Source of the DNA: Lepisosteus oculatus
Lineage: Eukaryota > Chordata > Actinopteri > Semionotiformes > Lepisosteidae
Assembly (NCBI RefSeq): GCF_040954835.1
Contig: NC_090698.1
Span: forward strand, 66,843,284 to 66,907,283
Direction of reading: 5' to 3'
DNA length: 64,000 nt
Position numbers and translations under genes: made by a program. Under the pieces are notes generated by a model. The model saw only the letters and a program-made list of their open reading frames with translations, was not told the origin of the DNA and did not search any database. This document shows positions 1-64,000 of this stretch, in pieces; the first letter of the stretch is position 1, and every line of letters starts with the position of its first letter.

Positions 1-1015
1 TTAAATGGAGTTTATAACTGAAGTTCCAGAGGAAGGTTAGATCCTGATGTAATCTACTCACTTACACGTGTAAGTCTCACACCAAGGACTTCCCTTCATG
101 TATCTCTGCTGTATCCCTCCTGCCACCTCATCTACACAAAAGCCCCTAGCTCACTTGTTGCAATAGTATAGGCTATCCACACAGCTAGACTACCATTCCC
201 TTAGCTAGGCAACTCGGGCCAAATACTTTCTATGTTTCATCCCTCTATCACAATCATTAAGATTTACCCAACTACTGAAAGAAGTTAGCCTCATTAGTTC
301 ATAGTTAACCTTGCAAAATACTAGTTATTAGATATTCTGTGTTTTTTTTAAACTGACCGATTGCAATGCTTTCTCAGTCTAATACTGGTCTTATCTAATA
401 CTGGTCTTATCATAATTCCTTACTGGAAAAGGTTTAATGCTCTTTTAATGTTCATTAGCTGCTGAAACAAAAGATCCATATTTTTTCAGAAGAAACACTG
501 GCAATAAAATAACACCAGTTAAGGATTGTAGATAAAGAAAATGCACAAAAATGGGTAAAATAAAGAATCATAATTGGCTTGGTAGACAATGACATAAAAA
601 GAAACATAATACATTAAATATTACTATAATTTAGATCACCAAGTAACTTTTTCCTTTTAAACCAAATTTAACTCTGTTTACTTAGAACACACATGTCAAC
701 TGCAAACTTGAGGCTTCATGGCCCTGAAAGGAATCCAGGGCTAACAACAGTCCCTCTCCACCAAAATAGTATCATGTGCTAGGTGGATGTGGAATAAATG
801 CTTTGCAGCTGTTGTTGCTCTGACTTAACCTGAAGACATATTAAGCTCAGAGTGTTCTGGAAACATTGTGCAACACCCCATTTTCTTTTTTATTTCTCCA
901 ACACATTGCCTTCTTCTTAGAGAAAGGAATGTTTTCCAGAACTTTGTTTTTTCTTCATCTACTTCTGTTTTTGTACTTTTATTTATATCTACTTTCGGCA
1001 ATGCACTTTTCTGAC
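1..1015. other. AT-rich intergenic DNA with one dispersed repeat
   Basis: No exon can be supported here. About 58-240 holds repeat family I, which reappears in the same orientation near 12145-12375. The remainder is AT-rich single-copy-looking DNA without long repeats, tRNA boxes or splice-consistent open frames that I can see. Confidence 0.5.
58..240 (+). repeat. Repeat I, copy 1
   Basis: This stretch aligns by eye with 12145-12375. Shared landmarks in order are CTCATCTACA, a gtaagt.tcacac block, the segment around 'actgccattccct.agctagg', and the closing 'ctat.tttc'. The copies differ by many substitutions and by an insertion in the second copy. I do not recognise the family. Confidence 0.5.
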
Positions 1016-1017
1016 AG

Positions 1018-1480
1018 TCACGGGGGATCTGGAGCCTATACCAGCCAGCAACAGGCACAAGGCAGGACACGCTGGCCAGAACCAGTCAATTACAGAGCAA
1101 ACACGCAGATGCAAATACACACACACTCACACCTGGGCCAATTTTCCCTGAAGACAATTAACCTGCTGTACCAGCATGTCTTATACCGTAGAAGGAAACT
1201 GCAGCACTCAAGTGAAAACCCACATGAACACGGTGAGAACATACAAACTCCGTGCAGATAGCAGCCCAGGAATTAATAATAAGTGCTTTACAGGTAATGG
1301 GGATCCCCTCCACCACCCCCAGTGTGCAGCCCCACCTGGATGATGTGATGGCAGCTAGATTGTGAATGATTGAACATGGGGAGAGAACACAAGCTCCACG
1401 TACTGTAGAGAGCACCCCAGGAAAAGGGCCCAGTGCCCCAGCACTGTGTGACATCAATGCTAACCACTGTGCCACCCCTA
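1018..1480 (-). repeat. SINE family A, interrupted by a family C tail
   Basis: Read on the minus strand, 1480-1367 holds the tRNA-like head (GTGGCACAGTGGTTAGC, the A box) and 1282-1018 holds the body, with the characteristic 'ggagtttgtatgttctc' phrase. Between them, about 1283-1345 matches the 3' tail region of family C, also on the minus strand. The layout suggests that a family C copy inserted into or recombined with an older family A copy. Sequence decay is heavy. Confidence 0.65.
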
Positions 1481-1972
1481 GCTCAACACAAATTGAAATG
1501 CTGCACGAAGCCTAAACTAGATGATCATCCACATAGAAAGGTTAAGAATGAGAAGAGATTTGGCCCAGCTTGCCCATCTAGTAGTATTATGTAAGTTTGA
1601 CCACTATTCGCCAAGGGACGGGGTACAGTTGTTGGACTGCTGTCACAGGGAGGGTGGTCTTGAGTTTCCAGCACACAGAAGCTCATGTGACTTTGCAGGG
1701 TGCCTGCAGGTGAGCAGTAACATCAGTGAGAGACGCATAGGTCCTACGGGGAATGACAGCTCTCCCGTCAGGCTCTATGGAGCTTGCAACATGTCTAAAT
1801 GACAAATGGCTTTGTGGTGAGTGTGTTGGAGGAGCACATCCGTGTGTCTCATTCTCTGCTGAGCGAGTGTGGGAAGCACTCCCAGAGAGTCAAGTTTTCA
1901 AATGGGTGCTGAATCCAAATTGGGTGCATATACAATTAAAGAAAACAATTATTACAATTGCTTTATTTACAA
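1481..1972. other. Intergenic stretch, nothing recognised
   Basis: Two overlapping short open frames occur here (about 1521-1802 and 1753-2037), but neither shows domain motifs, splice context or low-complexity signals of a real gene. I see no repeat of known type. Confidence 0.4.
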
Positions 1973-2616
1973 CAGTGATTCTCAAACTATGGTACGTGGC
2001 GCGCCATATGACCCTGGAACTTTGTTGTGTGGACTGAAAAATCGGGACGGGTTTTCATATTTTCTATTTTAATACGTGTCGAATACATAGCCTGTGTACT
2101 ACAATACAGTGTGCACTGATACTTAAATGGACACAGAGCTACAATGTAATTCTATACCACTCTATAGAAATGTGTGCTACGAACGCAAGTGATCAATTGT
2201 ATTTCAAAAAGAATATCTCCAGCAAATGGAGAGGTAGGAGAATGTGCGTGATTTTGGAACAATGCCAATGTTGTAAACACAGGAAAGCCTAGAAATGCGT
2301 ACTACGAACCCTGGGAATCTTGTGGAGCACAGGAAAGCGTGATACTGTAGATAACAGAAAATATTTAAGAACTGTTCTAGGTTAATTTGAGAAAAATACA
2401 CCGAACGTCTCTGTGTTTCGCTCCTGAAATGGAAACGGGGAAAAACGCAAGCTTGCGGATTGCTAAAGCAGGTAAGCCCCACACTACTTGTGAAGAATTT
2501 TGTTTACCGTTGGCAAAAGAGCTGACACGTACTGTACAGTATTATGTGTGGAGAAAAAGCTGCTGAACAGCTCGACTTGCTGCCCCCTCCGAAAGACGCA
2601 TTCACTCATAATTATT

Positions 2617-3030
2617 GATATGGCGGATGATGTCAAAAGTACGCCGACAGATCGTGTTAAGATGAACAGATGCTTTTCACTGCAAGTACATGTAGATGGG
2701 TCTTTAAATGTTGATTTGGCCAATTTGCACGTTTACGTTCGATACGAGTTTGAGGGCACGTCACATGACGACTTTCTGTTCTGTAAACCGCTACCAACAG
2801 GAACTACAGGAGAGCACGTATTTCAGCTTCTGAATGAATTTATCGAAAAGAATGGCATCGACTGGATAAAATGCGTCGGAGTTTGTATAGACGGTGCTAG
2901 AGCGATGACAAGCCGGCACAGCGGTGTAGTTGCACGAATTAGAGAGGTTGCTCCAGATATGAACTGCAGCATCCACCGCGAGTCCTTGGCCATCAAGAAA
3001 ATGCCTGAGGATTTAAAATCTGTAAGACTC
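2617..3030 (+). pseudogene. hAT transposase fragment (RNase H-like core)
   Basis: This is the recognisable coding part of the element at 1973-3388. The fragment carries the middle of the catalytic domain around the CVGVCIDGARAM motif, whose aspartate corresponds to a conserved acidic residue of hAT transposases. The usual 'LDES' block upstream is altered to VHVDGS. The reading frame ends at 3085 after unrelated residues. It is not an active gene and I see no sign of domestication. Confidence 0.8.
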
Positions 3031-3164
3031 TGTTGTGAATTGTATCAGGGCTCTACCAATGAATTCACATCTGCTTTGCTCGATTAACAGGCTCACCCCT
3101 CTCACTGAAATGGTGTTTTTTTATTGTTTATTTTTTAATTGTTGTTGTTGTTCCTTTTGTCATT

Positions 3165-3215
3165 CTGTAAAGTGCTTTGAGAAGCCACCTTTAAAGGCGC
3201 AAATAAATATATCAA
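3165..3215 (+). repeat. L2-type retroposon 3' tail
   Basis: The phrase 'aaagtgctttgagaagcc' followed by 'acctttaaaggcgc' is the reverse complement of the segment at 12484-12530. It resembles the conserved vertebrate L2-clade tail. It lies inside the hAT remnant and so inserted after it. Confidence 0.55.
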
Positions 3216-3388
3216 ATAAAGTTTATTATAATATTTATTATATGTGTATGTGAGTGTGTGCGCACACACACTCATGTTGGTCATTGAGATTTTCTGGGGT
3301 TCGTATGAGAAGATGAATTGTAGGTGGTACTTGGATGCTTTGGTTTGATCAGGGGTGGTACTTGGTCCAAAACGTTTGAGAACCACTG

Positions 3389-4940
3389 ACATACATAATA
3401 CATATGAATAACCTTACTGATGCACTTTAGTTATTGTGTGACTTTAACATTGATGTGGTTGGCCATGTATTCCACTGCATACTGTAGTTATAGCTAGCAT
3501 TTTCTTTCCATGAAGGTTAATATTGCCAGGTGAAGGGTGAGGAAATAAAAAGGAAACAAATGCTTTTTGTGTCACAAAGTACACATAGAGAAAGTGGAAT
3601 ATATTGTCATCAGAAGAAGGAAAAAGAGCTTGTGAATTTTCAAATGCTTTTTATCCTAAAGGGTCTAAAAGCACTTCACATATAGGCGTGGACTCACACC
3701 ATCAACCACTGAAGTGCAGTCCCCACGTGGGTAACATGTGTAGCCAACAGTCCCAGGACACCTCAAATCAGGTGGAGAAATGCAAAATGCACTCATTATT
3801 TGAATTAATTAAGGGGGAAATTTAGATAGGCAAAGGGGGCTTTTACATCTCCTGTTATATAGCGAGCCCAGTCCCCATACAGTGGCATTGCTTTGGAAAA
3901 ATCTGGTTCTTAACAATAGACCTACTGTAGAGCCATAAAGTTGGAATTCCTCTGTCACTCACTGCCAGCTTTGTAAAACCATAACTTCAGCCTGTGGAGT
4001 CTCTGTCCTTGGGTGGCAGGTGCTCTGAGTAAATATTTTTCAATCCGCTATCTTGGATAGATACAGCCTTTTGTGTAAAGCCAGAAGACACAGGTGCTAA
4101 TTGATGCACCCGCTTTTCCATGCACAGAAGTTCCCTGTGTCATTTTCCTCCCTCCTGGCTTTAACGTAAGGAACATTCAATTTCCACCCATCTCTGACTC
4201 TTGAGTTCTGACTAACATTATTGCGTCTACCACAGTTTGTTATGTGCTCGTCTGGTTCCAGCAGTGCTGTGGAAAGCCTGGGCCTTGCAGGGGCCTGGTA
4301 TTTGAGTTCAAAGATCACAGCGCGTCATTTTCTTACCGGATCAGTTTGCACAAACATTTGTATTTTGGTATTGTGTGTTAGTGCATACTGTATATTCTGA
4401 CTTATTAGATTACTCAGCTGCTGAAAATTATATTTCAAATTATTCTACCAGTTCTGTCAACCTTTTCGCCGTTAGTGCACTGCGAGCTTCGTCCTCTGTT
4501 TCAGCACCACAACAAAGGCAATCTGTTTTGGTGCGATTTTTTTTTTCTTTACCAGGTTCCCTTTTTAGACCCAGTTTTGTAGAAAGGGCGGTTTCATTCT
4601 TCAGCGGCTGTTTCTTCTTCTTCTTGTGGATTCTCAGTGTTTGGGGGGCAGATAAGTGGTTACTCTCAGAGCACCTGCTGGTGGAAGAGGGCTTATCACA
4701 CTGTCACAGAGTCTGCGCTCATCCTCCCCTGGCCCCCTCAGACAAGGGAAAAAAACAAAACAACAAAGCGTTCTTTCTTCTTTCCTCTTTTTGTCTAACC
4801 ATCTCACGCTCACTGGACAGGAAAACAATGTGAAATATTCCAAGGACAACCTGGCTTGTAAGGAGATAAAAACCAGGTTCCCAGGCTACTACAAGTAAGA
4901 CATTCCCTCCCTGACATTTCACGACCAGTGGACATACATT
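3389..4940. other. Upstream flank of gsdf
   Basis: No exon or classified repeat is supported. The stretch holds pyrimidine-rich runs near 4535-4625 and a purine/A run at 4748-4770. Any distal regulatory DNA of gsdf would lie here, but I cannot point to a specific element. Confidence 0.35.
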
Positions 4941-4962
4941 GTCCACACTTCCCTGAAAGTAG

Positions 4963-4977
4963 GAAGGATAAAAGGCT
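4963..4977 (+). promoter_or_regulatory. Candidate TATA box of gsdf
   Basis: The sequence AGGATAAAAGG lies about 100 nt before the gsdf start codon, at a distance that would leave a short 5' leader of roughly 70 nt. A CCAAGGACA site at about 4840-4848 is one base from the SF-1 consensus CCAAGGTCA. SF-1 control of gsdf is plausible for a gonadal gene, but this is inference from one imperfect site. Confidence 0.4.
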
Positions 4978-5070
4978 CTGTTTCCTCCAGCCCTCATTTA
5001 AGCACAAAACAAGACAGAAGTCTGCGTGTACCTCTCCAAATTGTAGCTTAACCGCTCACTTTCCTCAGAG

Positions 5071-5210
5071 ATGTCCATCCTCCTGTTTCTTGTGGCATTC
5101 CTGTTTGGCTGTCCCGTGGGAAAGGCCTCTACCCTGCGTCCCTCCAGGGTGCTCCCCTCAGCAGGGCCTGTGGCCTCTGTCTCCGACGTGCCCGTGGTAC
5201 CGATGACCAG
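5071..5210 (+). CDS. gsdf: gsdf exon 1 (signal peptide)
   Basis: It encodes residues 1-46 plus two bases of codon 47. The ATG begins the hydrophobic run ILLFLVAFLFG, the signal peptide. The donor is ACCAG|GTGAGA, phase 2. The start was chosen because it is the first ATG after the candidate TATA box that opens the signal peptide. Confidence 0.88.
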
Positions 5211-8200
5211 GTGAGACATGACCTCTGCGTATTTTTCCATGCAGGGCGCTTATCGATTGGGTGTGCGGAATAGTGTACTGTATGCCTGAGAGGAGAGAGG
5301 AAAAAACCCCAGAAAGGTGACAAAAAAGAAATCCCAACAGTGCCAGGTGGCAGGTTAAAGATTGGATAAAAGCACTAAATAATACTCTAGTACTGGTCAA
5401 GAATCAAGCTGATCGAATTAGGGAATTAAATGATGTTGTATATTAAATGGGATAATTGTATTGGTGCAGTACAAAGGATACTGTACAGTATATAAGATTG
5501 TTTTACACGGCTTAGTGTCTCTAATACTACAGGCAGTTCTTTGGTTCTTAAGGGGCAGTTGTTACAAGGAATGATAATCGGTTTAGATTTCTTATATAAT
5601 GTTTTATTTCTTTCTTTATTAATAAATGACTTAATGAAATTATGAAAAGCACCATTTGTAAAGAATGCTCTTGTCGCATTTTGAAAGAAAGTCTTAAATG
5701 TGTATACCATCAAACACATGCCACAGAGCATGTGAAATGCCATTTTCTCTATCTTCTTGTTAAAAGTTGACTGTTTTGAAGAGAGCGGTATTTTTGAAGA
5801 TAAACAGTGACAAATCTTCTTACAGTATATTGAAACAACTGCTGTGAAGACGTAATTTCATTTTATTTAATTACAACATGACAATAATGTAAACTTTTAC
5901 CATTTAATTATAATGGCCTCAAGCTGCCACTTTAGCAAGTCTTGTGTTCAACCAGCATGCTCTTACAGCATTTATTAAAGAGATCCAATATGATATGCAG
6001 CATAGAAAATGGATATTGAAGGATAAAGATTAGTCTTTATAAAAAGCAATTTCAAGTTAAGTATTAAGGCAACACAGCAGGACTTCTTTGTAAAATGAAA
6101 GGCCAGCTCTTAGTGTTTACCAGTTTATTAGTGCTTGTCCTGTCTCACCTTTAGGGAGAGTGTGATTATTTAATACATGATACTTCAAAACTTAATAAAT
6201 ACCTTGATAGGTAATTCAGATCTTGGTGTTTAAAAATAAAGATCTTTGGAATTGCCAGGGGTCCCTTTACAGTACCTTGTCCATAGAATTAGTGCACATA
6301 AAATCATGCTAAGGTAAAAGAAGCAGACATATCATAGCAAATACATCAAAATGTATGCAGGCAGCAGATGGGGGGTCATTTTTAAGGAGTGCAGGGTAAA
6401 TCAGTGGTGTTGGTCACCAGTCTCTCCCTGTGTCTGCTACTTTCAATAGCTGGGTCTTTAACCCAACATAAAGTAATCCAGGCATTTTGGCAACATTGCA
6501 ATGAAACTAACCTGTTCTTTCATGTTTTGTGAAATTGCGGAGCCTGTGCTAACTTCCCTGGAGCAAAATGGAGGGAATTCCACCTTCTTAAAAAAAAACA
6601 TAAAACACATTGGTTGCATTAGAAACTGGAAAAAAATAATTTGGAGCCAAATAGCTTTCCCTTAACCTCATCCTGTCTTACCAAAGACAGTTAAGTTACC
6701 TCAGGGCACAAATGGCGTGCATTATGCTCATTAAAAAGACACTACTGTTTGTCTGTTACTAAGTTGAGACAGGGTACTACATGATAGATCCATAGTTGAG
6801 TTCTTCAGGTTTGGCATTGAGAAGAAGTTCTTGTATTTTTACAGAGATATTTTATTGGTTATTCATCTGGGGGGGGGTTGCATGTGATTTCAGAGCTAAC
6901 CCGAGGCCATTAAAGCAAAAGATCAAGTAATTTTCTAATTACAGTAAACTGCAATTCATTTGGATTTAACAGCAAAAGAGAGTTTGAAAATAAATCTTTG
7001 TGTGAGTCGCCTTCTTATTTTCAACAAAGATATTGGCTTCATTAACACTACTCCACACTCCAGTAAGGAGTACTACAGGTAATGTGCTTGGTGGCTCATT
7101 AACAGATACCCCCAATTCACTCTCCCTGATCACAATGTTCATGTCTGCGGTTCAGTTGCATGTTACTTTGCTGTTTCGTTTACGCCGAGATGCTAGGGCC
7201 TCTTCTCTGCGCTCAGATATGTGCTGTTTTACTGCGGTTCTTTCTCATGTGGTACAGTTTTACATCCAAAAAGCAATGCCAGGAGGCTGAGATGTAACAC
7301 CGCAGTGAAGTTAAGAAAACAACATTCCTTCAAAAACAAAGACTCAACTGTCTAAAATTGCACAATCAAGCGAGCTGCCAGCCAACTGAAGAGCCGCTGA
7401 GATATTAACTGGGTTTACCTAATTACACAGAGGCCTTCTGAAAATATTGTGCTAAATATTTGTGTTATATAGTATACCCACATCCGTAGATAGAGATATT
7501 TTGTCAAAGCAAAGATTTTTAAGGGGACTAAAGGAGTTGTTATTAAAAGTTTTGTGTTAAAATGTGCTACAGTATCTCCTAAACTGTGAAAATAACTCAA
7601 GATTGTCTGCTACTAAAAAGCTGGACACTGACAGTGGAGCAGTGTGTCAGGCTCGTGGAGATATTCAGTAACCTTTTTCCCCCAAGTGCATATCCACAAA
7701 AAAACAGAATAACAAAACAAAAGGCTCAATGGTTTGCTTAATGATAAACATTCATAAGGCTTGCTGAGACTACAGTGGATCAGAGTCGCTGGCACATTCT
7801 GGGATATAAAAAAACGTAAACATGAAATAAGGGTAAGAATTTAATAGAACATAGCAATTATACTATAGAAGTGTTAAAGAAAAAACAGAAATGTCAGAAA
7901 ACTACAGAACTGTAGTAGAATGTAACTTGACCTGTTTGTCTCCAACTCTGAAACTAGTTGTCAAGGGGAACCACTGCAGACCATCAGAACGAAGCTACTT
8001 GAAGCTTTCAGCCTGAAACAGGCTCCTGATGTGAATCCGGAAGGCATGAGTGAGCTGAGAGACCACTGGAAAGCTGCCCTAAGTGTTTTTTCCAAGAATT
8101 CAGAGACATCCGAGACAGCCACTGGTAAAGAATATCCCACTGTACAAAAAACACTCTTTGAAAGATGAATCCTTAGTCAATTAATTAGAAGACAGTGAAG

Positions 8201-11200
8201 ACCAATTCTATTGATTAACCGAACACTACTCTCTAGTCTAGAGTATCTATTCCCGGTGTGCGCACACTCAGGTTGCTTTACAAATCAAAGTTACAATTGT
8301 AGAATAATATAAAATGTGGGTAAAAATTTGAGTTTAAGGAGAACAAGTTTCAAACTCAATTATTAAATAGTTACAAACTATTAAAACAGGTATTATTTGT
8401 AGTCAAGGTGCTAGGCACTTTCTAATTATTTATTTTGAGCCACATGCAGACAATACTTTTTTATTTGATTGTGTTAAACCTGATGTGAGGGGCTCAAGCT
8501 GGAAAAGCATGACAGCACAGGTATCCCTGTTGTCCAGACATCAAAGGCTCAGTCTGAACCAGACCCTCTCACCAGCAGTGACCAGGAAGACACTGACAGC
8601 ACTCAGCCGGCTGGGTGAGGTCAGAGTGGGGCTGGTTTGTCAGTGAGAGCAGCATTGCTCCAGTCACCGATGCTGTATCGCCTGTGGTGCTTGTGTTTCA
8701 CACCACAGTGTGCACAGACCTTCTTCAGAGTGGCTCAGCCCTATAAGAAATGCTGTCAACTCCCAATCATCCAGCAGAACACAAGAGCGTCACTTCTACT
8801 CCGTCTGAGGCTACCCTCAAGGCCTGTCTGTTGGCGGTCGCTGCAGTAAAAAGTCAATTAACAACTGGCAGTTCTTAATTGGCTATTGATTTGCTTGTTT
8901 TAATATCTATCCATCCATCCTTTATTCAGGTGAGCAGGTGCCTATCTCAGCCAGCAACACACACAAGGCAGGATACACCCTTGACGGGATACCAGTGCAT
9001 CGTAGGGAACACACTGACACAGACACTCACATGAGAGCCAGTTTTTCCCATGAACCTACCAGCATGTCTTTGGACTGTGGGAGGAAACCGGTGCTTCCCG
9101 AGGAAAGCCACACACACAGGGAGAACATGCAAACTCCACACAAATAGCACCCCAGGAATTGAATCCAGGGCTCCAGCACTGCAAGGCAGCAATGCTAATG
9201 ACTGTGCCACCCCTTGTGTTAATATAATATATATGTTAATATAAAATTAGCAAAACATCCAGAGCTTATCCACGACTATTGAGAGAATAAAAAGTTCAAT
9301 TCCAGAACCATTTTAGTAGCTAAATGCTCCAGAATATGAGCTTCTCTTTCCAGAATATCTGTATGTGTGCAAACAGACCTGTTGACTGGTATTGGTGTGG
9401 TTGTGACTGTCAGCATTTTTCTGCAGTGGGTAACACCGTCACCCTCCAGGAGTCTTACCTGAACAACTCCAAAAGCACCACAACGAGGGTGAGCTGCTGC
9501 AAGATGACATCACAGGTCTTTATCAAAGGTAGGCTTCATTTCAGAACGCGACACTGAACCGTACTGCCTTCTGAAGCATGGTCATTCAAATACCTGTCAT
9601 CCACTGTGACTACAATAATTTAAGTGCTTAACTGTCAAGACTTTAATAGGTTTTAGATTTAGGTGAAAGATTTATTTAATTACAATGCTGAAGGGTTTCC
9701 CCGGTTATCAAAAGTTTATTCCAATATGGTGCACGGTAAATTAATGTTTAATAGCATTCAATTAGAAAAATATGAATACACAGAATTGCGATACATGGCC
9801 TAATACAGTACATACCTAAAAATGCTGAGAAGGTGGGCTCCAATTTATCATAACTGCAGAATGACAAGCCTGTTATATATAAAAACAGACTATGAGAATA
9901 ATACAAATTATACCGATGTTTAAGAGTTAAGAGTTCATTTTGCTAGCGTAAGAGTTTTGCAATATCCATTACATATCCAGTTGTTATGTAATGTCTTACC
10001 TGACTTAACTTTGTTTTTCTTTTTTTACCTGATATTAATATTGCTCTTAAACTATGTAATCAAAACACGATTTGTGAATCTATGCTTATTTGTATGTTGT
10101 GGTGTAAGAGCCAAAAACGATTACCACCACAAATAAAAAATCAATCTTAAAAATAACTACACATAAAGAGGAGTGCAACTTTATATGTTACATTTAGAAA
10201 AATGTTTCTTTCTCTGCCGTTTGGTATGAAAATCTCAGAGGACTGCCGCTTTTCATAAGCAAGTCCAAAATGAGTCCAAAATGCTTTAGGCGGTGGGCAT
10301 GGTTTTTTCCTGAAGGTGGTTTACAGTCGTTGTCTTGTGGTATTTTAAACGAACCTGCAGGACGGGGTCTCTCCCCGGGCAGGATTGGAGACAAAAAAAG
10401 GCCGATGTAACGGGAGGTGTACTCTCTTGCCACACCAGCTCCCACTCGCGAGTTTTTTCACAAGGCCTCTCTCTCCTGCTCCTGTCAGACCTGGGCTGGG
10501 AGACATGGATCCTGCACCCCGAGAGCTTCGCCTACGCCCAGTGTGTGGCCTGCGCGCCCCACAGAGACAGGGCCCGGCTCCGCTGCGGACCAGCCGGCCT
10601 CGCCTCCAGGCATCATGCCCCACAGGTGCTCTGCAGGGCTTCCTCTGCGGTATCCCACCCGTGCCGTTCAACACACAGTACGGTACCCTCAGGCACACAT
10701 CCCAGGCGCTTCCAGACTGTTTTCAGGGGAAGCTGTCAATTATGAATCACTGCTATGGCCCAAGGGCAGAGGCTACTCAGATATGTGTGGGGCTTGCTAA
10801 GGATATTTGGTGTTACTATATTTAGATTTTCCACAACAATACCTACACAATCATGATTTTTCCATTTTTTATTCAATTAATTATTTACCGCTTTCTTTTT
10901 GTTTTGTTCTGTTGTTTTTTTTTGCTTTGAACGTGTGCATTATGTTGTGTATTTAGCAAATGTTATTAACCGTGTTTCCGTAGTGTAGTGGTTATCACAT
11001 TCGCCTCACACGCGAAAAGGTCCCCGGTTCGAAACTGGGCAGGAACATGTTGGGGCGGAGCAGTGGCTCTGTGGCTAAGGATCTGTGCCTGTGGCTGGAG
11101 AGTTGCTGGTTCAAATCCTGAAGCTGGCAGACGAATCCTACTCCGTTGGGCCCCTGAGCAAGGCCCTTCACCCCAACTGCTCCAGGGGCGCTATTCAATG

Positions 11201-12783
11201 GCTGACCCTGTGCTCTGACCCCAAGCTTCTCTCCCTGTCTGTGTGTCTGTGTCTCATGGAGAGCAAGCTGGGGTATGAGAAAAGATAATTCCTGATGCAA
11301 GAAATTGTAAAGGGTTATAAAGTGATGTTATTATTATTATTAACTGCTGCTGCAAAAGTGTCCTGACTTTAAAAGCTTGAAACCAACGAAACGTGAAAAC
11401 CGGACAGGGGTCAGGCTTCTTTTGCATCTCCTTCAAAACGACAGCAAAATCCCTTGAAAGGGGTACTGTAAAAATCCTCATGTACTGTATATTCCATTTA
11501 CTGGTAGTAGCAGCTCCTGAAAAACATGGGGAAACCTGGAGAATGCAATCATTAATTGAATAGCCCTTTAAGATCAATGCAAGTTCACCGATTCACTTTC
11601 TTTCGGTATTTGAGGTAGTCCAACCGATACTGACTCTATAGTGATTGTATTAGTCTTGGAAAAAAAAACTCAAAAACCGAGAAGGCTTAGTTTAACTGAA
11701 AATGCAACACAATGTGGTTCCCAAGTTATCAGTGCTTTGTCTATGCGGCTGATAAACGAGGATACGCTGTGTGATGTCAATATGTCTCTTTGTGCAAGGT
11801 CGACACAGCTGTCCAAGCTCTTCAAGCTGATACCCTGGCTTCTTTCAAAAAGCCGCTGGATGAGACACTGTAATTAATTGGCCATTAAAATCAATCAAGC
11901 TAGAGAATTCTAACATTCCTCTTCAGAACTTATGTCGCCTTGGGAGTTGAAGAGGAAACACAGCTTCATTGGCAATAGTTTCCTATTCTGCCAACACACC
12001 AGTTTGCCAACACATGATCATCTTAAGGCAAGACGAAACAGGGCTCTGCCACGAAAATGAAGCCTCAAAGCAGGGTCATATTAAGCTATGAGTTCGGCAA
12101 ATCACCAACGTTTTATTTGTATACCATTATATCCTAATCTTGCCTGCTCCCTCATCTACATATGTAAGTTTCACACTCAGGTTTTCCCCTTCACATACTG
12201 CATCTCTCTCGCATCCCACAATGCCTCCCGATCTGCACCCTTACAGCAGCTCCCTGGCTCAATCCTCTCTGTATTAACAAGGGGGAGGGGGCCGGGTTGG
12301 GTAGCCTGTCCTAATGGCTACACTGCCATTCCCTCAGCTAGGTGAGTCCGAACAAATAATTTCTACATATTTCTTTCCATTACTGCATTCACTAGCATCC
12401 AACAAAACTGCTGAAATGTGCAATTGCGGTCGCTTTCCCTCTGTTATAATTATAATATTAATAATAATAATAATACACTTTATTTTATATAGCGCCTTTA
12501 AAGGTGGCTTCTCAAAGCGCTTTACAGGATGACAATAACAATAAATAAGAAGACTACAAATTATCTTGGTCGTGGTAGACACATGCTTTGCTGCGTCCCT
12601 CTCTTCAGACCCCTGACGGGTCTCTCTGCTCCTGCTCCTCAGGTCTCCTGCTGTGGGCCTGTGGCGTTCCGCATGGTTCCCTTCATCTACCTTGACCACC
12701 ACAGCACTCTGACCATCTCCAACATCCCACTGGTGCAAGACTGCAGCTGCACTACAGACCCTGGCACTGGTATGGAAAACTAA
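5071..12783 (+). CDS. gsdf: Gonadal somatic cell derived factor (gsdf), complete, five exons
   Basis: A secreted TGF-beta family growth factor made by gonadal somatic cells in fishes, with roles in early germ-cell proliferation and gonadal sex differentiation (family knowledge). Coding exons: 5071-5210, 7958-8124, 9427-9528, 10489-10625, 12643-12783. All introns are GT-AG, and the splice phases 2, 1, 1, 0 join without a break to give 228 aa, near the usual size. Residues 1-19 form a hydrophobic signal peptide. The prodomain includes CQGEPLQTIR (48-57). The cystine-knot domain starts at CCKMTSQVFIK (126-136), continues DLGWETWILHPESF (137-150) and QCVAC (154-158), and ends SCCGPVAF (184-191) and CSC (216-218). 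The DLGW...WI..PESF block and the terminal CxC identify the superfamily; the CVAC spacing without the usual CxGxC glycine points to gsdf. One N-glycosylation site, NNS at 115-117. No clear furin site precedes the knot. Linkage to aff1 supports the call. Confidence 0.9.
5211..7957 (+). other. gsdf intron 1
   Basis: A 2.7-kb intron, AT-rich, without recognised SINEs. It includes a G-run near 6870 and no other open frame with a clear signature. Regulatory elements may be present but none is identifiable by eye. Confidence 0.6.
7958..8124 (+). CDS. gsdf: gsdf exon 2 (prodomain)
   Basis: The acceptor is AACTAG|T and the donor ACTG|GTAAAG. It encodes residues 47-102 plus one base. The helix-forming segment LQTIRTKLLEAFSLKQ and the following ELRDHWKAALSVFS look like a typical small prodomain. 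The two-base overhang of exon 1 plus its first T gives serine 47. Confidence 0.85.
8125..9426 (+). other. gsdf intron 2, with a cryptic exon-like segment and a SINE
   Basis: The intron contains an inverted family A SINE (8909-9214). At 8521-8614 a 94-nt segment is open in the incoming frame, flanked by CAG and GTGAGG. Because 94 is not a multiple of three, including it would shift the frame of exon 3 and give the stop GGT GGG TAA at once, so I leave it out of the gene model. Confidence 0.6.
8909..9214 (-). repeat. SINE family A, nearly complete copy in gsdf intron 2
   Basis: On the minus strand it runs from a tRNA-like head (GTGGCACAGTCATTAGC, then the B box GGATTCAATTCC) through the 'ggagtttgcatgttctccc' and 'tttcctcccacagtccaaag' phrases to a GGATGGATGG tail at 8911-8920. 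This is a tRNA-derived SINE common in fish genomes. Confidence 0.8.
9427..9528 (+). CDS. gsdf: gsdf exon 3 (start of the mature domain)
   Basis: The acceptor follows a good pyrimidine tract (ttttctgCAG) and the donor is AAAG|GTAGGC. It encodes residues 103-136: a serine/threonine-rich linker with an NNS sequon, then CCKMTSQVFIK, the first strand and first cysteines of the knot domain. Phase 1 on both sides. Confidence 0.88.
10489..10625 (+). CDS. gsdf: gsdf exon 4 (TGF-beta core)
   Basis: The acceptor is CTGTCAG|AC and the donor CACAG|GTGCTC. It encodes residues 137-182, with the superfamily signature DLGWETWILHPESF, the pair C155/C158, C169 and a basic/proline linker. Local GC content is high compared with the flanking intron. 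Confidence 0.9.
10974..11047 (+). pseudogene. tRNA-Val(CAC) copy, probably decayed
   Basis: The sequence folds as a valine tRNA: acceptor GTTTCCG, A box TAGTGTAGTGGTTATC, anticodon stem TTCGC/GCGAA around the loop CTCACAC (anticodon CAC), and B box GGTTCGAAACT. Departures from a functional copy are an extra A in the variable region, one C-A mismatch and one wobble pair in the acceptor stem, and a weakened T stem. It lies inside gsdf intron 4, five bases before a family B SINE. Expression is possible but I would call it a pseudogene. Confidence 0.75.
11052..11342 (+). repeat. SINE family B, copy 1 (gsdf intron 4)
   Basis: The tRNA-like head has GGCTCTGTGGCTAAGGATCT (A-box side) and GGTTCAAATCC (B box). 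The body includes 'ttgggcccctgagcaaggcc' and the 3' end reads GCAAGAAATTGTA...TTATTATTATT. Two other copies are at 21613-21891 and 30272-30556. Confidence 0.8.
12145..12375 (+). repeat. Repeat I, copy 2 (gsdf intron 4)
   Basis: It matches 58-240 in the same orientation, sharing the CTCATCTACA start and the 'actgccattccct.agctagg' block. It contains an extra G-rich insertion (about 12277-12300) not in the first copy. Confidence 0.5.
12466..12535 (-). repeat. L2-type retroposon tail fragment
   Basis: The run of AATAATAAT followed by 'ttatatagcgcctttaaa', 'ggtggcttctcaaagcgc' and 'tttacagg' matches, inverted, the tail at 3165-3215. It lies just before gsdf exon 5. Confidence 0.55.
12643..12783 (+). 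CDS. gsdf: gsdf exon 5 (C-terminus)
   Basis: The acceptor follows a strong pyrimidine tract (tgctcctgctcctcAG). It encodes residues 183-228: SCCGPVAFRMVPFIYLD, then HSTLTISNIPLVQDCSC and a ten-residue tail, ending in TAA. The paired CC and the C-x-C are the classic end of the cystine knot. The short tail beyond CxC is typical of gsdf rather than of BMPs, which end directly after it. Confidence 0.9.
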   Translation, partial: VSCCGPVAFRMVPFIYLDHHSTLTISNIPLVQDCSCTTDPGTGMEN

Positions 12784-13367
12784 CCACTGGTCTGTCTACA
12801 AATTAACTTTCCAAAGTGCTTGGGAGCCCACTCCGTCTTTGATGTGCCTTTTTTGGTCTTGGACAGAAAAAATAACAAAGTGCTTTAGACATAAGCTTAA
12901 TGCCTTTCAGACGCTGTCATCGTAAGCATTCGGCTGCTCTTTTCATGGCAGTTCTCTGTTGGCTCACACTTTGTTTTCTAGGCCAGTCAAAATGCCCGTT
13001 TTAACGTTATTCCCTATTATGGAGAAGATTCTGAGCGCACAACTGAATGGAATGGACAGGGCTTGTCAAAGTAAAAAAACCTTCTGAATCTACAAGATTT
13101 CAGCAATGTGATCTGGCAAACGATTAAACACAAAAGAACAAAGAATGCCTTTTGAATATTCTTCAGATATATCACCATGCTTTGCAGGCTTAGCAATGCT
13201 TTGGATAGACTTTTTGGGCCAGTTTTATATATTTCATGAAAAAAAAAAACATAAATCAAAGGATCCGCTAATATCATTGTCATTTTGCTGTAATTTAATA
13301 TCTAAGACACCTTTCATGTTTCTGTGGGGTTCTTTTTTATCATTTTAGTTTAGCTCATAACCATATA

Positions 13368-13373
13368 AATAAA
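13368..13373 (+). terminator. Candidate gsdf polyadenylation signal
   Basis: The first AATAAA after the gsdf stop codon lies 585 nt downstream. A 3' UTR of this size is reasonable, but I cannot see a decisive GU-rich element, and a further signal occurs near 13667. Confidence 0.3.
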
Positions 13374-13909
13374 TTATTTTACTGTTGATATGTGTTTGGA
13401 CAGAAATAGTAAAACAAATGTGTATTGTGAGCTAGCATTTCAGCCTGATGTGTTATAGTACAAAACTACATTTTAGTTCACCCTTTGCAGAGCTAAAGTA
13501 TGTTACCTGGTTTTATTCCTATGTAATATGTATGTCTGTATATGACATATCTTGAGAGGGAATTAAAAAGATTTAGGAGTTTTGTCATTTCCCAGACAAA
13601 CTAAATGAGAACGGTTTAGTCAATAATTACTGGCTGCACTATTTCAATGGTGTTTAATGTATATGAAATAAATATAGCAAAGGGGACTGAAAAAATAGCA
13701 CTTGAACCTTGAAAGCTCAAAATGATACATACATATACTGTACATATACATGGATATACATACCCCCTACTTTCAAAGTGAAAATATATTTAAACAATGG
13801 CTTTAATATTCTGTAATACCAGTTCTGCTGTTCCCTTCCATAATAACATTGTTTTTAATGGTGAGCAACTTTTGTTAAAACTCTAGGATGCACTGTATTA
13901 TCTGGAAGC

Positions 13910-14075
13910 ATGTGGGGTAGTGGCTAGGGTTCAGGATCTATCTAAGACAGGTTCACATCCTGACACGGGTTCCACAAGGTGTGCCACTCTGATTAATTCA
14001 GTGAAATACCAGATCTTGTGCGTGCATACCAATTTCAAGTCACTTTGAATAAAAGCATCAGCCAGAATTACTATA
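13910..14075 (+). repeat. tRNA-derived SINE fragment (family F)
   Basis: The head reads GTAGTGGCTAGGGTTCAGGA with a B-box-like GGTTCACATCC, and the 3' end reads 'agtcactttgaataaaagc' plus 'atcagcca', the tail found on many fish tRNA SINEs. A possible inverted tail fragment occurs near 52945-52975. Confidence 0.55.
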
Positions 14076-15503
14076 ATAATGACCTTTGTCATCCTCATAC
14101 AGTGATACAGTATATCATGCAGTTTTGGCAACAGCATTCATTTCAGGTTTCCACTGTGACCCAAAAGAAGCTGTAGCGTACCCCTTTTCAGCAGATATGG
14201 TTCTGGAGAGGCACCACATTGCTGCATTAAATGGGTTCCACACTGCATGATGTTCTGCCTCCACAGAGGTTGGATGATTCCTTCCAGAGTTCTAATTCCT
14301 TCCTAGATCAGCCAGCCAGCCAGCCAATCATGAACACTAGACTGCCACATTCCAGATCTCCAGAGCCACTTCTACAGGAAGAGATGAGATGTCCTGACAT
14401 GATTGTACTCAATCGAGACCGAGAGCATCAGGACTCGAGGCTAGCAGGAAGGAAGCAGTCCACTCCAGAAAAAACAAAATGGTTACGTTTGGCAAAATCA
14501 GTATGTGGCTGTGACGCAGAATCTCACAGATTCTCACTGCTTTAAGCGCTGGATGGTGCCAAAGGCCACATTGTCAGATATGAGTCAGTGCAGCCCATTG
14601 GTTTGTGGTTGTAACATGAACTGTTAAAGCAAAGGTTGTTCACAATCAGTTTTGTTTATTCTATACAAACTGTGTAGATATATTCTATGGAGTGGAGTAG
14701 TAGTCAGTGGAATTTTCCCTTAGGATAATTTCTCTAAAATAGAAAGACTATTCTGTTTGCTCATCACATATTTTGTGGAGCCCAAGGGCAAAGTGTACTC
14801 TTAGCACAAACTGGAACTGAAACAAACTGAGCTGTTTTGTTCCATACTACCCATTTCTGGCAGTGTTTGCTGTGACCCAGGTGGTCGATAACATTTTCAC
14901 ACCCATGTCTGTCCTGAACTTGGATGAGATAGTCTGCATCATGGTGGGTCAACATATAACAATTAAGAAAAGAAAAAGTAAAAAAAAAAATTTACCACTT
15001 GTAAGTGCTTCACTGGAAACATAACACATCGTAATTTACTCAAATGATTTAACTGCGGTAGAATTCCTGCCTGAATTATTTACAGTCCTTGACAAATGTA
15101 TTGCAAGCAATCATTACTTTGTTGATGTTTCAGCTTATCATTCCTTTGAGATGTAAATTATTACTATCCTTGGCTGAAGACAGAGCCATATCAATTTGTT
15201 TTTAGTTCTTTGATTTGTACAGTACATTACTGCAAGGTTTTAGCAACCCTGTAATCAGAAGGGCCTCCACAGGCGTGTGTCGAGACGGTGTTTTCTAATT
15301 TTACAGTCATCTGCAAATGTTTAGAAAACAGTGATAGAAATAACAGAAAAGGGCTGGAGAACACAAAAGTTGAACATCCAGCTTATAAATTTTGATTTAA
15401 AAAAAAATTAACTAGGAGGACAACAATGATGTGATACTGTATGTCAACTCTTGCCTCATGCAAAAATGATTTAAAATCCTGATGTATGTTGACTCATTTA
15501 AAG

Positions 15504-15705
15504 CAGAGGTCCCCAGTCCTGGAGGCCTGATGTGTCTGTAGCTTTCCCAGGTGTCTAGTTTAAGGCAACAGCACCTTGACAGTTGGCAGAGGTAGGAAAA
15601 TTGGTGTGATGAAGCTGATAACAAGCTGAATCAGTTTGACAAGAGCCCATCTGGACTGAAAATCTGAAAATCACATTGGCACCGGGACCGACAACCCCTC
15701 ATCTG
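15504..15705. repeat. Short hAT-like element (family H)
   Basis: It begins CAGAGGTCCCCAGTCCTGG and ends with a decayed inverse near 15683-15705. It belongs with the elements at 21011-21327 and 51145-51448 by its end sequence. No coding capacity. Confidence 0.45.
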
Positions 15706-18016
15706 AAACATCTAGAACAATAACTGAGTTGATTCATTTAATTTTCTGCGTCACCCGGAACACATCTGAATACTTTCTAGTAAAAACATTTGAAGGCTCC
15801 ATCAGTACAGTACAAAGAAGATTGCTGAAGGAGATGGCTTATATCTGATGACCTTGAGTACATTTAAAAAAATTAAGATACTTTGTAATGAAGACTCTCT
15901 CAAACTGATTAGGCAAACATCCATGGAGTTCATCTTGGGCTTCAAAAAACTGAAGGCTTCAGAAAGTTGTTGAAAAATGTATTATACTGTGATTCACTGA
16001 CTTAATGGACAAGGTCTATTTCAAACTGATCTTTCATCTGAGTTCTTGAAGCCCAAAATATACATGTACATTTTTGCTTTGGGTTGGTAATCTGCTCAGA
16101 ATTGTGTGTAATGACACTAAAATACATTTTATACACCACTGTGCAAAACGTTTAGACATTTATCACTGTTGGATCCTTTGTATTTGTTTTTTCTTCATGC
16201 AGAAGAAAAGTTCTCTTGTAATCATTTGCTAATTTTTGTACTGAAATCACTGTATTTTGTCATATAAATAGCAGCCTTTGTCTTTTATGGATGTGTAGAG
16301 AGAAACAAATGACGGTAAAAATGAGACACACTGTACCTGTCAGTGAGCTGATTAGATTGGTAAATGTGAAGAATTTGCTACTGCAACACTTCATATTGGC
16401 TGCTCATGTATAGTTTACCATGATTTGTTGTGGTCGATTTTCTGTAGATTCTGACCAGTGTGACTTACAGACTGCTGAATAACCAGCTTGATTTATTCAC
16501 ACCCAAACTAAACTGTATTAACAGTCAAAATTGTATTAATAACAGTCAAATTTGTTAGAATTGAAGAAAACAACAGTGGAGTCTTGGAGTTTATTGCTGA
16601 TGCTAATAACATACTATACATATATTATAACTCCCAATTGTGTCTACGTTGCAATGCATGTTACCTTTATCTTTTATGTCTTAGGAAACAAATTTCTGCT
16701 ACTTTCCAATCAGATATATTTCATGCTATGAGTATAATGATGTATTCTGCATTTTTACATTACTGCATGTACGGTAATCCTCTGCTTATTGTTTTATCTT
16801 TTGGTTAAATAAAAGCATTACAAAATATTTCTAAGTCATTTTTATTTTACACCTCAAACATTTTCCAGCCACTATCTATGATCATATTTAACTATGTCAA
16901 TTTAAAAATACATGCATACTTACATGTTCTCAAAATGTCATGAGATATGCCTAAATATGAAATTGCAGACATTTCAGAACCAGAATTTGGTCCTGTCATC
17001 TTGATCATAATCAAGACTGACAGAGAATTCCCACTAACTGAATTAGATATTCTTGTTTAATTCAGAACAAATTGCTACATATTTTATGTTATTTGTGAAT
17101 ATAGGTTCAGTAAATAATGTAACATAGTCTTGTTCGTGTTATGTAAGTAATTTTAATGCATGTGGTGCATGTCAAACTTAATTTATCAAGATATTTAAAC
17201 ATCTGAAGTATTTACAGAGCAAAGAGTGCAATATACTTGAATGTATCTGTAACTAAAAATGGTTCTGTGCAAGCTGTTCTTTGTGTGCACATATCTTCTG
17301 TTTCCACAAGTTATAAAGTAATATATTTTATTTTTAATTAAATAAAATTTCTCCAAATATGAAATGTTTCTAAAACGTTGCAGTGATGCTGCAGACAACT
17401 AGTTCTCTGCTTACATTAGTAATAATAAATAATAAAATACATAAAAATAAAAAACATACCGTATTTGAATACTGTGGAACCGTTCAAAGTAACTTTAAGA
17501 TAAGGAACTTAAAACTGATCAGGGATCCTTAACATACATGTATTTGTATAGAATTTGTTTGTCGCTACCTTTGCTGCGTAAAGTTACTGTAACTGTACAG
17601 AAATAATTTCTTAAATCACTTCTGATTTCTTAAATCGCATTGTCAAATGCACACCATTTAAGAGGCAAGGGGATACCTTAAACTGTAATCTATCGTATCA
17701 TGGACTTGCCATCTGAAAAAAAAATCTTAGATCATTGTTGGCAGGCGTCTGCAGAGTATAATTCGAATACGCCTCCTAGATTTTAGCTTCCTACAAAAAG
17801 AGCTGAAACGAGAGACCGAGAGAAAAGAAACTAGCGATATTCGAACGATGCGTTCTTGCTGGGTTTGCTTTGCGCGTGTGAGTATCCCTCGTCTGTGAAG
17901 AAGACAATTCATTTTGGAACCCACAGCCGCAATTTCTGTTCACCTTAAAAAAAAAAAAGAAAGAAAGAAACCGAACCCTGCCTTCTGAAATACCCCAGAC
18001 ACCTCAGAGTGTCGGC

Positions 18017-18281
18017 ATGCAGGGGTGCCGGTTGATCCGCGTGTGGTGCTTCTTTTGGCTAGCACTATCGTCGCAGCTCTTGGCCTTTGTGTTGTCTCTG
18101 GACAGTCACAGGCAATGCTCGGAGGACGACCAGCTGCTGTTTGAGGAACACATCGAAGGACAGACCAAGCCGGTCCTTGAAAATGGCTGTTTAATGCAAT
18201 GTACGCTCGAGGTTTACTCAAGAATGTCTAAAAGAAAAAATCTTATGATATCAGCGGTCCGCCTCAACCTTGGGAGCGCAG
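18017..18281 (+). CDS. Orphan secreted protein, exon 1
   Basis: The ATG context is GGCATGC. The exon encodes the signal peptide and the first three mature cysteines (C34, C58, C62), ending in SAVRLNLGSA and a GTAAGC donor. An upstream purine run (about 17948-17975) lies in the presumed 5' leader. Confidence 0.75.
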
Positions 18282-21200
18282 GTAAGCACGTTTTTTTTTT
18301 GCGACCAGAAATGTAAATATTCAAGGCAGCACCAACAACGTTTAAACTTTTAAACGTTTTAGGCTAAACAGTATTGGAACAAGTAATAGGTTTATTCCAT
18401 GTTGAAAAAAAGAAGAAAAAACAAAGTTTCAGCCGTGGAGCCTTCTTCAGGTGACACCTTTGCAGCCTACCCAGGCTGACGCAGCTACCCACCTAAACTG
18501 TATTGGTTTTGGTAATCTGTCATTATCGATATTCTTGCTCGATTAGGCTACGGTGGAGTCATACAGTACTTATTAAGAATATTTAACGTGTTAAATGTAA
18601 TGTAGCACCTCCACACAGACTGCGCATTCAGAACTTTACTCGTGAGAATCTTTTTTTTGCCAACTTTGTGTTTTTTGACCCGTTTTGGCAGATTTGTAAT
18701 TTTAGACCTATTGAACAACAATGATGCAATGATCAAGTAAATCGTAATCCACGCACACGAGATAGTACTTTTTTTTTGCCAAAGAAGTCTTTTATACTCA
18801 ATGGAAGTCAAAAGCATTAGCTCGATGTTCAATAAGATTTAAAATCCCAAAATCCCATGTCCTTCCTCAATAATTTCACACAGCACATGAAAACGAAATA
18901 CAGTATAATCTATTTAGATTAGGAATACTTTTAAGCAATAAATCAAGTGAGTAATTTGTTCAGTTAAGGGAAGAATTGGTCTTAAAGTATATCTTAACTG
19001 ACAAATTGGAATAAAAAAGAAAAATAATCTGCTTTACCGATCACAGTTAATTTTACGCAGGTCTATAGAAACCAATGAAATAATGGCAATTTGTAAAACC
19101 TGCTAGAGCACTGAGGGGCCAAAACCAAAAGGCCAGCAGTACTTTTTCCTTTTCTCCTGTGCCTTTTTATTTTTTGTGGTTGCATGTTGTTGAAAGGCAG
19201 CATGGTTGTCCAGTGATTCACATAGCTACCTCACAATGCTGGTGCCCTGGGTTCAGCACCGAACCTGAGGTGCTGTCTGCATGGAGTTTGTATGTTCTCC
19301 ACATGTTCACCTGTGTTTCTTCTGGAAAACTGTCCCGGGTTTGAGTGTGTGTGTCTGTGTCTGCCCTGCAGTGGACTGGTGTCCTGTCCAGGGTGTGCCC
19401 TGCCGTGTGCCCGTTGCTTGCTGGGATAGGCTCCAGCTCCCCCACGACCCTGAACTGGAAGAAAATGAGAAAATGGGCAGATGTATGGTTGCAAATGTGA
19501 ACACTGACTGGAAAAGGTTCCAGCCTGATACACATTTACTTTGTTTCAAAACTTACTTTTAGCATTGCTATGTTGCCTCTTATTCAACTTACTTTTAATC
19601 ATCAGAACCAGTTTTTTTGTGTCTGCGTGGTGGACAGGACAATCCCGTTACAGATTGTAGGTCTTCATCAAATCAAAACCAATTTCTAAAAACACAATAC
19701 TTGCTTGATTCATCAGTAGTTTACAGGTGTTGCCAATCTTTAAAATCAGTGACCAAAAAAAACCCAACTGGATCTAGGCTCTATAGGACCAGGATTGGAA
19801 ATCCTTTCTGTAGGTGGAAACACTTGTTTAAATGGCCATGGTCATTAAATGTTGTCTTAAATTGCCTTGCAAAGTGTTTTATCCATTCCATGGTAGGTCG
19901 CACGGAAATCCACACCACTCTCAGCTACATATACACAGGAGATGCCCGTCCAGTCAATTAAACAGACAAAGAATCTTTACATGCTCGTTTTTTGTAGCAC
20001 CGAAGTAAAAACCTTATAACCATACCAGGTGGGAATAGTACTCTTGTTATAATGAATGATAAGAAATAATGCTTAACATGATAAGATAACACTTAAGGGC
20101 AAAAGTTACGAATAAGAGCATGCCCTTTGTGCCCCAGCTAGGTTGTTGAGTTGCTGAAATATATTTGATCAGAGGGTCTCAGCCAGCTGTTTCTTGTTGT
20201 CCTCCAACCCTCTGCGTAAAAAAGTGCCTCCTGTCCTCGGTTTTAGTGCAAATTAGTGCATATGTTGTTTCCACTTGTGCCCTCTGGTTTGTGTTTCCCT
20301 GTTCATTCTCAGGAAGCCCACTGGGTTGTCTCTGTCAGTGTGTTTTTCAGAAAGCACTTTCTTGAAACCTTCTAAACCTTTGTTTTGGACTCTATCTACA
20401 GGTATTCAGTATTAAAGTATATGTTGAAGCGTACCACATTAGGTTCACAGTTCCTTAATAGTACTTTTGCATCTGTGTTCCTCAATGTGTTTGGATTGGT
20501 TGGTCTTTCAAATAGGTGGTCTGGCAAACAAAGTAAGGAGGCTGCATTAGTCATAATTAGTAATATAATAAATAGGTGAAGAGAAACACAACCGTTTTTT
20601 AGGCATTGTTAACCAATGTTGTTTATTCAATTAAACCTCTATATACCGTAAATTATATCATTCTGGAGTTTCTTGAACACTGATGCATCACAGCAGCCAG
20701 CAGTAAGGTTTTGGAGTAGACTACAGTAGTTTCAAACAGGGGTTTCTAGTACTTTCACACCATCTCTGTAGAGTTCTCACAGGATGACAACTTGCAGATC
20801 GAACTGGGGGTTTGTTTTTCCAGCTGACAGATGTCCTACACATGAACCAAGAGCCCAGGGGTTTAGGGGATTGTATTTGTGCAGTGAGGGATACATGCTT
20901 GGGCAAAGTCAGCTGTATGTGCAAGGAGGGACATGCACACTGTGTGGTGCTGTATCTCCAGGGATTGCGGGAGGTGGGAAGGACCACTGACCCAGAACCA
21001 TCCATTAGTGCAGTGGTTCCCAATGGGGTTCTGGTGACCCACACACCTGTTGGGTTTTGTTCCAGCTGAACCCTTCATTGACTCAGTAAGAATAAGATGA
21101 ATCTGAACTGTTTGTTTCCCAGCTCTTCCCCATGTTGGTGCTTTAACTGTTGTATTTTGTAACTGAAATTAAATCCCAAACTTGCGACTGGAAACAAAAT

Positions 21201-22878
21201 GCAAATATTCCAATTAACCCACTTCTTAGGTCAATGAATGCTTCGATTATCGAATGAAGGTGGGCTGGAATGAACTCCAGCAGGTATGTGTGTGGGTGGT
21301 CACCAGGACTAGTACTGGGGACCACTGCTGTAGAGGTTTAGACAGTATGATCTGCACACTCCACTCAAAGCGCTTTACAGGTAATGGGGACTCCCCTCCA
21401 CCACTGTGCAGCATCCACCTGGATGATGTGATGGCAGCCATAGTGCGCTAGTGTACTCACCACACACCAGCTATCTGTGGGGAGGAGAACTGGGTATTGA
21501 AGCCAATTCATATTATTATTAGGAGGCCATGATTGGTAAAGGTCAGGGGGAAATTTGGCCAGGACAATGGGGTAACATGCCTATTCTTTTTCAGAAACGC
21601 CCTGGGATTTTTAATAATAATAATGTTTCTTTATTAGCCCTATACAATTTCTTGCATTAGGAATTTATCTTTTTGCATACCCCAGCTTTTCTCCGTGGAG
21701 ACAGACAGGGAGAGAAGCTTGGGGTCAGAGTGCAGGGTCTGCCATTGTACGGTGCCCCTGGAGCAGTTAGGGTTAAGGGCCTTGCTCAGGGGCCCAACGG
21801 AGTAGGATTCCTCTGCCGGCCACGGGATTTGAACCGGCAACCTTCTGGCCACAGGCGCAGATCCTTAGCCAAAGAGCCACCACTCCACCCCATGGACATG
21901 GACAATCAGGACCTCATCCTAAAGACAGCACCTTTTTCACAGTATAGTGTCCCCATCATTACAGGGCATTAAGACCCACACAGACCGCAGGGTGAGCGCC
22001 CACTACTGATTCCACTAACACCTCTTCCAGCAGCAACCTTAGTTTTTCCCAGGTATCTCATCCAGGTGCTGGCCAGACTCACACCTGCTGAGCTCCAGTG
22101 GGCTGCTAGCTGTGAGCTGCAGGGGGATAGAGCTGCCGGCGTTCGCCCCCTGTGGGTCGACCTCCCATCCCTTTCTTTTGCAATTCGTTCCATCAGGGAC
22201 TGAGTGGATTCACCTCTTTGATCTGGGCACTGAGCAGGCATCACGCCATTTCGATACTCCCCCCTCTGTACAGTAGGCGTGGGCTTGCAGATGTTGAAGC
22301 ATAGACATTTATGGTGGTCTTTTCAGGAGTTCCCACAATGCCATGTTGAAGCCTAGGGAAGCAGAGGAAACGTGGAGATTTGACATGATTTTAGTGAGAG
22401 CGCGTTAGGCTTCGGAGGTATAGGGGAAGTACTGTAGTTTGATAGTGTACTCAGGTATACGCACTTGTATTTTGTACTTTTCTTCAGGTGTGGTGACAGC
22501 AGATTTTTCTCCTTCCCAGGCGCGGCTGGAGAGTACTGCTTTCCCACAAAGCTGAAGTGTACCAAGGGGCAGTACCTGCAGAGTGTCTTTGTGCTGTTGC
22601 CCGTAGAAACGGGGACGCAGGCAGTGGACGGCCCTGTTGCTCTGCGCCCCTCCTCCTCCTCCTCCCTCGATGAACGGGATCTCGTGAGGCTTCACCAGGG
22701 GCAGACGGGACTCGTTGACAACTGCGGGCTGCGCTTCAACGTCACCGAAGCCTTCACGGCCAGGCAGGGCGGCAAAGCCTTCTGTGTGGAAATCGTGTCG
22801 GAACAGGGCACCCCTGCCCTGAAATGCGAGCCGTTTCTGGCCACGGTGTGGTGGAGGCAACGTCGGCCCCCGGATTAG
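18017..22878 (+). CDS. Unrecognised secreted eight-cysteine protein, two exons
   Basis: Exons 18017-18281 and 22520-22878 join in phase 1 (GCAG|GTAAGC, TTCCCAG|GC) to give 207 aa with a TAG stop. Residues 9-27 are a hydrophobic signal peptide (WCFFWLALSSQLLAFVL). Outside it are eight cysteines (34, 58, 62, 95, 102, 157, 177, 191), enough for four disulfides, and one N-glycosylation site, NVT at 162-164. A serine-rich, acidic loop (132-142) separates two beta-strand-like halves: YLQSVFVLLPVE and KAFCVEIVSE. There is no transmembrane segment after the signal and no dibasic cleavage motif before the C-terminal RQRR. Both exons are intact with good splice signals, and codon use in exon 2 is GC-rich like gsdf. 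I do not recognise the family; the spacing loosely recalls small lipid-binding or cytokine-like beta proteins, but that is not an assignment. It lies between gsdf and aff1 on the same strand. Confidence 0.75.
18370..18505. repeat. Family D inverted-dimer element, copy 1
   Basis: The first part (18370-18452), on the minus strand, carries the 'cttcttcaggtg' core and 'ggtttattccatg'. The second part (18460-18505), on the plus strand, carries 'cagctacccacctaaac', the far end of the same unit. Two halves in opposite orientation make a foldback structure. Confidence 0.6.
19196..19483 (+). repeat. SINE family A
   Basis: A head with GGTTGTCCAGTGATTC and GGGTTCAGCACC, the body phrase 'tggagtttgtatgttctcc', then 'gctgggataggctccagctc' and a shortened tail AAATGGGCAGATG. 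Plus-strand copy in the orphan gene's intron. Confidence 0.8.
20166..20420 (+). repeat. Family G dispersed repeat, copy 1
   Basis: It shares with 63150-63450 the order: 'aagtgcctcctgt' or 'aagttactcctgtt', 'gtttccactt.t.ccctctg', 'ctgttcattctc', and 'gaa..ccactg'. Probably the remnant of an ancient retroelement; class unknown. Confidence 0.45.
21011..21327. mobile_element. Short non-coding hAT-like transposon (family H)
   Basis: It begins CAGTGGTTCCCAATGG and ends CTGGGGACCACTG, so the ends are inverted repeats. The flanking 8-mers cattagtg and ctgtagag agree at five of eight positions, fitting an old hAT target duplication. It has no transposase. Confidence 0.6.
21350..22125 (-). repeat. 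5S-derived SINE (family C) split by a family B SINE
   Basis: Read on the minus strand, the 5S-like head occupies about 22105-22040 ('gctcagcaggtgtgagtctg', 'ccagcacctggatgag'), the body continues to 21893, is interrupted by family B (21891-21613), and resumes to the L2-type tail near 21350 ('gtaaagcgctttgagtgg'). Sequence on both sides of the interruption joins in register with the complete copy at 55924-56503. Confidence 0.8.
21613..21891 (-). repeat. SINE family B, copy 2, nested in family C
   Basis: On the minus strand: GGTGGCTCTTTGGCTAAGGA, B box GGTTCAAATCCC, 'gggcccctgagcaaggccct', and the GCAAGAAATTGTATAGGGCT tail ending in AATAAAGAAACATTATTATT. Insertion within family C shows B was active after C. 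Confidence 0.8.
22520..22878 (+). CDS. Orphan secreted protein, exon 2
   Basis: The acceptor has a strong pyrimidine tract (tttttctccttcccAG). The exon encodes AAGEYCFPTKLKC through to KCEPFLATVWWR and a basic end. It is GC-rich within AT-rich surroundings. The antisense strand is also open over this stretch, but without splice partners or a signature. Confidence 0.75.
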
Positions 22879-23420
22879 CTCAGTTCGGAGGGACCTGGTT
22901 TTCGGATTTGTTGACTGCAGCACACTGCCTGTTGTTCCGGAACACTCTCAGAACACTCTCTGGTTTCCAATCTTCTGGTTGTTCTATGTTTCGTTACGTA
23001 ATGTGGAGAACAGCACTCAGATTTTATCGAAATGAGGACACTCTGTGAAACGCTTCAAAGCATATAAAATAAGGGCCAGAGTCCAAAGTTTAAAATGGTT
23101 GCATCCAAAATTTTAGAACTGATATTAAACAAATTGATCTAAACCATATAATCAGTCTGATAATCCTTGACCTCCCGGTCCGTCCTGCCTTGTGTTGTGA
23201 TATTTTGAACCACTTTTAAAGGAATGCCATACTAGAGAATTGTGACAACCAAAACATCAGGTGTGTTTTGAGTTAGTGGGGTGGCCAGTACCTGTAATCC
23301 CTAAAGGAATGAATTTTAGAAATCAGTTACACAACATTTGTTGCACATTGCCAACATCAAGCTCAGCAACGTGATGGAAACTTGACAGAAAGTTTCTTTT
23401 AGACTTTCAGCTGGTTTGCA

Positions 23421-23426
23421 AATAAA
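23421..23426 (+). terminator. Candidate polyadenylation signal of the orphan gene
   Basis: AATAAA lies 543 nt after the stop codon. An AATAAG-like variant occurs nearer, at about 23066. No decisive downstream element is visible. Confidence 0.3.
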
Positions 23427-24114
23427 GAATATCTGGAATGATGTGCTGATGAAAAAACAACAACAATTATTGCCAGAAAGATGAGATTTCTTTGCCTTTT
23501 CAGAAACCTCAGACCGTTGTTGCACTTAAATAGTACATTAATGAGTTTGAATTCTCTCACTGCTGTTTAAAGAAGGCAATCACTGTGAGTCTATTCTGTG
23601 GCCACCACCGCAGCCCACAATAGAGTCACAGTAGCAAACACTATCGTGTAGACTGCCAGGTTTTATATAACACTGACTCGGAATTGGTGAACATTGCCCA
23701 GTTACTAGATTGATTACTCTCGGTTGTTCTTCTGCACTGGTGTTTTCCTCCATCTCCTCTATCTTTATAAGTGCGACGGTGTTCATTTGAGATCTGAAGA
23801 TTCCAACAGATATTTACTCTCTACCACAATGTAGACATTAGTTTCACACTTCGCTGAGGTCCACGGCTGTAAACAGCTCAGAAAGTAGGACCATTGTTCG
23901 AATTCCTAATTAGAAATTTCTCAATAGTTGCGTTCTGTATTTTTGGCAGAAAATCCATATATCATCATTGAATGTGGTGACCACGAGAAGCAGTAAATGA
24001 CACTGCAGAACACATTGTGAGTAAAGTGTGATCCTTCCGTGTTCTGGCTGCAAATGCCCACTAATTTTTTGTCATGAAGGGAGTTATGGACACCAAGTGG
24101 GAAAACATACAAAA

Positions 24115-24243
24115 CCTCACACCTGAAGAAGGCTCTACGGCCGAGACGTTGTGTTTTCTTTCTTCTCTTTTCAGCATGGAATAAACCTACGACTTGTTCC
24201 TTTGCAGCCGACGCATGCTGATGCAGCTACCCGCCTGAACATA
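24115..24243 (+). repeat. Family D element, single-unit copy
   Basis: The unit reads ACACCTGAAGAAGGCTCTAC, GGCCGAGACG, a pyrimidine run, CAGCATGGAATAAACCTACG, ACTTGTTCC, then 'gcagccgacgcatgctgatg' and 'cagctacccgcctgaac'. This is the clearest plus-strand unit and serves as the family reference. Confidence 0.65.
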
Positions 24244-26289
24244 CAAAAACCTTTTCATTTACCTTTTCATTTTATTTTATTTACCTTTTCATTTTCAATG
24301 TTCCTTGTCCTTGTTGGTTCAGGTTAGAACCATTTACACACACAAAAATGCTTCTATCTCAAGACCTACCGTGATCAAAGTTGATACCAAGAGATGGCAG
24401 TGAAAAAAGGGGTGTTATTACTGTCTGAATGACAGAATGTCACACGCAATGCCAACTTACTGTATAGAAGTGGAGATGAGTTCTGTTCCCCCCCCCCCAG
24501 AAGATTTTAAAGTAACAATCCTGGTTTCTAAGCTTAGAAAAGGCTAAGGTCCTGCCTACCTCACTCACCTTCTTTTTTCAAACTTCACCCTGGTCTTTAA
24601 GATCCAGGTCAATTTTATCTGCTGCAGGTCCCCCCAGAACCAAACCGTGTTCTGTGGGTGACCTTGCTTTTCCGTCTCTGCTCACCTGTAGAATAACCTC
24701 CCCGATCATCTGGACAAGCAGTTTCAACTGAGACTTTTACAACCGATTTTCAAACCCCTCTCCACCAGCAAGCCTATCAACTTCTAGTCCTATAAACATC
24801 CTGACTTCCTATCTTTTTCCATCTTGGGTACTGTTAGCCTTTCGTTTACTGTGCAGCTGGTTGAGATTCACTGTAATGAAATGCCCTATACAAATTAGAT
24901 GTAATAATAACAGATGTCGCCTGTCAATGGTGAAGTTGAAGACTGTAGATCTAATCATAAATAGACATTTGAACAATTAGAGAACATCCAGAACATATTT
25001 ATTGTTTTTCAGACAATGACATGGGAGATGAAACAAAGCAAGAAACCCTACCAGAAAACAGTTATCTTTTAACAACAGGATTCTCAGAATAAGGCCTTTA
25101 ACACCAAATGAGCAAGGAGCTCAGTGATGACGTCATTATTGTTTTGCCTGCATTAGAGATGTTGTTTTTCTGGTAAATGAGAAATTTAATGACTGGTCCC
25201 AATTTAACCAGAAATCTTGCTACACAACAGGTTTTTCTGTATTGCTTCTGAACACATCCGGTATATAGGTCACGCAAGGTTAAATCATTTGGTTTGCTCA
25301 CTTTTAATTATTATCAGTTTTTGCGTAACCTGGATAGTTTTAGCTCAGTGAGGGATCTGTGAGCTGAGGTTTAAGAACCTGAAGTGGACAGAACCTGAAT
25401 TGGGCAGAATGGAGTGATTGGATTGCTCATGGGGAGCACGAATCCTTAAACGTGGTTGATGGGTTTCTTGGATTTATAAGCTATGAAATATTTTACCATT
25501 GCAATAAACTGAACAGTCTTTAAGGTATTAAAGGCTATTGAATGGTATTTTTCTACTTAGTTTTAGATTTTATTTAATTCTGTTACGCATAATTCTCAGT
25601 TGTCTTCAATGTTAAGATTTTTGTAATGAAAGAAAAGTGAATTATTTGGGTGAATGTTTTCAAAGATACCATCTTTTGCATCACAGTTGTATATTGCCGC
25701 ACAAAATAAAAGCAAGAGTGTATGAACACAGAAGATGATGGTAAGAGATCACAAAGATTCTTTCAGCCTGAAGGCTTTTGCTGCATTTTGCTTTCAAATA
25801 AATTGATACACGATTTTATTTCAATAAAGTGTTTCTTCCTTTCCGTATGCCTACTGCATAACAAGTGGAAATCAGAAGACTGCACTGCACTTAGCTATTG
25901 AGTATTTTATAAAAGGTGATGTTGCTCCTTGTACCCTGTTACCCCGAAAGAGAAAATTAGCCCCAAACCCAGGGGGTATCTCTGGGAGCCCAGCTGCAGA
26001 GGACTGAGCATTTATACAAAAGCCGGGAGTCAGGAGTGTGATACCCTCACCTCATCCCCTCATCCTCAGCTCTCTGAGGCCATGAACATGACTGACTCAC
26101 CTCCTGTCCTTCCTCCTGCATTGACGATTTCTGTGTTGGGTTGCCAGGCAGCCTCGGGAGCTTGGAAGCTACTCTTCTCTTTGGGGGAACAAGGTTCCAG
26201 AAGTCACTTCACATTCAATATCATTTCAAAACATAGCCACCAAGCAATAGAATAGCACACCTATGGGGTTATATTGTGGGCCTGGTGGG

Positions 26290-26660
26290 AGACTGTTATC
26301 CAAATCCAGAAGCATTGTGACAAGGATGCCAAGCTGTCTGGGGGACAGAGGCAACCACCAAGCGGATCAGAGCAACTAGCCAAATCCAGGAGATGGGACC
26401 TTGGACAGAGTGGGCCATGACGAGGGAGCACAGCTGATAGAAAAGCACCCTGTATGATGTAACACACCATGGACAGCCTATAAACCAAATCCAGTCAACA
26501 AAACAGTGCCAGGTCCACAGAGGGCACTGCATGACGAGACACTGGTCGTCAGCTTAGGGAAAGGGAGGAGGATGGATAGCCATCCTCTTCCAAGCCTGCT
26601 TCTCACTGCGTGGGGAGATGACCAGCAGCTTGGACAGATAAAAAAACACCCTAACCTTCG
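26290..26660. repeat. Degenerate long tandem repeat
   Basis: The motif CCAAATCCAG recurs at about 26299, 26380 and 26484, and related phrases recur around them (catgacgag at 26416 and 26531; 'aaaagcaccct' and 'aaaaacaccct' near 26442 and 26641). The unit is roughly 100 bp and strongly diverged. An antisense frame is open across it but has no recognisable domain. Confidence 0.4.
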
Positions 26661-26740
26661 GGCCATTTCAATGTAATATTATTTCTTCTGAAGGAAACCC
26701 TATTTCATGCAATTGAAGGGAAAGGTGGATTTTAAATATA

Positions 26741-27206
26741 ACCAGGAGCTGTACCACTCTGCAACCCACTGAAGCTCAGCAGGTGTGAGCCTGGTCAGTA
26801 CCTGGATGGGAGACCTCCTGGGAAAGCTAAGGTTCTGCTGGAAGAGGTGTTAGTGGGGCCAGCAGGGGGCGCTCACCCTGCGGTCTGGGTGGGTCCTAAT
26901 GCCCCAGTATAGTATGGGATCACTGTACTGTAAAAAATACACCATCCTTTGGATAGGACGGAAAACTGAGGTCCCGACTCTCCGTGGTCATTAAAAATCC
27001 TAGGGCGTTTCTTAAAAAGATTAGGGGTGTTACCAAAGTGTCCTAGCCAAAATTTCCCCCGGGTCTTTACCGATAATGGCCTCCTAATAATCCCCATGTC
27101 TGAATTGGTGGGGGCTGCACATTGGTGGTGGTGGAGGAGAGTCCCCATTACCTTTAAAGCACATTGAGTGGAGTGTCCAGAAATAAATGTAAAGAATTAT
27201 TATTAA
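26741..27206 (+). repeat. 5S-derived SINE (family C), nearly complete
   Basis: The 5S rRNA-like head reads 'gaagctcagcaggtgtgagc', CTGGTCAGTACCTGGATGGG and AGACCTCCTGGGAAAGC, which are the 5S internal promoter segments with few changes. The body contains 'tggtcattaaaaatcctagg' and the 3' end is an L2-type tail, AAAGCACATTGAGTGGAGTG, TCCAGAAATAAATGTAAAG. Confidence 0.85.
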
Positions 27207-27767
27207 ATTGATCATATTTGGCAGAAAGGAAAATCTGGCTACTACAGTGAAGAAAGTAGAGGTTAATTCTACACTGATATGTAAAACTGTTGACCCTTTT
27301 CCATGGTTGAATGAGGAAAGAGGAGAAGAGGCCCAGTGAGGAGAATCTGGAGTCTGGAGACAGCATTTCAGGTCATGGTGGAGGCAGGCTGACTGGGGGG
27401 CTCTGGCTCAGCGTGCTCTGGCTGCAAAGGAACAGGCAGAGGCTATTTCCACGCTACAAAGTAGAAAAAACACAAGGTTTCACCTGTTCAGGTGTCAGTC
27501 CATCAGGGGAAGTTACAATGGTGCATCAGTTAAAGAGGTAACAAGAGCTCATTTTCTGCTCCACAGAAGGCCTGACAGGGGGGAGACAAATGTGCGATGC
27601 GGTTGTTGGTTAAACCACGTAGGACTAAAGGAATCAGCATGACAGTTCTTGTTACTTTATCCATATTTTTGACACATCCTTGTTAAGGAGGTGTAGGTTC
27701 TATTCTCAGAAAAAAAATTCTGAAAAGCACATAAAATGAATTGTAAAAGTGGTCTGTCTGTCTTACA

Positions 27768-28345
27768 GCCCGGCAAGCTGGTGTGTTTCTGCATATCTGA
27801 AGAGAGCTCGCGTCTGGCACAGTCCACATCCCTCCTTTTCTGTTATTGATTTAGTTCTGTTATCTCCCGGTATGTCTTGTTTATATTTTGCTTTATAAGC
27901 CTAGCGTCTCCGCTGTTCCGGGCTCAGTTTTGGAAGACGGATGTCCGAAGACCCGCCTATCACCAGGCCTAGAGTGAGCCTGAGGGCATAGGCTTTCACC
28001 CCGGCTTCCTGACCTCTGGGCCTGGGGCTCGGAGCGCCTGGTACCGTCATGTTTTTATCTTTTTGTGTTCCTGGTCCTGGTTCCCCTTCCTGGGGATTTT
28101 ATTCGTCTTTGTCCCGGATGGACTTCCTAGCTTCTGGATTGCGGACTGCTCTTTGGCTACCTTCCTGGATTTTCATTCCCCTGTGCACCAGAGCACAAGC
28201 AGTCACCACTCACTGTCTGCCCCAGATAAACCCTGGTGTGTCCTTCCCTGATGTCCGTCTCCAGCCTCTTCCGGACTTATCCGTCACGCATAGGGTCTTT
28301 ACCGAACACTCCGCGGGAGGCCAACGCAACACCCGTGACAGCGTC
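27768..28345 (+). repeat. Possible solo LTR or GC-rich retroelement remnant
   Basis: A TATA-like GCTTTATAAGCC at about 27890-27901 is followed by a GC-rich block with much CpG and a close near CCCGTGACA. The composition differs from the flanks and is reminiscent of Gypsy LTRs. I could not find clean TG...CA ends, a primer-binding site or internal coding, so this stays tentative. Confidence 0.25.
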
Positions 28346-30271
28346 CTGGCTTCGTTGAAACAACACAGGCAAGGAGGAGTGTCAACAAGGTGAGACCAAG
28401 GGTTTGCTGGAGTCTGCAGGTTTTCATTCCAATTCGTCTCCTAACAACCCGAAATTATCCCATTATTGGCTTGAGGGGGATCAATCCAAAGCCCTCCCCA
28501 GTCCTTCCGGAGCTGGTAGCACTTTGAGGAGACAAAGGGAATTTCGCCCTCAAGGACAAGGATCGCTCGTCCCCGAAACAGACGTCTGTCCCAGCACCGA
28601 CGTCTGCACCGCGGTCGGAATGGAAACCAGCAGCTGCAGGGATCCCTGCCTGCTCTGCGGATGAAGCACCTCCCTGTGGGTATCCCGAGTCGCAGTTTGA
28701 AGGCGACAGACTCTGGACGAGCGCCCCCACAGATCAAGGCACTCAGGCCTCCTTCTGCCCCTTTCGAACTCTTTGCCTTTGCCCAAATTTGGAATCACCC
28801 ACTGCTGAACCAGCCAGAACTCTGCTCTGCCTGCCTTGGAGGAGGCCCACAGGGCACATCCCTGCGTGCCCAAACACTGAGGCACTCCGCCAGCTGGAGA
28901 GGGAGGTGTGAGGACAGTGCCAACCACTCTGCATCCTCACGTCAACCCCTCGTAAATCTGCAAGACTGTCAGGCTAAGACTTAACTCTGACTTACCTCCT
29001 CGGAAAACGTGAAGTGAAAGGCAAGAAAGTTTTCTTTCAATAAAACTGTTACATTATTGAACCCTAACTCTTGGCAGTTGCAGACTTGTCACCCATTTCT
29101 GTTTTACAGAGAGCACTGTGAAATATATTCTTCCAAATCGGTGGCTGTCTTTTTTTAATATGTTGTACGACCAAACCGTGCTGAAGATGTACTTAATTAT
29201 TGGAAAAAGAAAACTTGTGGTAACTTGGTTTAAGATTCTGCTTTTTCAATAAAAAGTGCTTTAAATTAAGGTTTATATTTCTAGTTGTTCTGCCCACAGA
29301 ATGTTGCACACCAGAACTAAAGAGAACACGCCAAAATTATTTATTTAAGAATCCCTGAATCAGGTATATCGCAAATAATGAAATAATTATTTGAGTGCTA
29401 GACTGACAAGAAATTCAACACAAAGAAATGTTGAAACAGTCTGGTACTATATCATAGTTCAGTTTCTTCATCAAAGATGCATATTTACTGTATACAGTAC
29501 CTCATTTAAATTGAGGATTATCAGCTTTTAAGGGAATAAAGTAACCTGATAAAGTTTTTCTCGCACTTTTTTGAGCATGCATTCTCTTATCTGATTAGTT
29601 TGAAACATTTCTATTCAAAAGCCTGGCCTGAAATTCAGATTAACTCACCACACTTACTTGCCCCTTGATGAAAGTTCTCACATTTACCACAATGGAAATT
29701 CACTGTCAAATAGCTGGTTTGAACCTGCTGTTTGCTGGCTGCTGTAAAAGTTTTTTGTGCCTAATCAATGCAGTTTATATACACGTGACTAAATCGTTTC
29801 AATTTAAATACAACTTTTTGAAAATGTATGAATCCTTTGAAGACGACATCTACACTTGTTTGTAGCTTGTAGAATGCCTTATCTCTCTGAGCCGGAACAA
29901 ACAGCGGAAGAACATTTTCTTGTGAACTCTCCCAAGCTTCTGTTATTTTGTTCCTTTTCAGTAAAAAGTCCATGAAGGCTTCTGTTATTGTTAAAACTAT
30001 GGGGCCAGAGAGGAGGTGACTTTATCTGTACTGCACTTAACTTGACGGTGTTGAATTCTCCCCCTGCTTTAGATTCAGATTGTAATTGCTGCTCAAACGG
30101 AGCACCTGTGCTTATCACTTCCTGCATGGTGTTCAATTTATGGGCTCAATTTTAGATTTGATATACAGTATGTGATTTATTATGTTTTATGTGCTTTCTT
30201 ATATGTTAGCTATTTTGTTATTCACTTACTGCATTGATTGTATGCATTGTACAGTATGTTGGGCATCTTTG

Positions 30272-30556
30272 GGTGGAGCGGTGGCTCTGTGGCTCAGGAT
30301 CTGCGCCTGTGACTGGAAGGTTGCCGGTTCAAATCCCGCGGCCGGCAGAGGAATCCTACTCCGTTGGGCCCCTGAGCAAGGCCCTTAACCCCAACTGCTC
30401 CAGGGGCGCCGTACAATGGCTGACCCTGCGCTCTGACCCCAAGCGTCTCTCCCTGTCTGTGTGTCTGTGTCTCCCTGGAGAAAAGCTGGGGTATGTGAAA
30501 AGACGCATTCCTAATGCAAGAAATTGTATAGGGCTAATAAAGAAACATTATTATTC
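30272..30556 (+). repeat. SINE family B, copy 3
   Basis: The best preserved copy: GGTGGCTCTGTGGCTCAGGA, B box GGTTCAAATCCCG, 'ttgggcccctgagcaaggcc', and the 3' end GCAAGAAATTGTATAGGGCT, AATAAAGAAACATTATTATT. Confidence 0.85.
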
Positions 30557-30660
30557 AAACTACTACTACCACCACTGTTACTGCTGCTAGTGCAGCTACT
30601 AATGCTACCAATACCACTGTGACTACTGCTAGTACAGCTACTAATGCTGCTACCACTAAG
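30556..30660 (+). repeat. Triplet-rich minisatellite
   Basis: An ACT/GCT-rich block just after the family B tail. A unit of about 45 bp ('gctagtgcagctactaatgc' and 'gctagtacagctactaatgc') occurs twice, with diverged triplets between. It probably grew from the A/T-rich SINE tail. Confidence 0.55.
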
Positions 30661-32254
30661 AAGAAAAAGACGAACAGTTGCGTGTTTTGTGCTTGCTCTT
30701 CACCAAAGAAAAGAATGGAATGAGAATTGTGCTGCTGCTCTCGTAAAAAACAAATCTTGACGTACTATTGTGAAGGTAAATATATACCATGTGCTCCTGC
30801 GCCCTCTAGTGGGTATTTTCTTAGTTTCATGTACTGCTTTTCTTTCCCTTCCCCAGTTCGAATGGTTGTGCTCTACAGGATTAATGTTTTCTTTTTAATA
30901 AAATCATCTTACCCTCTCTACAATATTAGCTTGACCATTGTTTCACGCGTTTCATTCATTTCCAACCATTTAAAATCGAATTGTTTTTTTCCTGTTTACG
31001 TTATTTATTGAGGTTCTGCTGAAACTGACTGAAAAGACCCATGCGAAAACGGCCTCAAACAAAAACTGCTCATTTTGAATCGACATTTCTACTCAATTGC
31101 CTTTTTTTTAAAGAAAATTGGAGTTTCATGAAAGATTTCATAAGAACACCTGAGCTCATTAATTCACTGCTCAGAAAGTACAGGTTTCCTGCATGCGATT
31201 GAATTCAGCGAGATCTTTTTTTTACAGTATAGTGTCCCCATCGTTTCCAGGATAGATATTGCAGTAAAAACACTGCTACTCACAAGATCTGAACCAATAC
31301 TGAGCACTGAATGAACGGGGAACAAGGTTTAAACAGGCTGGAGGGGAGGCGTGGTGATGAGTTAATGAGGTGTGGTTAGCCTGGCGGGATGTTGGAACTG
31401 TAACAGGGTCTTTATATTGGGAATGACTTATGGCCACTACTTTGTGGAGCCCTCCCTTCACCTGTTCCCCAGGCAGAAATGTGCTGTCAAGGTAAAGAAC
31501 CATGACAAACAGCCTTTGGTGTTTGGCAAATTGAGTCGGAGGTATAATGTATCGCTAAAACCAAGCATCTGGACACTAGGCATTTTTCTCAGTACATTTT
31601 TTTTAACATTGCCATGTCAGATTTCCAGTTTCAACAGCGCTGATAAATCTCTCATCCTCCAGTAACTAAACAGTTCTTAGCCCATACTGTGGCGGTGGGC
31701 TAAAACATCAAACTAGCTTTATGGCAATGAGCCTCCAGGGCATCAGATACCTTGAATTCCAGTTCACGAAAACCAAGGGCATTCACTGATGACTCTGCTC
31801 TTTTCACAATTCGCTAATGAATTCTGGCCCTTTGTGAGGCATGTTATTCCAAAGCTTTGCACTGTGGTAAACTAACAAGAAAAAACCATGAAGTAAAACA
31901 ATGTGCATCTGAAATCTGCCTCTTGACTCTTGTTCCTTAGGTAGTACCAGAAACGTCTCTTCAATTGCTGACCCCTTATGTCAGTTTAGCAGTTAAAGCA
32001 TTAACTGCTTGTGTTATCTTGGGACAAAGAAATTATCCATATGGCTGAATGACACACAATCCCACTACCCTCTGGGCATGTAGCTCATCTCTTTTTTTGT
32101 CCACGATCTGATGTTTTTCTTCATTTGACCTTCACATTTCGGCCGAAGCTGCCAGAAATGTTGCATAAAAATATGCAAGGACACAGACAGATATAGCTAC
32201 CTGGTCTTCTGTTTTGTTTGTTTTGCGAATACAGGCAGAAAGGCTTTTGATCAG

Positions 32255-32440
32255 CAGTGTCCAGTCCTGGTCCTTGAAAGGCTGGTGCGTCTGCAGTTGT
32301 TTTTAGTCACTTCAAAGTGCCACAACCAGATCGTCTACCGAACGCTGTTTGATTTGTCTGACTAACGAGCAGATTTTGGACACAGAGAGTTTAGCTCGAA
32401 TGAAAACTTTGGCTCCCCAAGATCCCAAGAATAGGCGTCC
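32255..32440. repeat. Family H-like repeat fragment
   Basis: The left end CAGTGTCCAGTCCTGGTCC resembles the ends of the other short hAT-like elements. The right end is not clear. Confidence 0.35.
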
Positions 32441-33925
32441 TTATTTGAGGCTGATTTCTTTGAAAAAAGAAGCTCTTCAACATTCTGTTAAAACACTGTA
32501 AAAAGCCTCCAGATTCACTCAGCATCAACACAAAGCATCAACAAAGTAAACAGCGATAAAAATGATAGGATGTCATTTTTTTATTTTATGTATCTTTTAT
32601 CTTTTACTATTTACTCAAATTGTTTGCCAACCTGGAATTTGCAGGTATAGTTCATGCTGTGATTTTTTTGTGCATAAACATACTTGAACAGCATAAAAGG
32701 GTTTAAACTACCTCATTGAGATCAATGGCCAGATTTTGGTCAAATGTGAGGAATTCCATGTCTCCTTGTCCCAGCAGTCAGTCAGCTGACTGCCTGGAGC
32801 AGTCACTAGCCCTTAAAGGGAGCTCGGTGTAGGTGCACACGAAGAAAAGACTTCTAGTCGAAGTGCAGACAACGTACAGTAGGATAAAAGGATGACCACA
32901 GATGGATAGTTTTCTCCATCAATATTGCTGAGGGTGTGAAGGATCTGTTTATTCACCACCTATTGAAATGCTGCATGCCTCTTTATCTGCTTACATATCA
33001 TAAGCAGAATAGCCCACTTTCCCTACTTACAGTTACGTTCCACTAAGTATTTTTTTTGTACTCTTCCTTTAACACAACCTTTCTTTTTACCGATTAGATT
33101 GAGAGACGCTGTGGCCGTTGACTGTGGTGGGTGCTGGTAGACTATTCGTGCAAGTTTGCTGGGTGTTACAGCGGCATCGTGTGGCCGAGAGAGGAAGTGC
33201 AATGCCCCTTTCTGAAGGAAACGGTTGGGTAGACAACACGAGCGGCTGTTTGGGGACTTTAATTATTTCAATCCCGGTTAATTCAACGTTCGGTTAAAAT
33301 TTTACAAATCTGTTCAACATAGTCGATCTTCTAAAAGAGAACAACATGGGCGATTGAATTGCTGACAAGACAATGGCTGACGTATTTTGATGTCGCTGGT
33401 TATCTCATCCTCCCCTACTAACGGCTTTTAGAAATGTCGGCATCCTTCATGTGGAGCTATATTATTCACAGCTACATGTTGTTTGAGCTGTCTTGCGTAG
33501 GAAACTACTCGTGTGTATTAATGATATCATCTCAATGTTTATTGAACACCGAGTCATCATTGAGAAGACAAGCAAAGAATCCAGGGGAAATGAGGAAGTT
33601 CCAATGAGGCGCACCACAACGTATATCTGCAACTCAACAGACGTCAATGTGAATTAAACAACACCGTTTTATTGTTTTATTAAGGATATGGCTCCGTATC
33701 TGCTCATTTACAGCTTTAACACAGCACCTTAATGGGATGTCGGCATTATAATGTTGTTGACAGAGATTATGGTGACCCACTTATGCCGATATAAATTTGA
33801 CTGTCGACAAATACATTAACTTCCCTAGATTTCTTAACTACCCGTGACAATGAGCAGTATAAAAAGCCCTCCATTCATTTTGAAGACGACTAGGCTGGCA
33901 GATGACTCTGATATTAACATATTTT

Positions 33926-34176
33926 AGCGCTTTTGAGCTCACGTGGGTATTCGCCCTCGCCACTGCCCCCTCAGGTCAGCCCCCCACTGCTAAGGGCTCA
34001 AACTCGAGACTCTGGCATCACTCAACAGGGACCCAGCCAGTTGAGCTAAAGGGAGATCTCCCCTCAGCCCGGCGGCTGAGGTCCCTGCTATTCACAGGGA
34101 AGGGCAGTGACGTCACCGCACTGGTAAGCCGGCTCGCACAACCTGTAATGTCGGCCGTATGCGTTACAGTATCATC
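33926..34176 (-). repeat. Family E repeat with a tRNA-like core, copy 1
   Basis: The reverse complement matches 55622-55872 over about 250 bp, including TGTAACGCATACGGCC, AGCAGGGACC, GGGCTGAGGGGAGATCTCCC and TTTAGCTCAACTGGCTGGGT. The tRNA-like core here has a decayed B box (GAGTTTGAGCC). Confidence 0.7.
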
Positions 34177-35034
34177 CAGTTCAATCTGGATTCTTTGCAA
34201 TTGTTAAGCCAAAACCAGGACTGCAGACTGCACACCAGGATCCACTCTTGGATGCTGGGTGTCAGCTCCTGTTGCGACTGCAAGCCTGTCAGGAGTGTGT
34301 TTGTTAGTACCAGGTGTCAGGGGACGGGAAGTCTGTCTCGTGTTTTGGCCAGATCTCATCGGCTTTGTATAATTGGATTGTGTATTTACAGTATAGACAG
34401 CATCCAGTGCCTTCCTTGAAATACAAATTTGAGAATTATAATACAAAAAAGCGAAAAAATGCCAGAAATTCTAAATGGAATAATAGGTGGAAGAAAATTA
34501 TGGCACACTGCATTCTTTTTTTCCTGTTTAAACATTTATTATTATTTTATTAGTGTCATTATCCTTTGCATATACAGTTCTGGGGGAAAGCTAAAGATAA
34601 TGTGAAGTGAAAAATAATGGTTTTAGCAGATGCTTGCTTAGTTAACATAACTTGATGGGGATAGTTCCCAATTCATGGGAAAATATCGACTGATGCTGCT
34701 AAAGTAATTGACTTTCGTGCTTGTATTCCATTTCAAGGCACAACTGTATTGTATAAAGTATTAGTTGAACAATATCAACATTGTGCCAGTTTTTAATCCC
34801 TTATTTTTAAAACATCCCATTCAAAATAACATTTAATCACAGTTACATATAAACCTATGGAAACAACAATCGGATTCAAACTTCTGCTACCAGTAAATGC
34901 AGAAAATGATCAGGTTTGGACAGATCATCCTCAACATTTCCCCTTTATCCTTAGAAATAGTCATTTCAATAATGTTACACGAGCAGAGTGATAAGATGAT
35001 CATTTCACCCAGTCACCAATTATGGTTTCTATCC

Positions 35035-35425
35035 AAAGCAGACAGGTTGAGGTAGTGAAATCTCTTCAGTCTAGAACAGAGAAGACTGAGAGGAGACTTC
35101 ATAAAGCTTTATAAAATCCTTAGGGGAACGGACAGATTCGACCCAGAGGATTGCTTTACAGACAACGATGAAACAAAGACACAAAGTCACAACTAGAAAC
35201 GTAAAGGAAATTCATAAAGGATAGGGAACGGGAAACACTCCTTTACTCAGAGAGTACTGGGTCTTTGGAACAGACTTCCCAGGCAGCTGGTGGAGAGCTG
35301 AACTCAGAGCACCTTTAAGAAACAGCTGGACAATAATTCAGACTCACTCAGCTACCAAACCACCACACAAGCAAGGTGGTCAAATGGCCTCCTGTCATTT
35401 ACAGACCTTTCTAATGTTCTGAAAC
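35035..35425 (+). repeat. LINE fragment, C-terminal end of an L2/CR1-like reverse transcriptase ORF
   Basis: Reading through breaks, it encodes YKILRGTDRFDPEDCF, then FTQRVLGLWNRLPRQLVE and STFKKQLD. This is the conserved tail found after the reverse transcriptase domain of Jockey/L2/CR1-type LINEs (the family pattern is RVVNVWNSLP). Stops and frameshifts show it is dead. Confidence 0.65.
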
Positions 35426-36507
35426 ACCACAGTCCACTGAATGAGCGGCCCTCTCTTGGCCTGTTCACTCACATGGTAATGGGGGGTGCAGTGACCTACT
35501 ATATGTGACTGAGCACTGTCAAGCACAGAGTGACCTGAAAGGATTGTCTTTTTAATCCCGAAAAATCGCATGAAAAAGGACAGCTTGTGTATCAGGTGCT
35601 ACAGCACAAAGCCTGTTTGCATATGAAAGGGCCTGTAGCACATGCAGTGAAGCTGACTTAATGGTTAAACCTTTCTCTAAGAAAACACACTGTTTCCCTC
35701 AGTGATCAAACTTCATTCGCATATCCTCCTTGCAGGGATTCTGGAGTGTATAATTGAAAAAAAAAAATCAGTTTTTTTTTATGCGACCTGGTTTCCAAGT
35801 TGAAATTCTGCGCTCAGAAAGACAGAGTGTCGATGCCATACAAGGTACACCAAATGTTAAGAAACGCTCTGTTACAGCTATTGGAAGTGACTACTGAGGT
35901 GTCTTAAGAATCTAGAGACAATGATCTCTCCTGGTTAGTGGCTGCATTTTTTAGAATAAGGACAGGGTCCCCTTGCTACAGTATGTACTGTAGCACTCAG
36001 ATTTATAGGGAGAGAGATTTAATTTTAGGTAGCATTCTGTTTTATTCAGAAGGAAGGTTTAACTCTCTTGTTGTCCTGTGTAGGTGTTGTGTGTTGTTTA
36101 GAGTGTGTCATTGTCATTGTTAATAAATATTAACATGACTAATTGATTCTTCTTCTCACCAAATCTGTGCCAGAGAACAAAAATCCCAAGTGCTTCTAAT
36201 TATTCCATCATCCACTCAGGTATATTTTGTAGGCTTTTCATTTATAAACTGGGGGTTATGATTATTTAAGTTCACTTATCAATTATCCTGTTTGGTATTT
36301 TTGGTATTTCACTATTTTGTAACCCCCCATTTGTAACACTATTCAATAATTAAAAACCCACTCGTGTTTTGTGAGGAGTGTTGCGTAAAAATACATGCAG
36401 TCTCAAGGCAAAAAGAAACTTCTCAAGCAACTATTATTCCGCATGTTTCCCAACAACAACATATGGCTGAGGGCCAAGCTCCTGACCATAGAATGAGGAG
36501 ATTACCT

Positions 36508-36669
36508 GGCAGGATTGGTAAATTCATTGGCTTCTGTGAAAACTGGCCCTGGTGTGAGTGTGTGTGTCCTGTGATAAACGGGTGTCTTTTGCCTCTCGCT
36601 TGCTAGGACAGGACTCAGTTATCCCGCGACCCCGCATTGGATGAAACAATTAGAAAATGGATGGATGGA
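36508..36669 (+). repeat. SINE family A, 5'-truncated
   Basis: It begins within the 'gcaggattggtaaattcatt' region and continues through 'ccctggtgtgagtgtgtgtg', TTGCTAGGACAGGACTCAG and AATTAGAAAATGGATGGATGG. 5' truncation is typical of retroposition. Confidence 0.7.
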
Positions 36670-37124
36670 AATTCCAGTGTGATCTTAAAACCGCCTTTTA
36701 GGGATGGCCTCCTTTTCAATTTTCAGCAGAGGCTGAGCAGTAGTCGTTGGTAGTGAAGTGAAAGAAACTGGCATCGTTTTAATTCCATCAGCCTCAGAGC
36801 GATTTGGTGTGATTCCTGTGACAGCAGCACAAACTGTTCGCTCGGAGACATTGCTCCGCTGGACACCCACTTGGGAAAGAAGAGAAATGTAAATGAGGCC
36901 AAGCACGAGTGTTTCATTTGTTTTTAAGCAGTGATATAACAAAGTTGATTGGCAAGGGGGATTTTGTCTAGTTTAATTCTGAACACAACAAGAAAGGACC
37001 TATTCATGACAAATCTAAAGAAAAAAAAGCTGCACTCAGGTACTGTAGAAAGTGATTTGCTCAGCAAAGCTTTTCATTCCCTTTGCCCTTAAGAAAATAA
37101 ATATATTTTGATATTAAGTATATA

Positions 37125-37500
37125 TATACTGTTGGAAAAAAGAAACACCTCCTCCTCCACACTCTGGCCCTCCTGTCTGCGTGGGACAGGCTGAAGAGTG
37201 ACTCATCTGGGAAGAGGACCTGATGCCACTGCTGACGAGTCCATCACAGCCTCTGTCTGGCCCAAGCCAGTTGGGTGTGACGTCTCGGAGGCCTTGCTCG
37301 AAGGCTAGTGGCATGGAGCATCACTGTCCTGTCACTGATGTGGGCATTTTCAGCAGCAGTACGGGTGGCAGATCTGAAATGATCTCTCAGATGGACCAGT
37401 CTGATGCGTCGGTCCTGCTCTGGTGTGGTCACTCGAGGGCGACCGGATCTTGGACAGTCACCTGTCCTGCCGGTCTGCTGAAACAGTACCAGAGAGGTTA
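37125..37500 (-). pseudogene. Tc1-like transposase fragment
   Basis: The minus strand encodes QTGRTGDCPRSGRPRVTTP, EQDRRIRLVHLRDHFRSATR, then HISDRTVMLHATSLRARPPR. These are the helix-turn-helix and linker blocks of Tc1 transposases (family pattern GRPR.T....D). The sequence continues toward the DDE region in other frames near 37200-37140. Ends and most of the catalytic domain are missing or shifted. Confidence 0.75.
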
Positions 37501-38766
37501 GCATATATTTCCCCATAGCTCTGTGGTGCTGGGTTTGATTCTGGACTGAGGTGCCTTCTGTGTGATCTAGCATTTTTCTTGGAGCTGTGGTTTCCTCTCA
37601 CTGTCCCATATGTGGGCTAGGTTTAACAGGCTGTTCTGAATGGTCTCTTGATTAGATGGATTGACCTTCTACCCCGGACAAGAGCTGTCATTCTTTTTCT
37701 GTCCCGACCTGTCCTCCTGGAATACACTCAGCGTGACAGAGACCCAGACTGGGACAAGCAGCGTGATGGATACGAACAGCCAAAGAAATCATCAAAGGAG
37801 ATGACAAAAACCCAAGTGCAGAGCAAGAAGAGAAATGAATTCACTCCTGGAATTCGTCAGTACCTGTAGTTCAGAGAAGCTTAGAAGTTTTTTTTTAAAC
37901 CACTGCTGTAGACCATCAGACAAATACAGGGCTGGCATTTCTCCCAGTTTATTAGGGATACAGTTGAGAGAATGACCTACATATTCAATAATCTAGGGAA
38001 TTAGTCTTAGTAAAAGTTACAAGGCCTCCATGGATGCATTCGCTTACAGAAATCTTCCTAGATGAAGTACTGCATTTAGAAATTCAAGCTTTTAATTGAC
38101 TATTAATTGTGCTATAGGCAACAGGAATATTAAGGCCACGTTCTTGTAGAAGTATAGAAAACAAAGGATTTAATTTCCATCTTAATTTCCTGAAATATCA
38201 TCTTTCAATGGTTAAATGAGATAAATAGTCTCTCAGCATTATTTTTTTTTTCAGTTAACTAAAACTTTGAGCCTGACATGGTGATTACTACCCTCTTAAA
38301 CTTACCACCAGAATATGCAATGCCCTGAAGACTTCCTGCCAGCTTTTAACAGTTTAACATTGGCCTACTAACCACACTCTTCCAAGATCTGTCTTTACCT
38401 CTGGTAAGCTCCCTCTGGTAAGCGTTATAGGAGCATAAAGGCACAAACTTCCAGATTCAGAGACAGTTTCCTCCCACAAGCTGTCAGATTACTGAACTCG
38501 ACCCCTACCACTGGCTCACACTGATGTTTTTTTTTTTAAGTTGTATGTAATTTAATTTGTTGTTGTTGCTGCTGTCCTTTGTTTATGGTTTTGGTGATTC
38601 CTTTGATGTCTTTGTATTGGAGCATACATGCAAATAAGCATTGCATTGCACTTGTGTATACAGTATGAATAGAAATCCTAGACTTGTATAGGAAAGCCCG
38701 GTCGTTGTAGGAAGTGGTACTGGTGGGGAAAATTAGTGGTTTGTTTTAAAAATGGTGGTGGCATAG

Positions 38767-39127
38767 GGTAGCACGATGGTTCAATGGTTAGCAGTGCTGG
38801 GGCCCTGGGCTTAGTTCCTGGGGTATTATCTATGTGGTGTTTGCAAGTTCTTCTTGTGTGTGTGTGTGTGTGTGTGTGTGCGGGGGGCGGGGGTTTCCTC
38901 TGGGTGCCCCAGTTTACTCCCACATAGCAACATAGCAAGTTAATTGGCTTCTGGGTGAATTGGCCCTGGTATGAATGTTTGTTTGCGTTTTTGTGTCTGT
39001 GTGTGAGCTCACAATAGACTGATGCCCCATCTAGTGTGTATCCTGCCTTGCGCCCATTGCTTGCTGGGATGGACTCAGGCCCCTCTGCAACCTTCAATTG
39101 GATAAAAGTGGTGAGAAAATGGATGGA
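38767..39127 (+). repeat. SINE family A with an expanded GT run
   Basis: The head GGTAGCACGATGGTTCAATG, the body with a (GT)n microsatellite at about 38857-38881, then 'gcccattgcttgctgggatg' and the AAAATGGATGGAGG tail. Confidence 0.75.
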
Positions 39128-39129
39128 GG

Positions 39130-39420
39130 TCCTGGTATGGTGATTGCCGACACTGTGCTGTCCTTTGGATGAGATGTTAAACTGAAGTCCCGAAGGTCTT
39201 TAAACAGATCCTGGTAATGTTCATAAAGATAACAGTGTCTATCCTGGAGAAATTCCACTCCGTATTCGTACAGTCTGGCCTGCTTGAAGTTCCCATTAAT
39301 TCAGTTGGTGGTGTCATATCTCTACCAGTCTTGCTGTTTACTGGGGCTGCTGGTGCATGAAGGCTTTTACACGTCAGTGATGGGATTCTTTGGGATGAAA
39401 AGGGCTACATAACTTACACT
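39130..39420 (+). repeat. SINE with a family C-like body
   Basis: It shares 'tcctttggatgagatgttaa' and ACTGAAGTCCC with the centre of family C, but the 3' half differs ('ttactggggctgctggtgca') and it ends near AAAAGGGCTACATAACTTAC. Possibly a sister SINE sharing the central domain. Confidence 0.5.
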
Positions 39421-39940
39421 AATACCTCCTCACTCTAAACAGTGGGAGTCATCAACTAAATGTGGGCTTCACTGTCATTATAAAACTGCTTCTGCGCTTG
39501 TGTGGTTGTCACAACTCAACTCTTCTCAGACTATGTCAATGAGTGAAGAGCAGTCCTTGTCCACAGTGCCAGTAACATCTACAGTACCATTTGGATTTAA
39601 TGTGGACTGTAGTGTCTGTATGCAGTGACCTGATTGTCTCTCCACAGTTCCTTGGATATCTACTCTAGCAGGCAGGGAAGGTAGGTCATGCCCTTGTTCC
39701 TCATGGGGCTGCTACAGTACATTCAGTCTTCTTTCTTCTCTATGTGGCTCCTGCCATCAAACAGGGGGTGTTTGGACATTTGCTCACTACTCAATCTCAG
39801 GTTTACGGCCTCCGGCTTCTGTCTCTCACCACAGACTGAAGACCTCTTCAAAGACAGACACAAGTGCCGGAGCTCGAAGACAAACACGTAACAGGTCTGA
39901 TAGTGAGGTTGAGACATTTAAGGCAATGTCACATGAAGCA

Positions 39941-40022
39941 AAAGAGGTGGCCAAGTGGTTAAGGTGATGGACTGCTAATCTGTTGTGCTCTGCATGCATG
40001 GGTCTGAATCCCATCCTGGTTG
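39941..40022 (+). pseudogene. tRNA-Ser(GCT) pseudogene
   Basis: The 82-nt sequence aligns along its whole length with a serine tRNA: GAGGTGGCCAAGTGGTTAAG, the anticodon arm GACTGCTAATC (anticodon GCT), a long variable arm TTGTGCTCTGCATGC, and the T arm GGGTCTGAATCCC. The TTCGA of the T loop is changed to TCTGA and the acceptor stem has two mismatches, so it is a pseudogene. Confidence 0.8.
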
Positions 40023-40694
40023 ATCTCAACGTCTGACATCTGTGCCATTGCTACGTTTTGTTTGCGTTCTTTTGTTTTCTTGCTCCTGTACTAGAGCAGG
40101 GATATTTCTAACAGTGGTTGAACATGGTATAGTAGGCTAACATCAAGATCATGTGGCCCACAAGCAGTGACAGTATCAGTATCAGATGAGGCTGCAGTAC
40201 TTTGGTTTAGGAACAGCCTAAGTGCAAAAAAGTAGGCTGAAGAGTAGGCTGATAAATTGTATTATGGAAAAATGTGTCTGTCCAGTAAAGTGTCAGACAA
40301 GCAAGCCTGCTTTACAAGAGCCAGCAATGTCAAGCATGACCAAAACTGTCAAATCGTTTCCCTTTTTTTAGAGCTACCTTGGCCAACATCAACATTATTG
40401 AGATTGGTGGCATGATAAAAATAAATCAAAATTACAGATGGCCCGCTCACTCAGCATAAGTGCGTTCTGGTGACCAGTGTCTTGTAATGTTTTCTATGGA
40501 AGACTTTGCTAGGTGTGGTTAGTAATGTTAGCTAACAGCCTGTGAAGGTCCTGGTGCAGGAGACTGTTTCAGCATTCCTGGGCTATGTGGAGTGCTCAGA
40601 TTATGTGGTGATGTGGGCCCCCATCTCAACATATGAGAAAACAAGAGCTTTTGACAGGCATGGTGTGAAAGGACGAACACAAGGAATTATCTCC

Positions 40695-40946
40695 ATCCCA
40701 GATGGGAGACCTCTGGGAAAGCTAAGGTTGCTGCTGGAAGAGGTGTTAATGGGACCAATAGGGGGCACTCACCTTGTGGTCTGTGTGGCTCTTAATGCCC
40801 AGTATAGTGTTGGGGACATACTGTAGGTGATGTGCGGTGAGGATACTGGCAAACTTTGGTTGCCATGGCATCATCCAGGTGGGGGCTACACACTGGAGGT
40901 AGACGGGGGTCCCCATTACCTGTAAAGCGCTTTGGGTGGAGTGCCT
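40695..40946 (+). repeat. 5S-derived SINE (family C) with deletions
   Basis: It retains CAGATGGGAGACCTCTGGG (end of the 5S head), 'gctgctggaagaggtgttaa' and the tail 'gtccccattacctgtaaagc', GCTTTGGGTGGAGTG. The central block with the 'cattaaaaatccc' phrase is deleted. Confidence 0.75.
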
Positions 40947-41100
40947 CAGTGCCTCATTTTGCAAAATACAACAAACGTGCGGAGTCTTATGTTAATCTTA
41001 CTATCGTGCAAACACTTAAAAGGAAAGTTTTTCGGGAAAATTACTAAATTCCTACATTAATAACATTAAAGAACGCCTTTAATACATTACCCAATGCAAG

Positions 41101-42016
41101 TCTTTTTTTTTTCTTCTCTAAATCCCATCTAGCCCAATCGGGGCAAAATTATATACCATTCAGCTACGGTACGATGAACTGACGAGCATTTCAACCATTT
41201 ACGATTGCGGACTTTTGCGAAGCGGCATACCCTGGGGGAAGAAAAGTGAGACGCAACCAGGCTGGAACTGGACTCACGAGTAAAATAGATTTTACGGAAA
41301 AGACGTGCTGCACTGTGAGAGGGAGTGGGAGAGAGAGAGAGTGGCAAACCCGCAGGAACTCCCTGTTCTAATGGATATTTGCACATTGTTACGGATTTGG
41401 CAACAGCTCCGCGAGTGTGCGGGTACTTTGGCAGACGGGGATCACAGAGTTCTCATACAGTACTTCTGATAGGCGTGCAAAGCGCACTGAAGCTCCTCTG
41501 TTCCCAATCCCCCTGCAACAGTTCTGCTTGCTTAGACAGAATAACATGCCCATAATAGGACCGCGGTGGCCGTACCATTTCTACTTATTTTGCAGGGGTG
41601 TTGCTGCAGAACACTTTGTTTGCAAAGTTAATAAACGAAACAATCTAACTGGCTGCATGTTCTAGGATATGCATCTGCAGGCCGATGTCGTTAAGGGAGC
41701 GGGGCACGACTGGTTCTGATGGGTGAGGACCTCGCGATTGGTTTATTAGCTCTCATCAGTTGAGGACTGATACCAGATTAGAGACAGCCGAGGCCCCGGA
41801 TGGGTATCTGAATTGACTAATCCACACTGTCCCAAGGATCGAGATCAAGAGCCCAGCGATAAGTACAGAAGATCGAATTTTAGTTGGGAAATGTGGGTGT
41901 TGAGTCGATGATATTTGTCTTGGAAATCATGTGAAACCAGAAGGGAAGGGGATTCAAGTGAGGAACTCACCGAAGCTCATGGCAAATAACTTGAAATTCG
42001 GTTTATAAACTGTACC
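41101..42016 (+). promoter_or_regulatory. Presumed aff1 promoter and 5' leader
   Basis: This stretch before the aff1 start codon is richer in GC and CpG than the flanks (for example GGACCGCGGTGGCCG at about 41560) and has a GAGAGAGAGAG run at about 41330-41341. No TATA box is evident, which fits a broadly expressed CpG-type promoter. The exact transcription start cannot be seen. Confidence 0.4.
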
Positions 42017-42033
42017 ATGGCTGCTCGGTCAAG
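42017..42033 (+). CDS. aff1: aff1 exon 1, coding part
   Basis: Seventeen coding nucleotides, five codons plus two bases, before a consensus GTAAGG donor. Too short to be found by open-frame length; it is called because it completes the serine codon with exon 2 and gives the family N-terminus MAA.SSLYN. Confidence 0.88.
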
Positions 42034-45000
42034 GTAAGGCAGATGCATTTAAATATGTTTTAATTATTTGCGTTTGGCGACGGAGACAAACATTGTGTAA
42101 GTTTAGCCTTGGATGAACGTCATTTGAAGGGGGGAAGTGCAATTTATGCTCGGCAATAAGCACGCAAAATGTTATTGAAAGCGTCGCATAAACAGATTGC
42201 TTCTGAAGGATAGAAGCACCTGGAAATAGGAGTGCTCGGAGCTGCGTTATGATGTGATTTGCTATCTATTGATTGCTAGTTTTAAGTCTTATTATTTAAC
42301 AAACTTGCTTTTTTACGATGTAGGTGATTTTACTCAACACTGAGACTTTCTAGTCTCCCCAGGAACCTAATTGTCGGACAGTTTTCTCTATACTGTACGC
42401 ATGCATAAATGTTTACGATCCCTACGTTTAAACGCACTCATCTATTTTCTGTCAAGAGGCTGCGTCTGTTCGGTAACCCTCATTTTGAAGTTGAAGCCCA
42501 CGAAGGGCGAATGTTAAAACATTGTTGCACAAAGCCGGGCAGCATTTTGTTGACCGATGCTGAAATCGTTTCAAAATACAAACAGGAATTGAATGTTAAA
42601 AGACTTGTCTAAATCGACTGTAATCAACATCGGTGAGCACTGTACGCGATATTCTGGCTAAGTATACTCCTGTGAATGGGAAGAATCGCTGCTAGGAACA
42701 CGACGCAGTGTATGCAGAAGTTTTGTTATGTGGGATATTATAAATGCCGTTTAGCTTCCTATAAAATATTGTATGTGGTTATGTGCTGACGGGGCCGCAG
42801 GCGTTCAGAAGTCCGAGCAGTTAATTGCCTGTTTTAGTGTCTGAACTACACTTATTGCCCAGTTTGACAAACAACAACAAAAACAAATGTTAACATGCAT
42901 GCATGGCCTCTGAGCCAATTAAGCGTCGGCTTAGCTTTAAAAAAGATTTAAGGACATTTCGTTCTGAAATTTGATATTTTAATCAGGTGATGAGATAATT
43001 GCTGAAGACAAAAAAAAAACCCACCATGCTATTGTTGACCACATTTAAAAGGAAGCACTTTATAAATGCCCGTCTTATACCATAGAGTAGTAAGGCCTCT
43101 GCCGTGTTTTTGCAAATTGTGAAGTTTTGTGAAACGACATCAACGTTTTTGCTTCATTTGAACTGTTTCTTAAGAGGGAAAAAGAGAGAAAGTTCATCCA
43201 TAGAAATGCTGTGTATGTGAGACGTGTACTTGCCCTTTTCGTGAACTCTGAAAGAGCATACCCTTTTGAAAGAGTATAGCTTGCCTTTTTATGAAATTGT
43301 CAGTTTCACAGCTGAGGTGACATGTAAACTGTACACGATCAGAGCTGCCTTAATTGGCAAACTTCTCTTGCCGTTTGCAACTGAATAGCTACTGAAAGCA
43401 GGTCAGGTAGCGTGTTTATTTTGATTCCGTAGTGCCCTTTTTTCACTTGGTACACGTACAGGCCTAGACTTCTTTTATCAATAACGCATATCAGAATTGC
43501 TTTACAGAAGGAACAGTCATAAGATATCCAAGGGCACCAGAACATGCGCCAAAGACCGACTTTTTTCCAAATGTGTGATAACCAGTAGCCTGACGAGAAA
43601 GTTATATGTAGTTAGGAAGGCCTTGACGGTCTCCTCTCACGTTTTAATCGCCAGAGGCAGTCACAAAATGAATGTGGTAGGGATAGAATTAAAACTGGTG
43701 TTGGCAAAGCTCCTTGGTCCACTTCAGTTTATTGCTACTGGTGGTGAAGCAGGAATATGTGGACCTTCTCTGTGCATGTAGTTCAAACTTCTGACCTTAT
43801 CAGTTCTCACGGGGCTGTGGCAGCTGAGGGCCGTGGTGCCCCTAACTTTCCATTTCCACCGGAGGTCTTGAAATACCTGATGATCTGATTGTTGGGCAAA
43901 CTGGACCAGCTGAACACCTTCCCCCAGTTCGTTAGAGATGTGTGTGAACAGTATAATAATGATTGCTTACACTTATATAGCGCTTTTCTGGACACTCCAC
44001 TCAAAGCGCTTTACAGGTAATGGGGACTCCCCTCCACCACCACCAGTGTGCAGCATCCACCTGGATGATGCGACGGCAGCCATAGTGTGCCAGAAGGCTC
44101 ACCACACATCAGCTATCCCGTTGAACTGAAAAGCCTACAGCTCCCAGAACCCAAGCTGCCTCAGTGCTGTGTGCTTTTTGTGTGTTCTTGCTGTCCTTGT
44201 GCAGCAATACAAGGGAACAGAGCAGCTGTGACAGTGTTGTGTGTGGGCTTGGTGGTGATGCAACAGCATGGTGAAAACTCTTGACGGTCCCATAATCTTG
44301 CATTGACTACTGGATAAAACGCGGCCCTGCTACTAGCCAATTGCTGTGTCTTTGTGTTTCCGGATTCCTCCTCTTAACAGCTACGCAGAATAGATGCGCA
44401 CCAGTGCAGAGGGAGTGGGGGCTGTTTTTCGTGGAGTGAAATGTAGTGCGAGGTCAAGGCGCTGAGAGGGGTGAAACGCATGAAGATTGTCACCGTGCAG
44501 AAGGAAAGTGTTCAGAATGATGGTGGACACTTTTACTTTGTGTGTGTACATCCTGCGGTTGTTTGGAGAGGTTCCAGCTGATTTCCATTTTTGCTGATTG
44601 GAATGGGTGGGTGGGTGGGTTGGGGGGGACTACAATTTGCGTTTTGTTTTCATTGTGGTCACTGTGTGGGCTTACATGATTTTCCAGTGCCTGATTGTAA
44701 TGTGCTTGACAGTAGAGGAAAATGATCTTTCAGCAGACAGGAAGGAGAATGTAGCCGCTTTCGATGGCAGATCAAACATGTTTTGATAGCCAATAGTACA
44801 ATATCATGAAAGCAAATGAAAGATTTGCCGGTGTTTTCAGAATTATCTTGTTGCTAATAGGTTTGACCTGAATTACTAAGTGAAAATGGAAAATACACAT
44901 CTTTTTCTAGACTGTTGGCTAGCAGGTCAAAACTTAGCAACAGTCATGATTGTTAAAGCCTCGTCTGTACTATCTCTTCAGTACAATATTTGCATTGACA

Positions 45001-48000
45001 TTGCGTGGTTAAGCCACAGCTATATTGTGCATTTGAATATCTACAAACGGAAGCATTTGTGCTAGCACGCGCCCTGCGTGGCTGTGTTTTTGAACCTTTT
45101 CCGCCTTTTTGGAAAGGGGTTTTGGGGACAGCAACACCCTTTTCTCTTGATTTGTAAAACCACTGCAAACATTTTGTCCCCTTCATCCCTCTGCTTTCCT
45201 TCATCTATAGCATAGCGCGGAGAGACTCTTATAGCGCCCTTGCGTGCTGGTTTTTATTTCCCATCAGCCTCTGCCTGTTCAGGTTTACTTTGTACCCCCC
45301 GATGCCAGACGCATCCAAGTCTCTTGTTGGCGTTTTTGAGTAAATTGCTGGGGTCTGGTGCACGACTCGGTTTTCTGAAAGACTGCAGATGCCTTTGGCT
45401 TGATTTGCATTTCAGAAATGTCAGTTTGGCCTGCGCCTGGGTGGACGAGCGCCTGGCCTGGGCTCTCAGTGAAATGGCTGTAGCAGCTGGGAGTGAGTGA
45501 GGAGGCTTCTTTTTCACCGACTCAGGGCTTCACGGCAGCACGTTTCTTAATCCTTTTGCTGTTTTTGCCTTGTATCGTTTATTAATAATGTGATCGCACA
45601 GATGAAGCAGTACTCAGTGATCGTCTCTGTAATGGTTACAGCATAGTGCTTCACTTTCCTAAGCAGTGAAAGGTGTCTAGAAATAAAATAAAAAAAAAAT
45701 CCAACAAAAATAGGCTTTTATTTTGTTTGGTTTGTAAGTCGAACGTACAAAAACTAAGAGCTTTTTCCTTTAACTGCTTAGAGAAATCCTGGTGTAAAGA
45801 AAGTGAAAATAATTAGAAGCATAAGGAAAAGCAATAGTTTTTTTTTCTAAAGTGTGCTGTTGGAAAATAATGATTAAATAAAGTGTGATCCTCAATTGCC
45901 CGGTTGCTGGTAAGTTTACTACCGATAGTGACAAGTTATAATGGAGTTTTTTTTCCAAGGAGGAGATCATTTTATAACAACAAACGGTTGAAGTAATGTA
46001 CTTTAACTGAAGAGGGAGGAAAAAGCAGAAAGGAACAGTGAGTAGGGGCTCTGCCAACAAAATTAAGCCTGAAAAAAAAGGTAGAAACTTGCTCGGAGAA
46101 GACATTTCTACAAGTTATGAAAAGCTGAAGGACATGTTTGATCTTCCTGTAAGTGTACAGAGAGGAATAATTTATTTTCCAAATACCCAGATCTCTGTGG
46201 TGAAGTAAATAATCTATAAAAGCGTTGAGAGAGTCCTTTGAGAGTATTTGAGGAGCCCACAACTGAACTGTATTTAGAAGTGGGAGATTTACACGGGGGG
46301 GGGGGAGAAGAGACCTTCCATGAGAAGTTAATTGCTGTCAAGCCAGGTGCACGTTCTGCTGAAGTGACTAGGTCGAAGGCATTCAAAAGCGTTTGGATCA
46401 GCCTGCGAGGGAGTGAATACAGTTGATTCTCGCTCTGTGCTTTGAAACAGAAATATGTTACAGCAGTCCTAGAAAATGTCAACAGGGTTGTTTAGTCGCA
46501 GAGAAATAAGAGTTGTCGACCGCGTGCTGTGACGGGGTTGTTGGGCAAGGGTGTTATCGTTGCATTCTGCTTTCCCTCATAGTCAGGAAAGGTGTTGACG
46601 GTGGATTGTGTTTAAAACATCACAAAAACAGAACCTCGCACAATGAGATTCAGTAGCGCCAGCAGTTCTCCTGATAGGGTCTGGCATATACATAGTAACC
46701 AGGGCTCCTTGCAAATAGGATCTCTCTGACAGTTCAGTCAACTTTGTCCGCTATCTTCAGGGTTTTATCACCAGCTTCATGACAAATTATTACACAATGT
46801 GCAGATTTGATTTACTCTGTTTGGTTTTGCCAGGGGGGGTGGTGGTGTGCTCCTGTATTGTTTGTAAAACAGGATTGTGGATATCTCTGCCATAGCTCTT
46901 TTCATGTGCTTATCCAGATTCGGCTAAGCAGATCAATGTAACCCAATCCTTTAGTATTTCAAATAATACCTTGGAAAAACTACTACTGAAAGATTCCGGT
47001 AGTTCTTAATGTTCTTACCTACTAGGGAAGTTTCCCGTGACATTGCAGTGTGATTGTTGGCCATACAATGTGAAGCCTGTCTCTGGTATAAATTGCAGGG
47101 ATGGGGGAAAAGGAACATATTTGGCATCATCTTAGCCTTCCAAATCAGTCTATGCAAATGTACTCAAGATAAAAAAAGGACTCGTAAAAAGTGAACATCT
47201 GGTGTTGGCTTCTATAAGAGCCTGCAGCTTGCAAAACCCGAACAGATCAAACTGATAAAGCAATAACCGGACTTTTTCAGTCCTAAAGTAAATGGAAAAC
47301 GTCCGTTTGGATTTCCCTTTTTTCCTTGGTTTGAAGTGTCGCTCCTGCTTTGCCGTGGAGTGTAGGATTTGGAAATGTGTTGGCTGGGATGGTTCAGTAC
47401 CGCAGCCACACGGTGGTTTTCTGCTGTCCCCGGTTTCCTCCTGCCGATTAGACTGGCGTCTGTAATTTAAAATGACTGAAACTAGACTTGAACTTAGGGA
47501 AAACAATATGATCGCAACAGTTTGTTCAACATGACCTTTACACCAGTATGTAATGTAACCCATGTCATGCAGAATGAGTAACGGAAGCAAAATGCTTTTG
47601 TAGAAATGATCGATTTATTTAAACTTGTTTCTTACATCAGTCACAAATGCAAATGCCATAAGTTTGGGGTTCTTTAGAAATCGTAAGTGTCGCGTTAGAT
47701 CTGTGAGTGCAGCACTGACAGCAGGTGCAGCACTGAAATAGCTCTTCAAGGGAACAGATGGAAACATCTGTGCTATCTTGTGGTGCACCTTCAGATGGGA
47801 TTAGGTTGACAAGTCCCAATGAAGTTTGACCACAATTGGAAGATTCCTCTTTCTGTTTCCAGACACATTACAATATTTCCCAACTGTGCTCTTAAATAAT
47901 ACGTCCATCAGCTATATCGCAATGCTCACTGCAGGCATGCTAGTCTTCTGTGGCACAGTGAGTGCACTGATCCAAAAAGTTACTCACATGAGTAATGTGA

Positions 48001-51000
48001 ACTGTAAATATTAGTGCAATTTGTGGGTGAAGATAATGAAAGCTGTTTGTGTACTTTTTCCGTCGAATAATACCAATCTATATTTGTTGAAGTGCCGTTC
48101 ATTACAAATGCTCACCAAGCACTGTACATAAATGCAGATCGGTCAGTGGTTAAAATGAATGGGTTTAAAATGAGTTTTTAAAGTGAGAACTAAAACTACA
48201 AGAAAAATCAGTTTCTCCAATTTCTTGCAGATGGGTATTCCTTCCTTTAGGAGCATTGCAACAGAAGTCCATTATTCCCAAGAGAGGAAAAAACACAGTA
48301 AGAATTAAAATTGTAATCTAGATGCAGAGATTGTGGAGCAGCAGTGGTTTGAACACCAGACTGAGGCCTGGTCATAACATTGGCAGCTGAGTTTGGGATG
48401 TACTGCAACTTGCCCCCGGGTGTTCAGCGAAGGGGGTTGTACAGTCGTGGAACAGTGACGAACCAAAACATGTGAGCTCATTTCTCTGTGTCTTTCTTGT
48501 GATTCTCACAAGTTAAACTGAGTTCAAAAGTCATAGTGTGGTTATTCAATTTGGAGCAAAGCTCAGTGTACCTGATGAAGACCGTGCTTCAACTGTCAGA
48601 TAGGTGCAGCTGTCAAGGAGATGCCTGTAATACAACCTCAGTCTTAATGCCTTTTACTTGCAAAAAAAGTGTTGGTTACAAAGTTTAATAAGAGATGCAG
48701 AATCAACGCACAGGAAGGGACACAGACACCTGTTGTTCCCAATTCAGGGTCATTCATGCTCATGGATGTATCAGATGAACATCTGATGTATTAATGCAGC
48801 CTCACTGACCTCATTCGTCCAAGCTGAAAAGTCTGAAAATGTTTGTAACTTAGAGTGTACATGTTCCTTCTAGTGAGATTAGAAAGGGTTTCTCTGTTTG
48901 GCTCGTAGAATTGATTTTACTAAGTGGGCTTTAAGGAGACTTGAGGCATAATCACAGATCATTGACTACTGCTCCCAAAGAGCCCTTCTATGGCATTCTG
49001 ATATGTTGTGGAAGCAGAGTTCTTTTTGGGAAATGGTGCTCTCACTTTCTTGTGAGGGATCAGTATAACTTCGCAAGAGGAGCTCAGCTAGATGCCACAA
49101 TGATTCTGAAGGTTCTTGAAGAGTGCCGGGTTTTGCTCGGAGCAACTAGGGATGTGGTCTTGGCTTCAAAAATGCTCCTGAACAAGGAAAAGGGAGGCAG
49201 ATACATGACCCATTTTTTTAAATGGGTTTTTAAACTCTATATACAGGTATACTGTATTGTGCTGGACATTTTACAAAATATGTTCAAATGTTTAGGTAAT
49301 TAAATCAACATAGGAAACGATGAGATCTTAAGCACCTACTGTATGTGTTTTGAATATAGATCCCATAGTTTTGCACTGGTTGATTTAGCCTGTTCACAGC
49401 ACATACACAAATGGCAAATGGACAAAATGGTCCCAGCTTTTAACTTTTCATAGAAAATATTGATATTATATATCAATAATACCATACAATACAATATTGA
49501 AAACAAGTGCTTAGATACACCAAATCTAAGTACTTTTCTCCATGCTCAGATAATCTGAGATTTTAGGAAAATATAATATTTTGAATGAATGTTTGCTAGG
49601 AGTCTTTTTCCCGTCCATAATTAAGAGTGGTAACCTTTCATGTTAACATCTTTGCCAAATACTTAAGTGCCCTTTGAACGGCCAGATCATTTTCTGTTTT
49701 CGCAGACCTCCTTAGATCTGTATTTTCTTTTTGTGAGAATGTAAGAATGGATTCAGAATTTCACTCTGTTTTGTTGGCTGCACTGTTTAGAAATTGCTCT
49801 CTCCTGGGTGCAGTTCATTCAGTGAATCTGTCACCACACACCTGTGCTGGCAGACGTTCTCACTGTAGCAGGTGTTGCTGAGTTGGACAGACATTGGAGG
49901 GACAGTCAAACACAGGAATACTGATGTGAGATGCAATGTTGGAATGAAAAGGCCTTTAGTTTCATCCTGCTGTACTTGGCTAAATGGAGAAAAGTATTTC
50001 TTGTCACTAATATTTTGCATCATTAGTTTTAATGCTGTGTATGCTTGCCTCTTTCCACAAAGGTTGTTTTCAAACAATTTCCCCTAAAAAATTCTCATGA
50101 TCCTTGGGATGTTACACACATGTTACAGTTTTAGAGCAGGTCCAAAGGATTTCTAAATACATTCACTGTAAATAAAATGGTTGGTTCACAGAAAAGAACT
50201 GAACTTCGCCAATGTAACATTCAAGACCATGGATGAATTTTAGTTCTAGGTGTCTTAACACCACAGACATCAAAAAGAGAATGCAGTCCTAAAAGGGATG
50301 GTTCAAGTCAGGTTTGTGGATCTCTGTAAGATCCATCCAGTCATTTTCTCACCACCAGGTCACTGGGGAGCTGGAGCCTATCCTGGCAGCATAGACACTG
50401 GACAGGAGGCCAGTCCATCTAAGGGCAGACACACAGACACACTCGCATTAGGGCCAGTTTTTCCCAGACGCCAATTACCCCGGCAGTATGTTTTTGGACT
50501 ACGGCAGGAAATCCGGAGTGTCAAGTGGATACCTACTGTATGCAATTGTGGGGAGGACATAAATTTGACACGCACTATTTGTTGATGTTGAACATCTGTG
50601 GGACCACAAAACACAAGTTGTTTTTTCCACACCAGCCCAGGATGCTTGGCACCCCATGGTCTGAGAACCATTGACTTAAATATTCAAAGGAGTTGGTCTT
50701 GTCTCTTAATTTTACAACATATACTGTTAATCTAGAAAAAGATTCCTGGGCAGGACCTATGCATTCGCTATATAATATCATTTAAGAACAAAACAGTTTT
50801 GATTCTCAGTTTGCCCTGGGAGTTATTTCCCCATAAAAGGTTGACAGTTCCTGAAGTCTTAAAAGATATCTAATGGGCAGTTTTCTGTTCATTGTTCCAA
50901 AGGGAAGCATTTGCCTAGTTCACAAGGCGGAATCAATTATTTTCTTGATTGTGTTTCAGTTTTGAGCTTCATTAATATAATTGTTGCATTTTGAGAGAAA

Positions 51001-54000
51001 CTATGTAAGGGAAATGCAGTCACTACCTTCTTTGCAAGTCCTGTTGCCTTTTCCTCTCTTATCAGTCTTAACCTGTCAGTATGTGATGAATGCATTTAGT
51101 GCTTTTGTGCTGTGACTGGAATTCTGCTAACTGTTCCTTTAGATCATGGTCTTCCAGCAGAGGTCCTGGAGAGCCTCCGTGCCACGGGATCCTCATGTAA
51201 CCATTGAAACACCGGCTTTAAATGACCTGCAACTATTTAACAGCGATCAGGAAAATTAGCCGATTTGTCAAAGCAATTGGGCAATCATTCGGAACAACAA
51301 TCAAAATACCCTTTGGCCTTTAAGGAGTAGACTTCCTTTAATTGATCAACAGCATGTTCTAATAAAAAAAAACAACAAGTGATTTTTGGGATACAATAAT
51401 AAAACTAAAGGAATCCTAGCCCTACAGAACGAGGGGTGGAGACCCCTGCTTTTAACCAGCAGTGCTGGGCCTGTATTCAATTGCAGCCTGGTGTCAGAAC
51501 AGAGGGAGAAGGGTTGAATTCAACTACTGCTTCCTCTTTTTTTTTTGTTAAGGGCTGCAGCCTGCAGTTGATCATTTGGGGGAAGTCTTATCTGGAGTAG
51601 TGCTCTGCTTGTTGCTCCTTGCTTCTGCTGATGCAATGTAAACTTTGTAATCACTGGGTTTATACAGTTACTAGAGTACTGTCTGGATCTCGTTGTGTCA
51701 GTATGAAGGACTTGTGGTGGTCACTGAATTTTTCTGCCTTCTCTTGCCAGCTCCATCAGACTTAATTTAGAAAGCAGCTGGTGCAACTTTAAGTTATCGT
51801 GGGCGTAGTAATCAAATTTGTCTAATTATTCTTCCTAACGGCACAGACTGCTGTCAGGTTCACATCAGCCTTAAACGTCTTCCCTTCATGTTGCTGTGGA
51901 AATGTCATTTTGGGATTGCAGTGCTTGCCCTGTAAAGGCTTTTCTTTTAATAAAAAGATTTTTAAGCAAGGCTTCCTTCTGTAGAACATGCGCTGGAAGT
52001 ACAGCACTTGGAACATTAAGGTGAAAATTGATGTGGTGCACGGCACATTTCATTTGAACAATAACCTCTCCCTGTTTTTTTCATTATCTGTTCTAGTGTG
52101 TACTGCATCTTGTTTCATTTTCTCTCGTTGAGCTCCAGGGTTATCTGATGCTGGTCTCGATGTTGCTGGGCTAAACAGGAATGAAAGATTTTCATCTAGG
52201 TTACCTGATGTGCAATAGGAACTTGGTAGTGTTTTCTTTTTGTCATATTTTCCATTTAAAAATACTCAACTTTATCACCTTGTTGGTATCCTTTGGGGAG
52301 TTTTTGCAAGATTGGTTAGATCCTTTGTTTTATTTAAACCGTAGCCCCACAGGAAATGCAAAAGATATTGCAGAACCAAACTGAAATCGCATTCACTTCT
52401 TACAGAAAGACACAATGTAGATTAGTAAAAAGTAAAAAAAAAAAAGCTGGGGCGACACATACTCAGACACAGAACTCGAAGCATCACATCATTTGAGCTC
52501 CTGTATCAATAGCAGAGTCCCAAGTCACCAGTCTAAGGCAGTCTGGGTACACCTGACCTGTGGACCTTACGAAAAGCAAAACATCATGTAAAAATCGTAC
52601 CACAACACAAGCAAATGAAATGACAACTCCTCAGAACAGTCTTCTTCGCTGCAGTCATCCCTGCTAAGAAAACTCGCTTGTGAAGCATTGATCGTGTTAA
52701 AAGATACATCCGAGAGTAAGAACGTCTAGGGATCGGGCGAGAATTGTACCTAATATATAAACCTGAAACTGAACCCCCCCAGATTTTTATAAATTGGGTT
52801 CGTTTTGGGGTGCTCCCACATGTGCAAAGTAGATGTCTTGTACCCCAGTGACATCCCTTGTTCAGTTTGAATCCGGTTCCTTTCAATCTTATCTGGATCA
52901 GCTGTGAGTATTCTGGTATTTAGGGCTAATCCAATTTTTTTGGGGGGGGCTGACACTTTTATCCAGAGTGACTTCCATTTGATCCGCTGGCCATTTTACT
53001 GGAGCAGCCGGCCAAGTGTTTTTCTCAGAAAGTATCTGCGCAACTGGAATTTGAGCCCTCATCCCTCCAGTTACGAGTCCGGAGCCGTAGTCGGAACTCC
53101 ACAGTTTCTACCGCCCATCCGTCTATTTTCTGTCTGCTTTACCCAACACAGAATTGTCGGAGGGCCGCTAGCCCATCGCAGGGCACACACAGGTGCGCAC
53201 GCACACACGCGCTCACACCAGGGCCAATTAAACCTACCAGCACGTCTGGACTGTGGGTGGAAACTGGAGCTACCTTTCTGTCTGTATGCCGTGCTGCTAT
53301 ATGCTGTAGTGCTCATCTAAGGAGGTTTTAGTGACTGTATTCTACACGGAGCAGCAAGGAGAAAACCTTGCGTGGTGAAAAGGCCCCATGTGCAACAGTC
53401 TCAAAGCAATACACTGTTTTTTCATTGCAGTGATCTGGTTTTCAACATATAGCCAGTATCATTGAACAATGGTACTTTTTTCTGTATCTCTTATACGCAA
53501 AAACCCTTATTGTGCACTTCAGGAAAAAAACGGCAAAATCTTAAATCCTCTCGAAGGCAGGGTTCTTCAAGTCAAAGTGACCTTTAAAAAACCGTAATGA
53601 GCTTTAAAGAGGCATGTTAATGATGCTGTCGCTGGCTTGCAGGAAGAACTAATGAAAACCAAGCAAGTCCTTTTCCTCCATTCCCATCAGTTTTAATTGT
53701 TTAAGGCAAGACACTTTACAAATTTAACCATCTGCAGGTAGTTCTGATTACTATACTGGGAGAGCCATTTAATACGACTGTTTTTTCTGTTAATTTACAG
53801 ATAATTTTCTGACCTGGTGTGTCTGAACAGAACTGAGCAGGGGAATCTTTATTGTTCTCGGGGAAGTCTGTAGAAACATTAATTGTCCACATGCCTTGGG
53901 GCGAATTTATTTTTCTGTGGAAATCTGGCAAACTTAAAAACAAATGTGATTATGTCAAATGCAAAGAATGTCTGCTAAAACATTTTTCTCTCCAGAAACC

Positions 54001-57000
54001 TTCCATGAGTACCCTTTTTTAATTATTGCATTCTTAATCATCTGAAAGGCACTCTGTTTGTGATGAGGAAAAGGATATTTTGTTCAGAACTGAAATAATA
54101 AAAATGACTGACTCCCATACAAATGTAGCATTTATGAAAATGGTTTTCAAAGGTTTTGTTATCTCAGTAACAAACAGGAAAAGGTGTAAAAACTAGTAAA
54201 ACATTACATTTTAATTTCAAAACAACTACTACACAGCATGTAGTAGTTCAGGTGGGTAGCTGCATCAGTAGGCGTCGGCTGCAAAGGAACAAGTCATAGG
54301 TTTATTCCATGCTGGAAAAAAAAAAAGAAGAAAACGTTTCAGCTGTGGAGGCTTCTTCAGGTGTGAGCTCCACATCCGAAACGTTGTTTTCTTTTTTCCT
54401 TTTTTTCAGCATGGAATAAACCTATTACTTGTTCCCCTACTGCACAGAATTATTCTAAATTTCATTCAGAGCATTTCTGTCAAACAGAAAATTCAGTAGT
54501 GTGTCTTGTGCTTGGGTGTCATCATTGCCAGAGATGGAACAGAATTTTACATAGAGGACAATATAAAAACTGGTTTGATTTTTTTTTTTTTTATGGGGGG
54601 GTGGGGGTGGAAAAGACAATTACAGCATACACTATTATAGATAGCCCCCTGTGATAACATTTAATAAGTTGGAATTTTGAATAAATGGTTGCCTGGCTGA
54701 GTATGCAAAAATCGCTGCATAACATGAGAAAGGTCATGAATGAGAGGGGCCCATCTAACCCCATTGCTAATTAGCAGCTAATTCATCGGAGGATCTGATC
54801 CAGTTGTTTGCGCCTTTTTAAAGCAGCCTGAGCCGTTTCATTCATCAGTGAAACGGCCTGTAGGGTCTGGGCTTCGACAGCTTGTCCTATACTCCCACAG
54901 CCCAGCGCACGAGCAAAAACAATGCTGTCATTTTAAAATATTCAGGTAAGCCTTCAGTATTCTCCCAGGGCTTGTGTTCTGTAGCTATAGATTTCCTGTG
55001 CTGCTTATTACGGAGTGCTGGATACTGCAGAGCAGCCAGAATAAGTGACTCCCCTGTCTTGCATTTGACATACAGCTGCCTGTAGGCGAAAACACTTGAG
55101 AGTGGTGTTCCAGTGTGAATGTAAGTCCAGGCATGAAAAAGCACCATAGTGTGAGTCATCCTAAGGACTTCAAACCTCCTTTTTTTTTGTTCCTTTTAAG
55201 AACTGGACCTGTCACAGGTGGTGAATACATAACACACGGTAAATATTTGTGAAACGGTATCGGATAATCATCATTATTGCACAATGGTGGTGGTGGTGGT
55301 GGAGGGGAGTCCCCATTACTTGTAAAGTGCTTTGAGTGGAGTGTCCAGAAAAGCTCTATAGAAGTGTTAGCAATTATCATTATGCTATTTGTTGGAAAAA
55401 GGCCTTCTTCCTACTAAACTATGGCTATCTCTGCTGTATACAGTAACTGAAAGCAACCCATGGGAAAAATCTGTTCGAGCAGATCTGAAAAGATGTGAGA
55501 TGTCGTCAAACAGCCTTCAGAATAGTACTCCTATCCGCTTGGCTTGGGCGCGTTGTCTCTCTGATGTCTGTTGCATCCCCAAACACGTGCACTGACGTCC
55601 GAGAAGAAAACAGAATATGGACTGATGTTGTAACGCATACGGCCACCATTGACTGTGAGAGCCTGCTTACCAGCGCGATGACGTCGCCGCCCTTCCCAGT
55701 GGATAGCAGGGACCGCAGCCGCTGGGCTGAGGGGAGATCTCCCTTTAGCTCAACTGGCTGGGTCCCTGTTGAGTGACGCCGGAGGCCCGGGTTCGAGTCC
55801 CCGACGGTGGGGGGCCGACTTGAGGCGGCAGAGGCGAGGGCGCGTACCCACGTGAACCCAAGAGCGCTACAGTATTAATCTACACAGCTGATGGTGGATT
55901 TCTTTGGTTTTTGTCAGATACCCAGCAGCCATGTCACCCTGCAACTCACAACTGGCAGCTCACTGAAGCTAAGCAGGTGTGAGCCTGGTCAGTACCTGGA
56001 TGGGAGACCTCCTGGGAAAAAACTAAGGTTGCTGCTGGAAGAGGTGTTAGTGGGGTCAGCAGGGGGCGCTCACCCTGAGGTCCGTGTGGGTCCTAATGCC
56101 CCAGTATAGTGACGGGGACACTAAACTGTAAACAGGTGCCGTCCTTCGGATGAGACGTAAAACCGAGGTCCTGACTCTCTGTGGTCATTAAAAATCCCAG
56201 GGTGTTTCTTGAAAAGAGTAGGGGTGTAAACCCGGCGTCCTGGCCAAATTTTCCATTGGCCCTTACCAATCATGGCCTCCTAATAATCCCCCTCTATGAT
56301 TTGACTCTCTGAATCTGCTCTCCTCCCCACTGATAGCTGATGTGTGGTGAGCGTTCTGGCGCACTATGGCTGCCATCGCATCATCCGGGTGGATGCTGCA
56401 CATTGGTGGTCGTGGAGGGGAGTCCCCATTACCTGTAAAAGCGCTTTGAGTGGAGTGTCCAGAAAAGCGCTATATAAGTGTAAGCAATTATTATTATACC
56501 TTTTGTCTTCACGTGGGGACTTTAATTTTGCTCAAGGTTGTCTGCTTCGGAGGGCAGGGACTCAGACGCTGTTTGCGTCTCTCTTCCAGGAGTTTGGTCC
56601 TGGCTTCCTGTGCTGCTGAAATCTCTCTGTTGTCCAGGAACTACAGCAGTGTGGTTGGGGGAGGGTGGGAAGGTTTCTCAGGCTGCTCCTGGAATGTTCC
56701 CAGTAAATTATTTGCCAGTGAAAATGTCATCAGAAGCCAGGCTCGTCCCAGCCAAGTGCTGTTAGTAACTCTCTGAATGGCGAATTTAAGAGGACTGTGA
56801 CTGTGCCTTTGTTTTGTACTGATAGATTAAACGGGAGAAGCCAGTGCTGATGCCTTGTTTTGTTGGTCGAAGCAGACAGCGAGTCTATGCCAGGAGACGG
56901 GTGTTATTTTGAAAGGCAGGAAGGCACAAGTACGGCTGTTGTTTTACGTTTTACAGAGGCTGCACGAGTGAAACAGAAAATGCAGTTACATTTCAGAGAT

Positions 57001-60000
57001 TAGGCCCGAAATAAAAAAAGAGATTTCCCCTGTTTTGCCTAGATTTTTTTTGTTTACATTCTAATCCCGGAGTTTTATACTGTCTATTATGTTATCAAAT
57101 TAGTTTGATAACAAATCGGTTATCAAATATCAAAATGGAAGGAGTTAAGAATGCCTGACTCCAGGCTTGGCGAGCTGTTGGTGTACTGTACTGTGTTGTA
57201 CTCGCAATGACTCAAGCAAATATAACCGTGGAAGGGACAGCTGTGTGAAACATTATAAAGAACACTGCAGTTCTGACCTAGGTGTACATTTTTTGTTCTT
57301 CCTTTTTTAGAATTTTGTGAAAATGTAGGGTCCTCCTACCTGTTCAGTTCAGAATTACTGCTGTTTATTCTGTTCTGTAAGACTGGCCACTCTGTCATTG
57401 CTTGCTGAGGGGGTGTGAAGAAAAAGGAGACAAAAGGGAGAGGCAAAATATTTAGGCTAAATGACTGTTTCTCTGTGCCATACACGCAGACTGCTTTCTC
57501 ACTTTCTGTTTCAAAACCCCCCCGCGAGACAGACAAAAAAAATTGACATGACTTAATTTCTAGATCACTTTGGTACATCTTTTAATGACTGATCCTATGA
57601 CAGTCTTCTACAGTACATGTGTGATTAATGAGCAGTCAGCTGTACAGCACATTGTCAACAATTTAGACTGCGTTTCCATGGAAACATCAAGTACTGTTTA
57701 GTAGCTGAGCATAGTAGGCTTGTTTAGCTGAGCCTGGCAGGCCTACACTCTGTGTGTAAAGACACTCTTTTCAACATGATGAGTCAGGGTATGACTGAAT
57801 GTTCCTGCTACGGTTTCTGCACTGTAGTTGCAGAATATGTGTATATATGTGTATAGTTTAGGCTATACACTCAGAGTGAGCCATTTTATAAATTTCATTT
57901 AAACGGGGCTTTAACTTTCCTTTATAGAGTGAATTATTTGCACTGTTGAACTGAATGAGTGATTCTCAAAAGGTCCGAGTTAGGCAAATGGTATGAGTTG
58001 TTGATAGAAAAAAAGAGGTAGAAAATGCTGCTTTTTGGGATCTGATTCGACCGCCTGCATTTGTACTGCATTTCAAGGATTTGTTGCGATGTGGAAGCCC
58101 AGCTCACCCAATTTGATTTTGGTCTTTTAGTGGGTTTTTAATTATGTGAAGGAAGGAGGAAGGAGGAAGTCCTAAAGAATTAAGCTAAGAGTTGTGCAGA
58201 ACTCAAGTTGCTGAGAACCCATTGCTGTGGAAATGGTGTTTTTGTTTTTGGAATCGCCCTAAAAAAAATCAAATGAAAAGGAGTGGAAAGTCAAGAGCAT
58301 CCAGAAACCGTTCCAGGACGACACGTGGAAATGCTGGAGCCTCTTTGAGCGCCAGGAAGGGTTATGTAGTGTGGGAACATATCGGTGGACAGTAAACCAA
58401 AACGGCAATGATCTTTTTTTGTTAACTTTAAGGAATACATTTGTAAATCGCATCTAATCTCGCCATGAATCTTCAATAACGTTCTGTTCTCAGCTTATCT
58501 ATGTTCAATCCCGGCCCCCATGGAAAAGTGCTATAATTACCACCACAGTTACAGCAGGCTTTAAATTTCACATCCCTGAGGATCTGATGAGCCCTCCTGG
58601 GTGAGTCGCTATAGAGACTCTGAGCTGTGTTGAGACAACCTTTTATGTGTTCAGCAATTTTATTGTGCAGTCCACCTGAATCTGTCTCTGCTGGAAGCAA
58701 TAAATGAACATGTTTTGTGGGATGAACGTAATGGAGAAGGAGCATGTTTTTCGTATTTTGCAGAAATGCCTCATTTACGACAGTTTGCTGTGTTTTTAGA
58801 TTGGATACATGTACATCTTTTTATCAATCTCATCTGAAAAAGTTAATTAAAATGACAAATATAGTAAGGTAACTAAAATCCATTCTAAATTGTTTAGTGT
58901 TAACTAATTTGTTGGCCCATCTTCTACTTTTAAGTGGGAGCTGAAGTTGGACTTTAACACGAGGGGCTGTTAAACTGCGCGGTGGTGCAGTGGTTATCGT
59001 TGCTGGGACCCTGGGTTCGATTTGTGGGGTGCTGTCTGCGTGGAGTTTGTATGTTGTCCCTGCGTTCACATGGGTTTGGGCCACGTTCTCCGATTTCCTC
59101 CCACAGTCCAAAGGCATACTGGTAGGTTCATTGGCCCTGGTGTGTGTGTGTGTGTGTCCTGCGATGGACTGATGGCCTTTTCAGGCTGTACCTGTCTTGC
59201 GCCTGTTGCTTGCTTGCTTGCTTGCTTGCTTGCTGGGATAGACTCCAGCTTCCCCACGACCCTGAATTGGAAGAAGCAGTTAGAAAATGGATGGATGGGA
59301 TAATCCGGATCCCAACCAGAGGGGGCTGGTGGTGGTTTCCTCCTTCAATAACAGCACCAGGCGTCGCCTGTTGTTCTCGCGGACTATCTGACAAAGTGGG
59401 TTTTTGTAGCAAAGCAAGAAATTGCTGGCCCTGCACCCGCGCTCAAAATGAGGACTGCTTTGTTCACCCTGTAGCTTTTTCCTCCCTTACCGACGGGCGC
59501 TGCTGTGTTAAGCCTGGTAGTGAGCCCGGCGTGTCTCGGCCCTCTGATCTGGGGGGCTGGGGCCTTGAGTCCAGCCCTTTCCTGGGAATGAATGGGCGCC
59601 ACAGCTGCCTTTTAATCATTCAGGACTGTGTGGCATTTTTAATTTTTTGAAGAACTGTCATGAGCTGCCAGTTGCACTATATCGCTATTGTGCTAAATGT
59701 GGCGGTACTGTACTCGGATGCCATCATGGAGTGACTGAGATGCCTACACCTCATCATCTCTTCGAGACCCATTTTTCCTTTTCTTTCTTAATCACACCGA
59801 CGGGTTTCTCCTAATAAAAGACTTTTTTTCCCTTCTTGAGGGCAGCACTGTAGCCTCATGCCATGTGATGACTCCAAAGGCTTTAAAGCCCCTGTGATAA
59901 ATTACAGTATATTCAATGAATTTAGGTTGTCATCCAGTCATTGACACAGCTTAATTAGGTGCTCAGTATGTATAATGTATGAATTCTTTTAATGTCTCTG

Positions 60001-61359
60001 CTCCACGTTGTTAATCCTGACGCTGATTGATTAGGGGTATGTGTCATAATGTCCAGCCTAAGTACAGGACTGCGCTGTCACCTGCAGTGAAGTCCATCGT
60101 ATTAGCTTTTGGGCTGATGGGTTGGGCTTGCAGATGCTAAATGTTTCAAATTCCCTTTCTATGAAATTCCTTATTGGAGATCTGACAGGTCTCTCTTGGT
60201 GCTGCATGGTGGCGCAGTGGCTCGCATGGCTGCCTTGCAGCACTGGGGCCCTGGGTTCAATTCCTCCATGCTATCTGCATGGAGTTTGTATGTTCTCCCC
60301 GTGTTCACATGGGTTTCCTCTGGGTGCTTTGGTTTTCTCCCAAGGTCCCAAACCATACAGGAAGGTTAAAATTGGTCCTGGTGTGAGTGTTTGCATATTT
60401 GTCCATGTGTGCCCCTGCAGTGGACGTCCTGTCCGGGGTGTATCCTGCCTTGTGCCCATTACTTGTTGGGTTAGGCTCTGCTGTCCCCAGGGCACTGTAT
60501 TGAATAAAGCAGTTAGAAAAGGGAAGGATGCACAGTTTCTGCAGACTGTCCTGCCACTACTCTAGTGGGCTGTGTCTTTGCCAGTGAGTTTAATCTTAAT
60601 GTTTGTGATGTTTTGGCCAGGTGCATTATTTCCAGTGACATTTAGGCCTTAGAAATGTATTGCCAGTTTTCCAAGAGTCAGCGTCTAGACGCAAGCTCTT
60701 AAATTAGGCTCATTTCAGGTGTGCCACTCTAGTTAACATTGCAGGTTTATGAACAGCACTCTTACAGTATGTGTGCAAGCTGAAAACCACGTCCCTTTGA
60801 ATGATTATGAATAATGGTCCATAAAACAGAATTGGACCTGCCGAGCTTTTTTCTTGAATGTAAAAAAAAAAAAAACGGGCATCTCCCATTGGACTCTTGG
60901 ATCTTTCCCAACAGCGGGCATCACATTCTAGTTTCGTGAAATCCATACCAATGAGCACTTCATCATGTGATAATATTCGTTTAAAAAATACCCAGGAGAA
61001 AACACGTTGAGTGCAGCAGCAGAAATAGCAGACTTGAAACTGTGACGGTTCACCAGCAGAACGGCAGTCTACCCATGGTCCTGTATGCTACAGTACTTAC
61101 AGTACCATGCTCTTCAACATCTTAAGCAATTTTGATTTTGATTTATGAATGGAATAGAAATAGAAAAATTTCAGGGAGGAAAGAACCCAAAGCCAACTAA
61201 TGTGTATTATTTCACTCTTTTTTTTCCCCTCTCAACAGCTTGTACAATGAAGACCGGAATCTACTACGCATCCGAGAAAGAGAGAGACGAAACCAGGAAG
61301 CTCACCAGGAGCAGGAGCTTTTCCTGGAGAAGGCTCCTCTCTTCGGAGAGCCGTACAAG
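42017..61359 (+). CDS. aff1: AFF1 (AF4/FMR2 family member 1), N-terminal part; gene continues beyond the window
   Basis: A scaffold of the super elongation complex, which brings P-TEFb to paused RNA polymerase II in the nucleus (family knowledge). Exon 1 coding 42017-42033 (MAARS plus two bases) joins exon 2 at 61239-61359 in phase 2 to read [20 protein letters not shown] and on through [20 protein letters not shown] to PYK. This is the AFF family N-homology start. MAA.SSLYN distinguishes aff1 from aff2, aff3 and aff4, whose N-termini differ. Donors are TCAAG|GTAAGG and TACAAG|GTGCGA; the acceptor is CTCAACAG|C. The start codon has a good context (ACCATGG). Only 46 residues are visible; the remaining exons lie downstream of 64000. 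The first intron is 19.2 kb. Confidence 0.92.
43962..44124 (-). repeat. Family C SINE, 3' end only
   Basis: On the minus strand: 'gatagctgatgtgtggtgag', 'gtggatgctgcacactggtg', 'ctgtaaagcgctttgagtgg', AGTGTCCAGAAAAGCGC and TATATAAGTGTAAGC. 5'-truncated insertion. Confidence 0.8.
50331..50522 (-). repeat. SINE family A, 5'-truncated
   Basis: Begins at the plus-strand left end with ATCCATCCAG (inverted GGATGG tail) and carries 'ggagctggagcctatcctgg', 'agggccagtttttcccagac' and TTTTTGGACTACGGCAGGAA. Confidence 0.65.
51145..51448. mobile_element. Short non-coding hAT-like transposon (family H)
   Basis: It begins CATGGTCTTCCAGCA and ends GGTGGAGACCCCTG, decayed inverted repeats (consensus CAGGGGTCTCCA). 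The flanking 8-mers ctttagat and cttttaac agree at five of eight positions. Confidence 0.5.
53112..53270 (-). repeat. SINE family A fragment
   Basis: It contains CGCCCATCCGTCTATTTTC (inverted tail), a CA-rich segment, 'cagggccaattaaacctacc' and GTCTGGACTGTGGGTGGAAA. Diverged. Confidence 0.55.
54246..54440. repeat. Family D inverted-dimer element, copy 3
   Basis: A full minus-strand unit (54246-54365: 'ttcaggtgggtagctgcatc', 'ggtttattccatgctgg', 'ggcttcttcaggtgtg') is followed at once by a partial plus-strand unit (54368-54440: CCACATCCGAAACGTTG, a pyrimidine run, CAGCATGGAATAAACCTATT). The two halves can pair into a long hairpin. Confidence 0.7.
54755..54860. other. Foldback segment, possible conserved regulatory element
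   Basis: It holds the palindrome AATTAGCAGCTAATT (two inverted homeodomain TAATTA-like cores) near 54768-54783, and a perfect nine-base hairpin GCCGTTTCA...TGAAACGGC (54832-54840 with 54849-54857, eight-base loop). There is no repeat signature. The combination looks like an enhancer or structured element rather than random intron, but this is inference. Confidence 0.35.
55262..55384 (+). repeat. Family C SINE, 3' end only
   Basis: A GGTGGTGGTGG run leads into 'ggggagtccccattacttgt', AAAGTGCTTTGAGTGGAGTG and TCCAGAAAAGCTCTATAGAA. 5'-truncated. Confidence 0.75.
55622..55872 (+). repeat. Family E repeat with an intact tRNA-like core, copy 2
   Basis: It matches 34176-33926 inverted. The core at about 55741-55801 has TTTAGCTCAACTGGCTGGGT (A-box side) and GCCCGGGTTCGAGTCCCCG, a perfect B box GGTTCGAGTCC with pairing flanks. 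Unlike ordinary tRNA SINEs, the tRNA-like part lies in the middle, with about 120 bp of non-tRNA sequence before it. Confidence 0.7.
55924..56503 (+). repeat. 5S-derived SINE (family C), best complete copy
   Basis: The 5S-like head (GAAGCTAAGCAGGTGTGAGC, CTGGTCAGTACCTGGATGGG, AGACCTCCTGGG), the body 'ccttcggatgagacgtaaaa', 'tggtcattaaaaatcccagg', CATGGCCTCCTAATAATCCC, then the tail AAGCGCTTTGAGTGGAGTGT, CCAGAAAAGCGCTATATAAG and ATTATTATT. A 5S head with an L2-type tail is the SINE3 architecture known from fish. Confidence 0.9.
57091..57128. other. Triple GTTATCAAA site with palindrome
   Basis: GTTATCAAA and its inverse TTTGATAAC frame a four-base centre (57091-57112), and a third GTTATCAAAT follows at 57119-57128. 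Each contains a GATAA core. It could be a clustered GATA-factor site or a chance AT-rich palindrome. Confidence 0.3.
58977..59299 (+). repeat. SINE family A, nearly complete, with (TTGC)n expansion
   Basis: The head GCGCGGTGGTGCAGTGGTTA and B box GGGTTCGATTTG, the body 'tggagtttgtatgttgtccc' and 'cctcccacagtccaaaggca', a GT run (59141-59157), a TTGC tetranucleotide expansion (about 59206-59232) at the normal GTTGCTTGCTGGG position, then the AGAAAATGGATGGATGGG tail. Confidence 0.85.
60201..60530 (+). repeat. SINE family A, nearly complete
   Basis: The head GCATGGTGGCGCAGTGGCTC and GGGTTCAATTCC, the body 'atggagtttgtatgttctcc', GTGTTCACATGGGTTTCCTC, 'ttgttgggttaggctctgct' and a decayed tail TTAGAAAAGGGAAGGATG. 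Confidence 0.85.
61239..61359 (+). CDS. aff1: aff1 exon 2
   Basis: It encodes the rest of the serine codon plus 40 residues ending in GEPYK, phase 0 at the donor. The basic [14 protein letters not shown] helix is the most conserved part of AFF N-termini. The long pyrimidine tract (ttttttttcccctctcaacag) makes a strong acceptor. Confidence 0.93.
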
Positions 61360-62189
61360 GTGCGATTTCACACTTGGATGTTGTTGCAGTGGGATGCCTC
61401 CTAGGACACAAGCTCTAAATAGCAAGAGCATTCCACATTTCGCTGACCGTGAAATTGTAACTAAAACTAAAACGTATGAACCTGCCCAAATCCTTTGCCG
61501 AAGGATTTTTTTTTACTTTGAAACCACTCTCTGCATCTTTCATTTTTGTTCTGAAGGTGGCAGTTGGGGGGGAAAAATAAAAAGATAACCCTTAAAAACC
61601 CAGCAGTCTCTTCTGGAAAATCTTGAAAAGTCAGCACAGTGGCAGTGAAGTGATGATGTCTCTGTATGATGAGGTATAATTACATTGTCTGAAGCATTGT
61701 TGGGTAATTTCCTGTCGGTGTCAGATTTATCATCACTAAGGTTTTGTAATTCTTCTTGTATAAAGACTTGAAATGTTAACTGGGAACATGGAAGACTTGG
61801 GCTGTGAGCTGTAAGGAAGTGGTTATGCAAAGATGCACATTCATTTTAAATGGATGGCTAAATTTTAATGAAGAAATCCCTACTAAACACTTCTTAATGC
61901 TTTCAGTGACTGAAAAAAGTACATTTTAGGAAGAATTTATGTGCAGTGAATTATCGTTTGAAAGCGATATCCCTCTAAAAACGTTTAAGTTGGCTTTTAT
62001 TATAAATGTAAAATTCTTTTTAGTTCCAATATAACCTTCATTCAAGACTGAAACCATTTTAGTTATTTTAGCACACCAGAGAAAACTTTCCCTTTTGACC
62101 CATTTAATTCCAGACGGTTTATTTTTGTCATAAATCCACCTGCTGCGGAGCAGCCAGTTGTGCGATTTTTTTTTTTTTTTTTTTTTCCT

Positions 62190-62720
62190 CTCCTTCTTCT
62201 TCACGTCTGGAGTCGTGGCTCTGAGCTCGTTGACTGCGCCCAGGTTGTGGGGGAGGGGGCTAAACGAGAGAGTGCAGGTAGACCACTCCTCCTGCCTGCT
62301 TTGGGCCGCTTGACGTTGAACTGGTCGCGGGTGGCCCAGGAGCCTCAGCGCCGCTTGAAGGAGAGGGGCGTCCCTCCCCGACCGCACCCACAGCCTGCCA
62401 GCTAATCCCAGAATCCTCTCGGCGGCGCTCGGCCAATCATACCCCATCGCCTGGATCACCCCGCTTGCCCCTTTTGGTTTCTACTTCAGAGTTTTTTTAA
62501 TCAGTCACCTGTTTTAACTGGACGCCGAAACGGAAGAGGTTTAAAATGGCGAGGTGGCGCATGTTGTGCTTGTTGTTGCTGGGCCTTTCCCATCTGCAGC
62601 CACGGTTCTCTCTCCACGGTTCTCTCTCTAAACACGCGGCACCCGGCTGTGGCTTTTCAGAGGCCCGGAGGCCAGAGTGTCACAGTAGGCCGCAGCACGG
62701 GTGGAGGCAGTGAGCAGTGC
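62190..62720 (+). promoter_or_regulatory. GC-rich, CpG-containing block in aff1 intron 2, possible alternative promoter
   Basis: A sharp rise in GC with frequent CpG between AT-rich flanks, including a CCAAT box (GGCCAATCAT at about 62430-62439) and GC-box-like GAGAGGGGCGTC. AFF1 is known in other vertebrates to use alternative first exons. No TATA box. Confidence 0.35.
62546..62713 (+). CDS. Short open frame with a signal-peptide-like start (hypothetical)
   Basis: ATG in a good context (AAAATGG) opens a 55-aa frame, MARWRMLCLLLLGLSHLQPR..., hydrophobic at residues 6-15, then basic with two cysteines, ending TGA. It lies just downstream of the CCAAT box. It may be the start of an alternative transcript or chance. 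I do not recognise it. Confidence 0.2.
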   Translation: MARWRMLCLLLLGLSHLQPRFSLHGSLSKHAAPGCGFSEARRPECHSRPQHGWRQ

Positions 62721-62935
62721 TGCTCCCGTATCGCTGAAAAACACCTCTGTATTACCCCACAAACGACAGCCCTCTCATCAGCGCTGCCAGGATTGCCACA
62801 GGTGACCTCTGGTTTACTGGTCCTATTCTGTGGTACAGTAGCATTGAATGAGTCGCTTTCAGGAGTTTGTCGGCCTTGGGAGCCTGACTTAACTGCAATG
62901 ACATCTTTTGTTATTCCCGATCTGTGCGTAATATC

Positions 62936-63116
62936 GTAAGAACAAGTAAAGGTTTGTTCCATGCTGCAAAGAAAAGAGGCACCACGTTCCAGCTGTGGAG
63001 CCTTCTTCAGGTGTGAAGACGCCTGTTGTGTCTTCTCTTTTCAGCCAGGAATAAACCGTTACTTGTTCGTTTGCGGCCTATGCATGCTGACGCAGCCACC
63101 TCCTTGAACATTATAA
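62936..63116. repeat. Family D inverted-dimer element, copy 4
   Basis: A minus-strand half (62936-63018: AACAAGTAAAGGTTTGTTCC, 'gagccttcttcaggtgtgaa') is followed by a plus-strand half (63019-63116: 'gtcttctcttttcagccagg', AATAAACCGTTACTTGTTCG, 'gcatgctgacgcagccacct'). Confidence 0.65.
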
Positions 63117-63149
63117 GAACAGTTACAGTTTAGTAGATGATGATTCATT

Positions 63150-63450
63150 GATCAAGGACCTCAGGGTTGCAACTTCAACAACATGGCTTGGTAGCTCTGT
63201 CCCAGCACCCACAGTTTCTTGGCTCAAGAAGTTACTCCTGTTCTCACTTTTAAATTGTTTCCACTTTTACCCTCTGAATTTTTTTTTCACTGTTTATTCT
63301 AGAGAAATCCACTGTTTTGACTTTGCCAGTGACTTCAAGGACTTGATGTATAATTTTCTTTGTCCAGAACTAGAAAGGTTCAGTTCCTTCAGCTGGTCAG
63401 CATAGGACATTCCTGCTCTCCTCTGGACAGGCTCCAGCAGTATCTTTTCT
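63150..63450 (+). repeat. Family G dispersed repeat, copy 2
   Basis: It shares the ordered phrases of 20166-20420 and extends further with 'ttcagttccttcagctggtc', AGCATAGGACAT and 'cctctggacaggctccagca'. Unclassified, old. Confidence 0.5.
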
Positions 63451-64000
63451 AGCACAGTTGTACACAATATTTTTTTACAATGCTAGTGCTAATGCGACTG
63501 GTATGGGTATCTTTTTCTAATTTTTCATTTTCAGTCATTTTTCACATCCAAAAAAATGGGAGAGGTTGGTTTTTTCCTCCTTGTTCTTCATCTTGGTTGG
63601 TGTAAGGCTATCCTATCTCCATTAGGCAGGCAATAAATGTTGGAAGGAAATAAGTGATATAATAAGCGTGCCATTGCATACCTAGTATTATACCGCCTAT
63701 ACTTTCATGAGTCACCCTTAAAATCTTAATCTTCAGATTTTATCTTGCGGTGTAGATATAGATTAAGATCGTATTTCTCAGTGTCTCTTTGCTATGAATG
63801 CAGGAGAAAGCAGGACTCATTAATTACTGATGAATTTTAATCTGGATCTTTCTTACTGCTCTCAAGCCCAGCACCGGTATTCTGTAAGGGATCAAGTTCA
63901 CAGAACTGAACAGCTATAGGATTTTTTATACCAAGAATATAAATCCTGTGTTCTACAAGTCTACTTTTCCTCTAGTTTCTCCTGCATAGCAAATACTGTG

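Follow-up and report, generated by a model that had tools for sequence, protein, structure and literature searches.

The precursor of Gsdf is small and secreted, and the ML proteins NPC2 and MD-2 are secreted, β-rich proteins with several disulfides. Human LEAP2, a small secreted cysteine protein, is encoded by a gene that we take to adjoin GDF9 and AFF4. Gsdf belongs to the TGF-β superfamily, and PMC12989411 calls it an orphan ligand whose signalling is uncharacterised. Its gene is reported as a sex-determining gene, or a candidate for that role, in several fishes (excerpts of PMC8292791 and PMC8824383), and GSDF, GDF9 and BMP15 are proposed paralogues (PMC8292791, same excerpts). Most genes of the gsdf syntenic block are placed by those excerpts of PMC8292791 mainly in previtellogenic oocytes in medaka and in the ovary in zebrafish. 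In sablefish, the coding regions predicted from stickleback expressed sequence tags (ESTs) in the PPEF2–AFF1 interval between two sex-linked tags were aff1 and gsdf only (excerpts of PMC3708741). The literature on the gsdf–aff1 locus, as represented by text excerpts free of figures and supplements, describes no intervening gene.

The window, which is the whole stretch of 64,000 nucleotides of Lepisosteus oculatus DNA that was analysed, contains at this locus a probable two-exon gene for a protein with a signal-peptide-like N-terminus (Table 1). The gene starts approximately 7.3 kb past an open frame on the same strand that contains LGWETWILHPESFAYAQC and is read as the end of gsdf, and the first recognised exon read as aff1 lies 38 kb downstream. 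The original prediction had set the gene between gsdf and aff1; the neighbourhood is looser than this placement implies, the gsdf-like exon ending about 7 kb upstream and aff1, at 38 kb, not directly adjoining the gene. In the stretch from the new gene to aff1, which is annotated in part, no further gene was identified. For the AFF-family exon, the N-terminus of AFF4 was the sole match among PDB sequences at E up to 0.001, and the three places shown by a genome search were the window, an exon on C11, which we take to be aff4-like, and an exon on C8. Its reading as aff1 rests on the original prediction, on a presumed likeness to known sequences and on the presence of the aff4-like exon elsewhere.

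Like Gsdf, the new protein is a small, apparently secreted, cysteine-containing precursor encoded at the same locus; unlike Gsdf, it lacks the LGW..WI motif of the gsdf-like exon and has no match to the TGF-β superfamily in Pfam at E up to 10. With the ML proteins it would share secretion, a β-rich make-up and several disulfides, along with a presumed, vague likeness in cysteine spacing, whereas it has no match to the ML profile PF02221, is longer and is encoded in two exons. LEAP2 offers a parallel in that it too is small, secreted and cysteine-bearing, and its gene block may be related to this one, but the new protein has no likeness by eye to LEAP2, and the gene order presumably differs.

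Table 1 Features of the new gene and its recognised neighbours, in window coordinates
Feature	Position	Strand	Content or support
Neighbour: open frame with TGF-β-like exon, taken to be the end of gsdf	10314–10742	+	Pfam TGF_beta, E 0.0067, 17.6 bits (partial match, below the 27-bit cut-off)
Coding exon 1	18017–18281	+	Signal-peptide-like N-terminus and about 60 mature residues (C34, C58, C62)
Intron, phase-1 GT-AG, 4238 bases	18282–22519	+	Holds repeat copies common to other parts of the window
Coding exon 2, including the stop	22520–22878	+	C95, C102, C157, C177, C191; NVT at 162; a brief stretch of serines
Candidate poly(A) signal (AATAAA), some 0.54 kb past the stop	23421–23426	+	Motif alone
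Neighbour: AFF-family early coding exon, taken to be aff1	61237–61359	+	AFF4 N-terminus in PDB, E 2.5e-10

The coding sequence opens with the ATG at 18017 and closes with a TAG ending at 22878. Exon 1 is followed by the donor CAG/GTAAGC and exon 2 is preceded by the acceptor TTCTCCTTCCCAG/GCG, which rank 4th of 3950 GT and 17th of 4120 AG dinucleotides on the plus strand, as scored by a consensus matrix with generic splice-site frequencies. Joined across this canonical phase-1 intron, the exons encode 207 residues free of stops, so that the two-exon, in-phase model with strong splice signals put forward originally proved exact in coordinates, splice sites and frame. In the 3′ flank, a motif scan found ATTAAA at 23124, past the exon 2 stop; on the 5′ side, the scan of 17501–18017 gave no TATA[A/T]A box.

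The preprotein has ten cysteines (residues 4, 11, 34, 58, 62, 95, 102, 157, 177 and 191), of which two fall in the signal-peptide region and eight in the mature part, and a single N-glycosylation sequon, in agreement with the signal peptide, eight cysteines and one sequon of the original prediction. The N-terminus is hydrophobic, with a 15-residue mean hydropathy of 1.95 against a later maximum of 1.19, and by hydropathy the protein has an N-terminal signal and no second membrane segment, the pattern of a soluble secreted protein. Rule-based candidate cleavage sites include one after residue 27, and the protein from residue 29 onwards has a mass of 19.8 kDa, a pI of 6.4 and 8 cysteines. The original observation is confirmed. 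Near the C-terminus, residues 201–204 in exon 2 read RQRR, which we take to be a furin-type motif and which ends three residues short of the C-terminus; the short tail past it could be trimmed. An internal duplication, suggested by eye from the similarity of EGQT..ENGC to QGQT..DNCG, was rejected: the tandem two-domain likeness between the halves of the protein is at chance level, its score being reached by 717 and 639 of 2000 shuffles under two gap settings.

The chance of such a model arising was assessed with a scan for two-exon models of at least 200 residues with a hydrophobic N-terminus and with splice and hydropathy scores at least equal to those of this gene, the splice and hydropathy cut-offs thus being taken from the gene itself. 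On both strands of the window the scan returned one model, this gene, and did so again at relaxed thresholds; a loose setting added one weaker model at 929–4833. No comparable model appeared on either strand of 400 shuffled windows (block-wise shuffles preserving dinucleotides within 400-base blocks) at the same or relaxed thresholds, nor in a further four stretches of this genome, each of 64 kb (256 kb in all), at strict, relaxed or loose settings, although these control stretches are slightly easy, with a GC content of 0.34–0.37 versus 0.42 in the window, which favours fewer chance frames in them, and with 200 N in one of them.

A coding signal is also present in the codons themselves. Over the 618 bases examined, GC content at the three codon positions is 0.583, 0.442 and 0.699, and a gap between the third and second positions at least as large arose in 2 of 2000 shuffles of exon 1 and in none of 2000 of exon 2 or of both exons together. 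General three-base periodicity is less striking than this gap, being reached by 59 (exon 1), 10 (exon 2) and 1 (both) of 2000 shuffles. The frame remained open in 44 of 2000 shuffles of exon 1, 103 of exon 2 and 3 of both. Base composition bears on how far openness counts: exon 2, at 62% GC, lies within a CpG-rich stretch (22401–23050), and its antisense strand holds an even longer open frame of 180 residues, so that openness by itself is weak evidence. The codon-position composition of the antisense frame is the mirror image of that of the plus-strand frame, and we therefore regard the antisense frame as an echo of the sense one. The GC-rich coding exon in an AT-rich setting that had been described is true of exon 2, whereas exon 1, at 51%, is not strongly GC-rich (intron 43%, window 42%). 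An intact frame over canonical splice sites and a codon-position signal are thus found together, as expected of a protein-coding gene, and a chance origin of the gene model is very unlikely; splice ranks, shuffles, control stretches and codon-position GC all speak well for the intact secreted-protein gene with a coding signature that had been proposed.

Relatives of the protein were sought at several levels. A six-frame search of its own genome (1.2 Gb, 813 contigs), which scores the best candidates only, was run with the whole protein and with exon 2 as queries; the former matched its two exons only and the latter exon 2 itself only, and no second copy of the gene was detected in these 1.2 Gb. 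Against Pfam, the whole protein matched no family within an E-value limit of 10, nor did the two exon frames within a limit of 1, and the best matches of the whole protein and its parts to PDB sequences (E 0.83, 0.4 and 0.063) were all to implausible proteins, so the original statement that the protein fits no family stands as far as Pfam (E up to 10) and the PDB sequences are concerned. In searches that reach close relatives only, none of 13 pattern matches in viral contigs and none of 55 in prokaryote genomes was confirmed, and on these counts a horizontal origin was rejected. An origin from a transposon or repeat was also rejected, since neither exon matches anything elsewhere in the window and the genome search returned self-matches only. 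In sum, these searches detected no relative in the gene's own genome, Pfam, PDB, the viral contigs or the prokaryote genomes, and because the first of these is the one vertebrate genome covered, the label of orphan given in the original prediction is premature.

Structure prediction, proposed originally as a check, failed in the form of single-sequence AlphaFold (pLDDT about 41). Run without an alignment, with and without the signal peptide, AlphaFold gave pLDDT values of 40.8 and 40.7 and pTM values of 0.29 and 0.37, respectively. In either model nearly every element assigned past the signal peptide is a strand, with a confidence that is low and insufficient to name a fold. Of 192 Foldseek matches to the mature-only model, which is too poor for use, none had an E-value within 0.001, the best being 0.017.

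The frame is intact, the splice sites are strong, coding periodicity is present and no second copy was found. The gene is probably real, and the features of its sequence make a functional protein-coding gene very probable. The best reading, which we consider reasonably likely, is a functional single-copy gene of two exons whose product has diverged past sequence recognition; the fuller reading, in which that gene specifies a soluble extracellular ligand or binding protein, is favoured to a similar degree. The product would enter the secretory pathway and lose its signal peptide, and the mature protein that is left, about 20 kDa in mass, is predicted to be soluble, with no second membrane segment, four possible disulfides and one N-glycan. 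Outside the cell it may act as a compact, β-rich, disulfide-stabilised ligand or binding protein, and its divergence would be too great for family recognition from one sequence.

The strongest alternative is that the protein belongs to a known secreted family, such as the ML lipid-binding proteins, cystatins, class-II cytokine-receptor domains, VMO1-like proteins or ZP-N, and went unplaced since a single divergent sequence was compared. Failure to detect homologues is expected for short, fast-evolving secreted proteins, and the C-terminal part presumably resembles several such families, although these resemblances, drawn by eye, contradict one another. The most tempting of them, to our eye, is the ML domain, with its vaguely similar cysteine spacing; this was rejected, as PF02221 misses the gene while finding two exon matches on another contig of the same genome. 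Cystatin, class-II cytokine receptor, VMO1, ZP-N and J chain, which were also considered, were without support in the Pfam and PDB scans. Set against the missing Pfam match and the lack of a convincing PDB match for the whole protein or its parts, membership of a known family is a tentative reading with a substantial minority share of our belief; it overlaps with the reading of a diverged single-copy gene and does not exclude it, and the likelihoods of the listed readings do not sum to one. Homology detection failure is itself the subject treated in PMC7660931.

Alternatively, both exons may be real but belong to a larger or differently spliced gene, with further exons missed in the 4.2-kb intron or downstream. 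Phase-1 introns permit the insertion of symmetric exons, and both AlphaFold models are poor, as they might be with a piece missing, although lone sequences often fold poorly anyway. Within the intron, however, no in-frame symmetric cassette exon of 45–400 bases was found at moderate splice thresholds, and about 790 bases of its 3′ half (21351–22139) match repeats found elsewhere in the window, as do other parts of it; downstream, the stop ends exon 2 and AATAAA-type motifs then follow. A larger gene is accordingly unlikely, and the two-exon gene remains the preferred reading.

A gonadal role is more speculative. Gonad expression is a guess, a prior drawn from position, but the gonad is a reasonable first tissue in which to look because gsdf is expressed there and the teleost syntenic block is rich in ovary-expressed genes (PMC8292791, in excerpt). 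A secreted neighbour of gsdf on the same strand is a cheap candidate for shared gonadal regulation; were it unrelated to gonads, it would still be one more unassigned extracellular protein at a well-studied vertebrate locus. That the protein is a secreted factor of the gonad working together with Gsdf, perhaps as its binding partner or as a signal expressed alongside it, is suggested by its strand and its distance of about 7 kb from the gsdf-like exon and by the oocyte and ovary expression of most of the block in medaka and zebrafish, but the idea comes from position alone, and a teleost counterpart is not evident given the sablefish predictions in the excerpted PMC3708741; we regard it as rather improbable. 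More doubtful still is the boldest form of the argument, that the gene is the first to be described from a family of vertebrate secreted proteins that has a fold of its own, that it persists next to gsdf in fishes other than teleosts but has been lost from teleosts and tetrapods or can no longer be recognised there, and that its product serves in the gonad as an extracellular signal or cofactor. A non-functional open frame or recent pseudogene, kept open by GC-rich sequence, is the least probable reading and a very improbable one: the long antisense frame, the CpG-rich setting and the shuffled exons that stay open fit it, but the codon-position signal of both exons with its mirror image on the antisense strand, the strong splice sites and the empty result from 400 shuffles preserving local composition tell against it.

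Several other features were observed in the window. A tRNA-Val (CAC) is called on the plus strand at 10973–11048 by both ARAGORN and Rfam, and the sequence flanking it, 11051–11339, is 83% identical, in inverted orientation, to the intron repeat at 21612–21892; given this likeness, the call may mark a repeat of tRNA origin and not a functional tRNA gene. On the minus strand, 28302–28454, within a CpG-rich stretch (28051–28850), holds a short frame that includes the signal-peptide-like MKTCRLQQTLGLTLLTLLLACVVSTKPG and matches nothing in Pfam within E 1; this frame may be the first exon of another secreted gene or a product of chance in CpG-rich sequence. An open frame of 197 residues on the plus strand at 2494–3087, with a weak and implausible Pfam match (E 0.086), is by its look presumably a transposase relic. 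A dispersed repeat of about 80–125 bases occurs in both orientations at 18376–18498, 24116–24242, 54245–54442 and 62940–63111, one copy lying in the intron of the new gene and another about 1.2 kb past its stop.
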